Positions 1 to 64,000 of a DNA stretch of 64,000 bases are shown here, in pieces. Every line of letters begins with the position of its first letter. Position 1 is the first letter of the stretch. The notes under the pieces were generated by a model. That model was not told the DNA's origin and made no database searches. It saw only the letters and a list, made by a program, of their open reading frames with translations. This DNA comes from Haloplasma contractile (GTDB taxonomy: Bacteria > Bacillota_I > Bacilli_A > Haloplasmatales > Haloplasmataceae): positions 1 to 64,000 of the forward strand of contig JAENYC010000017.1 of assembly GCA_016841945.1 (NCBI GenBank), in the 5' to 3' direction. A program made the translations under genes and the position numbers.

Positions 1-50
1 CTTGATAAATTTAGGTTCAAAAAACTCTATTTACCGACAGCCCCTTTTTT

Positions 51-530
51 TTATAAATTATCAGGATCTTTATCAAAGAACACTCTTTCTGAATTTTCTT
101 TTGTTTTTATGATTTCATCATGTATTTCATTTATTTTTTCAGTAATAATCTCTGTTTCAATATGTGGAACATTATAATATAAAAACAAATCTTCAAATTG
201 CTTGATCGTTTTATTTAATTCAGTATTTATATGGATAAATTCATCAATATTTTTACTTTTACTTGCATTTTTAAACTGCTCAATATCTATATAAATGAGT
301 TTAACAACATCTTCTTCCTTTTCAAAGTCTTTGATAGGAAGAGGATATGGTTTAATTCTTTCTAAAAAGTACTTGTTATTTTTGTTTATATTATAAACAT
401 ATGATACCTCTATATCATCAATATTAAATTCAATATAACACATCTTACTATTAATCTGTTCAACTTTAGCACCCATTTGAATGAGTTTCATTTCATGCTG
501 ACTCGCTTGAGAATCTATAAATTTCTTCAT
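51..530 (-). CDS. Hypothetical protein (159 aa)
   Basis: I do not recognise this protein. It is soluble-looking and strongly charged, with no signal peptide or membrane segment. The second half (about residues 75-150) is rich in Lys, Glu and Ile and probably helical. The ATG start is preceded by AGGTG at a normal distance, which supports translation. It is followed on the same strand by nothing visible in the 50 bases left in the window, and the upstream neighbour is an ion transporter 40 bases away, so the two may be co-transcribed. No function is proposed. Confidence 0.55.
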   Translation of the reverse strand: MKKFIDSQASQHEMKLIQMGAKVEQINSKMCYIEFNIDDIEVSYVYNINKNNKYFLERIKPYPLPIKDFEKEEDVVKLIYIDIEQFKNASKSKNIDEFIHINTELNKTIKQFEDLFLYYNVPHIETEIITEKINEIHDEIIKTKENSERVFFDKDPDNL

Positions 531-570
531 ATCAACACCTCAACTTTATAATATCATCTAACTTATTATA

Positions 571-1863
571 TTACAAATAAAATAATAATAAATAAATCAT
601 AGAAATGATAATTGATACTATCATTAAAGGGAATCCGATTTTCATATAGCGAAAATATGATAAACGATGTCCGTTTTTGTCTAAAACACCGCAAGCAATC
701 ACATTACAAGAAGCCCCAATCATCGACCCATTACCACCTAGGCATGCGCCTAATGCAAGGGCCCACCATAGAGGCGTTATATTCATGACACCTTCGAATG
801 TACTAATCAGAGGTATCATGACACCGACAAATGGTATATTATCTAAAAATGAAGAAGCAATAGCTGATAACCATAGGATTAGTAATGCGGTTAAGATTAA
901 ATCTCCTTTTGTAAAATTTAATAAAGCCGTCGCTAAATTATCAATGACGTGTTGTGCTTCTAACCCTCCAATAATAATGAACAAACCAATGAAGAAAAAG
1001 ATGGTTGTCCATTCAATTTCTAAAAAGATTTCTTCAACTTCTATTTTACTGATGATTAATAATGTGGAAGCACCAAATAGAGCAACGGTTGCTGTGTTTA
1101 CATGTAAAACTTCATGTAAAGTAAACCCAATGATGGTAAGTGCTAACACAATAAGACATTTTATTAATAAGGCTTTATCTTTAATGGTTTTTGACTCATC
1201 AAATTTCATTAAATTCAATTGATTTTCCTTATCAACATCTAGAGATTTCCTATAGATTATTTTTAACAGGAATAAGGTTACAATGAAAATAACAATCACA
1301 ATAGGACCCAAATTAATGATAAAATCTAAAAATCCTAAATCAGTTTGTCCACCAATCATAATATTAGGCGGGTCACCAATGAGGGTTGCTGTGCCTCCTA
1401 TATTAGCTGCAAGGATTTCCGATATTAAATATGGGACTGGATTGACTTTCAATGTATCGGTAATCACTATGGTAACAGGTGCAATTAGTAAGATAGTGGT
1501 GACATTATCCAAAAAGGCTGAGGAAATAGCGGTTATGATTGAAAAAAATAAGATAATTTTCCATGGCTCACCTTTTGCATATTTAGCCGCCTTAATTGCC
1601 ATATATTGAAAAATTCCAGTTCTTTTTAAAATACTGACAATCATCATCATTCCAATTAATAATCCAATTGTATTAAAATCAATCGCTAATACTGCCGTTT
1701 GTTCATCAATTATGTGAACTAAAATCATAAATGCTGCACCAAATAAGGTGATGACTGTTCGGTTGATTTTTTCACTTATAATAAACACATAGACCGCGAT
1801 AAAAATTAATATTGATGTTAGCATATATGGATAACCCGTCGCAAACAAAATAGCGTTATTCAT
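571..1863 (-). CDS. ArsB/NhaD-type ion transporter (IT superfamily)
   Basis: Integral membrane protein of about 430 residues with some eleven hydrophobic segments, belonging to the ArsB/NhaD/P-protein branch of the ion transporter superfamily. The two-repeat signature is visible: an SAFLDNVTT segment near residue 115 and a matching SSFLDNIPF segment near residue 340, plus an IGDPPNIMIG loop near residue 165, typical of anion or Na+/H+ carriers of this fold. The substrate (arsenite, Na+/H+ or a dicarboxylate) cannot be told; no arsR, arsC or other ars gene is adjacent. A TTG three codons upstream overlaps the AGGAG ribosome site with no spacing, so I chose the ATG nine bases downstream of AGGAG. 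Confidence 0.85.
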   Translation of the reverse strand: MNNAILFATGYPYMLTSILIFIAVYVFIISEKINRTVITLFGAAFMILVHIIDEQTAVLAIDFNTIGLLIGMMMIVSILKRTGIFQYMAIKAAKYAKGEPWKIILFFSIITAISSAFLDNVTTILLIAPVTIVITDTLKVNPVPYLISEILAANIGGTATLIGDPPNIMIGGQTDLGFLDFIINLGPIVIVIFIVTLFLLKIIYRKSLDVDKENQLNLMKFDESKTIKDKALLIKCLIVLALTIIGFTLHEVLHVNTATVALFGASTLLIISKIEVEEIFLEIEWTTIFFFIGLFIIIGGLEAQHVIDNLATALLNFTKGDLILTALLILWLSAIASSFLDNIPFVGVMIPLISTFEGVMNITPLWWALALGACLGGNGSMIGASCNVIACGVLDKNGHRLSYFRYMKIGFPLMIVSIIISMIYLLLFYL

Positions 1864-1998
1864 AGTACCCAACTCCTATTACCAAAAATTTCATACATTT
1901 CTATCATACACCTTTTTTATAAAAAATCAACATTATAGGTAATTACTCATATTATGACATCTCTTATCATTAATATACTTCTTTTTAATAACGATTTA

Positions 1999-2038
1999 AA
2001 AAGGGATTGCTACAAAATAACCTGTAACAATCCCCTTT
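1999..2038 (-). terminator. Intrinsic terminator after the CoA-disulfide reductase gene
   Basis: Read on the minus strand, GGGATTGTTACA pairs with TGTAGCAATCCC (one G-T pair) around an AT-rich loop and is followed by a T run. It lies 30 bases after the stop codon of the reductase. Confidence 0.85.
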
Positions 2039-2066
2039 AAAAGGATATATATTTAATGAATCACAA

Positions 2067-3767
2067 TTAATTAAAATTAGGTTTCGTTAATACACTTTCA
2101 CGGTCATTTTCTAAGCGATTAACTGTATCTTCATAGATTGAAATAAATAAATATGACCCAGCAATATTATAAACATCATAACCTAAAGTTTGAAGATATA
2201 ATGTCATATTATAAGAACGTTGTGCTGTTCTACAATGGAGATAAACAGGTTTATTCTTATCTATTTCCCCAAAACGTTGACGCATTTGACTCATTGGAAT
2301 ATTTTTAGCACCGATGATATGTCCCATTTCATATTCATTTTCTTCACGAACATCTATGATTTGAGCATCTTGGTCAAGTAACTTTCTTAACTGTGTAAAT
2401 GGTACTTGTTTGAAAGCGCCAGTATTTAAATTATTACCAATATAACCTGCATGATTGACAGCATCCTTACCTGTACCATAAGGTGGAGCATAACATAGTT
2501 CAAGGTCTTGTAAATCTTTTACAGTACCACCGAACTTAATCGCAGTCGCGATAACATCTATTCTCTTTTCTACTATACCCTCACCAAGTGCTTGTGCCCC
2601 TAATACTCTACCTGTTTCTTTTTCATATAATACCTTCATCAGTAGTGGTTTTCTTTTTGGCATTAAACCAACGCGATCAAAAGGTCCTAAATAGATGACA
2701 TTATAATCAATATTTAAATCACGTTGTTTAATATATCGTTCAGTTAAACCAGTGACAGCACCGGTATAATTAAATACCTTGATTACTGACGAGGCAATAT
2801 AACCACGATTATCTATTTCCAATCCATTTATATGGTCAGCAACTAAACGCCCTTGTTTATTAGCAGGACCTGCAAGTGGTAATGGTTCAACTAGATGACT
2901 CAATGCATTTCTAACTTTTATGGCATCACCGACAGCATAAATATTTGGATCATTTGTTTGATAATTATCATCTACTGAAATATAACCTCTATCATCTAAG
3001 TTAATTCCTGAATCTTGTAAGAATTCTGTCATCGGTCTAACACCGATAGATAGAATAACTCCATCCGTTTTAATTTCTTGTCCGTTTTCCAATATCACTT
3101 TATTTTCATCGAATTGACTAACACGTTGTTTTAACTTGAGTTCAACCCCATGGTCAAGTAATGTTTTATGTAAGACTTGAACCATTTCATAATCAAATGT
3201 AAGCATGATTTGTTCCATTGCTTCAACTAGCGTTACCTCAATGCCAATTTCACGTAAATTCTCTGCCATTTCAACACCGACAAAACCGCCACCAATAACT
3301 GTCATATGTTTTGGTTTTTTTTCAGTAATAAACGACATAATTTCAGCAATATCTGGTACATTTCTTACCGTATAAATATCAATCTTATCTTTTCCTGGAA
3401 AATTAGGGAAAATTGCCTTAGCACCAGGAGACAATACTAATTTGTCATAATTTTCTTCATATGTTTTACCTGTTTCATGATTTAAAACAGTGATATTTTT
3501 CTTTTCACGATTAATTGATGTAACTTCTGAATTAACGCGTACTTCAATGTTATATTGTTTTGAAAACTTTTCAGGTGTCATAAGGACTAAGTTTTCTAAC
3601 TTAGGAACAATTTTACTCACATGATATGGTAGACAACAATTTGAAAAAGAAACATAGGGTCCTTTATCAAACATAATAATTTCTGCACTTTCATCTAACC
3701 TTCTTAATCTAGCAGCAGCACTTGCACCACCAGCAACACCACCTACTATTAAGTATTTCTTACTCAC
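2067..3767 (-). CDS. cdr: CoA-disulfide reductase with C-terminal rhodanese domain
   Basis: Flavoprotein of the pyridine nucleotide-disulfide reductase class II fused to a rhodanese domain (566 aa, the usual length of the fused CoADR-Rhd type). The N-terminal FAD site is VGGVAGGASAAAR (residues 8-20). The single catalytic cysteine sits in SFSNCCLPY (Cys44, with an extra Cys45 where most relatives have Gly or Ala). A second dinucleotide motif, VIGGGFVGVEMAE, is near residue 157, and the dimerisation domain follows. The rhodanese loop HCRTAQRS carries Cys512. Such enzymes reduce CoA disulfide, CoA persulfide or polysulfide with NAD(P)H. It lies 22 bases downstream of a YeeE-type sulfur transporter in the same operon, pointing to a role in sulfane sulfur or thiosulfate handling. 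Confidence 0.92.
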   Translation of the reverse strand: MSKKYLIVGGVAGGASAAARLRRLDESAEIIMFDKGPYVSFSNCCLPYHVSKIVPKLENLVLMTPEKFSKQYNIEVRVNSEVTSINREKKNITVLNHETGKTYEENYDKLVLSPGAKAIFPNFPGKDKIDIYTVRNVPDIAEIMSFITEKKPKHMTVIGGGFVGVEMAENLREIGIEVTLVEAMEQIMLTFDYEMVQVLHKTLLDHGVELKLKQRVSQFDENKVILENGQEIKTDGVILSIGVRPMTEFLQDSGINLDDRGYISVDDNYQTNDPNIYAVGDAIKVRNALSHLVEPLPLAGPANKQGRLVADHINGLEIDNRGYIASSVIKVFNYTGAVTGLTERYIKQRDLNIDYNVIYLGPFDRVGLMPKRKPLLMKVLYEKETGRVLGAQALGEGIVEKRIDVIATAIKFGGTVKDLQDLELCYAPPYGTGKDAVNHAGYIGNNLNTGAFKQVPFTQLRKLLDQDAQIIDVREENEYEMGHIIGAKNIPMSQMRQRFGEIDKNKPVYLHCRTAQRSYNMTLYLQTLGYDVYNIAGSYLFISIYEDTVNRLENDRESVLTKPNFN

Positions 3768-3789
3768 ATTAACACCTCTTGTCTATTAT

Positions 3790-5025
3790 TTAATCACACT
3801 TAATAACTTTTTTTAATATAATATTTCCTATAACACCACCGATAATCATGAATATGAGGAAAAACCATCCAGATAATGAGAATTGTGCAATAGGTGAATA
3901 TAATGCTCCAACATTACATCCATTTGATAATCTTGTACCAAATCCTAATAAGAATCCTCCAAGTACAAACGCAATCAGTTGTTTCCATGAGATTTTAAAT
4001 GACATCTTTAATGTACCCATGGTTAAAATTGCAATGAATGCACCTAACAAAATAGCAATATTTTGAACTGATACAGGATGATCAAAGGCAAATGAAGCAG
4101 CTGACATATGAGTGAATTCGGTAATCCAACTAGGACTAACACCAAACACCATTAAAATTTTACCAAACCATAAGCCATAGACAGTTGACACACCCCAACC
4201 ACCTTTGGTAACAACCATAAGTGTTAAGAATGCACCAGCTATTACAAATGAAGCAGTTCTTAATGACCATGGATTTCCAAGGATAACATCATAAGTACCC
4301 TTGCTGATAGGATTTAAAGGAAGTTCATCATGTGTAATTTCTTTGTGTGCTATCTCAGATTTAATTTCTGTATATTTTCCTTTATTCTTTAATATTTTTT
4401 CAACAAACAATGATCCATAAGTAAATAGTAATGCGATTAATACCACAACAATAATACCACCTAATAACCCATTAAATGGACCATTAAACCAATCTACAAT
4501 ATAAACACCTTTTGGAGATGTAGAGGTATTAAACCAAGTTTCACTTACCCAACTATTTTCACCACTTTGTTGAATTGGTAAACCTACAAATACACCAATA
4601 CCAAAGAAGATGATGATGATGATTGCTTTAAGTGGATTATTTCTAAAATCAGTCAATACACCAGAAGCACAATTACTTGCAAGTGCCATTCCAACACCAA
4701 ATAAGAATCCTCCTAATAATAATCCCAAATTAATAGGGTTAATCCAGAACTTAGCAGTTGTTAATACACCACTATATAGTAATACAGCTGTTCCAATAGA
4801 AGAAATCGCAAATAAAAACATTAGCGTTCTCATTAATTTGGTTGAACCGAAGCGATAAGCTCTATTCACAGAACCTGCAAAACCATATGCACCTCTTGCC
4901 AGTGCATATCCTAATACTAATCCAATAAGCAATCTAAAAATTAGTCCTGTCTCTAATATAGCAAAGCCTATAATCAGTGTAACAGCAAGTAAAGCTAAAC
5001 CACAAATTACTTGAATCTTCTTCAT
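3790..5025 (-). CDS. YeeE/YedE-family sulfur (thiosulfate) transporter
   Basis: Polytopic membrane protein (411 aa) made of two homologous Sulf_transp halves. The hallmark conserved cysteines are seen in ASNCASGVL (about residue 118) and SNGCNVGAL (about residue 369), the motifs that relay thiosulfate in TsuA/YeeE proteins. GX-rich transmembrane helices such as LLLGGFLFGVGMALAS surround them. The gene heads a two-gene minus-strand operon with the CoA-disulfide reductase/rhodanese gene and is divergent from a LysR regulator, the likely controller. Thiosulfate is the family expectation; other sulfur species (for example selenium- or persulfide-related) are possible. Confidence 0.88.
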   Translation of the reverse strand: MKKIQVICGLALLAVTLIIGFAILETGLIFRLLIGLVLGYALARGAYGFAGSVNRAYRFGSTKLMRTLMFLFAISSIGTAVLLYSGVLTTAKFWINPINLGLLLGGFLFGVGMALASNCASGVLTDFRNNPLKAIIIIIFFGIGVFVGLPIQQSGENSWVSETWFNTSTSPKGVYIVDWFNGPFNGLLGGIIVVVLIALLFTYGSLFVEKILKNKGKYTEIKSEIAHKEITHDELPLNPISKGTYDVILGNPWSLRTASFVIAGAFLTLMVVTKGGWGVSTVYGLWFGKILMVFGVSPSWITEFTHMSAASFAFDHPVSVQNIAILLGAFIAILTMGTLKMSFKISWKQLIAFVLGGFLLGFGTRLSNGCNVGALYSPIAQFSLSGWFFLIFMIIGGVIGNIILKKVIKCD

Positions 5026-5208
5026 ATAAATCCTCCCACATTTATTTATATTTTAAGGGCTTATTATCGTTATTTTTTTCACAATAAAATCTAAAAAAAA
5101 ACAAGACTAAAACCCTTACAATGACATTGTAGCATAATTCACAACTTTTTAGTTATAGAAAAAATTAATGCTACATAAGGAAAATTAATAGCAGGATCAA
5201 AGAATCAG

Positions 5209-5236
5209 TGACAACTAAATCAATCTGATGTATAAT
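5209..5236 (+). promoter_or_regulatory. Probable promoter of the LysR gene
   Basis: A GTGACA -35 candidate lies 16 bases from a perfect TATAAT (5231-5236) that is also preceded by TG. It sits about 34 bases before the LysR start. The 244-base divergent gap should also hold the transporter promoter and a LysR box, which I could not place with confidence. Confidence 0.55.
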
Positions 5237-5269
5237 AAATATAATAGAGTAGGAAGGGAGTTAAAATAA

Positions 5270-6175
5270 ATGAATATAGAATCTCTTAAGTACTTTAGGG
5301 AAATTGCTGATGTAAAAAGTATATCCAAAGTATCTTTACAATCTCACATCTCACAATCAGCGTTAAGTCAGATGATCCAAAAACTTGAAGAAAGCATTGG
5401 TTATGAATTATTAAATCGGAGTAATAAAGGCGTCGAACTGACTGAAATGGGAAAAGTAGTTTACGATTACTCTGATAAAATATTAAAAACCTATCAAAAA
5501 ATGATTGATGAATTATCATGGATGAAACAAAATCAACACAATGTTATCATCAATAGCACTTGGGCAATATCCCATTATTCATTACCTTGTCTTTTGGTTG
5601 AAATGAAAAATCAATATCCAAACATTCACTACGAAATAAGATCTAACCGTTCAGAAGAGATTGTGAAAAATGTTGAAAATGGATTAGCTGACATTGGCAT
5701 CATATACTGTGATAGACCTTCCGAACTTATAAAAACGATCCATTTTTGTGATGAGCCGATAGTCTTGGTTTCCTCTAAAGATTTTAATATACCACCTAAA
5801 ATATTAGTCAGTGATTTATTTCAATACAAAATCATTTATTTTAAGGATGGTTGTTATAACACAAATGTCTATGAAACGATTTCTTTATATCTTACAAATA
5901 TGAATCAGCATCCGATTGATTTTAATCCTCTACTAAGTTTAGACTCAATTAGTGCTGTTAAATCATCCGTTTCAGAAGGATTCGGTATTTCTTTCTTACC
6001 TTATAGTGCTGTTAAAAAAGAAATTAATGAAAATCGTTTTAAATTAATTGAGTTAAATGATATAAATTTAAAACTAAAAGTAAATATTATATCTTTAAAA
6101 CAAGAGAAGTTAACATCTCCTGTAAAAAGAACGATAGATTTACTTTTCAAATTAGGTCCTGATTCATTATGTTAA
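5270..6175 (+). CDS. LysR-family transcriptional regulator
   Basis: A 301-residue LysR-type regulator of normal length. The winged helix-turn-helix occupies residues 1-60 (LKYFREIADVKSISKVSLQ, then SQSALSQMIQKLEESIGYEL) and a substrate-binding effector domain follows from about residue 90. It is divergently transcribed from the YeeE-CoADR operon, the standard LysR arrangement, so it most likely senses a sulfur metabolite and controls that operon. This assignment is inferred from position only. GGGAG lies nine bases before the ATG. A hypothetical gene follows 13 bases later in the same transcript. Confidence 0.9.
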   Translation: MNIESLKYFREIADVKSISKVSLQSHISQSALSQMIQKLEESIGYELLNRSNKGVELTEMGKVVYDYSDKILKTYQKMIDELSWMKQNQHNVIINSTWAISHYSLPCLLVEMKNQYPNIHYEIRSNRSEEIVKNVENGLADIGIIYCDRPSELIKTIHFCDEPIVLVSSKDFNIPPKILVSDLFQYKIIYFKDGCYNTNVYETISLYLTNMNQHPIDFNPLLSLDSISAVKSSVSEGFGISFLPYSAVKKEINENRFKLIELNDINLKLKVNIISLKQEKLTSPVKRTIDLLFKLGPDSLC

Positions 6176-6188
6176 AAAAGGTGATGAG

Positions 6189-6710
6189 ATGATACTATAT
6201 CATTATTTCGAAAAAAGTAAAGGACCATTTAAAAATCTATCTGATTTATCAATTGACAAAGCAAAGGAAGTTTTAAATAAAATAAAAATAGAAGAAGAAG
6301 TATTTGCATCTCGTCGTTTTGAAGGTTATCTTGAAAGAAGAAAAGAGTTAGAACAAAAAGCAAGGAATATCTTTATATCAAAAGGTGGAGAACCTATCAG
6401 ACAAGTCCCACATTATATGGTCGTTGAGGAATGTGAATGGTTGAAAACCTGGTATAAAAAAGGAGACTTTATTAAAATCACTATTACTCATTTTGATATA
6501 AAGACACTTTCCTTTAGTTATGGAGACTTATTTCCTACTTTTAGTCCTAAAATAAACGACCAAAAAGAATATAGGCAAAACGTTTATACTTATGAAGAAA
6601 TTATACCATTAATAAAAAAATATGGTTTACCTCAACATTGGAATCCAAATGGTGAGTATGGACCAGAACGTTATATTGAAGTACAAGTATGGTGTGATAT
6701 ATCGTTTTAA
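6189..6710 (+). CDS. Hypothetical protein (173 aa)
   Basis: Soluble protein with no signal or membrane segment. The middle part has an amphipathic Lys/Glu-rich helix (about residues 20-65), and the C-terminal half is rich in aromatic residues (Tyr, Trp, Phe), ending in an IEVQVWCDISF strand. I do not know the family. A GTGATGAG sequence just before the ATG offers a weak ribosome site. It lies 13 bases after the LysR gene and shares its terminator, so it is probably co-transcribed with it. Confidence 0.65.
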   Translation: MILYHYFEKSKGPFKNLSDLSIDKAKEVLNKIKIEEEVFASRRFEGYLERRKELEQKARNIFISKGGEPIRQVPHYMVVEECEWLKTWYKKGDFIKITITHFDIKTLSFSYGDLFPTFSPKINDQKEYRQNVYTYEEIIPLIKKYGLPQHWNPNGEYGPERYIEVQVWCDISF

Positions 6711-6714
6711 AAGT

Positions 6715-6741
6715 AAAAAAGAACAGATCTGTTCTTTTTTT
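6715..6741. terminator. Bidirectional intrinsic terminator
   Basis: A near-perfect palindrome, AAAAAAGAACAG joined to its complement CTGTTCTTTTTT, lies between the convergent hypothetical gene and the nitronate monooxygenase-like gene. It has T runs in both reading directions. Confidence 0.85.
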
Positions 6742-6759
6742 GACTTTATATGTTATTTT

Positions 6760-7836
6760 TCAATATGCAAGAATCTCTTCTTTTAGTTCATTCATTAATT
6801 CAGCTACACTGACTAACTCATTTATACGATATGCATTATCACCACAAAAAACTAAACCATTATTTATATCACCTGATACAGATTTAATTAATGCATCAGT
6901 AATACAATAAGGAATTGTTTTGCGATCACATAGTTCTGGATTTAAACAGTCAAAACATTTATTAACGGCTATATTTTTTTGCTTAATTGTTTCAACTAAT
7001 GAATTATTAATCGCTCTACCTGGCATTCCAACAGGACTTTTTACCAGTTCAATATCATCTTTCTTACAATTAATGAAGGCCTGTTTAAAACTTTTACTCG
7101 CATCACATTCATGTGTTCCAATAAATCTAGTGGCCATTTGTACACCACTTGCACCTAATTTTAAGTATCTAGCAATATCAAATCCTGTATAGATGCCACC
7201 TGCAACGACTACAGGAATTTGTTTTTTATATTTCTCTTCGTAAGGTTTTACTTCTTCTAACACATCCGACAATATATTTTCTAGTTTAATATCATTATTT
7301 TTTACATCGTCTAATGAAAAACCTAAATGACCACCAGCCCTTGGTCCTTCTATCACAACCAAGTCAGCAGCTGTCTCATATTTCTTATCCCATATTTTAA
7401 ATATAACTTTAGCTGCACGCCCTGAAGAAACAATTGGTGCTATTTTTACTTTAGTGTTTTTTACTAATTGTGGTAATGTTTTAGGAAGACCTGCCCCTGA
7501 TATAATTAAATCAACGCCAGCTTTAATCGCTGTTTTAATATATTCTTCATAATATCTTAATGCCACCATAATATTTACACCAATAATACCATTGATGGTA
7601 TTTTCTTTCGCTTTTTTAATATGATAGGAAAGTGCCCTAATATTAGCTTTAAGTGGATTTGTATTAAAATCTTTTTCTTGATATCCAATTTGAGCAGCTG
7701 ATATAACACCAATTCCACCTTCGGTACTAACAGCTTGAGATAAATTAGATAATGATACACCTACTCCCATTCCTCCTTGAATGATAGGTAGTTTTGCAAT
7801 CAAATCGCCTATTTTTAATGGTTTTATCTTCATCAT
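6760..7836 (-). CDS. Nitronate monooxygenase / FabK-like flavoenzyme
   Basis: TIM-barrel FMN enzyme of the 2-nitropropane dioxygenase family (358 aa). The start LPIIQGGMGVGVS (residues 15-27) forms the first strand and flavin-binding loop, NIMVAL marks the next strand, and IEGPRAGGHLGF (about residue 160) holds the AGGH motif with the active-site His. VVAGGIYTG and ASGVQMATRF complete the FMN phosphate site. Close relatives include the enoyl-ACP reductase FabK, but a FabK would normally sit in a fatty-acid cluster, and here the gene stands alone. GGAG precedes the first of two adjacent ATGs by seven bases. A cysteine-rich patch (CFDCLNPELCDRKTIPYC) near residue 296 is an added feature seen in clostridial-type members. 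Confidence 0.85.
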   Translation of the reverse strand: MMKIKPLKIGDLIAKLPIIQGGMGVGVSLSNLSQAVSTEGGIGVISAAQIGYQEKDFNTNPLKANIRALSYHIKKAKENTINGIIGVNIMVALRYYEEYIKTAIKAGVDLIISGAGLPKTLPQLVKNTKVKIAPIVSSGRAAKVIFKIWDKKYETAADLVVIEGPRAGGHLGFSLDDVKNNDIKLENILSDVLEEVKPYEEKYKKQIPVVVAGGIYTGFDIARYLKLGASGVQMATRFIGTHECDASKSFKQAFINCKKDDIELVKSPVGMPGRAINNSLVETIKQKNIAVNKCFDCLNPELCDRKTIPYCITDALIKSVSGDINNGLVFCGDNAYRINELVSVAELMNELKEEILAY

Positions 7837-8053
7837 GTCATCACTCCATATTCGTATTCCTCTCTTTATTATACTTTATCAACTGGGATTTGTAAATTGC
7901 TTTGAACATCAAAATGTTTGAATATCAAAATTTTTAAACGTTTTCATATATATTATCAAAAATATTTATATTTTATGGTAAGATATAATTAAGTTTAGAA
8001 TGAATATACATCTATTATGTACACTAAATATAGAGGAAAATTAGAGGTGGAAA

Positions 8054-9085
8054 ATGAAAAATCAAAAAAGAATAAGAGATTATGGCATCACCATAGGCAG
8101 TTTAAAAACAGGAAAATTAAATGCGATTACTGACGTTTCCGGTGTAAGAGTGGGACATGTTACTTTAGATAGCGAAAAAGCCAAAACAGGTGTAACAGCA
8201 ATCATCCCTCATGACGGTAATTTATTTAGAGAAAAGCTCATCAGTGCAAGTCATGTCATCAACGGTTTTGGAAAAAGTGTTGGTCTTATTCAAGTTGATG
8301 AGTTAGGACAAATTGAAACACCAATATTACTCACTAACACACTTAATGTTGGAAAGGTAAGTGATGCTTTAATTGAGTATTGTCTCAAAGAAAATGATGA
8401 CATAGGGGTAAAAACTGGTACAATCAATCCCATCGTCTGTGAATGTAATGATGGACATTTAAATCATATTAGAGCGCGTTTTGTAGAAAAGGAACATGTC
8501 TTTGAAGCATTAAATAATGCACAAAGTGAATTTTTAGAAGGGGATGTCGGCGCAGGCAAAGGCATGAAATGTTATGGATATAAAGGTGGAATAGGTACTT
8601 CTTCACGTATCGTATCAATTCATCATGCAATTTATACAGTGGGTGTCTTAGTGTTATCTAATTTTGGAAAAAAGAGAGATTTGATTATCAATCACAAACA
8701 CTTAAGGGAAAAAGATGATAATGAAAATGAAAAAGGTTCTATTGTCTTTGTAGTCGCAACCGATGCGCCATTATCAAGTCGTCAATTAAAACGCGTGATT
8801 AAACGCGTTGAAATTGGTTTGCATAGAACCGGATCATTTATGGGAAATGGTAGTGGCGAAATTGTCGTTGGTTTTTCAAGTGCAAATAGACTACATCATT
8901 ATAATGATGAAGATAGTATTTCTATTAAGATACTGAATGAAAATAGAATAGACTTCTTATTCCGAGCTGTTGCTGAAGCAACAGAAGAGGCGATATTAAA
9001 CTCAATGATTACAGCTAATAAAGTAATAGGACGGGATGGACATGAAGTTAAAAGTTTAAAGGAAAATATACATCAATACTTATAA
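8054..9085 (+). CDS. P1-family (DmpA-like) self-processing peptidase
   Basis: Member of peptidase family S58 (L-aminopeptidase D-amidase/esterase), 343 aa. The N-terminal ITDVSGVRVGHVTL is the family signature. Residues equivalent to those of DmpA can be placed: Asn203 (LSNFG), the autocleavage pair Gly228-Ser229 just before IVFVVATDAPL, and Ser267 and Glu269 in NGSGEI. By analogy the precursor would cut itself before Ser229 to expose the nucleophile. These enzymes remove N-terminal residues from short peptides or beta-peptides. No signal peptide is present, so it should be cytoplasmic. GAGGTGG precedes the ATG by five bases, and a TATAAT (7984-7989) lies 65 bases upstream. Confidence 0.88.
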   Translation: MKNQKRIRDYGITIGSLKTGKLNAITDVSGVRVGHVTLDSEKAKTGVTAIIPHDGNLFREKLISASHVINGFGKSVGLIQVDELGQIETPILLTNTLNVGKVSDALIEYCLKENDDIGVKTGTINPIVCECNDGHLNHIRARFVEKEHVFEALNNAQSEFLEGDVGAGKGMKCYGYKGGIGTSSRIVSIHHAIYTVGVLVLSNFGKKRDLIINHKHLREKDDNENEKGSIVFVVATDAPLSSRQLKRVIKRVEIGLHRTGSFMGNGSGEIVVGFSSANRLHHYNDEDSISIKILNENRIDFLFRAVAEATEEAILNSMITANKVIGRDGHEVKSLKENIHQYL

Positions 9086-9086
9086 T

Positions 9087-9770
9087 TTAAATATACTTCT
9101 CTTCTTTCATACTAATATATCCATCTGTTCCTATTACTAGATGATCTAGTAATTCTATACCCATGAGTTCTCCTACTTCTATTAATCTTTTTGTGATAGA
9201 GATGTCTTGTGGACTTGGCGTAGGGTCACCACTAGGATGATTATGTACCACTATGATAGAAGCACATCCATGCCTTAATGCTTCTTTAAATACTTCTCTT
9301 GGATGAACAAGAGATCGATTTAAAGAACCAATAAACAATGTTTTCTTAGCGAGTATCCGATTTTTCGTATCTAAATAAATACCTATGAAATGTTCTTGTT
9401 CGAGTGTTTTAACTTCTTCAGCTATATATTCTGCACACTCTATTGGAGATTTAATTTGCATCCCTCGTTCAAGGACATATTGATTTGTTCTATCTCCTAA
9501 TTCAATCGCAGCGATTATTTGAATCGCTTTTGCTTTACCAATGCCTTTTATCTTCATTAGTTCATCTAACGATATATTCTTTAATGCATATAAATTAGGA
9601 AATTCATGAACTATTTGTTCAGCCAAATAAATGGCTGATTTTTCTTTTGTCCCTGTTCTAAGTAATATCGCTATTAATTCGGCATTATTTAACATCTTAG
9701 GACCTTTTAATTCTAATTTTTCTCTCGGTCTCTCATTAATTGGTAATTCTCTTATCATATAATTTATCAT
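9087..9770 (-). CDS. radC: RadC / JAMM-motif DNA-associated protein
   Basis: RadC (YsxA-like), 227 aa. An N-terminal helix-hairpin-helix region (LMKIKGIGKAKAIQIIAAIE) is followed by a JAMM metalloprotease-like domain whose zinc ligands are visible in HNHPSGDPTPSPQD: His176, His178, Ser186 and Asp189. Its biological role is unsettled despite the historical DNA-repair name. Its stop is one base from the convergent P1 peptidase stop. AAGGTG precedes the ATG by five bases. In Bacillus radC lies downstream of folC-spoIIB-maf; here maf is absent from this spot. Confidence 0.92.
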   Translation of the reverse strand: MINYMIRELPINERPREKLELKGPKMLNNAELIAILLRTGTKEKSAIYLAEQIVHEFPNLYALKNISLDELMKIKGIGKAKAIQIIAAIELGDRTNQYVLERGMQIKSPIECAEYIAEEVKTLEQEHFIGIYLDTKNRILAKKTLFIGSLNRSLVHPREVFKEALRHGCASIIVVHNHPSGDPTPSPQDISITKRLIEVGELMGIELLDHLVIGTDGYISMKEEKYI

Positions 9771-9837
9771 TTTATCACCTTTTTATATTTACTATTTTTA
9801 TATACGATAAAGAATATAATATTTTAAAACAAAAATA

Positions 9838-9870
9838 AAAATGGATAAGCATTAATGTGCTTATCCACTC
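9838..9870 (-). terminator. Intrinsic terminator upstream of radC
   Basis: TGGATAAGCA and TGCTTATCCA form a 10-bp stem with a short loop, followed on the minus strand by ATTTTTATTTTTG. It ends the transcript of the small membrane-protein genes and separates them from radC. Confidence 0.85.
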
Positions 9871-9876
9871 TATCTC

Positions 9877-10289
9877 TTATGTTTTAAAACGAATAGATTG
9901 ACCAATTAATATACCTGCAATCATATTAATTGCATAGTGTACATACTGTGATTGAACATTTCTTAATATAAATTTAAAAATTTGATTTATATCACTTAAT
10001 AATTGTAATCTTAAATAATAAGATGGCACTAAACCTATTATTGATAAAATAAGACCTAATATTAGTTGTTGAACATTAATATATTTTTTCTTTTCTAATA
10101 CATTCTGAAAATCTAAAGCTAAAACTATACCAAGTAAGATAAATAATAAAGAAGCCAAAACACAATAGAAATAAAATTCATTCATTAAAAAGACACGACC
10201 TTTTTCAAAGACTTTAGCTTCTACTATAGGTAAAAGAAACAATATTACTAATATAAAAAATAATTTTGCTAATATTGATGATACTTCAT
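9877..10289 (-). pseudogene. Small membrane protein, copy 1 (frameshift at codon 2)
   Basis: Encodes an unrecognised integral membrane protein of about 137 residues with four hydrophobic segments, paralogous to the next copy (MNEFYFYCVLASLLFILLG here, KEFYFYCILASLLFILLG there). The only ATG with a good ribosome site (GGAGGTG, eight bases before 10289) is out of frame: it reads six codons and stops. The real frame, ...SSILAKLFFILVILFLLPIVE..., would join it if one A were restored after ATGAA. Alternative intact starts are a TTG at 10242 or an ATG at 10185, both without a good ribosome site. Either the gene is decaying or a shorter protein from 10185 is made. Confidence 0.55.
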
Positions 10290-10336
10290 ACTATCTACAC
10301 CTCCATTTTAATCAAAATAAAACAACCTTTTTTATA

Positions 10337-10755
10337 TTATATTTCCTCTTCTGTTCTAATTGATTGACCAATTAATGAACCTGCAATCATATTAATTGCA
10401 AAATGTGCATATTGATATCGATATAAATCATAAACAATAAAAACATGCTTTATATCAAATCTAAATAAATGTAATATTAAATAATAGATTGGGACTAAAC
10501 CTATTATTAATAAAATGAGACCTAATATTAGTTGCTGAATATTTAAGCTTATTTTCTTTTCTGATAAATTCTGTAAATCTAGAGCTAAAACAATACCAAG
10601 TAAGATAAATAATAATGAAGCCAAAATACAATAAAAATAGAATTCTTTCAATAAATATCCATTAGCATTTCAATTCTTTTTGTTTGTACGATAGGTAAAA
10701 GATACAATATACCTAATAGTATGATTGCTTTTAAAATAATTTGTATTTTTTTAAT
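10337..10755 (-). pseudogene. Small membrane protein, copy 2 (ATT start, internal frameshift)
   Basis: Tandem paralogue of copy 1. A strong AGGAGGGGG site is followed six bases later by ATT AAA AAA ATA, where copy 1 has its ATG, giving (I)KKIQIILKAIILLGILYLLPIVQTK. That frame stops at TGA after some 36 codons, while the rest of the protein (KEFYFYCILAS... to IGQSIRTEEEI) continues in another frame after a TTG at 10651. One base too many or too few near 10645 explains the break. Both copies end in the same INMIAGxLIGQSIR tail. The pair is best read as a duplicated small membrane-protein gene losing function. Confidence 0.55.
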
Positions 10756-10923
10756 GGTTATCCCCCTCCTTTATCAATCCCTCATTAATTAATATTATAT
10801 TAACATATTTTTTTATATATATAAAGATAATATTGATGATTTCTAAATAAATAAGATAAGTTTTTAAATTTGTAGTTAGGCAAATACAAGTTAATTTCTT
10901 TGGTTAGGAAATTAGTATATTAG

Positions 10924-10952
10924 AAAAAATGTAGGAATTTCCTACATTTTTA
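10924..10952 (-). terminator. Intrinsic terminator after the SPOR-like gene
   Basis: AAATGTAGGAA and TTCCTACATTT form a perfect hairpin followed by T residues on the minus strand. It overlaps the last codon of the gene ending at 10950. Confidence 0.85.
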
Positions 10953-11561
10953 GAGTAATAAATCAACTAAATTCTTATAAACATATAGTTTTAAAATCGG
11001 TGTTAAATCACTATGTAAATCATTATTTAATAGGTTAATACTATTATATAAATCTAGATTTACAACATTTACACCAGCTGAATAATCTTCTGTTAATACA
11101 ACACCTGTATCATGAATCAATGATAAATAATAATTAATACTATCATAATAAAACTCATATTCACTTGTACTTGGGTCTAAATCTGATAACATATAATACA
11201 ATTTTTTTGATTTAATCAAATAATTAATTTGATTTTCTTCTAAAATATTCGTCATGTTGGTAAAACTACTTGTATTATCGGATATTCCATGATAGATATA
11301 GTAATTATCATGTTCTTTTACAACGATGCCAATTAATCCAAGTTGTTTTAAAACATTTAGTTCACTTGTGGCTGTTTCTTCATCATAATAAACACCTGAT
11401 TGTAGAATATAAACATCATCTGAATAATTGATTGCATTGGCATAAATATCTTCATTTTTTAACATGCTGTTTCCTAAAAAATTCCCAAACATAATTCCCA
11501 CAATTAATGCTAAAATGACATTGAAAATAATCCTTGTATCAGAATTGAACCAGTTTTTCAT
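10950..11561 (-). CDS. Membrane-anchored SPOR-like protein at the spoIIB position
   Basis: A 203-residue protein with a short basic start, one transmembrane segment (about residues 12-30) and an extracytoplasmic part. Residues 48-95 (VYILQSGVYYDEETATSELN, then LGLIGIVVKEHDNYYIYHGI) have the pattern of a SPOR peptidoglycan-binding repeat: a Q-x-G-x-Y start, a helix, then a 'length of strand' with Tyr residues. In B. subtilis the gene after folC is spoIIB, a membrane-bound SPOR protein needed for septal wall thinning during engulfment, and spoIIB is followed by maf and radC. This gene lies between folC and radC with the same topology, so a SpoIIB role is inferred. Sequence identity to SpoIIB is not obvious by eye. 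Confidence 0.6.
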   Translation of the reverse strand: MKNWFNSDTRIIFNVILALIVGIMFGNFLGNSMLKNEDIYANAINYSDDVYILQSGVYYDEETATSELNVLKQLGLIGIVVKEHDNYYIYHGISDNTSSFTNMTNILEENQINYLIKSKKLYYMLSDLDPSTSEYEFYYDSINYYLSLIHDTGVVLTEDYSAGVNVVNLDLYNSINLLNNDLHSDLTPILKLYVYKNLVDLLL

Positions 11562-11606
11562 TCTATCACCTCGTAAGTTATATTTAACATATGATAGAAG
11601 AATATC

Positions 11607-12899
11607 TTAGCATTCTTTGTCAATAGATTTAAAATAATGAATGACTTTTGAGATAAAGTATAAAGACCCTGTTAAAAGGAGTAATTCCTTATCTTTTATC
11701 TCTTTTATTTTTTTATTGATGACGACTTTATAATCTTCATCATACGAGATATTATCTTTGTTTAATTGATTATATAAATTCTTAGCAGTATTTGCACGGT
11801 AATAATCAAAACTTGTTAAGGTTAAGCTTTTACTAATTGATTGTAAAAGTTCTAACATTTTATCTGTCTCTTTATCCTTTAAAGCTGCAAACACTGTATG
11901 GATTGTGTATCCTTTGTCTATATAGAGTCTCATCGCATTGACCAAAGTGATGACACCATCGATATTATGTGAGCCATCTACAATGACCAGTGGTTTTTCA
12001 TTAATAACTTCTAATCGCGCGCCCCATTTTGAATTTTTAAGTCCATTATATATATATTCATCTTTTATTGACATTTTTCGTATTTTCATTAAATATTCAT
12101 AAATATTTAGTGCTAATAATACATTCTTAACCTGATGATACCCTAACATTGGGATATATAAATCCAATCCTTTATAGTTAAATTGCATACCATGTTCACT
12201 AAAACCTTGATTTTTCATCTCTACAATATCACATGAAATGAGTTTTGTATTTTTTTCTTGACAATAATCATCAAACACTTTTAGTAGTTCTTCTCTTTCT
12301 TCTGTTGTATATAATGGAATGCCTTCCTTTGCGATTCCAACTTTCTCATATGCAATTTGTTTCAGTGTATTTCCTAAAACCCCCATGTGATCATAAGAAA
12401 TATTTGTAATACCGCAAACAAGTGGTCTTATAATGTTTGTTGCATCATATCTTCCACCTAAACCGACTTCATAGACGACATAATCCACATTTTTCTCTTT
12501 AAAATATACAAATGAAAGAAGCGTAATAATTTCAAATTCAGTCATCTCATCTTTCATTTCCTTTTCTACTTGATTAATGATAGGTAAAATCATATTAGCA
12601 TATTTGATTAAATCATCATCCGTAATATATTCATGATTGATTTGAATGCGTTCATTAAAAGAAATAATATATGGTGAAATATAAATCCCCACTTTAAAAC
12701 CTGATTCTATGAGTAAGCGGCTGATATAATTTACCGTTGATCCCTTTCCATTCGTTCCTGCAATGTGAATCGATTTTAAATCATCCTGAGGATTCTCTAG
12801 TAATTCTGATGCTCTTTGGATTCGTTTTAAGTGAAGTTTCATTGAAAACTTATTTTGTGTGCCTAACCATTCTAAAAATGCTTCTTTTGTTTTAAACAT
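11607..12899 (-). CDS. folC: Folylpolyglutamate synthase / dihydrofolate synthase
   Basis: Mur-ligase-like ATP enzyme (430 aa, normal length) that adds glutamate to folates. The P-loop is GTNGKGS (residues 48-54), followed by the omega-loop region, the YVVYEVGLGGRYDATN motif (about residues 139-154) and the DGSHN motif (about 305) at the start of the C-terminal Rossmann-like domain. It is cytoplasmic. It follows nth after a terminator and precedes the SPOR-like gene, as in Bacillus. Confidence 0.95.
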   Translation of the reverse strand: MFKTKEAFLEWLGTQNKFSMKLHLKRIQRASELLENPQDDLKSIHIAGTNGKGSTVNYISRLLIESGFKVGIYISPYIISFNERIQINHEYITDDDLIKYANMILPIINQVEKEMKDEMTEFEIITLLSFVYFKEKNVDYVVYEVGLGGRYDATNIIRPLVCGITNISYDHMGVLGNTLKQIAYEKVGIAKEGIPLYTTEEREELLKVFDDYCQEKNTKLISCDIVEMKNQGFSEHGMQFNYKGLDLYIPMLGYHQVKNVLLALNIYEYLMKIRKMSIKDEYIYNGLKNSKWGARLEVINEKPLVIVDGSHNIDGVITLVNAMRLYIDKGYTIHTVFAALKDKETDKMLELLQSISKSLTLTSFDYYRANTAKNLYNQLNKDNISYDEDYKVVINKKIKEIKDKELLLLTGSLYFISKVIHYFKSIDKEC

Positions 12900-12911
12900 T
12901 TTCTCACTCCT

Positions 12912-12940
12912 AAAAAAAATGTCATCTTAATGACATTATT
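12912..12940 (-). terminator. Intrinsic terminator after nth
   Basis: AATGTCAT, a short TAAG loop, ATGACATT and a run of T on the minus strand. It spans the nth stop and closes the dnaD-nth unit before folC. Confidence 0.85.
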
Positions 12941-13574
12941 TGTTTTTATTATCCTTATAATACTGGCAAATAGCTTGTAATTGACAGTTTTTACATTTAG
13001 GATTTCTTGCTAAACAATGATATCTTCCAAAAAAAATCATTTGATGATGAAGTTTGTTCCAAAGTGATGGAGGAAAAAATTCATTTAATTTTTTTTCTAC
13101 CGTTAAAACGGTATCTTTATTTTTTGCGATGGCTAATCGTTTACTCACTCTTTCTACATGGGTATCAACCGCAAAGGCAGATTGATTAAAAGCAACTGAT
13201 AATATAACATTTGCAGTCTTTCTTCCTACACCTGGTAATTTCATTAACGCATCTCTTGTACTTGGTACTTTTCCATCATATTTATCAATTAACATCATGG
13301 ACATCTTTTTTATGTTTTTTGCTTTGTTTTTATATAAACCAAGTCGTCTAATTCCATCTTCAATCTCTTTAATATCTGCTTTTACAAAATCTTCTGGTGT
13401 TTTAAAGCGCTGAAATAAAATTTCAGTCACTTGATTAACACTTTTATCGGTTGTCTGAGCAGATAATATGACGGCAACTAATAGTTCAAAATGGTTATGA
13501 TGTTTTAATTCACAGTAGGCGTTAGGAAACATATGATCAAATACTTCACATATTTTTTTCGTTATTTCATCCAT
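12936..13574 (-). CDS. nth: Endonuclease III
   Basis: Base-excision repair DNA glycosylase/AP lyase for oxidised pyrimidines (212 aa). The helix-hairpin-helix LPGVGRKTANVILSVAF carries the catalytic lysine (Lys119), and Asp137 lies in VDTHVERV. The C-terminal [4Fe-4S] loop is intact with C-x6-C-x2-C-x5-C spacing (CLARNPKCKNCQLQAIC). It overlaps dnaD by 13 bases, showing translational coupling, the same dnaD-nth pairing as in Bacillus. Confidence 0.96.
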   Translation of the reverse strand: MDEITKKICEVFDHMFPNAYCELKHHNHFELLVAVILSAQTTDKSVNQVTEILFQRFKTPEDFVKADIKEIEDGIRRLGLYKNKAKNIKKMSMMLIDKYDGKVPSTRDALMKLPGVGRKTANVILSVAFNQSAFAVDTHVERVSKRLAIAKNKDTVLTVEKKLNEFFPPSLWNKLHHQMIFFGRYHCLARNPKCKNCQLQAICQYYKDNKNK

Positions 13575-14251
13575 GAAACATAAACTTCCTCTTTATTCAT
13601 TTGTTTTTCTTTTCTTGGTGTTTCATATCGTTTAAAAGTTTTTGTATAATCTCTGGCTTGTTCTACAGTATGAATATTTTTATCTTGCCAATTGAGTAAT
13701 ATCCGGTCAACATATTTTAAATTATAAGCAGATGATATCAATGCTTCTTTAACCGCAAGTTTGATTAATCCCATATCATAATGATATTCATTAATCCATG
13801 ATGATATAAGTTCTATTTCAAATGAAGAAACCGTTCTACCAAATTCAGATTCGATTAAATGAACAAGTTCACTTACTTCACTTTCCTTTTCTTTTTTTGT
13901 GTCCTTATCATTCTCAATCATGATATCTTGTATTATTTTTTGATAAAGTGGTTCTAAGGTGAATTTTTCTTTTCTTTTACCTTTTTCATCCACAACAATA
14001 TCAAAAGCGATTAAATTCTTTTGTACTAATTTGTATACTAAATTAGAACACTCAACAAAGCTAAGGGTCATTTTATCTTTTAAAGCATTTATTGATAAAA
14101 ACTCTTTCCCTTTTTCACTCACATGATAGATATGAATTAACAACATTGCAAGTTTTTCATCTAATCCTAATTTAACATAGTGATTTATAATATAGTCTTT
14201 TACATTCATGATTCGATTATGAATGAGTTTTTTAATAAACGGTTCTGTCAT
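13562..14251 (-). CDS. dnaD: Primosomal DnaD-family replication protein
   Basis: Initiator-loading protein (229 aa). The N-terminal DDBH1 winged-helix region occupies about residues 15-95, and the C-terminal DDBH2 (DnaB_2) domain ends with the YxxxIxxxW motif seen here as YVDRILLNWQ (about residues 185-194). In B. subtilis DnaD acts with DnaB and DnaI to load the helicase at oriC and stalled forks. GGGAGAGG lies seven bases before the chosen ATG; a second Met at residue 15 is possible. Overlap with nth and position beside cca and dapB match Bacillus synteny. Confidence 0.88.
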   Translation of the reverse strand: MTEPFIKKLIHNRIMNVKDYIINHYVKLGLDEKLAMLLIHIYHVSEKGKEFLSINALKDKMTLSFVECSNLVYKLVQKNLIAFDIVVDEKGKRKEKFTLEPLYQKIIQDIMIENDKDTKKEKESEVSELVHLIESEFGRTVSSFEIELISSWINEYHYDMGLIKLAVKEALISSAYNLKYVDRILLNWQDKNIHTVEQARDYTKTFKRYETPRKEKQMNKEEVYVSWMK

Positions 14252-14337
14252 GGTTTTACCTCTCCCATTTTTTGGTGTAAAACTATTATAACATAAGATA
14301 TTTACTTTGATAATAAATATTGTCGAAAATTTTAATA

Positions 14338-14372
14338 AGAAAATAAAAGAGAAGTTTTACTCGCTTCTCTTA
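14338..14372 (-). terminator. Intrinsic terminator overlapping the cca stop
   Basis: On the minus strand AAGAGAAG, a nine-base loop, CTTCTCTT and TTATTTTC form a terminator hairpin whose loop contains the cca stop codon. Confidence 0.8.
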
Positions 14373-15532
14373 TCTTTTTTTTCTAAATTATGCAAATATT
14401 CCTTAATCTTTACTTTATCATTTGGTAACTCATCATTTAAAACCTTTAAACATATCTCATCAATTAAGTCACTGATCCAACCACCTGGTTTTCTATCATA
14501 AAGTTTTAGAATATCATCTCCCCTAAATGATAAATCACAGGGTTTATGAATCGGCATTTGTTTGTACTGTTTTATAATGTCTTCTTTTTTATCCTCAGTT
14601 TGTTTTAAATAGACATTTAATTTATTAGTAAATATACAGTTCCTTAATCCATTTCGAAAGATAATGGGTTTTGTAAAATCAGTAATCCCTAACATAAACA
14701 TGTCATACACAATTCCCATTTCTTTTTTTAATTTATTTGAGATAGGAAGGGTTTTGATCTGTTGGAAATTACCACATACAGCACAAATGGTTAGAAACTC
14801 GAATAAATCAACTGGAACTATTTTTGTCTTATGAATCATTTCTATTCCATTTTTCAAAATTGGTAAAGCATGATGAAAATCTGTTTTAATCATCAACTCA
14901 ATTGCTTGTACAAAATATTTTTGATTCATCATGTTTTCGAACTCTTTTAATATTCGTTCATCGGATATGTTTTTGATCAATTCTTTATGATTTGTTATGG
15001 CAATTAGTGATTCTTTTTCAATTTTAAATCCTAATGTTGAAACAAAACGAAACGCTCTAAGCATCCTTAAGGCATCTTCACTGAATCTTTCATATGGATT
15101 ACCCACTGTTCGAATGGTTTTATCTTCTATATCAGTTATTCCGTCAACGTAATCAATTATTTTCTCATCGATAGTTAATGCCAGTGCATTCATCGTGAAA
15201 TCACGTCTTTTCACATCTTCTTTTAAAGAGGAGACAAAAAATACAGATTCCGGTTTTCTATTCTTAAGATAATGACTTTCTTTTCTGAAGGTGGTAATTT
15301 CATATTGTTCATCTTGAAAGATGACGGTCACTGTTCCGTGTTTAACACCGGTCAATATGGTCTTTGGAAAAATTGATTTAACAGTTTCAGGTAGTGCATT
15401 TGTGGCAATATCAATATCTCCATTTTTTTGATTTAATAGATAGTCTCTTACAAAACCTCCAACGATATAAGCTTCATATCCATGTTCGTTCAATCTTTTA
15501 ATAATTGTTTTTACATCTTTCAATTGATGCAT
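14357..15532 (-). CDS. cca: CCA tRNA nucleotidyltransferase
   Basis: Class II nucleotidyltransferase that builds or repairs the tRNA 3' CCA end (391 aa). The core motifs are clear: IVGGFVRDYLL (about residue 23), the metal-binding GDIDIAT (about residue 37), and KRRDFTMNAL (about residue 108), with the neck helices behind. The longest frame begins with GTG, but the ATG three codons later has AAGGTG at a proper distance and was chosen. A poly(A) polymerase of the same family is the alternative; Bacillus-type genomes carry only the CCA enzyme at this locus next to dapB. Confidence 0.92.
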   Translation of the reverse strand: MHQLKDVKTIIKRLNEHGYEAYIVGGFVRDYLLNQKNGDIDIATNALPETVKSIFPKTILTGVKHGTVTVIFQDEQYEITTFRKESHYLKNRKPESVFFVSSLKEDVKRRDFTMNALALTIDEKIIDYVDGITDIEDKTIRTVGNPYERFSEDALRMLRAFRFVSTLGFKIEKESLIAITNHKELIKNISDERILKEFENMMNQKYFVQAIELMIKTDFHHALPILKNGIEMIHKTKIVPVDLFEFLTICAVCGNFQQIKTLPISNKLKKEMGIVYDMFMLGITDFTKPIIFRNGLRNCIFTNKLNVYLKQTEDKKEDIIKQYKQMPIHKPCDLSFRGDDILKLYDRKPGGWISDLIDEICLKVLNDELPNDKVKIKEYLHNLEKKDKRSE

Positions 15533-15544
15533 TGTGATCACCTT

Positions 15545-16216
15545 CTATATTAATATTTCAATCGTTTTATAATTCGTTGCTTCTATTATCGCATGTTCTA
15601 TCCCATTTATGAAGGCTTGACGGTTATTTATCTTATGAATTAATTCGATACTTTGATTACAATCAGCAAATATTAAATGGTGATTTGCAATAATACCGGG
15701 TAATCTAACAGAATGAATTTTATCTTTATCAATATTTAATATTTTCGCAAAAAATTTAGCCGTTCCACTCGGTTTATCCTTTTTATGAATACCATGTTCT
15801 TCAATGATTTCAACATTTGTTAGTAGTTTTTGTATTTGTGTAATAAGCTCTGTGAGTTCTTTATTTACCATCGAAAAATTAGGTGAGATGATAACTCCCA
15901 CTCTATGTTTTTTTGCGAGATAAGTAATATGTTGCGCATCATATTTTTTGTAACCTGTTGTGCCACTTACAATGTTTTTATTGTTAGATATCCCTTGTTT
16001 TAAAACATCTAAACAATTAGGATATACAGAAAAATCAATTAATGTATCAAATGTTTCATTTTCTAAACAGGATGTAAAATCATGATAAATCGGAATATCC
16101 ATTTCTATCGTTTGTCTAGATATACCGGATACAACTTCATACTCATTTTTTTCTTTTAAATAATTATATAAGAAAGCGCCCATTTTTCCAGTAATGCCAT
16201 TAATCACAATCTTCAT
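15545..16216 (-). CDS. dapB: DapB-like dihydrodipicolinate reductase, divergent copy
   Basis: Second DapB homologue of the window (223 aa, some 20 residues shorter than the one at 49230). The NAD(P)-binding loop NGITGKMG (residues 6-13) is intact. The substrate motif reads EEHGIHKKDKPSGTA, keeping the His and Lys equivalent to E. coli His159 and Lys163 and the SGTA loop, but with Gly for His160 and Lys for Ala. The C-terminal domain is shortened. It sits at the Bacillus dapB position before cca, while the canonical copy is in the lysine operon. Reduction of dihydrodipicolinate is likely but its activity may have drifted. Its ATG overlaps the stop of a small membrane peptide gene by one base. 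Confidence 0.75.
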   Translation of the reverse strand: MKIVINGITGKMGAFLYNYLKEKNEYEVVSGISRQTIEMDIPIYHDFTSCLENETFDTLIDFSVYPNCLDVLKQGISNNKNIVSGTTGYKKYDAQHITYLAKKHRVGVIISPNFSMVNKELTELITQIQKLLTNVEIIEEHGIHKKDKPSGTAKFFAKILNIDKDKIHSVRLPGIIANHHLIFADCNQSIELIHKINNRQAFINGIEHAIIEATNYKTIEILI

Positions 16217-16353
16217 TATTTTTTCTTTATATGGTATTTTGCTTTTTTATGAAGGTGAGCTCTTTCATAATGGCGCTTACTCACATAAACATAACTGGTC
16301 ACTAATACCACAGGGATAAACAATAATAATATAACGGTGATAGAATTTCCCAT
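16216..16353 (-). CDS. Small single-pass membrane protein (45 aa)
   Basis: A 45-codon gene. AAGGAGGT stands eight bases before the ATG, an ideal ribosome site, and its TAA shares its final A with the ATG of the divergent dapB, showing translational coupling. The protein has one hydrophobic segment (residues 5-25, ILLLFIPVVLVTSYVYV) and a strongly basic, His/Lys-rich tail (ending AKYHIKKK), so it should be an N-out/C-in membrane peptide. I do not know its family. Confidence 0.7.
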   Translation of the reverse strand: MGNSITVILLLFIPVVLVTSYVYVSKRHYERAHLHKKAKYHIKKK

Positions 16354-16403
16354 GATATAACCTCCTTACCTAAAATTTATGTAAGGATAGGATTAATGAT
16401 AAC

Positions 16404-17657
16404 TTATTTTAATAGATTATTTAAATCATTTTCAAAATTTGGATAAGAAATTTTATCACAGTTAGGATGTTTAATAATGATGTCTTCACATAGAATTTTA
16501 GCAACTTTTAACATCATGCTGATGCGATGGTCATAATAGGTATCAACTGTATTAGGACAAATATTTGTTTTTCCTTTAATCATCATGCCATCTTCTAGTT
16601 CTTTAATATTGGCCCCTAGTTTTGTTAAGGATTCACAGGTCGTTTGAATGCGATCTGATTCTTTGATTCTTAATTCTTTCGCATCTTTAATAATCGAGGT
16701 TCCCTCTATCTGAGTACCTAAAAGGGTGAGGATTGGAATTTCATCGATTAATAATGGAATGAGTGATTGATCAATGATAAATGGTTTTAAATTATCATGA
16801 TATTTAATATATAAATCACCCACTGTTTCTAAACAAGTTTCTCTTTGATTTCTTATTTCATAATAGGCACCGATTTGGTCTAGTACTTGTAATATCCCTG
16901 TTCGTGTTTTATTCAATCCACAATTTTTGATTAAAATCTCACTATCGGGCGTGATTAAACAAGCGATGATAAAAAATGAAGCCGATGATATATCACCTGG
17001 TACCTTTATATCTTTTGCCTGCAAAGTATGTTTCCCAGATATTTGTATCCTTAATCCATCTACTCTGATATCAGCTCCCATATACTTAAGCATTAACTCT
17101 GTATGATTACGAGAAGGGCCTAATTCATGTATGATGGTTGAATTTTTCGCTTTTAAAGCCGCTAATAAAACAGCTGATTTAACTTGAGCGCTACTCACAT
17201 CTAAATAAACTTCACTTGATGTTAAACGACAAGGTAAAATTTCAGCTGGTAGGTAATCTTTTTGTCGAAGTAGTATATTTGCCTGTAGTGGTTCTAAATG
17301 TTTCACTACGCGTCTCATTGGGCGTTTTGAGAGGGATTTATCACCAATGATAGTTGAAGAAAATGGCAAACCAGATAGTAAACCCATCAATAATCTTGCA
17401 CTTGTCCCTGAGTTCTTACAATCAAGCGGTTTAGCTGATTTTTTTAATCCCATCAATCCATTCCCTGTCACATATAAGAGATTGTCTTTTTCTATTATCT
17501 TGACGCTTAGTGATTTTAAGATTTCAATCGTTGCTTTTACATCTTCACTTTTTAATATATTTGTAATTTTTGCTTTTCCAACACTTATCGCATTTAACAT
17601 CACAGCCCGATGTGAAATAGACTTATCACCCGGTAATGTTACTTCTCCATACAACAT
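16404..17657 (-). CDS. aroA: 3-phosphoshikimate 1-carboxyvinyltransferase (EPSP synthase)
   Basis: Sixth step of the shikimate pathway: transfers enolpyruvate from PEP to shikimate 3-phosphate (417 aa). The N-terminal LPGDKSISHRAVMLNA (residues 8-23) and the NSGTSARLLMGLLSG loop (about residues 82-96) bind the phosphates; KESDRI (about residue 331) and the DHRISM segment (about residue 375) complete the site. It overlaps the end of aroB by 19 bases, and aroC lies upstream, giving an aroC-aroB-aroA operon. Confidence 0.95.
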   Translation of the reverse strand: MLYGEVTLPGDKSISHRAVMLNAISVGKAKITNILKSEDVKATIEILKSLSVKIIEKDNLLYVTGNGLMGLKKSAKPLDCKNSGTSARLLMGLLSGLPFSSTIIGDKSLSKRPMRRVVKHLEPLQANILLRQKDYLPAEILPCRLTSSEVYLDVSSAQVKSAVLLAALKAKNSTIIHELGPSRNHTELMLKYMGADIRVDGLRIQISGKHTLQAKDIKVPGDISSASFFIIACLITPDSEILIKNCGLNKTRTGILQVLDQIGAYYEIRNQRETCLETVGDLYIKYHDNLKPFIIDQSLIPLLIDEIPILTLLGTQIEGTSIIKDAKELRIKESDRIQTTCESLTKLGANIKELEDGMMIKGKTNICPNTVDTYYDHRISMMLKVAKILCEDIIIKHPNCDKISYPNFENDLNNLLK

Positions 17658-18700
17658 AATAACACCTGCTTAAATTGTTTAAATTTATGAATAAATTCTT
17701 CTTCTGTCAACTGTATTTCATAGGGTTGCCCAAAAGTATAAAGACCTATGAATTTTAAACTATCCTCTTCATTTTTCTTATCATTTTTCATACTAATCAT
17801 AATCTTTTCTAAATCAAAATCTTGTTTTTCTTTAAAATAACCCCATTTGATTAATTTATGGTAAAAGGTTCTATAATAGGAATTGTCAGATAAAAATAAA
17901 TCAAAACAAATTCCTAAACTAATTGCTTCTCCATGAGAATATCCATATAAACGTTCAATCGCATGACCTAATGTATGACCTAAATTTAAAAACTGACGTT
18001 TTCCTAATTGATCATAAATATCCATTTCAATGTATAATTTCTTAACTAAAATTGAGTGATACATAATCTTCTCAATTAATTTTTGATTATATAATAAATG
18101 ATAAAGTGATGTTTCTTTATCTAAGATATCTAATAAATATCCTTCTGATAATAAATCATGTTTAAATATTTCACCAAAACCACTCACAATATCTTTTTCT
18201 TTTAGCGTCTTTAAAAATGGTAGGTGATAAATCACAGATTTAGGTTGATAAAATGAACCTACAACATTTTTATACTGCGATACATTTAAAGCTGTTTTTC
18301 CGCCTACTGAACTATCATGAGCTAAAATTGTCGTAGGTAAATGAATAAGTTTGATTCCTCTTTTATAGGTAGAGGCAAAAAAACCAGCAAAATCAGTTAC
18401 TACTCCACCACCAAAAGCTAAAACTAAAAGATTTCTATCTAAAAAGTGATTTAAACAATAGTTAACACATGCTTCATAAGTGATAAAGTTTTTATCTTTT
18501 TCTGGTATTTTACCCAGTGAAAAAACATAGGGTGTTTTAACATATTGTTTGAGAGTATCAAAATGTAGTGATTTTACCGTTTCATCGGTAATAATCAATA
18601 CTTTTTGTTTAGGCTTTATATAGGATTCTAATAGATGTAAACAATCACCTATATACACATTGTATTTTTCATTTACCGCATCTATCGTTATTTTTTTCAT
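17639..18700 (-). CDS. aroB: 3-dehydroquinate synthase
   Basis: NAD+- and Zn2+-dependent second enzyme of the shikimate pathway (353 aa). The nucleotide-binding segment AFGGGVVTDFAGFFAST (about residue 95) and HDSSVGGKTALN (about 128-139) are diagnostic. Metal ligands are expected in FGEIFKHDL, LGHTLGHAIE and YSHGEAISLG, all present. It starts one base after aroC ends and overlaps aroA, so the three are coupled. Confidence 0.95.
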   Translation of the reverse strand: MKKITIDAVNEKYNVYIGDCLHLLESYIKPKQKVLIITDETVKSLHFDTLKQYVKTPYVFSLGKIPEKDKNFITYEACVNYCLNHFLDRNLLVLAFGGGVVTDFAGFFASTYKRGIKLIHLPTTILAHDSSVGGKTALNVSQYKNVVGSFYQPKSVIYHLPFLKTLKEKDIVSGFGEIFKHDLLSEGYLLDILDKETSLYHLLYNQKLIEKIMYHSILVKKLYIEMDIYDQLGKRQFLNLGHTLGHAIERLYGYSHGEAISLGICFDLFLSDNSYYRTFYHKLIKWGYFKEKQDFDLEKIMISMKNDKKNEEDSLKFIGLYTFGQPYEIQLTEEEFIHKFKQFKQVLLCCMEK

Positions 18701-18701
18701 A

Positions 18702-19838
18702 TTAAAACCTCTTCACATATGTTCGATAAGATTGAAAGGCTTCTATTAATTGATGAATGGTATCTGATGTAAATTGTTTTATTATAGCGTTTGTAATTTC
18801 ATAGATGACAGTATACATTGCGATAATACTAGCAGAAGGCAATATGCATACATCGCTTCTTTCAATATGGGATAATGCTTTTTCCTTTGTTTTGATATGA
18901 ACAGATGATAATGGTTGCATTAATGTAGGAATCGGTTTAAATACCGCCTTCACCACAATTGGCATTCCATTGGTCATTCCACCTTCAAAACCACCATAAT
19001 GGTTACTCTTTCGTTTAAAACCATCTTCATAAATAATTTCATCATGGACTTCACTTCCAAAATGATGAGAAAGCGAAAATCCATCACCGAATTCAACGCC
19101 TTTACAGGATTGAATACTTAATAAAGCAGCCGCGATTTTAGCATCTAATTTCGTTTCATGTGAGACATAACTTCCAATCCCACAAGGGACATCATACACT
19201 TCAACTTGACAGATACCGCCAAGTGTATCTTTTCTAGATTTTGCTTCATCAATTAATGCGATTGCTTCTTGAGTCGCGCGTTTAGATGGCATCATCACAT
19301 CGGACTTTTCAAAAAAATCCATATCACGCTCATCCTCAATGGATACATTCCCAATTTCACGTACAAAAGAAGCTGCGGTAATACCTAATTGATATAAAAT
19401 TTGTTTCGATATGGCACCCACAACAACGCGAGACACTGTCTCCCTTGCCGAGGCTCTTTCAAAAACCAAACGCATATCGTCATGATTATATTTGATTGCA
19501 CCCACTAAATCAGCATGACCGGGACGTGGGACTTGAATCTTTTGATAATTAGAATCATCATAAGAAAAAGGGGCCATATAATTTTTATGATTGTCATAAT
19601 CCTTATTTTTAACCACAATCGCAAGTGGAGCTCCGGTTGTTTTACCAAATAAAACACCGGATACAATCTCTATTTTATCTTTTTCAATTTTCATTCTATT
19701 CCCACGACCATAACCTAATTGTCTTTTTCTTAATGCCTCATTAATATCCTCTATATCGATCAAAAGATTACTCGGAATACCCTCTAATATTATGGTTATT
19801 TGTTGACCATGTGAATGACCACTACTTGTATATTTCAT
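18702..19838 (-). CDS. aroC: Chorismate synthase
   Basis: FMN-dependent last enzyme of the shikimate pathway (378 aa). The start SGHSHGQQITIILEGIPSN matches signature 1, GRGNRMKIEKD and RPGHADLVGAIKY follow, and the RASARETVSRVVVGAI segment (about residues 130-145) is the second signature. It heads the aroC-aroB-aroA unit. No reductase partner is adjacent. The promoter should lie in the 65 bases between the ATG and the upstream terminator at 19903. Confidence 0.95.
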   Translation of the reverse strand: MKYTSSGHSHGQQITIILEGIPSNLLIDIEDINEALRKRQLGYGRGNRMKIEKDKIEIVSGVLFGKTTGAPLAIVVKNKDYDNHKNYMAPFSYDDSNYQKIQVPRPGHADLVGAIKYNHDDMRLVFERASARETVSRVVVGAISKQILYQLGITAASFVREIGNVSIEDERDMDFFEKSDVMMPSKRATQEAIALIDEAKSRKDTLGGICQVEVYDVPCGIGSYVSHETKLDAKIAAALLSIQSCKGVEFGDGFSLSHHFGSEVHDEIIYEDGFKRKSNHYGGFEGGMTNGMPIVVKAVFKPIPTLMQPLSSVHIKTKEKALSHIERSDVCILPSASIIAMYTVIYEITNAIIKQFTSDTIHQLIEAFQSYRTYVKRF

Positions 19839-19902
19839 CTATATCACTTCCATTTTTTACTCATTATATTTTAACACAAATTAGTAAATATTTCATTTTG
19901 AA

Positions 19903-19929
19903 TTAAAAAACTTCTTAAAAAAGAAGTCT
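19903..19929 (-). terminator. Intrinsic terminator between the WG-repeat gene and aroC
   Basis: GACTTCTT, a T-rich loop, AAGAAGTT and a T run on the minus strand, immediately after the WG-repeat stop. Confidence 0.75.
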
Positions 19930-21312
19930 TTATGGTTGCCATATTAAATGCATGTTTGAATCAAAGTAAGAGCTAAACACTTTTCTTTCTAGTTCTCCAT
20001 TAAAATGTAAATATGGAACATTATTTATTTTTTGTATTATCATATAATCATATACCTTTAATCCTGGAATGATTTCTTCTCCTTTAAAATCATATAATTC
20101 ATATATCATGGCACCATCTTCATAGTATTCATTGCATATAGCCAATACTTCAAATCCCGGATATATTAAAATATCAATCCCTGATAATTCAACCATCTCT
20201 TTTGTTTGTATATTGTATAGGTAAAAAGATTCTTCATCATATTTAAGTAATACTAGCGAATCATTCACAACTTTAATGCCTAAATAGTGACTCGATAAGA
20301 TTTCTTTTCCTTCTAAATCTAATAAATTAAAATGAATAGAATCTTTGGTAACAACCGCATAATGATTATCGTAATAATTGTATTGATCTGTGAACCGCTG
20401 ATGACTGGCTGTTTTATAAATAAAATCAGTCATAAATTGATTGCTTTCTAAATTTAAAAAGGCATAATGAATATCATCTAAACTAACTGATATGATGTTT
20501 TCCGAATCATTTCCAATGGATTGATAGGTAGGGGGTAAAACCTCTTTATACTGCGTGTTCATCACACCCCATTTACCATCTTTACAAAATTTCAAAAATA
20601 TCTCGTCTTCATTACCTGGTTCTATATAATCATATAGGAATGAAATGATGACTTCATTATGTTTATTAATCACACCATAATAATCATTCTTTATGACAAC
20701 TGCTAATCCATCGTAAAAACGATGTTCTAACAGTGGATTTCTATCATAAATAAATGGTATAATAACATCTCCCTCTTTATCAACATATCCTATTTTATTA
20801 TGGTTAATCACGGCTGCAAGTCCTTCATGATAATCATACATATATTCATAAAATACTTCTTTTATATTAATATTTCCCTCCTCATATTGTCCTAAAAAAT
20901 AGTGTGTTTCATCATCTATATTTTTCTTGAGAAAATATCTGTTTTCTCCTAAATAAGAAATTTGGTGATATTCGTATTCTAAAATAAATTGCCCTCTTTT
21001 ATTGATAATGCCATCTAGTTGGTTTTGATTTGTGACAATCGCAAAATGATTATCATAAAATATGGAGACATTGACCCAATCTTCATCTATTAATACAATA
21101 TCTCCTTCTATATTACTATATCCAATTGATTTTCCATCGAATATTTTTCCATTAGGACAAGTAATTGGCAACAATTCATCAAGTGGAGATGTCAAGGTCC
21201 CCGTAACTTGACATGAATGTGAAACAATTTGTGGGTCATATGACCAAGAATAAAGGATAATAAAACCAAAGGCTAAGGTAACTAAAATCATTAGGAGATA
21301 TTTAACCTTCAT
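19930..21312 (-). CDS. Membrane-anchored WG-repeat protein
   Basis: About 460 residues: a short basic start and one hydrophobic segment (LLMILVTLAFGFIILYSW) that is a signal anchor, then an external domain built from WG (KWG-type) repeats. Repeat units with the pattern GLAAVxxxxKxGYVDKxGxxxIPFxYD are clear around residues 160-185, 200-230 and 240-270, with weaker ones elsewhere. WG repeats usually form a binding surface outside the cell; partner unknown. The longest frame starts with a GTG inside the ribosome site, so I chose the ATG eight bases after GGAGG. It follows a second anchored protein of the same operon by four bases. Confidence 0.75.
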   Translation of the reverse strand: MKVKYLLMILVTLAFGFIILYSWSYDPQIVSHSCQVTGTLTSPLDELLPITCPNGKIFDGKSIGYSNIEGDIVLIDEDWVNVSIFYDNHFAIVTNQNQLDGIINKRGQFILEYEYHQISYLGENRYFLKKNIDDETHYFLGQYEEGNINIKEVFYEYMYDYHEGLAAVINHNKIGYVDKEGDVIIPFIYDRNPLLEHRFYDGLAVVIKNDYYGVINKHNEVIISFLYDYIEPGNEDEIFLKFCKDGKWGVMNTQYKEVLPPTYQSIGNDSENIISVSLDDIHYAFLNLESNQFMTDFIYKTASHQRFTDQYNYYDNHYAVVTKDSIHFNLLDLEGKEILSSHYLGIKVVNDSLVLLKYDEESFYLYNIQTKEMVELSGIDILIYPGFEVLAICNEYYEDGAMIYELYDFKGEEIIPGLKVYDYMIIQKINNVPYLHFNGELERKVFSSYFDSNMHLIWQP

Positions 21313-21316
21313 ATAT

Positions 21317-21901
21317 CTAACCTCCACACTTGTTTTTACGATTAAAATAAAATGTTAATCTTTCATCAAAAGATGAAGGGTCACTATCACCTGTTCCATA
21401 TAATAACCACAAAATGACATCTACATGGTGCATACTTCTTTGTAACCAATTACCTTCTTGATTAAAATAATTATAAGTCCCTTTATTGATTGGGTCCTTC
21501 ACTATCTTAATATATAAATCATTCCCATTCTCATCCTTTTCAACCTTCACAATGTATTCATACCGACCATGATGACTCAAATATTTTAAATTATGACAGT
21601 CATTAATATTATGAAATGTTGCATTCCTAGCTAATTTCACTTTATTTGAATCCACTAATTCCATAAATTGTTCAATGGTTATATTCGTCTTTTTTTCATG
21701 GGTTGATTGTTTGTTATAATATATATTTCTTATTTTTGATTGAAATAATTTCAATTCAATACCCGTTGTATGTTGAGAATGTATAATTAAAGATAAAATT
21801 TTTTCTTCAATCTTGTAAATCCCTTCACTTTTTTTAACCACCATAAAGATTAAAACACACATGATTGAAAAAAGGAGGAAACAAAACATTATATTTCTCA
21901 A
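21317..21901 (-). CDS. Hypothetical membrane-anchored protein
   Basis: Unrecognised protein of about 194 residues with an N-terminal hydrophobic anchor (IMFCFLLFSIMCVLIFMVV) and an external domain rich in His, Tyr and charged residues. The best ribosome site, AAAGGAGG, stands eight bases before a TTG, taken as the start; the next ATG four codons on is too distant. Upstream codons in the frame have no such site. Encoded directly before the WG-repeat gene, so probably one two-gene operon for extracytoplasmic proteins. Confidence 0.6.
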   Translation of the reverse strand: MRNIMFCFLLFSIMCVLIFMVVKKSEGIYKIEEKILSLIIHSQHTTGIELKLFQSKIRNIYYNKQSTHEKKTNITIEQFMELVDSNKVKLARNATFHNINDCHNLKYLSHHGRYEYIVKVEKDENGNDLYIKIVKDPINKGTYNYFNQEGNWLQRSMHHVDVILWLLYGTGDSDPSSFDERLTFYFNRKNKCGG

Positions 21902-21980
21902 AACAATAACCTCCTTTATAATCTTAGTACTATTATATTTCACAAATTCTATGATGATTAACAAATTGTATAAAATAAAA

Positions 21981-22013
21981 GAAAAAACCTACCACTTTTC
22001 GAGTAGTAGGTTA
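21981..22013 (-). terminator. Intrinsic terminator of hup
   Basis: AACCTACTACTC, loop, and GTGGTAGGTT followed by TTTTTC on the minus strand, 18 bases after the hup stop. Confidence 0.88.
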
Positions 22014-22030
22014 TTTTACCCAGCTCATAA

Positions 22031-22303
22031 TTATTTAACCTTTTCTTTGAACGTTTTTCCTGCTTTGAAGATTGGTAGAATCGCTTCAGGCACAATGATT
22101 TTTTCTCCTGTTTTTGGGTTAACACCATTTCTTTCTTTACGGTGTTTTGTTTCAAATGTACCAAAACCAGAGATGGTTACTTTGTCACGATCTTCTAACG
22201 TATCATAGATTGTGTTGATCATTGTGTCTACTATTAATTCTACGTCTTTCTTCTTTAGTTCTGTCTTTTCTGCTACAACAGTAATTAATTGTGATTTGTT
22301 CAT
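22031..22303 (-). CDS. hup: HU-family DNA-binding protein
   Basis: Nucleoid-associated HU protein of standard length (90 aa). The start MNKSQLITVVAEKTELKKKDVE and VTISGFGTFETKHRKERNGVNP arm region are typical, including GFGTF and the DNA-intercalating arm with NP. It bends DNA and organises the chromosome. As in Bacillus (spoIVA-hbs) it follows spoIVA. AAAGGAGGCG precedes the ATG. A candidate promoter, TTGTAT-17-TATATT, lies about 40 bases upstream, so it should be expressed independently of the sporulation gene. Confidence 0.95.
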   Translation of the reverse strand: MNKSQLITVVAEKTELKKKDVELIVDTMINTIYDTLEDRDKVTISGFGTFETKHRKERNGVNPKTGEKIIVPEAILPIFKAGKTFKEKVK

Positions 22304-22422
22304 AACTACGCCTCCTTTATATGTGACTCAAATAATATAACATAAATTTTGACAATATACAATATCTATGTTTATATTTTTTATCTTTTTTTTATTATTA
22401 TACTTGAATTTTTTGAATTCAA

Positions 22423-23895
22423 CTATAAAATAATCGCAATTAAGCCTCCTGAACCCTTATTTATCACTTTTTCAAGGGTATCTCTAAACTTTTGTCTTGC
22501 TTTATCAGGTAGAACATAAAGCTTCGCATTAATACCATCAACTACTAATGAATCGAGGGTTCTACCAAAGATTTCTTTTTTCCACACAGATAATGGATCC
22601 TTGTCATAATCACGCATAATATAGTCAATTAAATCTTGACTTTGTTGTTCGGTACCGATAATTGGTTCAAAAGTTGAATCTACTTCAACTTTAATCATAT
22701 GAATAGAAGGCGCAACCGCACGTAATTTGACACCATAACGACTTCCTTGTTTAACAACCATAGGTTTTTCTAATTTCATGTCTTCAACTCTTGGTGTTGC
22801 AATACCATATCCCAATTGTCTTACCATTTGTAGGGCAGATGACATGTTATCATATTCACGTTTGGCTTCACTATAGTCTTGTAATAGAGAGATAAAATCT
22901 CCTCTATCATCTAATCTCTTACCGATGATGCTTTCAATGATTTCATTATATAATTCGTCTCTACATTGAACCGTAATTTCAGCAGAACCTGCCGCAGGGT
23001 CTACCGCTGTCAATTGTACATCGCTTATAAATTCATTTTCTTTTAGTGTATCCACTATTTTATTGACTTCACGTAATTTCTGATATTCATTACTGACATT
23101 TTCTACAACATCGTCAAATTGTCTTTTGACACTATGATCATCATTTAATACGCTGATCCAACTTGGAACTTTAATATTAAGTTCTTTAATTTTAAATTCA
23201 TATAATGCTTCTTTTAACACTTTATTGACATCTCGATGAGAGATGTTTTCAACAGATACAGGAATCACAGGAACGTCATATTTGTTTACTAATTCATCAC
23301 GTAAATCCAATGTTTCTTGTTTTTGTGGATGTCTACTATTTAAGATGACAATAAATGGTTTGTCAAATTGTTTTAGTTCATTAATCGTTCTTTCTTCTGC
23401 ATCAAGATAATCCTCTCTTGAAAAATCACAAATCGACCCATCTGTTGTCATCACGACACCTATAGTTGAATGGTCTTCTATGACCTTTTTCGTTCCTATT
23501 TCAGCGGCTTCTTTAAAAGGAATAGGTTCTTCAAACCAAGGTGTATGAACCATTCTAGGACCTTCTTCATCCAAATATCCCTTCGAATTAGGGATGACAT
23601 AACCTACACAATCAACCAATCGAACCTTGACATCTAAATCATCTAAATTAATGTTAATAATCTGATTAGGTATGAATTTAGGTTCAGTTGTCATAATCGT
23701 TCTTCCTTCAGCTGCTTGTGGTAATTCATCAACAAGTTTCTTGTATAGATTTTCGTCATGTACATTTGGCAAGATCAATGATTCTACAAATTTTCGAATA
23801 AATGTTGACTTACCAGAACGCACTGGTCCAACAACCCCTAAATATAGTTCATTAGAAGTACGTTCCACTATGTCACGAATATAATCTTCGCTCAT
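22423..23895 (-). CDS. spoIVA: Spore coat morphogenetic ATPase SpoIVA
   Basis: Cytoskeletal ATPase that polymerises on the forespore surface and forms the base of the spore coat; mother-cell protein (490 aa against 492 in B. subtilis). The Walker A box is GPVRSGKST (residues 23-31), with the typical start EDYIRDIVERTSNELYLGVV. The middle and C-terminal domains end in GSGGLIAIIL, the conserved membrane-proximal tail. The longest frame begins at a GTG ten codons upstream; I chose the ATG behind AGGAG because it reproduces the family N terminus. Expected to be under sigma E, though I could not mark a convincing sigma E promoter. Neighbour hup matches Bacillus. Confidence 0.95.
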   Translation of the reverse strand: MSEDYIRDIVERTSNELYLGVVGPVRSGKSTFIRKFVESLILPNVHDENLYKKLVDELPQAAEGRTIMTTEPKFIPNQIININLDDLDVKVRLVDCVGYVIPNSKGYLDEEGPRMVHTPWFEEPIPFKEAAEIGTKKVIEDHSTIGVVMTTDGSICDFSREDYLDAEERTINELKQFDKPFIVILNSRHPQKQETLDLRDELVNKYDVPVIPVSVENISHRDVNKVLKEALYEFKIKELNIKVPSWISVLNDDHSVKRQFDDVVENVSNEYQKLREVNKIVDTLKENEFISDVQLTAVDPAAGSAEITVQCRDELYNEIIESIIGKRLDDRGDFISLLQDYSEAKREYDNMSSALQMVRQLGYGIATPRVEDMKLEKPMVVKQGSRYGVKLRAVAPSIHMIKVEVDSTFEPIIGTEQQSQDLIDYIMRDYDKDPLSVWKKEIFGRTLDSLVVDGINAKLYVLPDKARQKFRDTLEKVINKGSGGLIAIIL

Positions 23896-24091
23896 AATAC
23901 TCCTCACTTTCTTATTTCTTCTCACAATATTATATTTTTTACATTCCGTATATATTCAAAAATAAGTGAAAAATATCTATATAAATTCAAATTTTTTACA
24001 TTTTTACCTATTTTTATGTTCATTTTATAATTTAAATATATAAAAACAATGCCTTTTCTATATGTGAGATAGAATATTTATTGTGAAGGAC

Positions 24092-24124
24092 AAAAAAATC
24101 CCCATACTAATTAGTATGAGGATT
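24092..24124 (-). terminator. Intrinsic terminator upstream of spoIVA
   Basis: AATCCTCATACTAATTAGTATGGGGATT followed by TTTTTT (minus strand): a strong stem with G-T pairs, ending the transcript of the small membrane-protein gene at 24189. Confidence 0.85.
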
Positions 24125-24188
24125 ATCATAAAATATTAACATATTAATGATTAATTTATGACTTTTTTATTAAACTGATTTTCTTCAT

Positions 24189-24557
24189 CTAAAAACTTAT
24201 AAAATAGATGATTAATATCAAAGATAATATAATACAAAATGTGATGGCTTTATAAATATACCTATTGATATTCTTATTTGTAAACTTTATAAGTAGTTCA
24301 TGTGATATTTCATCCATCATTATCCATTGCATGATTGATATTGAAAAATACATACCTAAATCATCATCTCTACTTATGAATATCATTAAACCATATACAA
24401 TAATAAATAAAGACAATAAAATAAGTGAAATATATATCCAAAATCTCACTTTCTTATTATTGGATTGATAAAAAAATATTCCGATAATTACAAGAATAAA
24501 ATTAATAATGAATAAATGGTCTAATGTGATCATAGTTCCCACCGCTACCCATTTCAT
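24189..24557 (-). CDS. Hypothetical membrane protein (up to 122 aa)
   Basis: Unrecognised protein with four hydrophobic segments (about residues 12-28, 38-58, 66-82 and 100-120) and short loops. The start is uncertain: the first ATG has only a weak AAAAGAG before it, whereas an internal ATG at 24533 follows GGTGGG by four bases. It lies directly behind the remains of a SWIM-type gene and before the terminator at 24092, and it interrupts the otherwise Bacillus-like gpsA-spoIVA order together with the pseudogene and spoVIF. Confidence 0.5.
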   Translation of the reverse strand: MKWVAVGTMITLDHLFIINFILVIIGIFFYQSNNKKVRFWIYISLILLSLFIIVYGLMIFISRDDDLGMYFSISIMQWIMMDEISHELLIKFTNKNINRYIYKAITFCIILSLILIIYFISF

Positions 24558-24563
24558 CTCTTT

Positions 24564-25533
24564 TTATTTTTCTATTTTACTTAATTCATCTAAAAATGTT
24601 GGTCTTCTATTATACATCGTTTTTAATTGGTGAATGACTTCCTTTTGTTCATCTTGACCCGCTACATTTTTAAATCGCTTATCACTCTTCTATATCTCTT
24701 TCTTTTTGATACAGGTTTAGCTTCTAAATAAATATATTCTTTATAAACATCTATCACTTCATCCTTATACTTGTCTTTTAATCGATCAACGTAATGTTCA
24801 ATTGTATATGGATTTTGTTTTACATATTCAAGTAATGCTTCTAAATCATTTTCTTCTATAGATACATATTTTTTGTACATAAACTTGATGATTGTTTTAA
24901 ATCATGTTTTATATTAGAGTAAAATTCATCTTTTCTGTCTTTATTTAATTCTAATAGTTCTTTATATTATTCAAAATGTCCACCAAATAATAAATCCTTG
25001 GCTAGCATTTCTTGTTGTTCTCTCTGATGTTTTTTTTTATACACCTTATATTTTAACATTTTCCATTCATTTATTAAACCCAAATAATCTTTTTTTATTC
25101 TATACATTTATTAATCGCTATTTTCCTAAAAAATTTAATTTTTAAATGATTATAAATATACTTTTCATCTCATCTTTTGTTACAAATTCTTGAATGATAC
25201 TAAATATTAATTCATATATGTTATCTTGGAAATAATGAAGATAACCATCTTCAATATCTTTATTTACAAATGTTTCTAGTTTTATCTTTAATTCATTTCT
25301 TAATTATTCAATATTAGTAAAATGTAAACAGATATTAAACAATCTTAGTCTGTAATGATTCGAGCCATCATAAATGGAATTTCCACTTTCTAAAATAAGT
25401 TTATTAAATACAATCACAATTAGTAATTATTTTTTCATCTTTTTCATCTAGTTCAATTATGATATCATAAATACTACTTCCCTCTACCTTAAAATGATAT
25501 TCATTCATGTCTTTTTTATAAACATATTTCATA
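24564..25533 (-). pseudogene. Decayed SWIM zinc-finger protein gene
   Basis: A real start (GGAGG six bases before ATG at 25533) opens a frame reading FKVEGSSIYDIIIELDEKDE and then ITNCDC, the pattern that leads into a CxC...CxH SWIM zinc finger; it stops after about 43 codons. Downstream, pieces in shifting frames continue: VFNKLILESGNSIYDG, LRNELKIKLETFVNKDIEDG, KKDYLGLINEWKMLKYKVYK, EQQEMLAKDLLFGGHFE (then TAA), KDEFYSNIKHDLKQSSS, a 72-codon open piece at 24662-24880, and finally YNRRPTFLDELSKIEK. This series matches the C-terminal region of long bacterial SWIM proteins as I remember them. At least two frameshifts, two in-frame stops and a large internal deletion are visible. Confidence 0.75.
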
Positions 25534-25702
25534 CTTCTCCTCCATTTTACAAAACCTTAACATAATTTTCCGATATTTTCATTAATATATCCAGAAAATA
25601 AAATTATATATGTAAAATTAAAGGTTTAACCTTGGATTTTCTTTTTACTACATTAACATACAAAATCCTAAATTTATTAACTTAAAAAACATATCATCAA
25701 AG

Positions 25703-25732
25703 AAAAAACTTAGGACTTTATCCTAAGTTTTA
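25703..25732 (-). terminator. Intrinsic terminator after spoVIF
   Basis: AAAACTTAGGA, loop TAAAG, TCCTAAGTTTTTT on the minus strand, overlapping the end of the gene. Confidence 0.85.
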
Positions 25733-25966
25733 AAATAAATCACTTATATTAGATGGAACACCATCTTTTTTTATCTTTTTAACAATACTATCTTCTAACT
25801 CTTTTGATACGGGTTTGTTTGCTACTTTAGATATATCTCTTATTAGTTTTCTTAATACTTTCTCATCAGTTAAATCTGCATTTTTAATGCTGTCTGCGAT
25901 ATCAAAAATAGTGTTTTTATCAACATTGGTTTTTTTATTTATTTCATCAAAAACATTTTTAAACAA
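25730..25966 (-). CDS. spoVIF: Sporulation protein SpoVIF (YjcC-like)
   Basis: A 78-residue helical protein. The pattern KNVFDEINKKTNVDKNTIFD, IADSIKNADLTDEKVLRKLI and KVANKPVSKELEDSIVKKI matches the SpoVIF family, a mother-cell factor that controls GerR-dependent coat assembly in B. subtilis. The start is a TTG eight bases after AAGGGGG. It is a single-gene unit with its own terminator, placed between gpsA and the decayed SWIM gene. Confidence 0.8.
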   Translation of the reverse strand: MFKNVFDEINKKTNVDKNTIFDIADSIKNADLTDEKVLRKLIRDISKVANKPVSKELEDSIVKKIKKDGVPSNISDLF

Positions 25967-26026
25967 AATAAAAACCCCCTTCTTTTATTTCATAATAATA
26001 TATGATAAGAATGGAGGTATTGTGAT

Positions 26027-27028
26027 TTATTCTGATTTTAAATTTCGCTGCATTAATTCTTTTATGACTTCTTCTGGCTCTCTTTGATTAAATACAACAT
26101 CATATACCGCAAATACAATCGGCATATCCACATTTAAATCTTTAGCATACTGATAAGCAGCTTCACAACTTCTTGCTCCTTCTACAACCATTGTCATAGA
26201 AGCAAGCGTTTCTTTTAAGTTTTTACCCCGACCTATTTTAAGTCCTGCTTGATAATTACGACTGTGTAAACTTGTTGCAGTAACGATGAGATCGCCAATT
26301 CCAGTTAATCCAAAGAGGGTTTCTTCTTTAGCACCAACTTTTACTGCTAAACGTCTCATTTCTGCTAAACCTCTTGTGATTAAAGCTGCTTTGGCGTTAT
26401 CGCCATAACCTAACCCAGCGATAATTCCTGCAGCAAGGGCGATGATATTTTTTAATGAACCACCCAATTCTGCACCAGTTAAATCATGTAATGTATAGAC
26501 TCTAAAATATTCATCATTATTAAACAGCACTTGTACTTTTTTTGCTAGTTCTAAATGATCACTAGCTGCTGTGATTGTGGTTAACTGTCTTTGAATCACT
26601 TCTTCTGCATGACTAGGTCCTGTTAGTGCTACAAATCCTTTTATTTTATCAGGATGTATTTCTTCATATACGATTTCTGAAACGCGTTTAAAGGTTTTAG
26701 GCTCTATCCCTTTACTCGCGTTAACAAAAATAACGCTATGATCTAACGCCTTATTAACACTCTTTAATGCATTTCTCATTACTTTAGTCGGTACGACTGT
26801 TACAACCACTTCACTATCAAGGAGTGCTTTATGTAAATCATGATACCCTGTAATGTTTTTAGGAAGTTTGGCACCAGGCAAATATTTCTCATTGGTATGT
26901 TTTGTATTGATTTCTTCTATTAAGTCATGGTCTAAATCATAGACTTTTACAGTATGCTTGTTGTCAGCAAGTAATAAAGATAATCCACTACCCCAACTAC
27001 CTGCTCCAATAATTGTAATTGTACTCAT
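26027..27028 (-). CDS. gpsA: Glycerol-3-phosphate dehydrogenase [NAD(P)+]
   Basis: Supplies sn-glycerol 3-phosphate for phospholipid synthesis (333 aa). The Rossmann motif IIGAGSWGSGLS (residues 5-16), the VNASKGIEPKT segment, the catalytic lysine region GGSLKNIIALAAGI (about residue 190) and the GLTGIGDLIVTATS motif are all present. It follows der by 13 bases, the same der-gpsA order as in Bacillus. Confidence 0.96.
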   Translation of the reverse strand: MSTITIIGAGSWGSGLSLLLADNKHTVKVYDLDHDLIEEINTKHTNEKYLPGAKLPKNITGYHDLHKALLDSEVVVTVVPTKVMRNALKSVNKALDHSVIFVNASKGIEPKTFKRVSEIVYEEIHPDKIKGFVALTGPSHAEEVIQRQLTTITAASDHLELAKKVQVLFNNDEYFRVYTLHDLTGAELGGSLKNIIALAAGIIAGLGYGDNAKAALITRGLAEMRRLAVKVGAKEETLFGLTGIGDLIVTATSLHSRNYQAGLKIGRGKNLKETLASMTMVVEGARSCEAAYQYAKDLNVDMPIVFAVYDVVFNQREPEEVIKELMQRNLKSE

Positions 27029-27041
27029 TTATCTTCCACCT

Positions 27042-28349
27042 TTATTCTCTAATTCTTGCGATAATTTTGATTGGTGTACCAGAAAACTCAAAATTTTCTC
27101 TTAGTTTATTTATTATAAATCTTTCATATGAAAAATGCAAATATTTTGGATTATTTACAAATAATACAAAAGTTGGTGGTTTTACAGCAACTTGCGTAAT
27201 ATAATAAACCTTTAATTTACCACCATTATGAGTGGGTGCGGGATTTAAACTAGCTGCATCTAAAATGACTTCATTTAATACATTAGTAGCAATGCGTTGG
27301 GTATAATTATCAAAGGATTCTAAAATAGCATCAAATAAGGTATGAATCCTTTTATTCTCTTTTGCACTAAGAAAGACAATGGGTGCATAGTCCAAAAATA
27401 GAAATTCCCTTCTTATTTTATCTACCCATTGTTTCATTGTTTTTGTGTCTTTTTCAATCGCATCCCATTTGTTTACACACAATATCACTGCCTTATGTTG
27501 ATTATGCGCATAACCAGCTATTCGTTTATCATACTCAATAATACCTTCTTCTGCATTTATTATTGACACGCAAACATCACTTCGTTCAATTGCAGACATC
27601 GCTCGGATTACACTGTATTTTTCAGTATTTTCATATACTTTTCCCTTTTTTCTCATTCCAGCAGTATCTATTACGACATAGTCTCGTCCATCTTTTTTAA
27701 ATGGTGTATCGATGGCATCCCTTGTGGTACCTGCAATATCACTTACAATGACTCTTTCTTCTCCTAAAAGTACATTGGTTAAAGAAGATTTCCCTACATT
27801 TGGTCTACCAATTAAAGAAAATTTAATCGTTTTCTCATCATATTGAATCACTTCTTTCTTTGGTAATTTTTGAATGATGACATCTAATAAATCACCAAAT
27901 CCAATCCCATGAGTAGAAGAAACTGGTATAACATCGGAAAATCCCAATGCATAAAATTCATAGACATTTTCTTTAAAACTAATATCATCTACTTTATTCA
28001 CGACACAAATGACTTCTTTTTTACTTTTATACAATAAATTCGCCACAAAATCATCTGTAGAAGTCAGTCCATCACGAACATTACAGACCAGTAAAATAAC
28101 ATCAGCTTCATTTATTGCAACCTCTGCCTGTTCTTTTATTTGCGTCAAAATGGGTTCTTTAGAAATTTCTATTCCACCAGTATCTATTAGATGAAATTTA
28201 TTTCCTAACCATTCTCCCTCAGCATATATTCTATCCCTCGTTACCCCTGGTGTATCTTCCACAATGGATAACCTTTGTCCTATTATCCTATTAAAAATAG
28301 TGGACTTCCCACAATTAGGACGTCCCACTATCGCAACTTTTGGCAACAT
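27042..28349 (-). CDS. der: Ribosome-biogenesis GTPase Der (EngA)
   Basis: Two tandem GTPase domains and a KH-like tail (435 aa), acting in 50S subunit maturation. The P-loops GRPNCGKST (residues 8-16) and GRPNVGKSS (about 180), the DTPG and DTAG G3 motifs, and NKVD and NKWD G4 motifs are all intact. It lies between the S1-domain gene and gpsA, as in Bacillus. Confidence 0.96.
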
Positions 28350-28368
28350 ACGTTTTCACCTGCATTTT

Positions 28369-29784
28369 TTATTCTTCGTCGTCGTTTAATAAATCTTTCA
28401 GCTTATCTCCAAACATGTCACCCAATGTATTTTGTTTCACTTGTTCTTGTTCTTTCATATATTTTAGATATTCTTTACGTTCTGCATCTTCTTTAATACG
28501 ACGAATACTCACAACTAATTTTTGTTCTTTAGGATTAAATTCTAGCACCTTAACCTTTACTTTTTGTCCAATATGTAACTCATCCTCAGCACTTGTAATT
28601 CTCTTTTCCCCTGTAACATGATTTCTAGGCAAAAACCCTTTAATATCTTCTACATAAGAAACAATGGCATCATTTCCTTCAAAACCAACGACTTCCATCT
28701 CTACGATATCATATTGTTTTAAACCACAGGTAAACCAAGGATTATCTTTTAATGCGCTTACGGATAATGATAATTTTTCATTATTAGGATCAATACGAAG
28801 GACTTTTACCTTTATCTTTTGACCTTCTTCAATATGGTCAAACATATTCACATTAGGATCATATGAATATTCACTTTTATGTAGTAAACCATCTACGTGA
28901 GGATAAACATTAATAAATGCGCCGAAATCAGTAATACGAACGATGGTTCCTTCAATCACATCTCCCTCTTTGACATTCTGTCCAACAACTTCCCATGGTT
29001 TTGGAAGTAATGCTTTCATAGAATATAAAACTTGTAATTTATCATCATTTTTATCGATGACTTTTACATTTACTTTATCTCCTATTTTTGCGACTTCAGA
29101 GACATTTTCAAATGGTAGATGTGAGATTTCTCTTAATGGTACTAATCCTTGGTAGTTATGTGCAACAACTAATAGACCATACCGTTCAACCCTCACAACT
29201 TCTCCTTCATAAACAGCATCTTTTTCAATCGCCTTATAATTTTTTAATTTTTCTTTAAAATGTTCATGGGCAATCACTGCTCTTCTTGATACAACAATTT
29301 TCATTCCTCTTCGGTTCTTTTTCATATCGATGATTTTGACTTTAATTGTTTGATCAAGCAGTGATTCTCCATCAAAATTAGCATCTACATCAACTTCATT
29401 TTTAGGCATAATACAGTCTACGCCATAAATATTGACGATAAATACACTCTTTTGTGACTTAACCACTTTACCTGACACGGTATTTTTGTGACGATACTTA
29501 TTTTTTAATTTTTGGATGTTTTGTTCCATCTCAATACCAATTCGTGACAATAACGCTTCTTCATCTGTCAATTTATTGATTTTAGCTTTGATTTTGTCAC
29601 CCACTTGATACATTTCTTTTGCGCTATCCACATCCTTCAAGGTCAATTGATTTAAATAAATCTTCCCTTCTGTTGCATATTGAAAATCAACTAATACTTC
29701 ATTATCGGTTACATGAATAACTTCTCCTTCAATAATTTGTCCTACTCTAAATTTTTTGATGTTGTAAATTGTGTTTTCACTCAT
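28369..29784 (-). CDS. S1 RNA-binding domain protein (RpsA/YpfD-like)
   Basis: RNA-binding protein of 471 residues with five recognisable S1 beta-barrels: about residues 10-75, 95-165, 185-255, 270-345 and 355-430. Domains 3 and 4 are the best (YEGEVVRVERYGLLVVAHNY; EGTIVRITDFGAFINVYPHV). The tail is acidic and ends in NDDEE. It is longer than B. subtilis YpfD (four S1 domains) and shorter than E. coli S1 (six). It lies one base after cmk and before der, the conserved cmk-rpsA-der order. Confidence 0.9.
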   Translation of the reverse strand: MSENTIYNIKKFRVGQIIEGEVIHVTDNEVLVDFQYATEGKIYLNQLTLKDVDSAKEMYQVGDKIKAKINKLTDEEALLSRIGIEMEQNIQKLKNKYRHKNTVSGKVVKSQKSVFIVNIYGVDCIMPKNEVDVDANFDGESLLDQTIKVKIIDMKKNRRGMKIVVSRRAVIAHEHFKEKLKNYKAIEKDAVYEGEVVRVERYGLLVVAHNYQGLVPLREISHLPFENVSEVAKIGDKVNVKVIDKNDDKLQVLYSMKALLPKPWEVVGQNVKEGDVIEGTIVRITDFGAFINVYPHVDGLLHKSEYSYDPNVNMFDHIEEGQKIKVKVLRIDPNNEKLSLSVSALKDNPWFTCGLKQYDIVEMEVVGFEGNDAIVSYVEDIKGFLPRNHVTGEKRITSAEDELHIGQKVKVKVLEFNPKEQKLVVSIRRIKEDAERKEYLKYMKEQEQVKQNTLGDMFGDKLKDLLNDDEE

Positions 29785-29785
29785 T

Positions 29786-30445
29786 TTAAGTCACCTTCCC
29801 TAAAATTATACCAGTCATTTTATTTACCACTTCATCAATTGTAAGATTAGATGTATCAATTTCATAAGCATCATTTGCTTTCTTTAATGGATTTAATTCA
29901 CGATTTGAATCAAAATTATCGCGTTTAATAATTTCATCCTTTATATCATCTAAACTTACTTCCATATTTTTCTTGTTTAATTCTAAATATCTTCTTTTAG
30001 CTCTTTCATCAACAGAGGCAGTTAAATAGAATTTATAATCAGCGTCTTTTAATACATTCGTTCCAATATCTCTTCCATCCATAATGACATTAGTATTTAA
30101 AGCAATTTCTCTTTGCATAGGAACTATTTTATCACGTACAACTTTTTTTGACGAAACAATAGACACCGCATTTGAAACGTCCCGTTCTCTAATTTTTTTA
30201 GTAATATTCTCTTCATCCACAAAAACTTGATTATCATTTTTAAAATTCAGTTGAATGGTATCTAAGAATTTATATTCATCTTCATCATGAATATCAATAT
30301 TTAATTGTAATGCTTTATATGTAATAGCACGATACATCGCACCAGTATCTACATAAACATATTTTAATTTTTTAGCCAACTTTTTCGCAATAGTACTTTT
30401 ACCTGCTCCTGCTGGTCCATCGATTGCTACACTAATATATTCCAT
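29786..30445 (-). CDS. cmk: Cytidylate kinase
   Basis: Phosphorylates CMP and dCMP (219 aa). The P-loop GPAGAGKSTIAKKLAKKL (residues 10-27), VDTGAMYRAITY (about residues 32-43), the MDGRDIGTNV motif (about 120-129) and KRDNFDSNRELNPLKKA near the end are diagnostic. It heads a cmk-S1-der-gpsA series and follows an unknown tail-anchored protein by eight bases. Confidence 0.96.
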   Translation of the reverse strand: MEYISVAIDGPAGAGKSTIAKKLAKKLKYVYVDTGAMYRAITYKALQLNIDIHDEDEYKFLDTIQLNFKNDNQVFVDEENITKKIRERDVSNAVSIVSSKKVVRDKIVPMQREIALNTNVIMDGRDIGTNVLKDADYKFYLTASVDERAKRRYLELNKKNMEVSLDDIKDEIIKRDNFDSNRELNPLKKANDAYEIDTSNLTIDEVVNKMTGIILGKVT

Positions 30446-30453
30446 GACTCCTC

Positions 30454-31218
30454 CTAAATATTCATACTTTTTAGTTGTTGTTGAATAAAATCTAAGATGA
30501 AATCTTTATATACATATCCTGCAATACCTAGAAGAATTAAGATAATGATTATCCAAATCCATTTGGAATGACTTTTTTTAACCTCTAAATCCTTATATTC
30601 TTCTTTTTTATTTTCGATTATATCTTTTGTTTCCTCTTCTATTATATCATCATTCATCATTTTATTCATATTGCGTTCTAATTGGGAATCATCATATTGA
30701 GCTTTATTTGAAGAATTTTGATTAATATCTTGAATTAGACTTTGTAGTAAAGATTTTTGATCTTTAGAATTCAATATTTCTTGTTCACTTGTTTTTATTA
30801 AATCTGAAATATTAAATGGTTCTTCTTTTATTTCAGTTTTTTCTATTTCTTCTTGATCAACCTTCTCTTCTACTTCTTCTAGCTCCTCACTATTATCTTC
30901 TTCATTACTTTCAATTTTATTAATATATCTTTTTTTCATATCCTCTATATAATCATATAAAGTTTTAATTTCATCAGTTGGTTTTATTTCTAAAAAATGT
31001 TTTAAATTCTCAACTAAAGAATTGGTATTAATCTCAATATTTTGATCATTTTTACTTCTATAACGTCTTACAATTTTTGATAAATTTTCTTGATGTTGAG
31101 GTAATAAATCAATATCATGACCTATAATTATTGATTCTTGATTGTTTTTTTGAAACATATGAGGTGTTTTAATCGATTGCCTTCTATCACTATTTAGTTC
31201 GTTGTTTTTATTGCTCAT
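30454..31218 (-). CDS. Acidic tail-anchored protein of unknown function
   Basis: A 254-residue protein whose first 210 residues are hydrophilic, very rich in Glu, Asn, Asp and Lys and largely disordered or coiled-coil (several Glu-rich stretches near residues 100-135). Near the C terminus one transmembrane helix (WIWIIIILILLGIAGYVYK, about residues 218-236) is followed by a short tail. With no signal peptide it should be tail-anchored, with the bulk in the cytoplasm. It lies in front of cmk with an eight-base gap. I do not recognise the family. Confidence 0.65.
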   Translation of the reverse strand: MSNKNNELNSDRRQSIKTPHMFQKNNQESIIIGHDIDLLPQHQENLSKIVRRYRSKNDQNIEINTNSLVENLKHFLEIKPTDEIKTLYDYIEDMKKRYINKIESNEEDNSEELEEVEEKVDQEEIEKTEIKEEPFNISDLIKTSEQEILNSKDQKSLLQSLIQDINQNSSNKAQYDDSQLERNMNKMMNDDIIEEETKDIIENKKEEYKDLEVKKSHSKWIWIIIILILLGIAGYVYKDFILDFIQQQLKSMNI

Positions 31219-31361
31219 AATGAATCACCCTTTAAAAATATATCATTAGAATTATAGCACATTTTCACTCATTTTATAATAGATTTTCAAGATTTTTGCA
31301 TTAATTAAAAAATTCTTTATCATAATAAAAAGAAAATAAGAAAAAAAATCTTGTTATTTAT

Positions 31362-31390
31362 TTGCCTAAAAAACCAAATTTTGCTATAAT
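31362..31390 (+). promoter_or_regulatory. Promoter of hppA
   Basis: TTGCCT, 17 bases, TATAAT, with TGC directly before the -10 (extended -10). It lies 41 bases upstream of the start codon; AGGAGGAG follows before the ATG. Confidence 0.75.
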
Positions 31391-31431
31391 TCTAATGTTA
31401 CATATCTTAACTATTAGGAGGAGAAATTAAC

Positions 31432-33540
31432 ATGGCAAACTTAATTTATGCAGCTGTTGCAATAGGATTAATCGCTTTATTATATGCATTTGTTTTAAAC
31501 AATCGTATAAAAAGAGCACCTCAAGGCACTGAAAAGATGAAAGAACTCCAATCTTATATCAGTGAAGGCGCAATGGCTTTCTTAAAACGTGAATATAAAG
31601 TCCTAATTATCTTTGCAATTATATTATTTGCAACAATTGGATTATTAACATCGAATATTGGTGAAGGCGCTAATCCTACAAATGGATGGTTAACGGCTGT
31701 CAACTTTTTATTTGGAGCACTTCTATCTGCATTAGCAGGGTTCTTCGGAATGAAGGCAGCAACTAACGCTAACGCGCGAACTGCCGCTGCTGCTAAAGAA
31801 AGCGGAATGAATAAAGCACTATCGATTGCTTTTAGTGGAGGTTCTGTAATGGGAATGGCCGTTGTTGGGCTAGGTCTATTTGGAATCTCAATCATCTATG
31901 GAATTGAAACCTTAATATTTGAAGAGGTTAGTATTCAAAATGTTATCAGTGGATTTGGATTAGGTGCATCATCTATTGCCTTATTCGGACGTGTTGGTGG
32001 CGGTATCTATACAAAAGCAGCTGATGTTGGTGCTGACTTAGTCGGTAAAGTAGAAGCGGGTATCCCTGAGGATGACCCTCGTAATCCTGCCGTTATTGCT
32101 GACAATGTAGGAGATAATGTCGGTGATGTAGCAGGAATGGGCGCTGATTTATTTGAATCCTATGTGGGGTCAATCATCGCGGCTATTACATTAGGTATAA
32201 CATTATTTACTAAAGCAGTCAACGGTAATATGGATAATTCAGAAGCATTATATGATGCTTTTAACGCACTTGCACAAAACGCTAATGGTGAAGTATTTGC
32301 TGCGTTATTCCCTATTTTTATCGCAGCTAGTGGCATTATCGCGGCCATTATCGGATCACTATTTGTTCGTGGTGATGAAAAAACAGATCCTCACAAGGCT
32401 TTAAAAAATGGGACAAACATATCAGCCCTTTTAATTATCTTAGCATCTGCTTTATTAAGTTACTTATTATTCGATTCATTTAGACCTTTCTATGCAATTG
32501 TTTCAGGACTTGCAGTGGGGTTAATCATTGGATACCTAACAGAAATTTATACCTCTAGTGATCATCGTTCGGTTAAAAAAATTGCGGATCAATCAAAAAC
32601 AGGTCCAGCGACTACCATCATTTCTGGTTTAGCTGTTGGAATGGAATCGACTGCACTTCCAATCTTAGTAATCGGTGCTGGTACATTAGTTGCTTATCAA
32701 TTTGCTGGACTTTATGGAATTGCACTTGCTGCTGTTGGTATGTTATCAATTGTAGGAAATACTGTGGCTGTTGATGCTTATGGACCAATTGCTGATAACG
32801 CCGGTGGAATTGCTGAAATGGCAGAACTACCTGATGAGGTTCGTGAAATTACCGATAAATTAGATTCAGTTGGCAATACAACCGCCGCAATTGGTAAAGG
32901 ATTTGCGATTGGTTCTGCCGCACTCACAGCACTTGCATTATTCTCAGCTTATGCTGAGGTCGCTGGATTAACAGATGCTGCTATCTCTTTACTTAATCCA
33001 CAAGTGATTGTAGGATTATTAATCGGTGCGATGCTACCATTCTTATTCTCAGCGATGACGATGATGTCAGTTGGGAAGGCTGCTTTTCAAATGATTGAGG
33101 AAGTTCGTCGTCAATTCCGTGAAATTCCTGGCATTATGGAAGGAAAAGGTAAACCTGAATATGCAAAATGTGTCGATATCTCAACTGGTGCTGCAATTAA
33201 AGAAATGTTAATACCAGGTGTATTAGCAGTTGCCGCTCCATTACTTGTTGGATATATTCTAGGTGCTGCTGCTTTAGGTGGGCTATTAGCAGGTGCTTTA
33301 GCTTCAGGAATCATGATGGCAATCTTTATGGCAAATGCCGGTGGCGCTTGGGATAACGCTAAGAAATTTATTGAAGCAGATGGGCGTAAAGGCACTGAAG
33401 AACACAAAGCAGCTGTTGTTGGTGATACCGTTGGTGATCCATTCAAAGATACTTCAGGGCCATCAATAAATATTTTAATTAAACTGATGACCATTGTATC
33501 TTTAGTATTTGCATCATTATTCGGTGCTGGATTATTTTAA
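31432..33540 (+). CDS. hppA: Membrane-bound K+-dependent proton- (or Na+-) pumping pyrophosphatase
   Basis: Sixteen-helix V-type pyrophosphatase (702 aa) that uses PPi hydrolysis to pump cations. The catalytic loop [20 protein letters not shown] and the [20 protein letters not shown] segment (near residues 200-235) carry the PPi/Mg ligands; [13 protein letters not shown] and [15 protein letters not shown] are further active-site loops. [18 protein letters not shown] has Ala where K+-independent enzymes have Lys, so K+ stimulation is expected. Whether H+ or Na+ is pumped is not settled here. It is a monocistronic gene with its own promoter and terminator. Confidence 0.95.
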
Positions 33541-33559
33541 TAGATATAAGAGAAGAAAT

Positions 33560-33591
33560 AAGAGACTGAAAAATTTTTCAGTCTCTTTCTT
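33560..33591. terminator. Bidirectional terminator between hppA and rluB
   Basis: AAGAGACTGAAAA and TTTTCAGTCTCTT form a perfect long stem with T-rich sequence on both sides, serving the two convergent genes. Confidence 0.9.
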
Positions 33592-33595
33592 AATG

Positions 33596-34357
33596 TCAAT
33601 ATTTTCTTAAATCATAGTGTTTTAATTTATCTTTAAATTTTGCTTGTACATATAATTTTTTTACTTCGTGTATCTTTAATCGTCTAAATTCACCTGGTTT
33701 TAATCCCACAACATCTAAAAAGGCATATTTTTCTCTTCTTAATTTTTTAACCGGGTGCCCGATGGCATCAAACATTAGTTTTACTTGATGATATTTTCCT
33801 TCATGAATGGTAATTCTTACTTGTGAAGATTTGTTCTTTTTATCAACACTCACCAGTGTTGCTTTTGCTTTTGAAGTTTTATAGTCATCTAATTCTATCC
33901 CACTTCTTAATTTCATTAAATCACTGCTATCCACAATTCCATCACACCTAACCAAATAAACTTTATCTATTTCATTATTTGGATGCATTAATAAATTTGC
34001 AAGGTCTCCATCATTTGTGATAATAAGTGCACCGGTTACATCATAATCGAGTCTTCCAACAGGAAAAACGCGTTCTGTGACACCTTTTTCACGTAGATAA
34101 TCAACAACTACTTTTCTATCCAAATCATCTTTTACAGCTGAAATACAACCCGCTGGTTTATTGATAATAAAATATACTTTTTCTTCGCTTTCAATCTTTA
34201 CTCCATCTACTTCAACTAAATCATTATGAGATACTTTCGTCCCAAGTTCTGTCACGACTTTATGATTTACTTTTACTCTACCGTCTACTATCATTTGTTC
34301 TGCTTTTCTTCGACTGGCTTTCCCGCTTCTTGCGATCACTTTTTGTAATCTTTCCAT
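33596..34357 (-). CDS. rluB: Pseudouridine synthase RluB/RsuA family
   Basis: Makes pseudouridine in rRNA (253 aa). An S4 RNA-binding domain comes first (MERLQKVIARSGKASRRKAE, residues 1-60) and then the catalytic domain with the aspartate in GRLDYDVTGALIITNDG (about residues 102-118). Bacillus-type RluB, near spmA/spmB, is the closest match by position: spmB lies some 4 kb away here, with a methionine transporter and an ATPase gene inserted. RsuA (16S) is the alternative. Confidence 0.88.
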   Translation of the reverse strand: MERLQKVIARSGKASRRKAEQMIVDGRVKVNHKVVTELGTKVSHNDLVEVDGVKIESEEKVYFIINKPAGCISAVKDDLDRKVVVDYLREKGVTERVFPVGRLDYDVTGALIITNDGDLANLLMHPNNEIDKVYLVRCDGIVDSSDLMKLRSGIELDDYKTSKAKATLVSVDKKNKSSQVRITIHEGKYHQVKLMFDAIGHPVKKLRREKYAFLDVVGLKPGEFRRLKIHEVKKLYVQAKFKDKLKHYDLRKY

Positions 34358-34423
34358 TTTATCACCTTCATCTATATTCTACAACAATAACCTTATTTTA
34401 CACAATACAAAGTAAAAAGTCAT

Positions 34424-34452
34424 TAAAAAATCCCACATAATATGGGATTTTA
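34424..34452 (-). terminator. Intrinsic terminator of the met transporter operon
   Basis: AAAATCCCATATTATGTGGGATTTTTT on the minus strand, directly after metQ. Confidence 0.88.
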
Positions 34453-34455
34453 ATA

Positions 34456-35286
34456 TTATTCCGCTGGAATCACAGCACCTTCATAAGTATCTAATATAAA
34501 TTGTTTCATTTCATCCGATTTTAACACCTCTACTAAGGCTTGAATTTTAGGACTTGATTCATCCCCATTTCTTACACCGATGATATTGACATAGGGATTA
34601 TCCACTGTCCCATCTTCTAATGCGAGGGCATCTTCTAATGGATTTAAATCACCATCTAATGCATAATTGGTGTTAATTAATACAATAACATTATCTTCTG
34701 TATTATACGTTGTAACTAACATGCCTGGGTCTACATCATTCCTAAAATTTAAATTCTTTGGATTTGTTGCTAAAAAGTCTTCAATTTGACTAACAGATAC
34801 ATCACTTGGTGTGACACCATCGTTTAAAGTAATCAATCCTTTTTCAACCAATAAGGCAACAAGACGAGGTTCATCACTCACTGAATTACTCATAATAACG
34901 GTTGCACCATCTGCAATGTCATCTAAACTATTAAATGATGTAGAATAAATACCAATTGGTTCAATATGAATACCACCTGCATTTACAATATCCGTATCAT
35001 ATTGTTCATTATATTGATTTAAATATGGAATGTGTTGAAAATAGTTTGCATCTAGCTCACCCTCTGTTAAATTCTTGTTTGGAAAGATATAGTCTTGATA
35101 TTTAATAATTTCAAGTTGATATCCTTTTTCTTCTAACAAGGGCTTAGCTCTTTCTAATATTTCAGCATGGGGTGTATAAGAAGAACCCACTATAATTGTG
35201 TTTTCTTGATTCACTTTTTCTTTACTACATGCTGATAAAATACTTACTAATAAAATGGTTAAAAATAAAATAATTGATTTTTTCAT
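34456..35286 (-). CDS. metQ: Methionine ABC transporter substrate-binding lipoprotein
   Basis: NLPA-type lipoprotein (276 aa). A signal peptide ends at the lipobox SILSAC (Cys20), so it is membrane-anchored outside. The mature part begins with the usual short linker, IIVGSSYTPHAEILERAKPLL and then LTEGELDANYFQHIPYLNQY, the methionine-binding fold. It is last of the metN-metI-metQ operon controlled by a SAM-I riboswitch. Confidence 0.94.
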   Translation of the reverse strand: MKKSIILFLTILLVSILSACSKEKVNQENTIIVGSSYTPHAEILERAKPLLEEKGYQLEIIKYQDYIFPNKNLTEGELDANYFQHIPYLNQYNEQYDTDIVNAGGIHIEPIGIYSTSFNSLDDIADGATVIMSNSVSDEPRLVALLVEKGLITLNDGVTPSDVSVSQIEDFLATNPKNLNFRNDVDPGMLVTTYNTEDNVIVLINTNYALDGDLNPLEDALALEDGTVDNPYVNIIGVRNGDESSPKIQALVEVLKSDEMKQFILDTYEGAVIPAE

Positions 35287-35298
35287 TCTTTTTCTCTC

Positions 35299-35958
35299 CT
35301 ATCTTTTATCTACTAGTTTAGTGAATGAATCACCGATTAATTGAATGATAAATACAATGCCTAAAATGATGAGGGTTGATACAAAGGTAATTTCATATCG
35401 CCCTCTTTGAAACCCATCCATATACGCGAGTTGACCTAATCCTCCAGCGCCAATAATACCAGCAAGGGCTGTATACCCCACTAACATGACACAAGTGACA
35501 GTGATACCGGATAATAAGGCCGGTAATGATTCTGGTATGAGCACTTTATAGATAACTTGTATCGTATTAGCGCCCATTGCTTTACTGGCCTCTATAACGC
35601 CTTTATCCACTTCCTTAAGGCCTATGACCACTAACCTTGCATAAAATGGTGCAGCGCCCACAATAAGCGCTGGTAAAGCGGCTGTAGGCCCTAACATCGT
35701 ACCCACAAGGAGTTTTGTGTAAGGAACTAATAATATAATGAGAATCACAAATGGTATGGAACGAAAAACATTTACCAGTGAAGAGATGATTCCATTGGTT
35801 AATTTTAATAATAAATGGTTTTTCTTTGATGTTAAAAACAAAATAAGTCCAATTAATAATCCAAGAAAGAAAGTGATAATAGTTGTCCATAAGGTCATAT
35901 AAAGTGTTTCTTTTAAGGCTTCAAACATCATGTTCCAATCGATATTATTGAGTTTCAT
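35299..35958 (-). CDS. metI: Methionine ABC transporter permease
   Basis: Five-helix permease (219 aa) with the coupling-helix EAA motif EASKAMGANTIQVIYKVLIP (about residues 122-141). Overlaps the end of metN by 14 bases and precedes metQ by 12, so the three subunits are made together. Confidence 0.94.
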   Translation of the reverse strand: MKLNNIDWNMMFEALKETLYMTLWTTIITFFLGLLIGLILFLTSKKNHLLLKLTNGIISSLVNVFRSIPFVILIILLVPYTKLLVGTMLGPTAALPALIVGAAPFYARLVVIGLKEVDKGVIEASKAMGANTIQVIYKVLIPESLPALLSGITVTCVMLVGYTALAGIIGAGGLGQLAYMDGFQRGRYEITFVSTLIILGIVFIIQLIGDSFTKLVDKR

Positions 35959-36958
35959 TTGTGATCACCTCTACTATTACGCCCACAGATTTTAAATAGC
36001 TGAGTGCTTCATTAACATGATTTCCTATCATCTGTACATGTAAAACACCATAAGAACCATTGTTGGTTTGAATCACCTTTCCCTGAAGGATATTAACCAT
36101 AACATCAAATTTACGTATAACAGTTGATATTAGCGGTTTACTCGCTTCATCTTTTATAAATTTTAATAATACGAGAGGGCCTTCAGGATATTTCTTTACA
36201 AGATGAGAAATAGATAATTCTTGTTCTTCAGCACTTTGTATTTGTTTAACAAAATTCTTTGTTGTTTGTTTTTTAGGATAGGTAAAAACATCTAAAACCG
36301 GACCTGTTTCAATCACTTCACCCTTTTCTAAAACAGCTAAACGATGACATATTTTTTTAATGACATGCATTTCATGGGTAATTAACACAATTGTTAACCC
36401 TAATTTCTCATTAATATCTTTTAATAAATCCAAAATAGCGTTCGTTGTTTCAGGGTCTAGCGCAGATGTAATTTCATCACACAATAAAACTTCAGGAAAA
36501 ATAGCAAGGGCGCGTGCAATCCCTACCCGTTGCTTTTGTCCACCACTTAATTGACTCGGATAAGCATTTTCTTTCCCAACAAGTCCTACTAATTGAATGA
36601 GTTCTAATACACACTTGTTAATTTCATTCTTATTAACTCTTGCGATTTCTAAAGGAAATGCGATATTTTCATAAACCGTTCTTGACCAAAGAAGATTAAA
36701 ATGTTGAAATATCATCCCCATTTTCTGTCTCATCAAACGTAGGTCCTTCTTTTTCATCAATGTCAAATCTTTATTATTTACCATGACTTTACCCGATGTT
36801 GGTTCTTCTAATAAATTAATCATTCTGATTAATGTACTCTTCCCTGCACCACTATAGCCAATGATTCCAAAGATTTCTCCTTTATTAATCTTGATATCAA
36901 CCTCATTAACCGCTACTGTATTTTGAAATGTTTTTGTTAGATTTTTTAGTGTAATCAA
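35945..36958 (-). CDS. metN: Methionine ABC transporter ATP-binding protein
   Basis: ATPase of the MetNIQ importer (337 aa). Walker A GYSGAGKST (about residues 34-42), signature LSGGQKQR, Walker B LLCDEITSALDP and a C-terminal NIL/C2 regulatory domain (from about residue 255) that lets methionine inhibit transport. The start is TTG, seven bases after AAAGGAGG. Transcription is controlled by the SAM-I riboswitch just upstream. Confidence 0.94.
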   Translation of the reverse strand: MITLKNLTKTFQNTVAVNEVDIKINKGEIFGIIGYSGAGKSTLIRMINLLEEPTSGKVMVNNKDLTLMKKKDLRLMRQKMGMIFQHFNLLWSRTVYENIAFPLEIARVNKNEINKCVLELIQLVGLVGKENAYPSQLSGGQKQRVGIARALAIFPEVLLCDEITSALDPETTNAILDLLKDINEKLGLTIVLITHEMHVIKKICHRLAVLEKGEVIETGPVLDVFTYPKKQTTKNFVKQIQSAEEQELSISHLVKKYPEGPLVLLKFIKDEASKPLISTVIRKFDVMVNILQGKVIQTNNGSYGVLHVQMIGNHVNEALSYLKSVGVIVEVITNETQ

Positions 36959-36981
36959 TAGATATCCTCCTTTATATAAAA

Positions 36982-37016
36982 TAAAAACCCTATCTACATA
37001 AGCAGAAAGGGTTTTA
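36982..37016 (-). terminator. Riboswitch expression-platform terminator
   Basis: AAAACCCTTTCTGCTTATG... pairs with ...AGGGTTTT followed by TAT on the minus strand. It lies between the SAM-I aptamer and metN and is the regulated terminator. Confidence 0.85.
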
Positions 37017-37026
37017 ATATCAATCT

Positions 37027-37130
37027 ACTTATCTATCATGGATTAACCATGCAGGAATTAGCACCTTTTCAATTTTCATTGAAGGTTGCTGGGCGTCAAC
37101 GGGCCAGTCCCTCAGCCGCTCTGGATAAGT
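37027..37130 (-). promoter_or_regulatory. SAM-I (S-box) riboswitch
   Basis: Read on the minus strand, the class-defining elements occur in order: ACTTATC (P1 5' side), AGAGCGGCTGAGGGACTGG, GACGCCCAGCAACC, GGTGCTAATTCC, and GATAAGT (P1 3' side). P1 pairs ACTTATC with GATAAGT. When SAM binds, the downstream terminator should form and shut off metNIQ. Confidence 0.95.
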
Positions 37131-37152
37131 TATTTATTTAATTTTATAAATA

Positions 37153-37180
37153 ATTATATTCTAAATATATAAAATGTCAA
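37153..37180 (-). promoter_or_regulatory. Promoter of the SAM riboswitch / metNIQ operon
   Basis: Near-consensus TTGACA, 16 bases, TATAAT on the minus strand, immediately upstream of the aptamer. Confidence 0.85.
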
Positions 37181-37218
37181 CACTTTTCACACATTTGTTT
37201 AATGATAACGTTTTACTA

Positions 37219-38443
37219 CTACAATACACTAATCGGACAATACCATGTGTTTCTATTTAACGGAACCAGTTCATCGCACATACTAAAAATGAGTCCATTT
37301 TTTACATTAAACTGAAATTTCTCTAAAACTGAAAAATGTCTATCTGCTTTTTGTGGGTAAACTCCTTTTTTTATCTCCATGGGATATATATCATTTCCTT
37401 CAATATAAACTAAATCAATTTCTCTTTGATCTTTGTCTCGATAATAATATAAATCAGCACGTTTACCAGCATTTTGAAAACTTTTTATGATTTCAGATAT
37501 AACATAAGTCTCTAATATAGCACCATCCATGGCACCGTTTTGAAGTGTATTAGCATCAGGCCATTTTGATAACCAAGTACAAAGTCCTGTATCCATAAAA
37601 TAAAGTTTTGGTCTTTTGATTAATCTATTTGAAAGATTGCTTGTAAACGGTTGTAACAAATATACAATACCTGAAGCCTCTAAAATAGATATCCAATGTT
37701 TAATGGTTGGAGAGGATACACCTATCGCACGAGATATTGAAGTATAATCTATTTCTTGAGCAGTTCTAGCTGCAATATAAATCATAAAGTTATAAAACGC
37801 GGTTGTATCTCCTACTTGACTTAACTGTTTTATATCTCTTTCTATATATGTTCTAACATAATTATCACAATATGTTTCTTTCTTAATATCATAGGCATTT
37901 ATTCTTGGCATTCCTCCCATATAAATCATGTCATAAATCTCATGTATATCTTTTTTTATCATATATAGATCTTTTTTTCAATGATTTTATAGAAGGATGA
38001 AATACTTCTACCTCTCTATTTTCAATCTCAGCTTTTGATAATGAAGATAAATCCAATATTCCAATACGGCCAGCCAAGGATTCTGAAATATTTTTCATCA
38101 TTTGAAATTGTTGCGAACCTGTCAACCAATACATCGATGCATTATTATTACCTTCTAAGGCCCTTTTATCCACTTCCAACTTAATAACTGATAGTAAATC
38201 TTTAGCATGCTGAAATTCATCTATTATAACAGGTGCAGGATATGTTTGTATAAAAAGTGTGGGATCTTCAACTGCTAGTTTTCTCGCATTTAAATCATCT
38301 AATGAAACATAATTTCTACTTGGCTCTTTCATATGATAAAGTAATGTTGATTTACCTACCTGTCTTGCTCCACATACCATAATAACAGGATATTCTTTAT
38401 TAATTGAAGTTATCGTTTTTTCCATATGGCGCCTTATATACAT
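37219..38443 (-). pseudogene. AAA ATPase of the DUF4143 family, split by a frameshift
   Basis: Two overlapping frames together form one protein of the ATP-binding DUF4143 family. The 5' part (from 38443, ATG behind GAGGTG) has MVCGARQVGKST (Walker A) and PVIIDEFQHA (Walker B) and stops at 37940. The 3' part (37219-37962) carries the nuclease-fold-like DUF4143 domain, with YYYRDKDQREIDLVY and YPMEIKKG. The joint lies at GAT-AAAAAAA-GATATA (near 37950): removing one A of this seven-A run restores a continuous frame. Either a decayed gene, a programmed slip, or a phase-variable tract. A strong promoter precedes it. Function of this family is poorly known. Confidence 0.75.
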
Positions 38444-38476
38444 AATGTCACCTCGACTATTTTAAAATGTTATTTA

Positions 38477-38505
38477 ATTATAGTCTAATTTGATTTTATT
38501 GTCAA
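38477..38505 (-). promoter_or_regulatory. Promoter of the split ATPase gene
   Basis: TTGACA, exactly 17 bases, TATAAT on the minus strand, 34 bases before the ATG at 38443. It is a near-perfect housekeeping promoter. Confidence 0.8.
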
Positions 38506-38520
38506 TACACTATAAATAAG

Positions 38521-39033
38521 TTAGAAAAAGAGATATTTTACGATTAAAAATGCAAATACAAAGGATAAAATATCAACTAATAATCCTGCTTTTAAAGTAT
38601 ACTTGATTTCTTTTATTCCCACAGCACCAAAATAGACGGTGATGATATATAGGGTAGTGTCAGTACTTCCTTGTATAACTGATGCTAAATAACCAGTGAA
38701 ACTATCTGGTCCATAGGATTTAAATATTTCATGTAGTGTAGCTAAACTGGCCATACCTGATATAGGTCTAAAAAACATCAGTGTTAAGATATCTATATTG
38801 ACATTTTTCATAAAGTCGATGAAAGAAACAACTGTTTTTAAAAAGTTAGAACTTTTAAAAACAGCTGTTGCGATGATCATACTGGCGACATAGGGTAGGA
38901 TTTCAAACGCATATTTAGCGCCTTCTTTTGCTCCCCTTATAAAACTGTCATAGGCATTGACCTTTTTAAACAAAGCATAAATCATTAAACTAATGATTAA
39001 TACTGGTAAGATATAGGCTGTAAAACTCATCAT
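38521..39033 (-). CDS. spmB: Spore maturation protein SpmB
   Basis: Polytopic membrane protein (170 aa) of the nucleoside-recognition (gate) family. The segments YVASMIIATAVFKSSNF and SFTGYLASVIQGSTDTTLYI are the family pattern. In Bacillus SpmA and SpmB are needed for normal core dehydration. It follows spmA by ten bases in a dacB-spmA-spmB operon of standard order. Confidence 0.92.
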   Translation of the reverse strand: MMSFTAYILPVLIISLMIYALFKKVNAYDSFIRGAKEGAKYAFEILPYVASMIIATAVFKSSNFLKTVVSFIDFMKNVNIDILTLMFFRPISGMASLATLHEIFKSYGPDSFTGYLASVIQGSTDTTLYIITVYFGAVGIKEIKYTLKAGLLVDILSFVFAFLIVKYLFF

Positions 39034-39043
39034 ATCATCTTCT

Positions 39044-39637
39044 TTAATCCTTAAATTTCTTTTTATTGAAATAATAGAAAACTCGATCTAATATAATGGC
39101 ACAGATGGTCGATAGGGTAGTTCCTAATATCACAAGTGGTAATACTCTTGTTGGTTCTGTACTGCCATATATTTTTCTTAAAGAAATAATCGTTGTTGGA
39201 AGCAGGGTTAGACAGGAACAATTTATGAGAATCAGTGTTATCATTGAACGACTCGCTGAATCTTTATTTTTATTTATCTTTTTCATCTCTTCCATTGATT
39301 TGATACCAAGTGGTGTTGCAACACTTCCTAAACCTAATATATTTGCGGCAATATTACTTGCTAAATAACCATGTACATCATGGTCTTTCGGTAATTCTGG
39401 AAATATATATTTTGTGATGGCATAGATTTTTTTTGCGAATGCATCAATAATACCACAATCTTTCGCAATTTGTAGAAGACCACTCCATAATATATATAAA
39501 CCTGTTAAATTAATAATGATGTCAATTGAATCATGGGGTGCACTTAATAAAGCATTATTTACTTCAATGACCTTATTATTATAAATCGCAAATCCAATCC
39601 CAATAATAAATAAACATAACCATATTTTATTTACCAT
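39044..39637 (-). CDS. spmA: Spore maturation protein SpmA
   Basis: Membrane protein (197 aa), partner of SpmB with the same gate fold. The start IWLCLFIIGIGFAIYNNK and the NIAANILGLGSVATPLGIKS motif (about residues 92-111) are typical. Its ATG lies within the last codons of dacB (7-base overlap), so it is translationally coupled. Confidence 0.93.
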   Translation of the reverse strand: MVNKIWLCLFIIGIGFAIYNNKVIEVNNALLSAPHDSIDIIINLTGLYILWSGLLQIAKDCGIIDAFAKKIYAITKYIFPELPKDHDVHGYLASNIAANILGLGSVATPLGIKSMEEMKKINKNKDSASRSMITLILINCSCLTLLPTTIISLRKIYGSTEPTRVLPLVILGTTLSTICAIILDRVFYYFNKKKFKD

Positions 39638-40731
39638 AACAGTTCACGAATAAACTGTATTATTCCATTCCATAAATCTAAAATATCAAAACTATCATTT
39701 AATACACTATGCGATTCATCATATTCTTTAATTTCTTGTCTAAATAATACTTCATTTTCTTTTACTAATAGTAAGTAGGTTTTGTCTTGTTGTTTATTAA
39801 CATCAATCACTATTTTAAAATCATCTATTTCATCATCCTTCATAGGAAAGGTTATTTTATCATCTAAATAAAAGATTTGGTCTAATTGTTTGACTTCAAA
39901 AATACCTTTTTCTATTATCGTTCGTAAGTTAAACTCTGTAAATCCATATTCAAAAAGTTTTAAATGATCATGCCAATCATCCGGTCCATTTAAAGTCACG
40001 ACAATCAACTCCATGTTTTCTTTTTTCGCAACTGAAACTAGAGTTCTCTTTGCGAGTTTTGTATATCCTGTCTTACCACCAATCACAAACTCATACCCTT
40101 TAATTAAACGATGTTTATTTGACCATACAAAATATTTCCCATCTTTTGTTTCTGCTTTATGAACAGATGTATTATTAATCTCTCGATAAATCACATTATT
40201 CATCGCATACTGAGTAATAACAGCCATATCATATGCCGTTGAAATATTACGACTATCTTCATCAAGGCCTGATGGGTTTTCAAAGGTTGATTGCTTTAAA
40301 CCTAATTCCTTTGCTTTTTCATTCATTAATAATACAAAGGTATTCACATCACCACCAACATGTTCAGCTATCGCATAAGCAGCATCATTTCCACTTCTAA
40401 GAAGTAGTCCATAAACTAAATCACGTAATTTTATTTGCAGGCCTTCCTCTAAATAAAGAGATGACCCAATTTGTAGTGTCGCCTCTTTACTAATGGTTAC
40501 ATAATCATCTAGATACCCATTTTCAATCGCAACCAATGCTGTCATGATTTTTGAAATAGATGCAATGGGTCTTTGTTCATCACTATTTTTTTCATATAAT
40601 ACCCTTCCCGTTTCACTGTCCATTAATATCGCACATTGAGCACCTACTTCAATGTCCTGTTGACCATTCACTTTTATATTCAGGGCAAAAATTATCATCA
40701 TGCATACGACAATAAAAATTAATTTTTTCAT
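39631..40731 (-). CDS. dacB: D-alanyl-D-alanine carboxypeptidase DacB (sporulation type)
   Basis: Penicillin-binding protein 5-type enzyme (366 aa) trimming spore-cortex peptides. Signal peptide MKKLIFIVVCMMIIFALN, then the serine motif SISKIMTAL (SxxK, about residue 58), SGNDAAYAIAEH (SxN, about 114) and GGKTGYT (KTG, about 215). The C-terminal domain and amphipathic tail are present. Being joined to spmA/spmB it corresponds to Bacillus DacB, made in the mother cell. It is the only complete carboxypeptidase in the window; the dacF copy is cut. Confidence 0.93.
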   Translation of the reverse strand: MKKLIFIVVCMMIIFALNIKVNGQQDIEVGAQCAILMDSETGRVLYEKNSDEQRPIASISKIMTALVAIENGYLDDYVTISKEATLQIGSSLYLEEGLQIKLRDLVYGLLLRSGNDAAYAIAEHVGGDVNTFVLLMNEKAKELGLKQSTFENPSGLDEDSRNISTAYDMAVITQYAMNNVIYREINNTSVHKAETKDGKYFVWSNKHRLIKGYEFVIGGKTGYTKLAKRTLVSVAKKENMELIVVTLNGPDDWHDHLKLFEYGFTEFNLRTIIEKGIFEVKQLDQIFYLDDKITFPMKDDEIDDFKIVIDVNKQQDKTYLLLVKENEVLFRQEIKEYDESHSVLNDSFDILDLWNGIIQFIRELLW

Positions 40732-40782
40732 ACTATCACCTAAAAAAATTATATGTGATTGATAGGATTAAAATGATGATTA

Positions 40783-40815
40783 TAAAAAAAAACTGTATTC
40801 TGTGATACAGTTTTA
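40783..40815 (-). terminator. Intrinsic terminator of scpAB
   Basis: AAAACTGTATCACAGAATACAGTTTTTTTT on the minus strand, overlapping the scpB stop codon. Confidence 0.88.
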
Positions 40816-41391
40816 ATTGATCTTAAATCTTTTTAAACTATTAAATAAATCCTGTTCCATTTCTTCATCTAGTTCAATGTGTTCAAGTAATTCTGGTAAT
40901 TCTTCTAAAGATGATAATTTAAAATAATCTAGAAAATCATTCGTCGTCCCATAAAGAATAGGTCTTCCTGGTGTATCCAATCTTCCCACTTCTTTTATCA
41001 ATGACATAGCGAGTAATTTTCTAATCAAATTGTCAGAATTGATTCCTCTTACATCTTCAACCTCAGCACGTGTAATCGGTTGTCTATATGCTACAATAGC
41101 AAGGACTTCTAAGGCTGCATTTGATAATCTAGATTTATTGATATTGGCATAAATTTTACGATAAACATCAATAAATTCTTTTTTTGTGACCATCTTATAA
41201 CGACCTGCTGTATTTAATATGGTAATCCCTCTTAAATGATTATCATACATATCCGTAAGTGATTCTAATAAATCAATGGCTTCCCCATGTGTAATATCAA
41301 AAACAAAACATATCTCTTCTGGTGATAATCCATCATCTCCTGTAATATGTAATAGTCCTTCTAAGGCTGCAAGCATTTGTGTTCTATTCAT
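40813..41391 (-). CDS. scpB: Segregation and condensation protein B
   Basis: Kite subunit of the SMC-ScpAB condensin (about 192 aa). Two winged-helix domains; LEVLAIVAYRQPITRAEVED and VRGINSDNLIRKLL are diagnostic, and GRPILYGTTNDFLDYF follows. A TTG three codons upstream overlaps the ribosome site, so I chose the ATG. It overlaps the end of scpA, as in most Bacillota. Confidence 0.94.
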   Translation of the reverse strand: MNRTQMLAALEGLLHITGDDGLSPEEICFVFDITHGEAIDLLESLTDMYDNHLRGITILNTAGRYKMVTKKEFIDVYRKIYANINKSRLSNAALEVLAIVAYRQPITRAEVEDVRGINSDNLIRKLLAMSLIKEVGRLDTPGRPILYGTTNDFLDYFKLSSLEELPELLEHIELDEEMEQDLFNSLKRFKIN

Positions 41392-42136
41392 GTATCTCAA
41401 CTCTTTCTTCTATGTAATCCACATAAATATCTTTAAATAATTCATCTTGTTTTACATATATTATCTTTTCTCTCGCAAGTTCTAATATCGCCATAAAGGT
41501 AACCACAATGTATTCTTTAGAATCATTGTCTTTAAACAAATCTTTAAACAACATATTTTTCTTTTCTTTTATCGTATTTCTTAATTGAATAATGCGTTCA
41601 TCAATCGTAATGGTCTGTTGTTGAATTTTTGTTTTTAAAGGTCTATGAAGATGGTATCTCTTCATGGCTTTATTAAAAGCACTTAGTAAATCATAGACAT
41701 TCATTTTTTGGGTTAAGATTTCATTCACTTCTAACTTAAATTCATTTGATAAATCAGTTGGAATTTTTGTGAGTAAATAACTTCTTTCTTCCTCTTGATT
41801 TTTAAAATATGGTACAACATCCTTAAATAATTTATATATTTTTAATCGCATTTTTAATTTTTCTTCTGGATTTTCTTCATAATCGATTTCTTCATCATCG
41901 ATATTAGACTTTGGTAACATCATTTTACTTTTAATAAAAGTTAAGTATGCAGCCATCACTAAATATTCACTCGCAATTTCTAAGTTTAATTGTTCCATTG
42001 CATGAATAAAATCAATATATTGTTGCGTAATTTCAGAAACATTTATTTTATCAATAGAAATTTTCATTTCTTTAATTAAATACAATAATAAATCCAGTGG
42101 TCCTTCAAATTCATCTATCTTAACTTGATACTCCAT
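41384..42136 (-). CDS. scpA: Segregation and condensation protein A
   Basis: Kleisin of the SMC complex (250 aa). The N-terminal FEGPLDLLLYLIKEMKISI (residues 8-26) binds the SMC neck, the middle is charged linker, and the C-terminal winged helix has FMAILELAREKIIYVKQDE. GGAGAGGTGATAAAA precedes the chosen ATG; the longer frame begins twelve codons upstream without support. Confidence 0.94.
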   Translation of the reverse strand: MEYQVKIDEFEGPLDLLLYLIKEMKISIDKINVSEITQQYIDFIHAMEQLNLEIASEYLVMAAYLTFIKSKMMLPKSNIDDEEIDYEENPEEKLKMRLKIYKLFKDVVPYFKNQEEERSYLLTKIPTDLSNEFKLEVNEILTQKMNVYDLLSAFNKAMKRYHLHRPLKTKIQQQTITIDERIIQLRNTIKEKKNMLFKDLFKDNDSKEYIVVTFMAILELAREKIIYVKQDELFKDIYVDYIEERVEIHE

Positions 42137-42183
42137 TTTTATCACCTCTCCATATTTTACCCTTAATTTCACCGCTAGTCAAA

Positions 42184-42226
42184 TAAAAAAATCATTGAGA
42201 CAAAACTTGTCCCAATGATTTTTTTA
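42184..42226 (-). terminator. Intrinsic terminator of the spoVA operon
   Basis: AAAAAATCATTGGGACAAG, short loop, TTGTCTCAATGATTTTTTT on the minus strand: a long stem after spoVAF. Confidence 0.9.
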
Positions 42227-43678
42227 TGATGATTGACTTTTTTTCTTTCTTTTATTTTTTTGGCTAATCCGTATAAAAATTTGGATAAAATCTTTGAGAT
42301 TAAACGGAATAATAGGATATAAATAAGGTTTACCAAAACTACTCGTAAAAGCAAGAAATATGAAATATAATGCGATACTACCAACCAATCCCCACAATCC
42401 GATGAGAAATGTTGCTGCTATGATAAATAACTTCGCTAATTTGTTGGCAAGGCCTAATTCATAACTCGGTGTTGCATAAGCACCAATCGCTGAAACAGCG
42501 ACGTATAATACAACCTCAGGCGAAAAAAGCCCCACTTCAATCGCAATTTGTCCAATTAATACCCCCGCAACAATTCCTAGTGCGTTACTCATTGCAGTTG
42601 GGGTATGTACCGCAGCCATTCTTAAAAATTCAATGCCTATTTCACCCGATAAAATTTGAATGATAATGGGAATTTCTCCTTCTTCTTTAGGACCAATAAA
42701 CTTTAATTGTTCTGGTAATAATTCAGGATTATAAACAAATAACATCCAAACTGGAACGAGGAATAAGGATACTAATATACCAATGGTACGAATGATTCGT
42801 AAAAATGAACCAATAATCGGTGTTTGTCTAAATTCCTCAACATGTTGTAGTTGTTCTAAGTAAGTGGTTGGCGCTATCATCGCACTTGGAGATGTATCGA
42901 CTATAATACCAATTAGACCATCATATAAATGAACCGCCAAGATATCTGGTCTTTCAGTATAGCGTACTTTAGGATAGGGATTAAAAGATTGATTCGTGAT
43001 TAATTCTTCTAATTGTTTATCCGCCATTACGAGTTCTTCAACATCGATATTTTTAATCCTATTTCGTACTTTTTTTAAGATTTTTTCATCTGTAACGCCT
43101 TCAATATATATAATACACACATCAGTTTTTGATAAAGTACCAATACGATGAAGTTCTGTTCTTAATAATGGATCTCTTATTCTACGACGCAATAACCCCA
43201 CATTTACGATAATATTTTCAGTAAAACCATCCCGACTACCTCGCACTACTTTTTCTGTTTCCGGTTCTGCTGGTTGTCTTCCGGGATAATGTCTCACATC
43301 AAGTGCAAAACCCTTTGTATTATCTTCAACTAAAATCACAATGAGTCCAGATAAAATATAGGTAATCATTTCATTCAAATCATCTAAAATCGTCACTTGA
43401 TGAAGAGCTAAATGATTGTTTATAATATCAAATGCTTTTTTATTGAGATTAACTTCATCCTCACCTAGTAAAAGCAATTCTCTAACAAGTTCTATAATGG
43501 CCATTGTATCAGTTAAACTATTACAATAATAAACTTGCACTTTAACATTTTTAATTAAAAATTCTCGTACTCCAATATCAAAACTCGTTCCAACACCAAT
43601 CATCTGTTTGAGATAATCAGCATTTTCTTCTAGTTTACGTGATAAAGGATAAAGATTATCTTGATTACTCAAGGTCAA
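42224..43678 (-). CDS. spoVAF: Spore germination protein SpoVAF (GerA family)
   Basis: GerAA-like membrane protein (484 aa): N-terminal cytoplasmic domain about residues 1-280, then five or six membrane segments from FLRIIRTIGILVSLFLVPVW on. Motifs VRHYPGRQPAEPETEKVVRG and RGSRDGFTENIIVNVGLLRRR are hallmarks of the GerA/SpoVAF family. It is last of the spoVAC-D-E-F operon and sits in the spore inner membrane, where in B. subtilis it forms channels with SpoVAEa; no spoVAEa is present here. Confidence 0.93.
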   Translation of the reverse strand: MTLSNQDNLYPLSRKLEENADYLKQMIGVGTSFDIGVREFLIKNVKVQVYYCNSLTDTMAIIELVRELLLLGEDEVNLNKKAFDIINNHLALHQVTILDDLNEMITYILSGLIVILVEDNTKGFALDVRHYPGRQPAEPETEKVVRGSRDGFTENIIVNVGLLRRRIRDPLLRTELHRIGTLSKTDVCIIYIEGVTDEKILKKVRNRIKNIDVEELVMADKQLEELITNQSFNPYPKVRYTERPDILAVHLYDGLIGIIVDTSPSAMIAPTTYLEQLQHVEEFRQTPIIGSFLRIIRTIGILVSLFLVPVWMLFVYNPELLPEQLKFIGPKEEGEIPIIIQILSGEIGIEFLRMAAVHTPTAMSNALGIVAGVLIGQIAIEVGLFSPEVVLYVAVSAIGAYATPSYELGLANKLAKLFIIAATFLIGLWGLVGSIALYFIFLAFTSSFGKPYLYPIIPFNLKDFIQIFIRISQKNKRKKKSQSS

Positions 43679-43689
43679 AACTCCTTTCT

Positions 43690-44043
43690 TTAACCTCTCG
43701 GTTTAAAGATAATAGCGACTAGAAATGCAAAAATGATTGTAGCGGTAATACCACTAGCAGTTAAACTAAACATTCCCATTCCAATTCCAATAAATCCTAC
43801 TTCTTCTGCTTTAGCAAGTGCACCATGTAGTAAGGAATGACCAAAACTCGTAATCGGCACTAAAGCGCCTGCACCTGCAAAGCGAATGAGGTTATCATAC
43901 AAGTCAAAGGAATCAAGTATAGCGCCAAGTACTACAAACCAACTGGTGATATGACCTGGTGTCAATTTAAAAATATCAACCAATAATTGACCAATAACAC
44001 AAATAAGACCTGCGACAATAAATGCATTGAGATATATCATCAT
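43690..44043 (-). CDS. spoVAE: SpoVAEb channel protein
   Basis: Small four-helix membrane protein (117 aa), part of the dipicolinate channel of the spore inner membrane. [20 protein letters not shown] matches the SpoVAE(b)/SpoVAC repeat (compare GAGAFVPITGFANSMTSAAL in SpoVAC of this operon). The start has two adjacent ATGs; the second, at 44040, has the better spacing to GAGGTG. Its start overlaps the end of spoVAD. Confidence 0.93.
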
Positions 44044-45041
44044 TCCACCTCTTTTTCAAACGCTACCGCATGTGCAATACATGGGATGGTTTCTTTTTGT
44101 AACATCATCATTGGATTTAATAAAGCCCCAGTTGCAACAACCAAAACTTTACTGATTTTATCGATTTCAAGCAATTTTTTAATATATCCATAAGTCACCA
44201 CTGCACAACAGGCACAACCACTACCTCCTGCAAAAACGGGTTGTTTATCAGAATAAATCAGTTTCCCACAATCCTGATGTAGCCTCCCGATTTCATAACC
44301 TTCTTCTTTCATTATATCCAATAAAACTTTAGAACCAACATCAGATAAATCTCCTGTTACTATCATGTCATAATAATCAGGTTTAATATTTAAATCGTTT
44401 AAATGTCTAATAATTGTATCACTAGCAGCAGGTGCCATCGCACCTCCCATATCATTAGGGTTTTTTTGTTTAGAATCAATTACTCTACCGATTGTTGCAG
44501 ATGATATTTTAATCGATGTTCTTTTACTTGTTGCAACTGTGGCTCCTGCTCCTGTCACTGTATAAGTCATTGTTTTAGGTTTTTGTCCACCATACTCTGT
44601 TGGATACCTAAATTGTCGTTCTGCAGTTGCATTATGTGAACTCGTTGCGGCTACAATATTCGTGAAGACTTGACTATTGATCAATAATGAAGCAGTTAAT
44701 AGAGTTTGCATAGAAGTTGAACATGCGCCATACATACCTAAAAATGGTGTATCAAAATCACGCATTACATAATTACTTATGACGTTTTGATTGATTAAAT
44801 CACCAGCAAGTATTAAATCAATATCTTCATTATTTAATCCTGAATTCACAATAGATATGGTAATGGCATCATTTAACAAACGTTGTTCCGCTTTTTCCCA
44901 ATTCTTTTCATCACAATAATTATCTTTATAATCTCTATCAAAATAATCACCAAGTGGCCCTTCTTTTTCAAGCGGTCCCACCGCTGTCCCCGTCCCTTTT
45001 AAATAAACAGTGTTATTAAACTGAATGGTTGCTTTTTTCAT
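44040..45041 (-). CDS. spoVAD: SpoVAD, dipicolinate-binding protein
   Basis: Thiolase-fold protein (333 aa) that binds Ca-dipicolinate at the spore membrane. Typical segments: [20 protein letters not shown] near the start, [20 protein letters not shown] and [20 protein letters not shown] (thiolase-like nucleophile region), and [20 protein letters not shown]. Length is normal. It lies between spoVAC and spoVAE. Confidence 0.95.
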
Positions 45042-45053
45042 CTCCCCGCCCCC

Positions 45054-45491
45054 CTATGATTGAAAGAATAAGAATCGTATAGCTCCTAATATATAAGCCG
45101 ATACAACACCAAATACAATAACACTTCCCGCTAATTTAAACATACTCGCACCAATCCCAAGGGTCACACCTTCACTTCTACCTTCTAAGGCAGCACTTGT
45201 CATTGAATTAGCAAATCCAGTAATCGGCACAAAAGCACCTGCTCCTGAAAATTGACCAAAAGAATCAAATACGCCAAAACCAGTAGCAAGGGCTGTTAAT
45301 AATATTATGGTCACTAACATTAAGGAATTCGCATCGTTTCTAGCCATATTAAACAAATAAATGTATAAATCTGATAAACCTTGTCCAAAGACGCCAATTG
45401 TTCCACCTACAATAAATGCGACAAGGCAGTTTCTAAAATAACTAGGCTTCGCTGTATTTTTATTTATTGTTCCTGAATAATCCTTTTTCAT
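45054..45491 (-). CDS. spoVAC: SpoVAC channel protein
   Basis: Small membrane protein (145 aa) with a mechanosensitive channel role in dipicolinate movement. FIVGGTIGVFGQGLSDLYIY and FGQFSGAGAFVPITGFANSM are family motifs. It opens the spoVAC-D-E-F operon downstream of sigF; a double terminator lies between, so it should have its own forespore (sigma G) promoter, which I cannot place firmly. Confidence 0.94.
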   Translation of the reverse strand: MKKDYSGTINKNTAKPSYFRNCLVAFIVGGTIGVFGQGLSDLYIYLFNMARNDANSLMLVTIILLTALATGFGVFDSFGQFSGAGAFVPITGFANSMTSAALEGRSEGVTLGIGASMFKLAGSVIVFGVVSAYILGAIRFLFFQS

Positions 45492-45552
45492 ATAATGCCT
45501 CCTAGATTTAATCTATTTATAATATTTGTCAAATACTAAAATTTATGAAAAT

Positions 45553-45595
45553 AAAACCATCTTTTGTCTTATTATATCGACAAAGATGGTTTTTA
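45553..45595 (-). terminator. Second terminator between sigF and spoVAC
   Basis: AAAACCATCTTTGTC, ten-base loop, GACAAAAGATGGTTTT on the minus strand. It follows the terminator at 45621, so the spoIIA transcript is doubly insulated from spoVAC. Confidence 0.8.
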
Positions 45596-45620
45596 ATTGG
45601 TATATTATTATTTCAACATA

Positions 45621-45646
45621 AAAAAACGTCTAAATAGACGTTATCT
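45621..45646 (-). terminator. First terminator after sigF
   Basis: AACGTCTATTTAGACGTTTTTTT on the minus strand, overlapping the sigF stop codon. Confidence 0.85.
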
Positions 45647-46309
45647 TATCTTATAATATCTTCTAAATTCTTCTGTTATCTTTTTTTCTAATCTCGATAC
45701 TTTAGATTGAGAGATGTTTAATTGAAGAGCCGTTTCGTTTTGATTAAAACCATAATAAAAACGATAAAATAATATTTTCTTTTCAACTTTTGAAAATCGT
45801 TTCACCATATCTTTTAATTCTAACGTACTTTTATCAATATCATAACGATTATCAACTGTCTTCATTTCAATTAAAGATACTTTATTATCATCATCTAGTG
45901 TTGTCTCTAAGGATAATGCACGATGATGATGATTGTAAGACATAACCACATCTTCATAGGATGTTTTTAATTTTTTAGCTAAATCATTAATTGATAAATT
46001 TCTATTACCTTCTAAAATCTTATTAATCTTTCGATGTATGGATAATATTTTTTTACTCACTTTAATATGATTTTTATTGCGAAGATAATTTTTTATTTCA
46101 CCTAATATATAAGGAATCGCAAATGTTGAAAAGGCATTACCTCTAGTTGGGTCAAATTTCTTTGCTGCCATGATTAAACCAATACAACCTGATTGAAATA
46201 AATCTTCTTTTTCTTCCTTTAAATAATGAAACTTGTTCACAACAGACCATACTAGTTTATAATTATCTTCAACTAATTGATTTTCATTTTTCTCAATATT
46301 CTTAGGCAT
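45641..46309 (-). CDS. sigF: Sigma factor F (SpoIIAC)
   Basis: First forespore-specific sigma factor (222 aa). Region 2 contains LFQSGCIGLIMAAKKFDPTR and FSTFAIPYILGEIKNYLR, and region 4 ends with FYYGFNQNETALQLNISQSK, VSRLEKK. The longest frame would add 27 residues overlapping spoIIAB; I chose the ATG eight bases before the spoIIAB end, which gives the normal length and is preceded by AGAGAAG. It is third of the spoIIAA-AB-AC operon; held inactive by SpoIIAB. Confidence 0.94.
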   Translation of the reverse strand: MPKNIEKNENQLVEDNYKLVWSVVNKFHYLKEEKEDLFQSGCIGLIMAAKKFDPTRGNAFSTFAIPYILGEIKNYLRNKNHIKVSKKILSIHRKINKILEGNRNLSINDLAKKLKTSYEDVVMSYNHHHRALSLETTLDDDNKVSLIEMKTVDNRYDIDKSTLELKDMVKRFSKVEKKILFYRFYYGFNQNETALQLNISQSKVSRLEKKITEEFRRYYKIR

Positions 46310-46751
46310 ACTTCTCTTTTGTATAATCAAGATTTTTTTTGATTTTAATAATGGTTCCCTCTCCCATTTTAGAATGAATATGAAATTCATCAGAGAAGAT
46401 TTCCATTATCGTAAGACCCATGCCAGATCGTTCCTCTTCTGGTTTTGAAGTATAAAATAATTCTTTTGCTCGATTTAAATCCTCTATACCTTTACCATAG
46501 TCAACTACCGTGATTGTGACTTCATTGTGATAACTTTCTAAAGTCAGTTTGATTTTACCGCCCCTGTTTTCATATCCATGTATAATACAATTGGTCACTG
46601 CTTCAGATACAATTGTTTTTAGTTCATTTAATTGATCAATCGTTGGGTCTAAGGGCATGATAAAACCAGCAACTATAATTCTCGCAAATGCTTCATTTTC
46701 ACTAATCGCATCGAATATAATCTCAGCATAATTATCTCTTTTTTGTTTCAA
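46302..46751 (-). CDS. spoIIAB: Anti-sigma F factor SpoIIAB
   Basis: GHKL-type serine kinase and anti-sigma factor (149 aa). The N box TIVSEAVTNCIIHGYENR (about residues 46-63), G1 box VVDYGKGIEDL and G2 box EERSGMGLTIMEIF are intact. It phosphorylates SpoIIAA and sequesters sigma F. The start is TTG, right after the spoIIAA stop and a GGGGGTGG site. Confidence 0.95.
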   Translation of the reverse strand: MKQKRDNYAEIIFDAISENEAFARIIVAGFIMPLDPTIDQLNELKTIVSEAVTNCIIHGYENRGGKIKLTLESYHNEVTITVVDYGKGIEDLNRAKELFYTSKPEEERSGMGLTIMEIFSDEFHIHSKMGEGTIIKIKKNLDYTKEKYA

Positions 46752-47102
46752 TTAGGCCACCCCCAAATAATTTGAAGCTTGTTCTTCATCTTTAGTAATG
46801 ACTAAGATCTTATATAAACCTGATACTTTAATAATCTTTTCTATCATAGAATTTAACTCACATACGATTAAAATTCCTTTATTTCTTTTCACTTGATTAT
46901 ATCTACCTAGTATGACACCTATCCCACTACTATCCATAAAACTTAAATTTTTAAAATTAAAAATCATGTTTCTTATTTCATATTTATCCATTAAAGAATT
47001 GATTCGCTCACGTAATTGAAATGATGTATGATGATCAAGTTCACCTGACAACCTGACAAACAGTGTATCAGCTTTAATAAATAAATGAACTGATAACGGC
47101 AT
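46752..47102 (-). CDS. spoIIAA: Anti-anti-sigma factor SpoIIAA
   Basis: STAS-domain protein (116 aa) that frees sigma F when unphosphorylated. The phosphorylation site is in FMDSSGIGVILGRY. With the ATG start at 47102 (six bases after AAGGGGTG; the longest frame begins with GTG three codons earlier) the serine is Ser58, the number known from B. subtilis. It opens the operon. In Bacillus dacF precedes it; here a lysine operon lies between. Confidence 0.95.
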   Translation of the reverse strand: MPLSVHLFIKADTLFVRLSGELDHHTSFQLRERINSLMDKYEIRNMIFNFKNLSFMDSSGIGVILGRYNQVKRNKGILIVCELNSMIEKIIKVSGLYKILVITKDEEQASNYLGVA

Positions 47103-47268
47103 ATTTTTCACCCCTTAAACAATTACTAAATCAAATTTAACATATTTTATTTTTACAATATACCAATTCGACATTAATAGATAAATAAAGAAACACTATT
47201 TTGTCTTTATTCAATAAGATATTATGTAAAAAAGAGTAGAATACTGTTGAAATTTAGATAAAAACAAT

Positions 47269-47299
47269 AAAAAAAAGTGATATAAATAATCACTTTTAT
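47269..47299 (-). terminator. Intrinsic terminator of the lysine operon
   Basis: AAAAGTGATTATTTATATCACTTTTTTTT on the minus strand, 26 bases after the aminotransferase stop. The 167 bases between it and spoIIAA should hold the spoIIA promoter (sigma H expected); a GAAT exists near 47165 but no convincing -35 was found. Confidence 0.85.
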
Positions 47300-47324
47300 T
47301 TAAATAATCTTAATAGTATGAATA

Positions 47325-48512
47325 TTATTTTATTAATTCAAGGCTATTTTCAAACTTTTCTAAAAACTCATCTATTTCTTTATAAGATATTGTAAGTGGA
47401 GGTAATAATCTAACAATGGTTTTTGCTGTTACATTTAATAAGAGTGATTGATTTAAAGCAAGTTCTTTTATTTGATTTGCATAACATCCTGTATCAATGC
47501 CAATCATTAAACCTCTACCACGTATATTATTTATAATTGATGGAAACTTTTCTTTCAATAAATTTATTTTATCGATGATGTAGTTTCCTTTTGCTTTAAT
47601 ATCCTGTTTAAACTCATCTTTCGTAATGGTTTTTAAAATCACTTCACCAACAGATGCAGCCAACGGATTTCCTCCAAAGGTAGTCCCATGCTCTCCTTTA
47701 TTAAAAATGTTTTCTAACTTTTCACTCACTAACATCGCACCAATTGGTAAACCACCACCAAGTGATTTTGCGATTGTTACAACGTCTGGTTTTAAATGAA
47801 GATGTTCAAAGGCAAATAAATCTCCCGTTCGACATAGCCCTGTTTGAATTTCATCGATGATAATAAGAAAATCATGAATCTTAGATAATCTTACAACTTC
47901 ATTGACATAGTCTTGTGATAATTCAATGACACCACCTTCACCTTGTATGATTTCAAGGAAAATGGCACAGGTTTTATGAGATACATTGTTTTGTAAGTCT
48001 TTTATATCATTAAAATTAACATGCTTTGTTCCAGGAAGCATTGGCATAAACATTTTTTTATATTTATCTTGACCTGTTAAGGACAACCCTCCAAAGGTTC
48101 TTCCATGAAAGGAATTGTTTAATGCGATGACTTCTATCTTATCATGATCGGTTTCTTTTCCATACTTTCTAGCTGCTTTTAATGCTGCCTCATTTGCCTC
48201 AGTTCCAGAATTACAAAAGAATACTTTAGAGGCAAAACTATTGTCGACCAATAATTTCGCTAAATTAACAACAGATGGTGCTGCAAAATAATTCGATAGA
48301 TGAATGAAGTGTTCCATTTGTTTCGTTATGGCTTCTTTTATCTTATCATGATGGTGACCAAAAGCATTGACTGCAATACCACTAAACATATCTAAATATT
48401 TATTTCCATTTACATCATATAGGTAAGAACCTTCTGCTTTTTCTATTTCTAAACTCATACGATTGTAGATATTTAAAAGATATTTTTGATCGTTTAATAG
48501 TAAATCACTCAT
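47325..48512 (-). CDS. Class III aminotransferase, probably N-acetyl-LL-2,6-diaminopimelate aminotransferase
   Basis: PLP enzyme of the ArgD/acetylornithine aminotransferase type (395 aa). [12 protein letters not shown] near residue 45, [20 protein letters not shown] (about 93-112), [16 protein letters not shown] and the PLP lysine in [18 protein letters not shown] are intact. ArgD-type enzymes act on acetylated ornithine or succinyl/acetyl-diaminopimelate. No arginine gene is nearby; it is last of a lysine operon and starts within the dapH stop, so the acetyl-DAP aminotransferase step is inferred. In B. subtilis that step is done by an unrelated class I enzyme (PatA). Confidence 0.82.
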
Positions 48513-49216
48513 CTTAAATCATCTAAAATCTGTGTTTTATTTCCTGTTTTTTCATCCTTTTGTTTTATCACTTTAGCTGGTGTCCCAGCAACAACCGTAT
48601 TACTTTCTACATCTCTTGTCACAACACTACCTGCTGCAACAACAGCTCCTTTGCCAATTCTCACTCCTTCTAAGATAACCGCATTGGCTCCGATTAACAC
48701 ATCATCTTCAATAATAACTGGTGTTTTGCTTGGGGGTTCTAATACACCTGCAACAACAGCTCCTGCTCCTATATGACAATTTTTACCAATTGTACCCCGT
48801 GCACCAACAACAGCGTTCATATCAATCATGGTTTTATCACCAATTTCTGCACCGATATTAATGACAGCTCCCATCATCACAACGACGTTATTTCCAATAC
48901 TCACTCTATCTCGAATAATGGCACCTGGTTCTATTCTTGCTTCAATATTTTTTAAATCAAGTAAGGGAATCGCTGAATTTCTTCTGTTGTTTTCTATTTC
49001 ATAATCACAGATTACTGATAGATTGTTGTCAATAAATGTTTTGATCTCTTGATAATCACCAAAAAGAACCCAAAATTTATTTTCACCAAATATCTTGATA
49101 TTTTCAGCTTCTAAACCCTTTAAATCACCTCTTACATAAACTTTCACAGGTGTTTCTTTTTTTGCTTCTTTAATATACTTCGCAATTGCATAAGCATCGG
49201 TTAAATTTTCATTCAT
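48509..49216 (-). CDS. dapH: Tetrahydrodipicolinate N-acetyltransferase
   Basis: Left-handed beta-helix acyltransferase (235 aa) with hexapeptide repeats from about residue 85 ([40 protein letters not shown]). The N-terminal domain and [16 protein letters not shown] are typical of DapH, the acetyl branch, not succinyl DapD. It makes N-acetyl-2-amino-6-oxopimelate from tetrahydrodipicolinate and acetyl-CoA. GGAGACGAAAGT precedes the ATG; it overlaps the aminotransferase start by four bases. Confidence 0.94.
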
Positions 49217-49229
49217 ACTTTCGTCTCCT

Positions 49230-49967
49230 TTATTTAAATATATCGTCCATTGTATAAAACCCCGCTGATTGCTTCACTAAAAACTTTCCAGCTTTAATTG
49301 CGCCATGGGCGAATATTTCTTTTGATAATGCTGTGTGTTTCAGTTCAATGATTTCATCTTTCCCTGAAAATAAAACACTGTGTTCACCTACAATCGATCC
49401 CCCACGTATTGCATGAACACCAATCTCTTTCTTGTCTCTTTTGTGTGTTCCGCCTCTTCCATAAATCAATTCATATTCATCATTTTCATTGATTGTGTTA
49501 GCTAGTGTCAAAGCAGTCCCACTTGGGGCATCAATTTTTTTATTATGATGTTTTTCAATGATTTCAATATCAAATTCACTTAAGGTATCATGATATTGCC
49601 TTAAGATTCGATTTAAAATGTTAATTCCAAGTGACATATTAGAAGATAACATGATGGGAATTTCTTTGGCTTTTTGTTTAATCAATGCAATTTGTTCCTT
49701 AGAATAACCTGTTGTAGCAATCACCACAGGCAATTTTTTTTCTACAGCATAAGCTAATAATTGTTTAAGATAACTAGGATGAGAAAAATCAATGATGAGG
49801 TCACCTGGTTCTTTGATCTTAAATGGGTCCGAATAAACGGGATAATAAGTGGCTTGAACTTCTTTGTCAACACCAGCAATAATATGAAAGTCCATATCAA
49901 ATTCTAATAACTTGCTTAATACTTGACCCATTTTACCATTGGCACCGTATAATATGATATTTACCAT
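49230..49967 (-). CDS. dapB: 4-hydroxy-tetrahydrodipicolinate reductase (canonical copy)
   Basis: DapB of normal length (245 aa). NAD(P) loop [11 protein letters not shown] (residues 8-18) and substrate motif [16 protein letters not shown] with both His residues and the catalytic Lys. [13 protein letters not shown] in the C-terminal domain is also family-typical. Its ATG overlaps the dapA stop. Compare the divergent second copy at 15545. Confidence 0.95.
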
Positions 49968-50842
49968 TTTAAACCGTATTCCTTCATCATATTGATTAAA
50001 ACTTGTTTATTATTATCATTCATCTCAACAAGTGGTAATCGATAATGACCCACATTCATTCCTAGTAAGTTCATCGCTTCCTTTATTGGGATAGGATTAG
50101 TTTCTATAAACAATGCATTAATTAAATCTAGCATTTTTAGTTGAGATATTCTTGCTTTTTCTATATCTCCATTTAAATAATCATAAACCATATCATGTGT
50201 TTCTTTTGGTAGAATATTGGCGACGACTGAAATAACACCGTTTCCACCTAATGATAAAACAGGCATCACTTGGTCATCGTTACCTGAGTAAATATAAAAA
50301 TCATCATTACAAAGATTCCTTATTTTAGCGACTTGACTGATATCACCACTTGCTTCTTTTACAGCACAGATATTTTTATTTTTTGATAATTCTTTTACTG
50401 TTTCTGCTTGTATATTTAAACCTGTTCTACTTGGTACATTATACATGATGATAGGGATATTTACATGAGCGGCAATTTCTCGATAGTGATGAATGAGTCC
50501 TTTTTGTGTGGTCTTATTATAATAAGGTGTCACAATTAATAATCCATTAGCACCAACATTTTCAGCATGTTGACTCATTTCTATGGTTTTTTGTGTTACA
50601 TTACTACCCGTTCCTGCAATAACGGGAATACGATGATTCACTTGCTTCACAGTAAAAGCTATCACTTCTTTTTTTTCTTCTTTCGATAAGGTTGCTGATT
50701 CTCCCGTTGTCCCACAAACCACAATGGCATCTGTTTGTTTTTCAATATGCCACTCTATTAACTCAGCTAGTTTCTCATAATCAACTGCATTGTTCTTAAA
50801 AGGCGTAATGATTGCTACGCCAGAACCAGTAAATAATCTCAT
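49961..50842 (-). CDS. dapA: 4-hydroxy-tetrahydrodipicolinate synthase
   Basis: TIM-barrel Schiff-base aldolase condensing pyruvate and aspartate semialdehyde (293 aa). [16 protein letters not shown] (about residues 41-56), the tyrosine in MYNVPSRTG (about 130-138) and the Schiff-base lysine in CAVKEASGD (about residue 158) are present. The first ATG of the frame has no spacing to AAGGA; the ATG three codons later (MRLFTGSG) was chosen. Confidence 0.95.
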
Positions 50843-50847
50843 AAATA

Positions 50848-51828
50848 TCATTCCTTTATTAAAATTTCAGCGATTTGCACAGCATTCGTCGCTGCACCTT
50901 TTCTGATATTGTCAGATACGACAAACAAATTTAAACCATTTTCTAAGCTAAAGTCTCGTCTGATTCTACCAACATAAACTTCATCTTTTCCTTCTGCGAT
51001 AATCGGCATCGGATACACATTATTTTTCACATCATCATATAACATAATACCCTCTTTATCTTTAAATAAAAGGAATATTTCTTTTAAATCAAATGGTTTA
51101 TACAACTCAACATTGATAGAGACACAATGGCCATATTTAACAGGTACTCTCACTGTCGTCGCGGTTATTTTTAAATTGGCGTCGTGTAAAATCTTTTTTG
51201 TTTCCTCAATCATCTTGACTTCTTCTTTTGTATAACCATTATCATCAAAGGCATCGATATGTGGTAGACAGTTCCCCTGTATAGGATAAGGGTATTTATC
51301 AGTCTTATTATCTTTTAAATCATTTAAACCAGCCATCCCAGAACCACTCACAGCTTGATAAGTGGAATAGACAATTCTTTTAATTCCATAATTATCGTGC
51401 AATATTTTTAATGGAAGCACACATTGAATCGTACTACAATTAGGGTTTGCGATTATTCCATGATGAGAAAAAACATCTTTTGGATTAACCTCCGGTACAA
51501 CAAGAGGGACCTCTTCTTCCATACGCCAAGCACTGCTATTATCAATCACAATCACACCATTTTCTTTTGCGATTGGAGCATATGTTTGACTAGTCTCTCC
51601 ACCTGCAGAAAACAAGGCAATATCAATTTTTCGATTTTTAAAGGAATCCTTCGTCAGTTCTTCTACTGTATACACTTGATTATTATAATTAATTTTTTTT
51701 CCTGATGATTTACACGATGCAAACAAGAATAACTGTTTAATAGGAAACTCACGTTCATTTAAAACTTTAAGAAATGTTGAACCAACGAGTCCTGTAGCTC
51801 CGATGATTGCCACATTATATCGTTTCAT
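50848..51828 (-). CDS. asd: Aspartate-semialdehyde dehydrogenase
   Basis: Second step of the aspartate pathway (326 aa). NADP loop [16 protein letters not shown] (about residues 7-22), the catalytic cysteine in [16 protein letters not shown] (about residue 122) and the [10 protein letters not shown] segment. The longest frame adds nine residues without its own ribosome site; GGAAGGTGG before MKRYNVAI decides the start. Overlaps the dapF end by 14 bases. Confidence 0.95.
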
Positions 51829-52627
51829 TTTTACCACCTTCCCGATAATATCCACAACAAATAAATTCAGAAGGACCTAGTAAATAGACATTTTGATTTA
51901 TTTGTTCAATGGTTAATTTGCCACCAGAGACAAAGACATTGACTTTATTATCTGTATGATTCACCATTTTACTAATGACCGCTACGGCAGATGAACCCGT
52001 TCCACAACTCTTTGTAAAACCAACCCCTCGTTCATACGTTATGACCTTTAAGGTCGATTCATTCACAACCTCACAAAAATTGACATTAATTCGATTAGGA
52101 AACATCTCATGTTGTTCAATGAGGGGTGCGTATTTAGAAAGGGGATAATCATCTAATGATTCAAGAAAAATAACCCCATGTAATGTTCCCATTGTAAGGA
52201 CTGACATTTTTAATACTTGATCAAGGACCGTTATTTCTTGATTGACTGAGATAACAGAAGGATGACCCATATTGATTTTTACCTCTTCAATATCATGGTC
52301 ATTCTTAATCAGTTCTACTTTCATCAATCCCGCTAAAGTAGAAATGATAAATTTATCATCCTTCACTAATTCATGCTGATATAAATATTTCGCAAAACAT
52401 CGTATGCCATTTCCACACATTGGTGCAATGGTTCCGTCCGCATTATAAAAATCCATATATAAATTTTGATCTTTTTCCTTTACAATCATCAATCCATCAG
52501 CACCAACGCCATAATGACGATCACAAATTGATATCGCTAGTTGATTAGGATAAGTTATGTTACAATCAAGTCCATTAATGATAATAAAATCATTCCCTGT
52601 TCCTTGATACTTTTCAAAATAAAGCAT
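51815..52627 (-). CDS. dapF: Diaminopimelate epimerase
   Basis: PLP-independent racemase turning LL-DAP into meso-DAP (270 aa). The two catalytic cysteines are in APMCGNGIRCFAKYL (about residue 72) and FTKSCGTGSSAVAVI (about 214), and the start YFEKYQGTGNDFIIING is typical. The longer frame adds 15 residues; AAAGGAG six bases before MLYFEKYQ decides the start. Confidence 0.95.
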   Translation of the reverse strand: MLYFEKYQGTGNDFIIINGLDCNITYPNQLAISICDRHYGVGADGLMIVKEKDQNLYMDFYNADGTIAPMCGNGIRCFAKYLYQHELVKDDKFIISTLAGLMKVELIKNDHDIEEVKINMGHPSVISVNQEITVLDQVLKMSVLTMGTLHGVIFLESLDDYPLSKYAPLIEQHEMFPNRINVNFCEVVNESTLKVITYERGVGFTKSCGTGSSAVAVISKMVNHTDNKVNVFVSGGKLTIEQINQNVYLLGPSEFICCGYYREGGKNETI

Positions 52628-52643
52628 AGTCTTCTCCTTTATT

Positions 52644-53843
52644 TTATAAATTAAAATAACTTGCAATCGCATGGACTGCTTTTTGTTTATAATCTTTATT
52701 AATAGTGTATGAAATACTGATTTCAGATGTGGTTACCTGTTTAAAAACAATATCATTTTCCGCAAATATCTCAAAGATATTTGCCGCTATTCCAGATTGG
52801 GAACGCATTCCTAGACCAACAACTGATAATTTAATGATATCCTCATCCTTTAAACAATCAATTCCCTTAAATTCCTCTTTAATATCATCGATTATTTCAT
52901 CAATAATTGTAATATCTTCTTTAGACGTGGTAAAGGAAATATTCACATATCCTGATACTGGTGATGTCTGACTAATCATATCGACATTCACACTAGCACT
53001 GGCTAACCTCATAAAAATATGAGCTATATTTTTAGATGAATAAGGTACATGATTGAGGGTAATCATTAAAACATTTTCATTAATTGATAATCCTGTCACA
53101 CTGCGTTTTTCCACTTGTAAACCACTCTCCTTAATATATGAACCATCAATAGCTTCTAAACTACTGGCAACATAAATTGGCACATGATATAAATGACCAA
53201 TCTCAACAGCCCTTGCTTCCATCACTTTACTTCCTAAACTTGCCATTTCTTCCATTTCTTCATAACTGATCACAGACAATTTTCTAGCGTCCTTATATAA
53301 TCTTGGGTCAACACTATATATTCCTGAAACGTCCGTATATATTTCACACGTACAGCCTAGTTTAGCCGCTAAAGCAACGGCAGTTGTATCAGAACCACCT
53401 CGGCCCAATGTAGTAATATCACCTAAATCATTTAATCCTTGAAAGCCTGCGACAACAACTACCTTACCCTTTTCTAAATGGCCCTTAATTTTCCGACAAT
53501 CAATATCCGCTATTTTATTTTTGGTATGGATACCTTCTGTTTTAATTCCTGCTTGGAATCCAGTTAAAGCAATGGCTTCACAACCTTTTTCATTAAGAAT
53601 CATCGCAAAAAGTGAAATAGAAACTTGTTCACCAGTAGACATTAATAAATCCATTTCTCTTTTAGAAGGATTGTGACTTACTTTTTTAGCGGTTTCAATT
53701 AATGAGTTAGTGGTTTTTCCCATAGCAGAAACTACAACCACAATCTTCTGATGTACTTTTCTACGGTCTATAATTTTATCAGCGATTTTCTGCATTTTTT
53801 CAATGGTTTCAACTGAAGAACCACCATATTTTAAAACAACCAC
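52644..53843 (-). CDS. lysC: Aspartokinase
   Basis: First enzyme of the aspartate family pathway (399 aa). KYGGSSV (residues 5-11, ATP/aspartate), TTLGRGGSDTTAVALAAKLG (about residues 145-164) and EIYTDVSGIYSVDPR, followed by two ACT domains (from about 250 and 330) that bind the feedback amino acid. The start is GTG behind AGGA. As it is inside a lysine-riboswitch operon, lysine sensitivity is expected. Confidence 0.94.
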   Translation of the reverse strand: MVVLKYGGSSVETIEKMQKIADKIIDRRKVHQKIVVVVSAMGKTTNSLIETAKKVSHNPSKREMDLLMSTGEQVSISLFAMILNEKGCEAIALTGFQAGIKTEGIHTKNKIADIDCRKIKGHLEKGKVVVVAGFQGLNDLGDITTLGRGGSDTTAVALAAKLGCTCEIYTDVSGIYSVDPRLYKDARKLSVISYEEMEEMASLGSKVMEARAVEIGHLYHVPIYVASSLEAIDGSYIKESGLQVEKRSVTGLSINENVLMITLNHVPYSSKNIAHIFMRLASASVNVDMISQTSPVSGYVNISFTTSKEDITIIDEIIDDIKEEFKGIDCLKDEDIIKLSVVGLGMRSQSGIAANIFEIFAENDIVFKQVTTSEISISYTINKDYKQKAVHAIASYFNL

Positions 53844-53854
53844 TTTACCATCCT

Positions 53855-55153
53855 CTATTCTATATTATTTCTTAATAAATCTGTATAAGTTTCTCGTTTC
53901 ACTACAACGCGAGAAGAACCATCTTTCACAAAAATAACTGCCGGTCTTGTCATAAGATTATAATTAGATGACATGCTGTAGTGATAAGCGCCCGTTGAGA
54001 AGACAGCTAGTATATCTTTAGGATTGGGTTTAGGTAGTTTAGCTGTTTTCACTAATATATCACCCGATTCACAGCATTTACCTGTCACAGTATAATTTTC
54101 TTCTATTTCATCATTCATACGATTAGCAAGTACTGCTTCATAGTCAGCATCATATAATGCTGTACGGATATGATCTGCCATACTGCCATCCACAAAAACG
54201 TAATGCTTGCCGCCATAGGTTTTTTTTGTGCTTCCTACCTTATAAAGGGTTGTCCCACTATTGGCCACTATCGCTCTACCTGGTTCAATTAAAATTTTCG
54301 GTATCGGTATATTTAAACCGCTCGCATCATTTTCTACCTTTTCAAGTAATTCTTTTAAAAATATATTTATATCAAATGGTGTATCACCATCAACATAATA
54401 AATGCCAAAACCTCCACCTAGATTTAATTCATCGATACAAACATTAACATTTTGTTTTACTGTTTTGATATAGGTCATCATAATCCCTAACTGACGATAA
54501 AATGATTCTCTTTCAAATATTTGTGAACCAATATGACTATGAAGACCACGGAAATTTAAAAATTCATGATCATCTATCCATTTTATTAATTCAAATGTGG
54601 CTTCAGAAAATATACTTTCACCAAATTTAGAATCATTTTTTGTTGTACTAATATATTCATGGGTATGGGCTTCAATACCTGGATTGACCCTTAATAACAC
54701 ATTTATATGTTTATGATGCTTTTCACATATTTCACTTAAAAGATGCGCTTCATATTGATTATCAAGAACAATCGTTCCTATGTCATGTTTAACTGCCATA
54801 TGTAACTCTTCTTCTGTTTTATTATTGCCATGGAAATAAATCCTTTCAACAGGAAAATGTGCTTTTAAAGCTGTATATAATTCTCCTCCAGATACAACAT
54901 CTAAAGATAATCCTTCTTCATTAATCAACTTACACATCGCTAGATTTAAAAATGCCTTTGATGCATAAATGACTTCAGTATCCACTTTGTCACTTATAAA
55001 ACTTTCCTTAAATAAACGGCATTGATTTCTAATATGTGCCTCGTCCATGACATATAGTGGTGTTTGATATTTTTTAACTAACTCCATCGTACAACAGCCA
55101 CCTATTTCTAAATGTCCTTTTTCATTAATTATTGTTGTGCCAAATAATTTCAT
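53855..55153 (-). CDS. lysA: Diaminopimelate decarboxylase
   Basis: PLP enzyme making L-lysine from meso-DAP (432 aa). The PLP lysine is in VIYASKAFLNLAM (about residue 67), GGELYTALKA and the HSHIGSQIFE motif follow, and the CCESGDILVKTAKLPKP segment near residue 345 carries the conserved Cys and Glu. It is the first gene of an eight-gene operon under the lysine riboswitch. Confidence 0.95.
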   Translation of the reverse strand: MKLFGTTIINEKGHLEIGGCCTMELVKKYQTPLYVMDEAHIRNQCRLFKESFISDKVDTEVIYASKAFLNLAMCKLINEEGLSLDVVSGGELYTALKAHFPVERIYFHGNNKTEEELHMAVKHDIGTIVLDNQYEAHLLSEICEKHHKHINVLLRVNPGIEAHTHEYISTTKNDSKFGESIFSEATFELIKWIDDHEFLNFRGLHSHIGSQIFERESFYRQLGIMMTYIKTVKQNVNVCIDELNLGGGFGIYYVDGDTPFDINIFLKELLEKVENDASGLNIPIPKILIEPGRAIVANSGTTLYKVGSTKKTYGGKHYVFVDGSMADHIRTALYDADYEAVLANRMNDEIEENYTVTGKCCESGDILVKTAKLPKPNPKDILAVFSTGAYHYSMSSNYNLMTRPAVIFVKDGSSRVVVKRETYTDLLRNNIE

Positions 55154-55175
55154 GTTTTCACCAACTTATCTTAAT

Positions 55176-55206
55176 ATAAAAAGTCACAAGCAAAAGGCTC
55201 ATGACT
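55176..55206 (-). terminator. Lysine-riboswitch terminator
   Basis: AGTCATGAGC pairs with GCTTGTGACT around CTTTT, then TTTTT on the minus strand. It sits between the aptamer and lysA and should form when lysine is bound. Confidence 0.9.
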
Positions 55207-55228
55207 AAAAAAATCCCTTTGCCCCAAT

Positions 55229-55374
55229 AAAATAAAGCGCCTCATTAATAAATCGGGCAATTTATTAACGACAGTACTAAGTTTATTCAACTTAGTCCCA
55301 ATACCACAAAAGTATTTCGGCAGTTGTCCCTTTCCCAAAAGGTACTCTTGACATACCGCAGCCTCTTTATTTTA
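55229..55374 (-). promoter_or_regulatory. Lysine riboswitch (L box)
   Basis: Minus-strand elements in order: AATAAAGAGGCTGCGG, AAGAGTACC, GGGAAAGGGACAACTGCCGAAA, the TTGGGACTAAGTTG...ACTTAGTACTGTCG arm, ATTGCCC and the closing GCGCTTTATT, which pairs with AATAAAG.GGC (P1). This is the L-box consensus order. A TTGACT -35 lies at 55433-55438, with a weak extended -10 (TACTGT) 17 bases on. Confidence 0.92.
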
Positions 55375-55565
55375 CTGTATAAAATGAGTATTAAATTTTT
55401 TATATAAACACAGTAACATAATTCTATATTAAAGTCAATTGTTTTTTTTATATATAAAATTACAAAATAAATGAATAAAAAACATAAAAAATAGACAAAA
55501 AAACCTTAAAAAATAAAAAAAATGCATGATTTAACAATTTTTAATGAAAAAATGATATCTTTTTG

Positions 55566-55571
55566 CTATAA
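55566..55571 (+). promoter_or_regulatory. Extended -10 promoter of the cold-shock gene
   Basis: TTTTTGCTATAAT: TGC before a perfect TATAAT, no clear -35. It gives a leader of roughly 85 bases before the coding start, a length often seen for thermosensing cold-shock mRNAs. Confidence 0.65.
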
Positions 55572-55663
55572 TAATAGAGAAGGAAGAATAACAGTTTCTT
55601 GATACTTACATAATATATTTAGAAACATTATGACACTAAATGTAAAAGGAGGTGTAAGAATCA

Positions 55664-55861
55664 ATGATTGGAAAAGTAAAATGGTTTAACAGAGAAAAAG
55701 GTTATGGATTCATTGAGAGCGAAAATGGTGAAGATGTATTTGTTCACTTCTCAGCAATCCAAGTAGAAGGATACAAAACACTTGATGAAGGTCAAGATGT
55801 TGAATTTGAAGTAGAAGAAAGTGATCGCGGTCCTCAAGCTGCAAATGTAAGAATTATATAA
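55664..55861 (+). CDS. Cold-shock protein (CspA/CspB family)
   Basis: Single cold-shock domain of standard length (65 aa). RNP1 KGYGFIES (residues 12-19) and RNP2 VFVHFSAI (residues 26-33) are intact. It binds single-stranded nucleic acids and melts RNA structure. AAAGGAGGTG precedes the ATG. It is the only plus-strand gene between the minus-strand lysine operon and the cut dacF, and neither neighbour is co-oriented. Confidence 0.95.
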
Positions 55862-56059
55862 TTTAAAAATATATATAATCTAAAATATTAAAATTAAGTA
55901 ATGTTATGAATGTGTATGACTAAAATTGATTTATAGATGAACTACCTTAGTATGTTTTCGATCGTATATCAATTAGTGATTAATTAAGAAACTTATATCT
56001 CATCCTTACCCGTTTATATTTCTTTTATAACTTATGTTAATAACAAAGAGATATTAACT

Positions 56060-56089
56060 AAAAAGCGCTTGTTACAAGCGCTTTTTTTA
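56060..56089 (+). terminator. Intrinsic terminator between csp and dacF
   Basis: AAAAAGCGCTTG, TTA, CAAGCGCTTTTTTT: very strong plus-strand terminator, usable in both directions. The 200 bases before it (55862-56059) show no gene. Confidence 0.9.
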
Positions 56090-56169
56090 CTTACCTAATT
56101 CCTTTAGACGTTCTTCAACCATTATATTATCCATCAAATATTTTATTCATTAACTTTGTTTATGACTAA

Positions 56170-56690
56170 TTATCTAAAAAACATTGATTTTATCGTACGT
56201 CCTAACACTTCAAAATAAGATGCTTTTTCAACATCTTGTTCTACTGTGAGGGGAACAGTATAAATGACTTTACCATCTTTTAGAATTTCTAACTCCCCTA
56301 TTTGTTCTCCTACTTTTACACCATTTTTACCAATATTAAAATTAAATCTTTCTTCTAAACCTTTAATTTCTTCACCTTTTTGCGTGACAAAATAAACAGG
56401 GTCATTTGTCACTATCTTAATTCTTTGTGGTGTTAATAAAATATTTTGATATTCATCAACTTGATAATTTTTACTCTTATATTCAACAGCTTCATATTGA
56501 CTAAATCCATAGTTTAATAATTTCACAGTATCATAGCTTCTTTGACTTGGTGTTGTCTCTCCCATAATAACACTAATAAGTCGCATATTATTTTTTTTCA
56601 TCGTTGCCGTCAAATTATAACCCGATTCAGATGTCCGACCCGTTTTTAACCCATCAATACCAGGAACGTGCTTAACAAGCTTATTGGTAT
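56170..56690 (-). pseudogene. dacF: 3' half of dacF (D-alanyl-D-alanine carboxypeptidase), cut at an element border
   Basis: The last 173 or so codons of a DacF-type carboxypeptidase. Homology begins abruptly at TNKLVKHVPGIDGLKTGRTS (KTG box present) and continues through SGYNLTATMKKNNMRLISVI to a normal C terminus (YFEVLGRTIKSMFFR). The signal peptide and the SxxK and SxN motifs are missing: upstream of 56690 the frame turns into unrelated AT-rich sequence. In Bacillus dacF stands before spoIIAA and is read in the forespore. The cut is 700 bases from a serine recombinase gene, so an inserted element is the simplest cause. It could be a decayed remnant or a gene rejoined by excision. Confidence 0.85.
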
Positions 56691-56873
56691 GTATAAAAAC
56701 CGCCAATATAAAAATTATCAACTTTTAAATTTTATCATCAATAAATTAAATCGAATTTTTCTTCAATTTACTCATAAAACTATAAAATATTCTGAATTTT
56801 TACTAGATATATGATAGAATAAAAGGTATAGTGTCGTTTTTTTATATCTTAATTTATTATAGGGGGATTTTTC

Positions 56874-57353
56874 ATGAGTAAGAAATTTTTAATTTTTATG
56901 ATATTTTCTTTACTTTTTTTAAGTGGATGCCATACAAATGGTGAGAATAATGATTATACAAATAGTTATACTGAGGACAGTCAATCTGTGCCTAATACTA
57001 ACTCTCCAACTACTCAAAATTTAAGTTTAAGTAATTATAATCAATACTTAAGTTTTAAAATTAACAAATACACAAGTAATATAAGTGTTAATGTAGTTAG
57101 CAAATCAGGGAACTTTGTTGTTGATAATGTCACATATTCAATACGTTTTAATATTGACATAGTATATAAACGAAATGGTTATTCAAATACAAAAAATAAA
57201 AGTTTTTACTTCTCTCATTCTGGTTCTGGTTTGGGTTCTGAAACAATAGATATGTTTACAATATTTATGAATCATAGACCCGATCAAAATTATTATGTAG
57301 AATCTTATAATATCGATTATACAATAAGCAGTGTATCTGGCATTGTTAAGTAA
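56874..57353 (+). CDS. Hypothetical lipoprotein (element-borne)
   Basis: A 159-residue protein with a lipoprotein signal, KFLIFMIFSLLFLSGC (lipobox LSGC, Cys19), followed by a Ser/Thr/Asn-rich linker (to about residue 50) and a beta-rich domain of roughly 100 residues with many Tyr and Ser. I do not know the family. AGGGGG lies eight bases before the ATG. It is the first gene inside the putative element next to the dacF cut and is convergent with the recombinase. Confidence 0.65.
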   Translation: MSKKFLIFMIFSLLFLSGCHTNGENNDYTNSYTEDSQSVPNTNSPTTQNLSLSNYNQYLSFKINKYTSNISVNVVSKSGNFVVDNVTYSIRFNIDIVYKRNGYSNTKNKSFYFSHSGSGLGSETIDMFTIFMNHRPDQNYYVESYNIDYTISSVSGIVK

Positions 57354-57378
57354 ATAATTGAATTTAATACCTTTTCCT

Positions 57379-57416
57379 AAAAATAAAGTGATTTTAAATA
57401 TCACTTTATTTTTTAA
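57379..57416. terminator. Bidirectional terminator between lipoprotein and recombinase genes
   Basis: AAAATAAAGTGAT, loop, ATCACTTTATTTT: a palindrome with T runs both ways, touching the recombinase stop codon. Confidence 0.85.
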
Positions 57417-58843
57417 TTATTATTAAATTTAATATCTAATTGATATTTACCATTTTTATTTAGAACAATCAATTCTTTAATAAACTTTCTAACAAATTCT
57501 TTCTTTTTTACATTTGGTAATATATCCCAAACGGGTTTGATATTTAATATTATGTCATTAATTTGCTTAATTTCTTCTATACTTAACTTATCATTATTTA
57601 ATTTATTTTCTAATGTAGCTATTTTTTTGTCATTATCTTTTATACTTTCCTCAATATCTTTGATAATTTCTTTATAATCATCTGTCGATAAGACCTCATT
57701 TAATAAAAGTTTTTGTGCTTTTTTCTTTTTAGAGTTTAATATATTATTTTCGTTCTTATACATATTTATTTTTTCTAAAATATCATGGTTTTCATTTGGC
57801 ATTTCAACATCAACCTTACTTAAATCTATGTCTTTTAAAATGTTGATGAATTCTCTTTCAAGTTTATTTTGTGAAACACCTGATGCATCACACATTCCTT
57901 CGTGAACTCCATAACATCTATGTTTAATATAATATTTTCCTGAACTCATGGATTTATTGGTTGATAGTCTTCTACCACAAAGACCACATACAAGCACTTC
58001 TCCAAATATTACATCTTCACTTGTATATTTTTTAGTAGCAAAGCCTTTTCTAGACTCAACTTCTTTTTGTACTTCTATAAATTTTTTTTCGTCTACTATG
58101 CTTTCATGCTTTCCATTTGTTTCAAAAAATTTGTTTTTATTATGTAATCCATATCTTATTTTTCCAATATAAGTAGAGTTATTAATAATAGATTTTATAG
58201 TCCCAGCTCTCCACTGCCCCCCTCGTTTAGTTGGTATGCTCCTTTTATTTAAATCTCTAGCAATTCTATGATAGCTCCAGCCTTTTAAATAATTATCAAA
58301 TATTTCATTTACAATTATTCTTTCACTATCATTAATATATAAACTTCCTTCTTTATAATCATAACCATAAACACCTTGAGTGTTTAAATAATTTCCCTCT
58401 CTTGCTTTTTGTTCATAACCAAAAGCTACACGTTCTGCTATTGTTTCTCTTTCCATTTCAGCAATTACTCCCAAAAATTTTAAGAACATTCTACCAGTTG
58501 CAGATGTTGTATCTATTTGTTCGGAGAATGAATTAAACTCACATCCTTCATCTTTTAAGAAATCTACTATATCAATTAAATCCTTAGTTGATCTAGTTAA
58601 TCTATCTAATTTATAAACTAAAATATTATTAATTGTTTTATTTTTTATATCATCGATCAATGTCAGTAATTGTGGCCTATCTTTTATGTTTTTACCAGAT
58701 ATACCCTCTTCTATATAAATACCATTAATGGTCCAATCCTTAATATCACAAAACTGTATTAATTTTTCTTTTTGTGCAGGTATTGAAAAACCTTCTTTAG
58801 CTTGGTCTTCAGAACTTACTCTAATATATATCCCCGTCTTCAT
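57413..58843 (-). CDS. Large serine recombinase (site-specific integrase/excisionase)
   Basis: Serine recombinase of 476 residues. The catalytic N-terminal resolvase domain has YIRVSSEDQAKEGFS (nucleophile Ser10 in RVSS), LVYKLDRLTR and the long E helix. The recombinase domain (about 165-270; GGQWRAGTIKSIINNSTYIG) and a zinc ribbon (CGLCGRRLST...HRCYGVHEGMC, about residues 287-325) follow, then a coiled-coil. This is the architecture of phage integrases such as A118 Int and of SpoIVCA, which excises skin. AGGAAGGTG precedes the ATG. Its gene ends 720 bases from the dacF cut, as expected near an attachment site. Confidence 0.93.
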   Translation of the reverse strand: MKTGIYIRVSSEDQAKEGFSIPAQKEKLIQFCDIKDWTINGIYIEEGISGKNIKDRPQLLTLIDDIKNKTINNILVYKLDRLTRSTKDLIDIVDFLKDEGCEFNSFSEQIDTTSATGRMFLKFLGVIAEMERETIAERVAFGYEQKAREGNYLNTQGVYGYDYKEGSLYINDSERIIVNEIFDNYLKGWSYHRIARDLNKRSIPTKRGGQWRAGTIKSIINNSTYIGKIRYGLHNKNKFFETNGKHESIVDEKKFIEVQKEVESRKGFATKKYTSEDVIFGEVLVCGLCGRRLSTNKSMSSGKYYIKHRCYGVHEGMCDASGVSQNKLEREFINILKDIDLSKVDVEMPNENHDILEKINMYKNENNILNSKKKKAQKLLLNEVLSTDDYKEIIKDIEESIKDNDKKIATLENKLNNDKLSIEEIKQINDIILNIKPVWDILPNVKKKEFVRKFIKELIVLNKNGKYQLDIKFNNN

Positions 58844-58885
58844 ATTTTCACCTTCCTCTTCATAATATTATATGGGTGGGTAAAT

Positions 58886-59011
58886 ATGGATATTAATAAT
58901 TTAAATAATGACTTTCTAAAGCAAATTAAGAATTGGTTATTCCAGGTATTAAAGGAATCAATTCAAAGTAGTAAAAAAAATAAGTATTTTCCTAAAATAG
59001 CAGATAAATAA
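58886..59011 (+). CDS. Small basic protein (41 aa), unknown
   Basis: Short ORF with a GGGTGGG site five bases before its ATG and a terminator that overlaps its stop codon, both arguing that it is real. The peptide is helical and basic (NDFLKQIKNWLFQVLKESIQ, then a Lys-rich tail). It lies between recombinase and repressor genes, where a recombination directionality factor would be expected, but I see no clear DNA-binding motif, so no function is claimed. Confidence 0.45.
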   Translation: MDINNLNNDFLKQIKNWLFQVLKESIQSSKKNKYFPKIADK

Positions 59012-59031
59012 ATATCTGCTGTTTTATTTAT
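58997..59031 (+). terminator. Intrinsic terminator of the 41-aa gene
   Basis: AGCAGATA, AATAAA loop, TATCTGCT, then GTTTTATTTATT on the plus strand. On the minus strand the following T run is weaker, so leftward reading toward the recombinase may pass. Confidence 0.8.
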
Positions 59032-59144
59032 TGATGATAATATTACACTTTATTGTTCCATTTCATGAAGTCTACCTCCATTCTTCTTTACGCCAAAATA
59101 TATTTATTAAAGTATAAATCGCAATAATATTAACTACTAATTGT

Positions 59145-59231
59145 ATTATATTATACACATAGTATTAAATCAATATTTTTTGATACTTTTTGTATTATTT
59201 TATTTACTTTTTATACGAAAGGTATTAATAT
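59145..59231. promoter_or_regulatory. Divergent promoters with three evenly spaced repressor operators
   Basis: Three copies of ATAC-N5-GTAT lie at 59153-59165, 59183-59195 and 59213-59225, exactly 30 bases apart. The first sits in the spacer of a leftward promoter (TTGATT at 59168-59173, 17 bases, TATAAT at 59145-59150). The third sits in the spacer of a rightward promoter (TTTACT at 59203-59208, 17 bases, TAATAT at 59226-59231) that leads to the XRE repressor gene. The second lies between them. This is the layout of a phage-type repressor switch. Confidence 0.75.
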
Positions 59232-59256
59232 AAGAATTGTTTAAGAGGTGAATTTT

Positions 59257-59565
59257 ATGATAGGAAAAAGATTAAGAGAGTTAAGAGAACAAAATAAAAA
59301 AAGCAGAGAAGAGATTGCTCAAGAATTAAACATCTCTTTAGCTGCTTATGCTCACTATGAAAATAATTTTAGACAACCGCCTATTGAAAATTTAATTAAG
59401 TTAGCGGATTATTATAATGTCTCTTTAGATTTTTTAGTTGGAAGATCAGTAAAAAAGGTCAATGATGTTTTAGATATTATAGATATTAACGGGATTAAAT
59501 TAAAAACAGGTGATATAAAAAAAATAAAAGAGATCATTGATATAATCTCAAAAAAAAGTCAATAA
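59257..59565 (+). CDS. XRE-family transcriptional repressor
   Basis: Phage-type repressor of 102 residues with a Cro/cI helix-turn-helix in residues 1-62 (IGKRLRELREQNKKSREEIA, then SLAAYAHYENNFRQPPIENL and YYNVSLDFLVGRS) and a short helical C terminus for dimerisation. The longest frame starts with the GTG that is part of the ribosome site GAGGTG, so the ATG six bases further was chosen. It should bind the three ATAC-N5-GTAT sites directly upstream and control both itself and leftward transcription toward the recombinase. Confidence 0.85.
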   Translation: MIGKRLRELREQNKKSREEIAQELNISLAAYAHYENNFRQPPIENLIKLADYYNVSLDFLVGRSVKKVNDVLDIIDINGIKLKTGDIKKIKEIIDIISKKSQ

Positions 59566-59566
59566 T

Positions 59567-59597
59567 AAAAATCGATTATAGTAATCGATTTTTTTAT
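59567..59597 (+). terminator. Intrinsic terminator after the XRE gene
   Basis: AAAATCGATTA, TAG, TAATCGATTTTTTT, directly behind the stop codon. Confidence 0.88.
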
Positions 59598-59639
59598 TTA
59601 TATAATTTATGAACTTCCCAATAGTATTTTAGTTATTTA

Positions 59640-59756
59640 GGTTGTTCCAGTAAACCGTGGCTATCTGGTTTACTTCTAGACTGAAAGATTGGTAAGATTG
59701 TCTAGAAGACCGGTCTCCTATCCCTAACACATAGGGACTCTTTGGGTCCATGCTTT
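59640..59756. ncRNA. Candidate structured RNA of unknown class
   Basis: An island markedly richer in G+C than its surroundings, without a convincing ORF, that can fold into a series of stems: AGTAAACC/GGTTTACT (59649-59656 with 59667-59674), CTAGAC-type 7-bp stem (59675-59681 with 59700-59706), self-paired GACCGGTC (59708-59715) and TCCCTA/TAGGGA (59721-59726 with 59732-59737). A GGAC/GTCC pairing (59735-59738 with 59746-59749) competes with the last. On the minus strand an extended -10 (TGGTATAAA, 59755-59763) would start an RNA near GGACCC. Neither strand has a clear T run, so orientation is open. It matches no riboswitch class I know. Confidence 0.5.
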
Positions 59757-59886
59757 TATACCACATCACATTTACTATATCATTTAATTTTAAAAAAATA
59801 AAATAAGTAAGTAAGTGAATATTAAAACATTGAAATAATGTATATATAATAGTATAATGGAGTTATATTAATTTAGGAGGGAAATG

Positions 59887-60279
59887 ATGAAAAAGTGTTA
59901 TAAATGTGGTGTTCAGGATAGTCAATATTTATCTGAAGAAAAGTTTATTGAGATTGACGGTAATGATTATTGTCCATATTGTGCAAATAAAATCAGTAAT
60001 AATAATCAATTGGATGAAGAGAAAAAAAATATTAAAAATATAGAGGTTATAGATTCTATGAATTGTAGTTCTCAAAATAATAAGAATCAAATAGCTGAAA
60101 TTATAAGAATAATAGGATTCGTTATAATTGGGATAGGACTACTTGTATTTTTGATATTAATTTCATCTAGTTTTTTAATAGGACTTACATATTTTATTGG
60201 TTCTTTTATATCTGGAATTATATTGATTGGATTTGGTGAAATTATTTCTTTATTACATAAGATTTTCTATAAATTATAA
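59887..60279 (+). CDS. Zinc-ribbon membrane protein, unknown
   Basis: A 130-residue protein: an N-terminal zinc ribbon with two CxxC pairs (CYKCG at about residue 3 and CPYCANK at about 32), a hydrophilic linker rich in Asn and Lys, and two hydrophobic segments (IIGFVIIGIGLLVFLILISS and a second ending near residue 120). It should sit in the membrane with the ribbon in the cytoplasm. The family is common in small Firmicute proteins, but the role is unknown. Of two adjacent ATGs the second is six bases from AGGAGG and was chosen. Confidence 0.6.
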   Translation: MKKCYKCGVQDSQYLSEEKFIEIDGNDYCPYCANKISNNNQLDEEKKNIKNIEVIDSMNCSSQNNKNQIAEIIRIIGFVIIGIGLLVFLILISSSFLIGLTYFIGSFISGIILIGFGEIISLLHKIFYKL

Positions 60280-60557
60280 CAATTTTTATCATACAACTTT
60301 TGAAAAAATCTTCTCGCTAGAATAGGTAGTAGACCAAATTTTTTTGACTAGTTCAAGCAAAGCACTATGTTTCTAATAATTATTTTATCAGTAATATGCT
60401 AAATCGTTGCGAGTTTTAACTATAATAGAAATAAATAATCTATGAACCATCGTAATCTAACCTGAAATAATTTTCGTTTTCATCTCGAAGTGCAGATGAT
60501 TATATAAATTAACATCTATAGTTAAACTAATATATAAGCATTCAAATAAAACTATAA
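60280..60557. other. Intergenic stretch before the insertion sequence
   Basis: I see no gene, promoter or structured element here beyond the 5' arm of the interrupted terminator (from 60537). Only very short ORFs without ribosome sites occur in either strand. Confidence 0.5.
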
Positions 60558-60566
60558 CAATTTGAA
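60558..60566. repeat. Target-site duplication, left copy
   Basis: CAATTTGAA, repeated at 62313-62321. In the uninterrupted target it belonged to the 3' arm of a terminator hairpin. Confidence 0.85.
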
Positions 60567-62312
60567 GAGGTCACTGAAAAAGTACATTGATTTTCCATTA
60601 TAATTCTAAAATAAAAGAATCGTATTCAAATACATGATTTGAATCGATTCTTTTTTATCTTTATAATAATTTTAAAGGTTTTAAGGGTATTATTCTCCTA
60701 TTAATGTCAATATTCTTTTTATATTTACTGTAAATATTGATACTGCTGCTTGTATTCGCATACCAAAAAGACCACTGTATGTACAATCTTTATAACCGTG
60801 ATTATTTTTAAGTTCTGCATTCTTAGCTTCGATCATATAACGTTCCTTAGCTAATTCTTTATATTCATCTTTTTCCATGTTAATTATATGTTCTTGGTGT
60901 ATAGTATCTTTTTTTATAGTTCTACAATACGATTTAGATTTTTGTTTTGGTTTTATCTTGCATTTATCCAAATTACAACATGTTTTACATTTATCAATGT
61001 CAAAGAAATGGATCTCTCTTAATGGTGCTCCATTGTTTTTATTTGCCTTTTTACCATTTAAGACTAATTTATAAGCCAAATGACCTTCTGGACACACCAT
61101 TCTTTCAGCATCTTTATTATAGAAAAATCCTTCACATGATTTAGAATTACCTTCTGTTACTGTACTACTTAATTGTGATACTAGCTTCAATTTCTTTTCC
61201 TTAGAGTATAAAATGTTATCTCTTTCTGAATACGACTTATCGCCTATAAAAGCTTCTATTTTTATTCCATTCTCTTCTGTTTTTTCTACTAACTTCTGTA
61301 ATTCCTTTCCATCATGCTTTTCTCCAGTGGTTACAGTAGCTGCAGTTATGATTCTCTCTGGTGTCATCGCAATATGTGTTTTATATCCAAAGAAATTCGT
61401 GTCAGCAGTTTTGTGACCAATTTTCGCATCTTTTTCCTTTATAGAGTTTAGGTGTTCTACATCATCTTCAACAATCTCTTTTAGAAAATTAACTTTAGTC
61501 TTAACTGAGTCATATATCATTAATGAATCATCATCAGAAATTAAGTTAATTAATTCATTACAATATTTAATTTGATCTTCTAATAGACCTGTATTCTCTC
61601 TTTTTTTGGGCATTTTATTTTTATATGATGCGTTCACTTTATACACTGACTGACGTAGTTTCTTAGATTCTTCAATTAATATCTCTCTTGGTGATTTATT
61701 ATGATATCTACTGTTAGTATGAGTAGAATCAGCTATGATTCTATTGGTTAAATTAATACCGTTTTGAATAGCTATTTCAACCGTCTTAGAAATTAAGAAA
61801 TCTAATATACCTTCATCTGTTAATCTTTTCTTTCTAAAAACAGTTAGACTAGATGAATCAATAATTTGATCTTCAGGAGCTAGGTCTAAAAAATACTTAA
61901 AGGCCATATCAGACATGGCTCTTTCTACTAAATCAGCATCAGATAATTCATATAAACACTTCAAAATTAAATATTTAAACATCTTTTGAGGTTTATATCC
62001 TGGTCTTCCGTTTGTATGACAATATTTATCACTTAGAATGTCGTCTACAAATGAAAAATCAACTACCTCTTTTATCTTTCTAAGAATATGATTTTTAGGT
62101 ACCACTAAATCATAAATTTCTATATACGGACTGAGTATCAATTTATCGCCTTGAATCATAAATAATCACCTTATACCTTTAATATTATAATATAATTATA
62201 TCACATTTTGATGTTTATTACATCAAATTTCGTGTTGATAGACAATAAAAAAGATACTAATATTTCGATTAATATTAGTATCAATTTATTAAGGGACTTT
62301 TTCAGTGACCTC
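60567..62312 (-). mobile_element. IS1182-family insertion sequence
   Basis: A complete element of 1746 bp. Perfect 17-bp terminal inverted repeats, GAGGTCACTGAAAAAGT at 60567-60583 and its complement at 62296-62312, enclose one transposase gene. The 9-bp sequence CAATTTGAA flanks both ends (60558-60566 and 62313-62321) as a target duplication. Inside the right end a hairpin (GATACTAATAT...ATATTAGTATC, about 62254-62281) may block transcription entering from outside, and a second one (about 60612-60657) may end the transposase message. The intact repeats, duplication and transposase point to recent arrival. Confidence 0.93.
60690..62159 (-). CDS. IS1182-family transposase
   Basis: DDE transposase of 489 residues. 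The N-terminal DUF772 domain (YCHTNGRPGYKPQKMFKYLI, ELSDADLVERAMSDMAFKYF) is followed by the catalytic core: IADSTHTNSRYHN with the first Asp, KTADTNFFGYKTHIA and FIGDKSYSERDNI with the second, and the Glu in ERYMIEAKNAELKNNHGYKD. A Cys-rich insertion (CKTCCNLDKCK) lies before the last. Full length, no stops: likely active. Confidence 0.93.
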   Translation of the reverse strand: MIQGDKLILSPYIEIYDLVVPKNHILRKIKEVVDFSFVDDILSDKYCHTNGRPGYKPQKMFKYLILKCLYELSDADLVERAMSDMAFKYFLDLAPEDQIIDSSSLTVFRKKRLTDEGILDFLISKTVEIAIQNGINLTNRIIADSTHTNSRYHNKSPREILIEESKKLRQSVYKVNASYKNKMPKKRENTGLLEDQIKYCNELINLISDDDSLMIYDSVKTKVNFLKEIVEDDVEHLNSIKEKDAKIGHKTADTNFFGYKTHIAMTPERIITAATVTTGEKHDGKELQKLVEKTEENGIKIEAFIGDKSYSERDNILYSKEKKLKLVSQLSSTVTEGNSKSCEGFFYNKDAERMVCPEGHLAYKLVLNGKKANKNNGAPLREIHFFDIDKCKTCCNLDKCKIKPKQKSKSYCRTIKKDTIHQEHIINMEKDEYKELAKERYMIEAKNAELKNNHGYKDCTYSGLFGMRIQAAVSIFTVNIKRILTLIGE

Positions 62313-62475
62313 CAATTTGAATGCTTTTTTTATTTTATCAATTACATCACCTGGCAATTATTAATTACCATAAATATGTGTATTCTCTCAATCCCATTTT
62401 CAGTTGTATGTGACTGATTTTAAATTTTTTATAAATAAACTTCATATTTATTAATGTTCTATAATTAAACACTTT
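62313..62475. other. Gap holding the 3' arm of the interrupted terminator
   Basis: CAATTTGAATGCTTTTTTTATTTT at 62313-62336 is the second arm and T run of a terminator whose first arm (AAGCATTCAAAT) lies at 60537-60548 on the other side of the IS. Without the IS the two would give an 11-bp stem, a 12-base loop and seven T. No gene is seen in the rest. Confidence 0.7.
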
Positions 62476-64000
62476 TTATGAAATCTTATTTTCAGCTGCT
62501 ATTTGTTTATTTCTTTGTAATAATTTTACTTTATTAATGTTCGTATAGTTTAATTTGTTTAATAATTGCTTTAATTCCCTTTCATCAACAGAAACTATAT
62601 TTATATGATGATTAATAATTGAAATAATGAAATTTCGTACCATTTTATTATTTTCATGTTTTTTTAATAATTTGTATATATAGTCAGCGTCAAATTCATT
62701 ATAATATTCTAATTTTATAGCAAAATTAATTAATTCTAAGGAATTGCTTTTTTTATCATTCAGAATATTCTCAAAATCACCTTTCATTTTTGAGTTACCT
62801 ATAACTTTAGCTATGTGTAAAATAAGTGACTGTAGAATTTCATATGAAACTTGTTTGATTAGTTGTAAAAATTCGACTAACTCTTCAATATTCTCATTAG
62901 CTTCTTCCTCAATTTCAAACTCAATCACTTCTTCTATTAGATCTAAATAATGTTTTGCTAACCTTAAACCCAAGTTTAATGAGGCTTTTGTCACATTCAA
63001 TCTAGGTTTTAATCTTATAGAATTTCCATATGATTTTAATAATTGACCTGATACATCTAATAATTTAATACTTCTAATTATTTCTCTAACTTCTTTATTC
63101 TCAAAATTTGGCTCATAATTTTCATTATCCTGTAATCTTTCTTTAGCATCTCTATCTTTGAAGAACTCTTCCCTTTTGTGTTGTACTGTTCCCTGAAATT
63201 TTTCAAGTTTTCGTTCCTTAATTAATTCATCTTCATTAAATATTTTTATGTCCTCTGAGCATTCTAACTCTTTAGTATTTAAATAAACCTTTTCTAGTTC
63301 AGAAATTAATCTGTCTGTGATTAATTTTTCATCAGATAAACTAATGAAAAACAATACGATATTAGCGTTATCTTCTAGATGAATATTATTAATTAGAATA
63401 TCAAGAATTTCCATATTTCTATATATATTACTTGCAAAATATGAAGCGGTAAAGTAATAATATATAAATTTATATGTAAATTTATAAAAAATACCTTCTT
63501 TTGTAAACATATTGTTCTCATTTAAATAAATTAGCATCTTTTTAGAATCATTCTCTAGTTTTGACCGAGTATAACCATATTCTTCTATTAACATTTCATG
63601 AAATTCAGTATATACTTCTTCAGATAATCTTTTTAATCCATTTTTATATAAAAAATATGCAAGTTCAGATAAATAAGTTTGAATAAAATCTGCATCTATT
63701 TTACATTCATTGGTAATTTTAAGCAAAGCTGTATTAACAAGGTATTTATAGAAATGTGCTTTTGCACCATAAATAAGTTCATTACTTTCTTGTTCGTCAC
63801 ATGCTTTTAAAAAAATTAATATGAACCTTGGAGATGCTGGTACAAGTTTATTATTAAGTAATTGATTTAATTTCTCTAAAATATAATAATTTTTTCTAAA
63901 AATCTCAGCTTCATTATCCTGGTTCTTACAAGAAGTCCATTTCTCGATTAATTTATACTTTTGTTGATTGTTAAACGGAAGAATTGATAAATTTACAAAC
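62476..64000 (-). CDS. C-terminal part of a probable STAND/NACHT-type NTPase (partial)
   Basis: The frame is open from the right edge of the window to 62476 (about 507 residues seen); the TTG at 63726 is an internal codon, not a start. The visible part begins ILPFNNQQKYKLIEKWTS, then LVPASPRFILIFLKA, and has EGIFYKFTYKFIYYYFTASY near its middle. This F-x-H/Y-x-x-F-x-E/Y-x-F-x-A pattern following a winged-helix region is typical of NACHT and related STAND NTPases, which in bacteria are often anti-phage sensors. The remainder is helical (HEAT/TPR-like) and lacks known repeats. The NTPase core would lie beyond 64000. Confidence 0.55.
   Translation of the reverse strand, partial: FVNLSILPFNNQQKYKLIEKWTSCKNQDNEAEIFRKNYYILEKLNQLLNNKLVPASPRFILIFLKACDEQESNELIYGAKAHFYKYLVNTALLKITNECKIDADFIQTYLSELAYFLYKNGLKRLSEEVYTEFHEMLIEEYGYTRSKLENDSKKMLIYLNENNMFTKEGIFYKFTYKFIYYYFTASYFASNIYRNMEILDILINNIHLEDNANIVLFFISLSDEKLITDRLISELEKVYLNTKELECSEDIKIFNEDELIKERKLEKFQGTVQHKREEFFKDRDAKERLQDNENYEPNFENKEVREIIRSIKLLDVSGQLLKSYGNSIRLKPRLNVTKASLNLGLRLAKHYLDLIEEVIEFEIEEEANENIEELVEFLQLIKQVSYEILQSLILHIAKVIGNSKMKGDFENILNDKKSNSLELINFAIKLEYYNEFDADYIYKLLKKHENNKMVRNFIISIINHHINIVSVDERELKQLLNKLNYTNINKVKLLQRNKQIAAENKIS

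Follow-up and report, generated by a model that had tools for sequence, protein, structure and literature searches.

Many mobile elements restore the genes that they target, and the known elements that intervene in sporulation genes sit almost always in genes of the mother cell, since it is the spore that retains the element after the death of the mother cell. Such elements have been described for sigK, spsM, spoVFB, gerE and yabG (PMC10747680), and the known ones lie nearly always in mother-cell genes (PMC6957869). The gene considered here, dacF, is expressed in the forespore in C. difficile, where it depends on sigma-G (PMC3738446, PMC3789822) and is unaffected by sigE and sigK (PMC3738446). 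Receiver-less Spo0A proteins, which also bear on this locus, are known from gut phages (PMC10294663). We analysed a 64,000-nucleotide stretch of the draft genome of Haloplasma contractile (3.43 Mb in 73 contigs), positions 1-64000 of contig C10, which we call the window. In this genome dacF is split by an element carrying a serine recombinase, and the locus is probably a case of reversible, site-specific integration of a mobile element at dacF. No earlier report of an element intervening in dacF was found in the literature searched (subscription journals lay outside its coverage).

A profile search of the genome placed Peptidase_S11 in four locations: DacB (C10:39985, adjoining spmA/spmB, with dacB-spmA-spmB intact), an intact DacA-like gene on contig C33, and two parts of dacF. 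The 3' part, on the minus strand of the window (56170..56690), comprises the codons from NTNK on, is entered at TNKLVKHVPGIDGLKTG and contains the KTG box, with matches to PF00768 (profile positions 189-238) and PF07943 (PBP5_C). A preliminary description of the window had remarked that dacF homology breaks abruptly near 56688, and it does end at TTATTGGTAT (56681-56690, plus strand). The same description had expected a 5' half to the right of 64000, in the same orientation and with signal peptide, SxxK and SxN. That half exists and its orientation matches, but it lies on contig C53 (C53:17387-18051, minus strand; PF00768 match at C53:17368-17952, profile positions 9-201) and not on C10, which ends at 72159. 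All three features are kept (SxxK as PASMTK, SxN as SAN); homology ends after WLVNTNKLV, and the frame reaches a stop 16 codons past the core without a KTG box. Since this box is missing, the 5' fragment should be inactive as a carboxypeptidase for as long as the element is integrated. When the two parts were joined in silico at the core (junction WLVNTNKLVKHVPG), an open frame of 391 amino acids resulted, collinear with the DacF of 16 relatives. The G000 assembly (H. contractile) holds no full-length dacF elsewhere and, by genome search, no second dacF 3' end; the two parts are its only dacF pieces. The split of dacF by the element is thus real, as the preliminary description had proposed.

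Neither half contains a stop or a frameshift. In a comparison with the sister species (G001), in which dS is near-saturated and power is limited, both halves are under purifying selection, with a pN/pS of ~0.14 like their neighbours; a recent insertion would give an equal signal of constraint. The residue after KTG is R in H. contractile and aromatic in 16/16 aligned relatives, which may hint at lost or impaired function. Past dacF, contig C53 carries pdp, as in relatives with an intact gene. Between dacF and spoIIA, H. contractile has a lysine/DAP operon (window 42224-55153), while spoIIA follows closely after dacF in the relatives G004 and G006. This part of the window also contains a lysine riboswitch (55227-55375) upstream of lysA and, further away, a SAM riboswitch (37026-37131) upstream of a methionine-type ABC transporter operon.

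The short direct repeat that had been anticipated at the junctions is a 10-bp core, ATACCAATAA on the coding strand, found at the border of element and dacF 3' part (window 56681..56690, minus strand) and again at C53:17387-17396; it is the longest exact repeat common to both junctions. Next to it lies the element half of a putative attP (window 56691..56726, minus strand), whose GGCGGTTTTTATACATAC arm pairs with GTATTCATAAAAACTACC on C53. Assembled from both element halves, attP has its dyad centre in the core and matches at 18/24 dyad positions (shuffle P=0.001); when the true half was replaced by random C53 sequence, 0.07% of trials (0.0007) scored as well. The element occupies 56691..64000 of the window, runs on along C10 to 72159 and, past a contig gap, covers C53:1-17386, where it meets the dacF 5' part. 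C10:56691-72159 and C53:1-17386, 32.9 kb plus the gap, very probably form a single element, at least 32.9 kb long, because of the attP symmetry, a LlaJI-like system split over the gap and repeats shared by both sides. Two LlaJI-type 5mC methyltransferases at the end of C10 converge over the gap with a LlaJI-type endonuclease and its McrB-like partner at the start of C53. The shared repeats include one of 464 bp at 94% identity (L012 11050-11507 and L010 6630-7089) as well as shorter copies. The G+C content of the element parts is 26% and 24%, versus 30-31% in the host. The gap was closed neither by end overlap nor by a DNA search of the contig ends, which carry just short dispersed repeats; with the right end of C10 facing the left end of C53, the two dacF halves have the same orientation.

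The neighbours of the 3' part are those described earlier: a lipoprotein, a large serine recombinase, an XRE regulator, a DDE transposase and a defence gene. The recombinase (57413..58843, minus strand; 476 amino acids, TP901-1/A118 type) lies 0.7 kb from the dacF 3' junction. It combines Resolvase and Recombinase domains with a Zn-ribbon match just under the cut-off, has the catalytic-serine motif RVSSEDQ, matches the integrase group phrog_95 and the TP901-1 integrase 3bvp, and is the predicted integrase of the element. The locus presents three features of a skin-type arrangement: a split sporulation gene with exact rebuild, a serine recombinase near att, and a direct repeat with inverted-repeat arms. 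Upstream of the recombinase, at a distance of 21 bp, a family-specific SigE model derived from spoIVA picked out a candidate SigE-type promoter, TTAATATC-N14-CATATAATAT (58856..58900, minus strand), spaced like the spoIVA promoters of the family. Its P value is 0.003 per random region and about 0.03 allowing for the ten region-model pairs tried, and 2 of ~171 other genes score as high on the model, a false-positive rate of about 1-2%; the site weakly suggests that the recombinase may be under a SigE-like promoter. Consensus SigK, SigG and SigF sites upstream of the element genes were at or near chance. A divergent 40-amino-acid ORF without a PHROG match (58889..59011, plus strand) is a candidate for a recombination directionality factor (RDF) or accessory protein; no RDF stood out in the element, and no skr-like ORF overlaps the recombinase start. 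Searching a genome contig collection with the recombinase returned one distant recombinase only, and a search of viral contigs, with the recombinase and with Spo0A_C as queries, returned either no hits or distant loci that lack dacF. The other large serine recombinases whose flanks were read (on C61, C60 and C32 of G000, and two in G001) lie outside recognisable sporulation genes. At least five large serine recombinase genes are clustered on the 25-kb contig C45 (L101, C45:1-20000, and on to 22.4 kb).

The rest of the element is cargo of mixed kinds. In the window it includes a small lipoprotein-like gene of 159 amino acids with a lipobox-like start and no Pfam family (56874..57353, plus strand), an XRE-type regulator (59260..59565, plus strand; HTH_3, phage repressor-type PHROGs), the DDE transposase of a nested IS (60690..62159, minus strand; DUF772 and DDE_Tnp_1), and the 3' part of a gene for a 1022-amino-acid metallophosphatase-NACHT protein (62476..64000, minus strand; PF00149 and NACHT), whose 5' part lies past the window on C10. 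This last protein resembles the DS-8 anti-phage system (DS8_antiphage, 563 bits versus a cut-off of 790). The 3' side of the XRE gene (59620-59770) is a structured-looking non-coding stretch with inverted repeats that matches no Rfam family. The LlaJI restriction-modification set is complete, with two 5mC methyltransferases, McrB-like R1 and LlaJI R2, one pair per contig end; a PD-T4-3-like GIY-YIG protein, membrane proteins, an unassigned 674-amino-acid P-loop membrane protein and a Rep_trans protein resembling MobT (46.5 bits versus a cut-off of 600) are also encoded. Within the 32.9 kb, no coupling or T4SS protein was recognised and no phage structural or packaging gene was convincing (one weak tape-measure-like match, 21 bits). 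As part of the reading that we favour as a whole, the element is probably ICE/IME-like or plasmid-like with defence cargo, and not a recognisable prophage. On the C53 side, ~0.7 kb from the dacF 5' junction, lies a gene for a receiver-less, 129-amino-acid protein consisting of Spo0A_C only (L010 16270-16659). Its recognition helix is largely kept and it aligns with the Spo0A effector domain structures 1lq1/1fc3; a search of the element for 0A boxes showed no enrichment near att or the integrase. A second divergent Spo0A-like protein (259 amino acids, weaker Spo0A_C match) is encoded on contig C7 (L102 979-1758), where it adjoins a triosephosphate isomerase gene.

Among relatives, dacF is uninterrupted and full-length in 7/7 other genomes of the order, downstream of pdp wherever this was read, and spoIIA/spoVA genes adjoin it in two family members; this bears out the expectation that close relatives have the undivided gene, and no relative carries the same truncated dacF without an element. 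In the sister species, intact dacF is followed by three orphan dacF 3' ends, ~90% identical to the full gene and decreasingly intact (G001:C1:1950001-1970000, L054, 7978-8211, 9333-9794 and 12980-13474). The first begins at the core, preceded by TTTTTGGCGTCTTTTGTAT, a sequence similar to the attP arm of G000, TATATTGGCGGTTTTTATAC. Two of the three tails carry a stop or frameshift, and unrelated cargo, including an RHS-like fragment, keeps them apart. The arrangement points to earlier integrations at this position, after which the gene became whole again; the tails appear to preserve, layer upon layer, the insertions into a single site. Among 296 genomes of the class, one more dacF is truncated at the same end point, in G163, a member of another family. 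Its 5' part diverges right after NTNK, and a serine recombinase 43% identical to the window recombinase follows 270 bp on; in a tree of 28 recombinases of the class the two are sisters with 100/99 support. The G163 case comprises one junction, the dacF 3' part being absent from the 1.30 Mb inspected of ~1.5 Mb, and a plasmid search with the G163 recombinase gave no match. From the G000 split, the G001 tails and the same end point in G163 beside the closest sampled relative of the integrase, dacF looks like a recurrent attB for one integrase clade.

Several other accounts of these data have to be weighed. The two junctions do lie on different contigs of a 73-contig draft and could stem from different insertions, but such an artefact is very improbable: each junction is inside a long contig, the LlaJI-like system and the shared repeats link both sides, and an attP symmetry around a common core would hardly arise by chance. 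The sister species raises another possibility, namely that the element normally supplies a dacF 3' end, so that integration leaves the gene whole, that this end was lost in H. contractile, and that G001 has the restoring form. A full dacF followed by three ~90% identical ends, one of them starting from the core behind an attP-like arm, is what this account would lead one to expect. Nevertheless, the absence of a second 3' end from G000 speaks against it, the G000 element proteins are essentially without relatives in the G001 insert region, and homologous repair explains G001 equally, so we regard it as distinctly unlikely. Somewhat less so, yet still unlikely, is plain insertional inactivation, in which dacF was killed and its loss is tolerated as DacB and the DacA-like enzyme remain. 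The intact dacB-spmA-spmB and DacA-like genes are in keeping with it, as are the 5' part that stops 16 codons past the core without KTG and the change to R after KTG, unique among the aligned dacF sequences. On the other hand, the attachment halves and the integrase look intact, and the dacF halves, in which two of the G001 tails differ, are free of stops and frameshifts and as constrained as their neighbours, to the extent that a near-saturated dS can tell.

The possibility that excision is programmed, as for skin, demands more of the element: the recombinase would be switched on in sporulation by SigE, the element's Spo0A_C protein or both, the element would leave, and dacF would be rebuilt for the spore. 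The SigE-like site with spoIVA-type spacing, the largely kept recognition helix of the receiver-less Spo0A_C protein, a broad host sporulation set (spoIIA, sigF, spoVA, spoIVA, SASP and Spo0A), the open and constrained dacF halves and the existence of comparable elements all point this way. Set against them are the forespore expression of dacF in C. difficile, when known targets are nearly all mother-cell genes; a family dacF promoter that departs from both the SigE and the SigG model and has a conserved shape of its own; the P of only ~0.03 for the SigE-like site over ten region-model pairs; the missing skr-like ORF at the recombinase start; and Spo0A_C-only genes in phages without known dacF link. 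Should dacF be transcribed in the forespore, the spore would need to retain the circle and reintegrate it, or else excision would have to precede septation or be partial. We consider sporulation-programmed excision doubtful; that a Spo0A-domain-bearing, non-phage element rebuilds dacF by such excision, a rearrangement acting on a forespore gene, is slightly more doubtful. The likelihoods that we assign to these alternatives overlap with that of the main reading, because programmed excision and plain inactivation are stronger and weaker versions of what excision does.

In the reading that we prefer, reversible site-specific integration, the conserved NTNK codons of dacF would have served as attB, and the element's own large serine integrase would have inserted it there. 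Integrase and RDF together would excise it as a circle and restore dacF exactly, so that integration would switch off, reversibly, a gene required solely for sporulation. Excision would most likely be governed by the element's own switch, the XRE regulator and the RDF, and dacF would be rebuilt in cells that lose or mobilise the element, with coupling to sporulation possible. If programmed excision were true, the element would have to solve the problem of staying with a spore whose chromosome it has left. A recurrent site in a forespore gene would either break the mother-cell rule or indicate that the silence of sporulation genes during growth is all that makes them targets, and the set of G000, G001 and G163 makes this question directly testable. 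In addition, the element by which this spore cortex gene is disrupted encodes a Spo0A DNA-binding domain.

Compared with known systems, the dacF element is like skin (sigK), SPbeta (spsM), vfbin (spoVFB), gin (gerE) and yin (yabG) in that a sporulation gene is interrupted, at a short direct repeat, by an element with a serine recombinase, the halves of the gene share one orientation, and exact excision would restore the reading frame. It has in common with gin the lack of clear phage structural genes. It differs from these elements in its target, which is a forespore gene in the species studied; in its cargo, which comprises a MobT-like protein, a Spo0A DNA-binding domain and defence genes of LlaJI-like, DS-8-like and PD-T4-3-like kinds; and in coming from a different bacterial lineage. 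Diverse related integrases using one conserved gene stretch as attB recall the site-specific large serine recombinases of Durrant et al. 2022 (PMC10083194), in whose main text no carboxypeptidase is named as a target, whereas the target here is dacF. The MobT-like protein of the Rep_trans family, the integrase and the defence cargo resemble those of ICEs and IMEs with a MobT relaxase; unlike in these, the MobT score is far under the cut-off and no coupling or T4SS protein is recognised. Finally, the element shares with phage-borne truncated spo0A (PMC10294663) a Spo0A C-terminal effector domain that lacks the receiver and is carried on a mobile element, but here the gene lies ~0.7 kb from a split sporulation gene, and no phage structural genes are recognised on the element.
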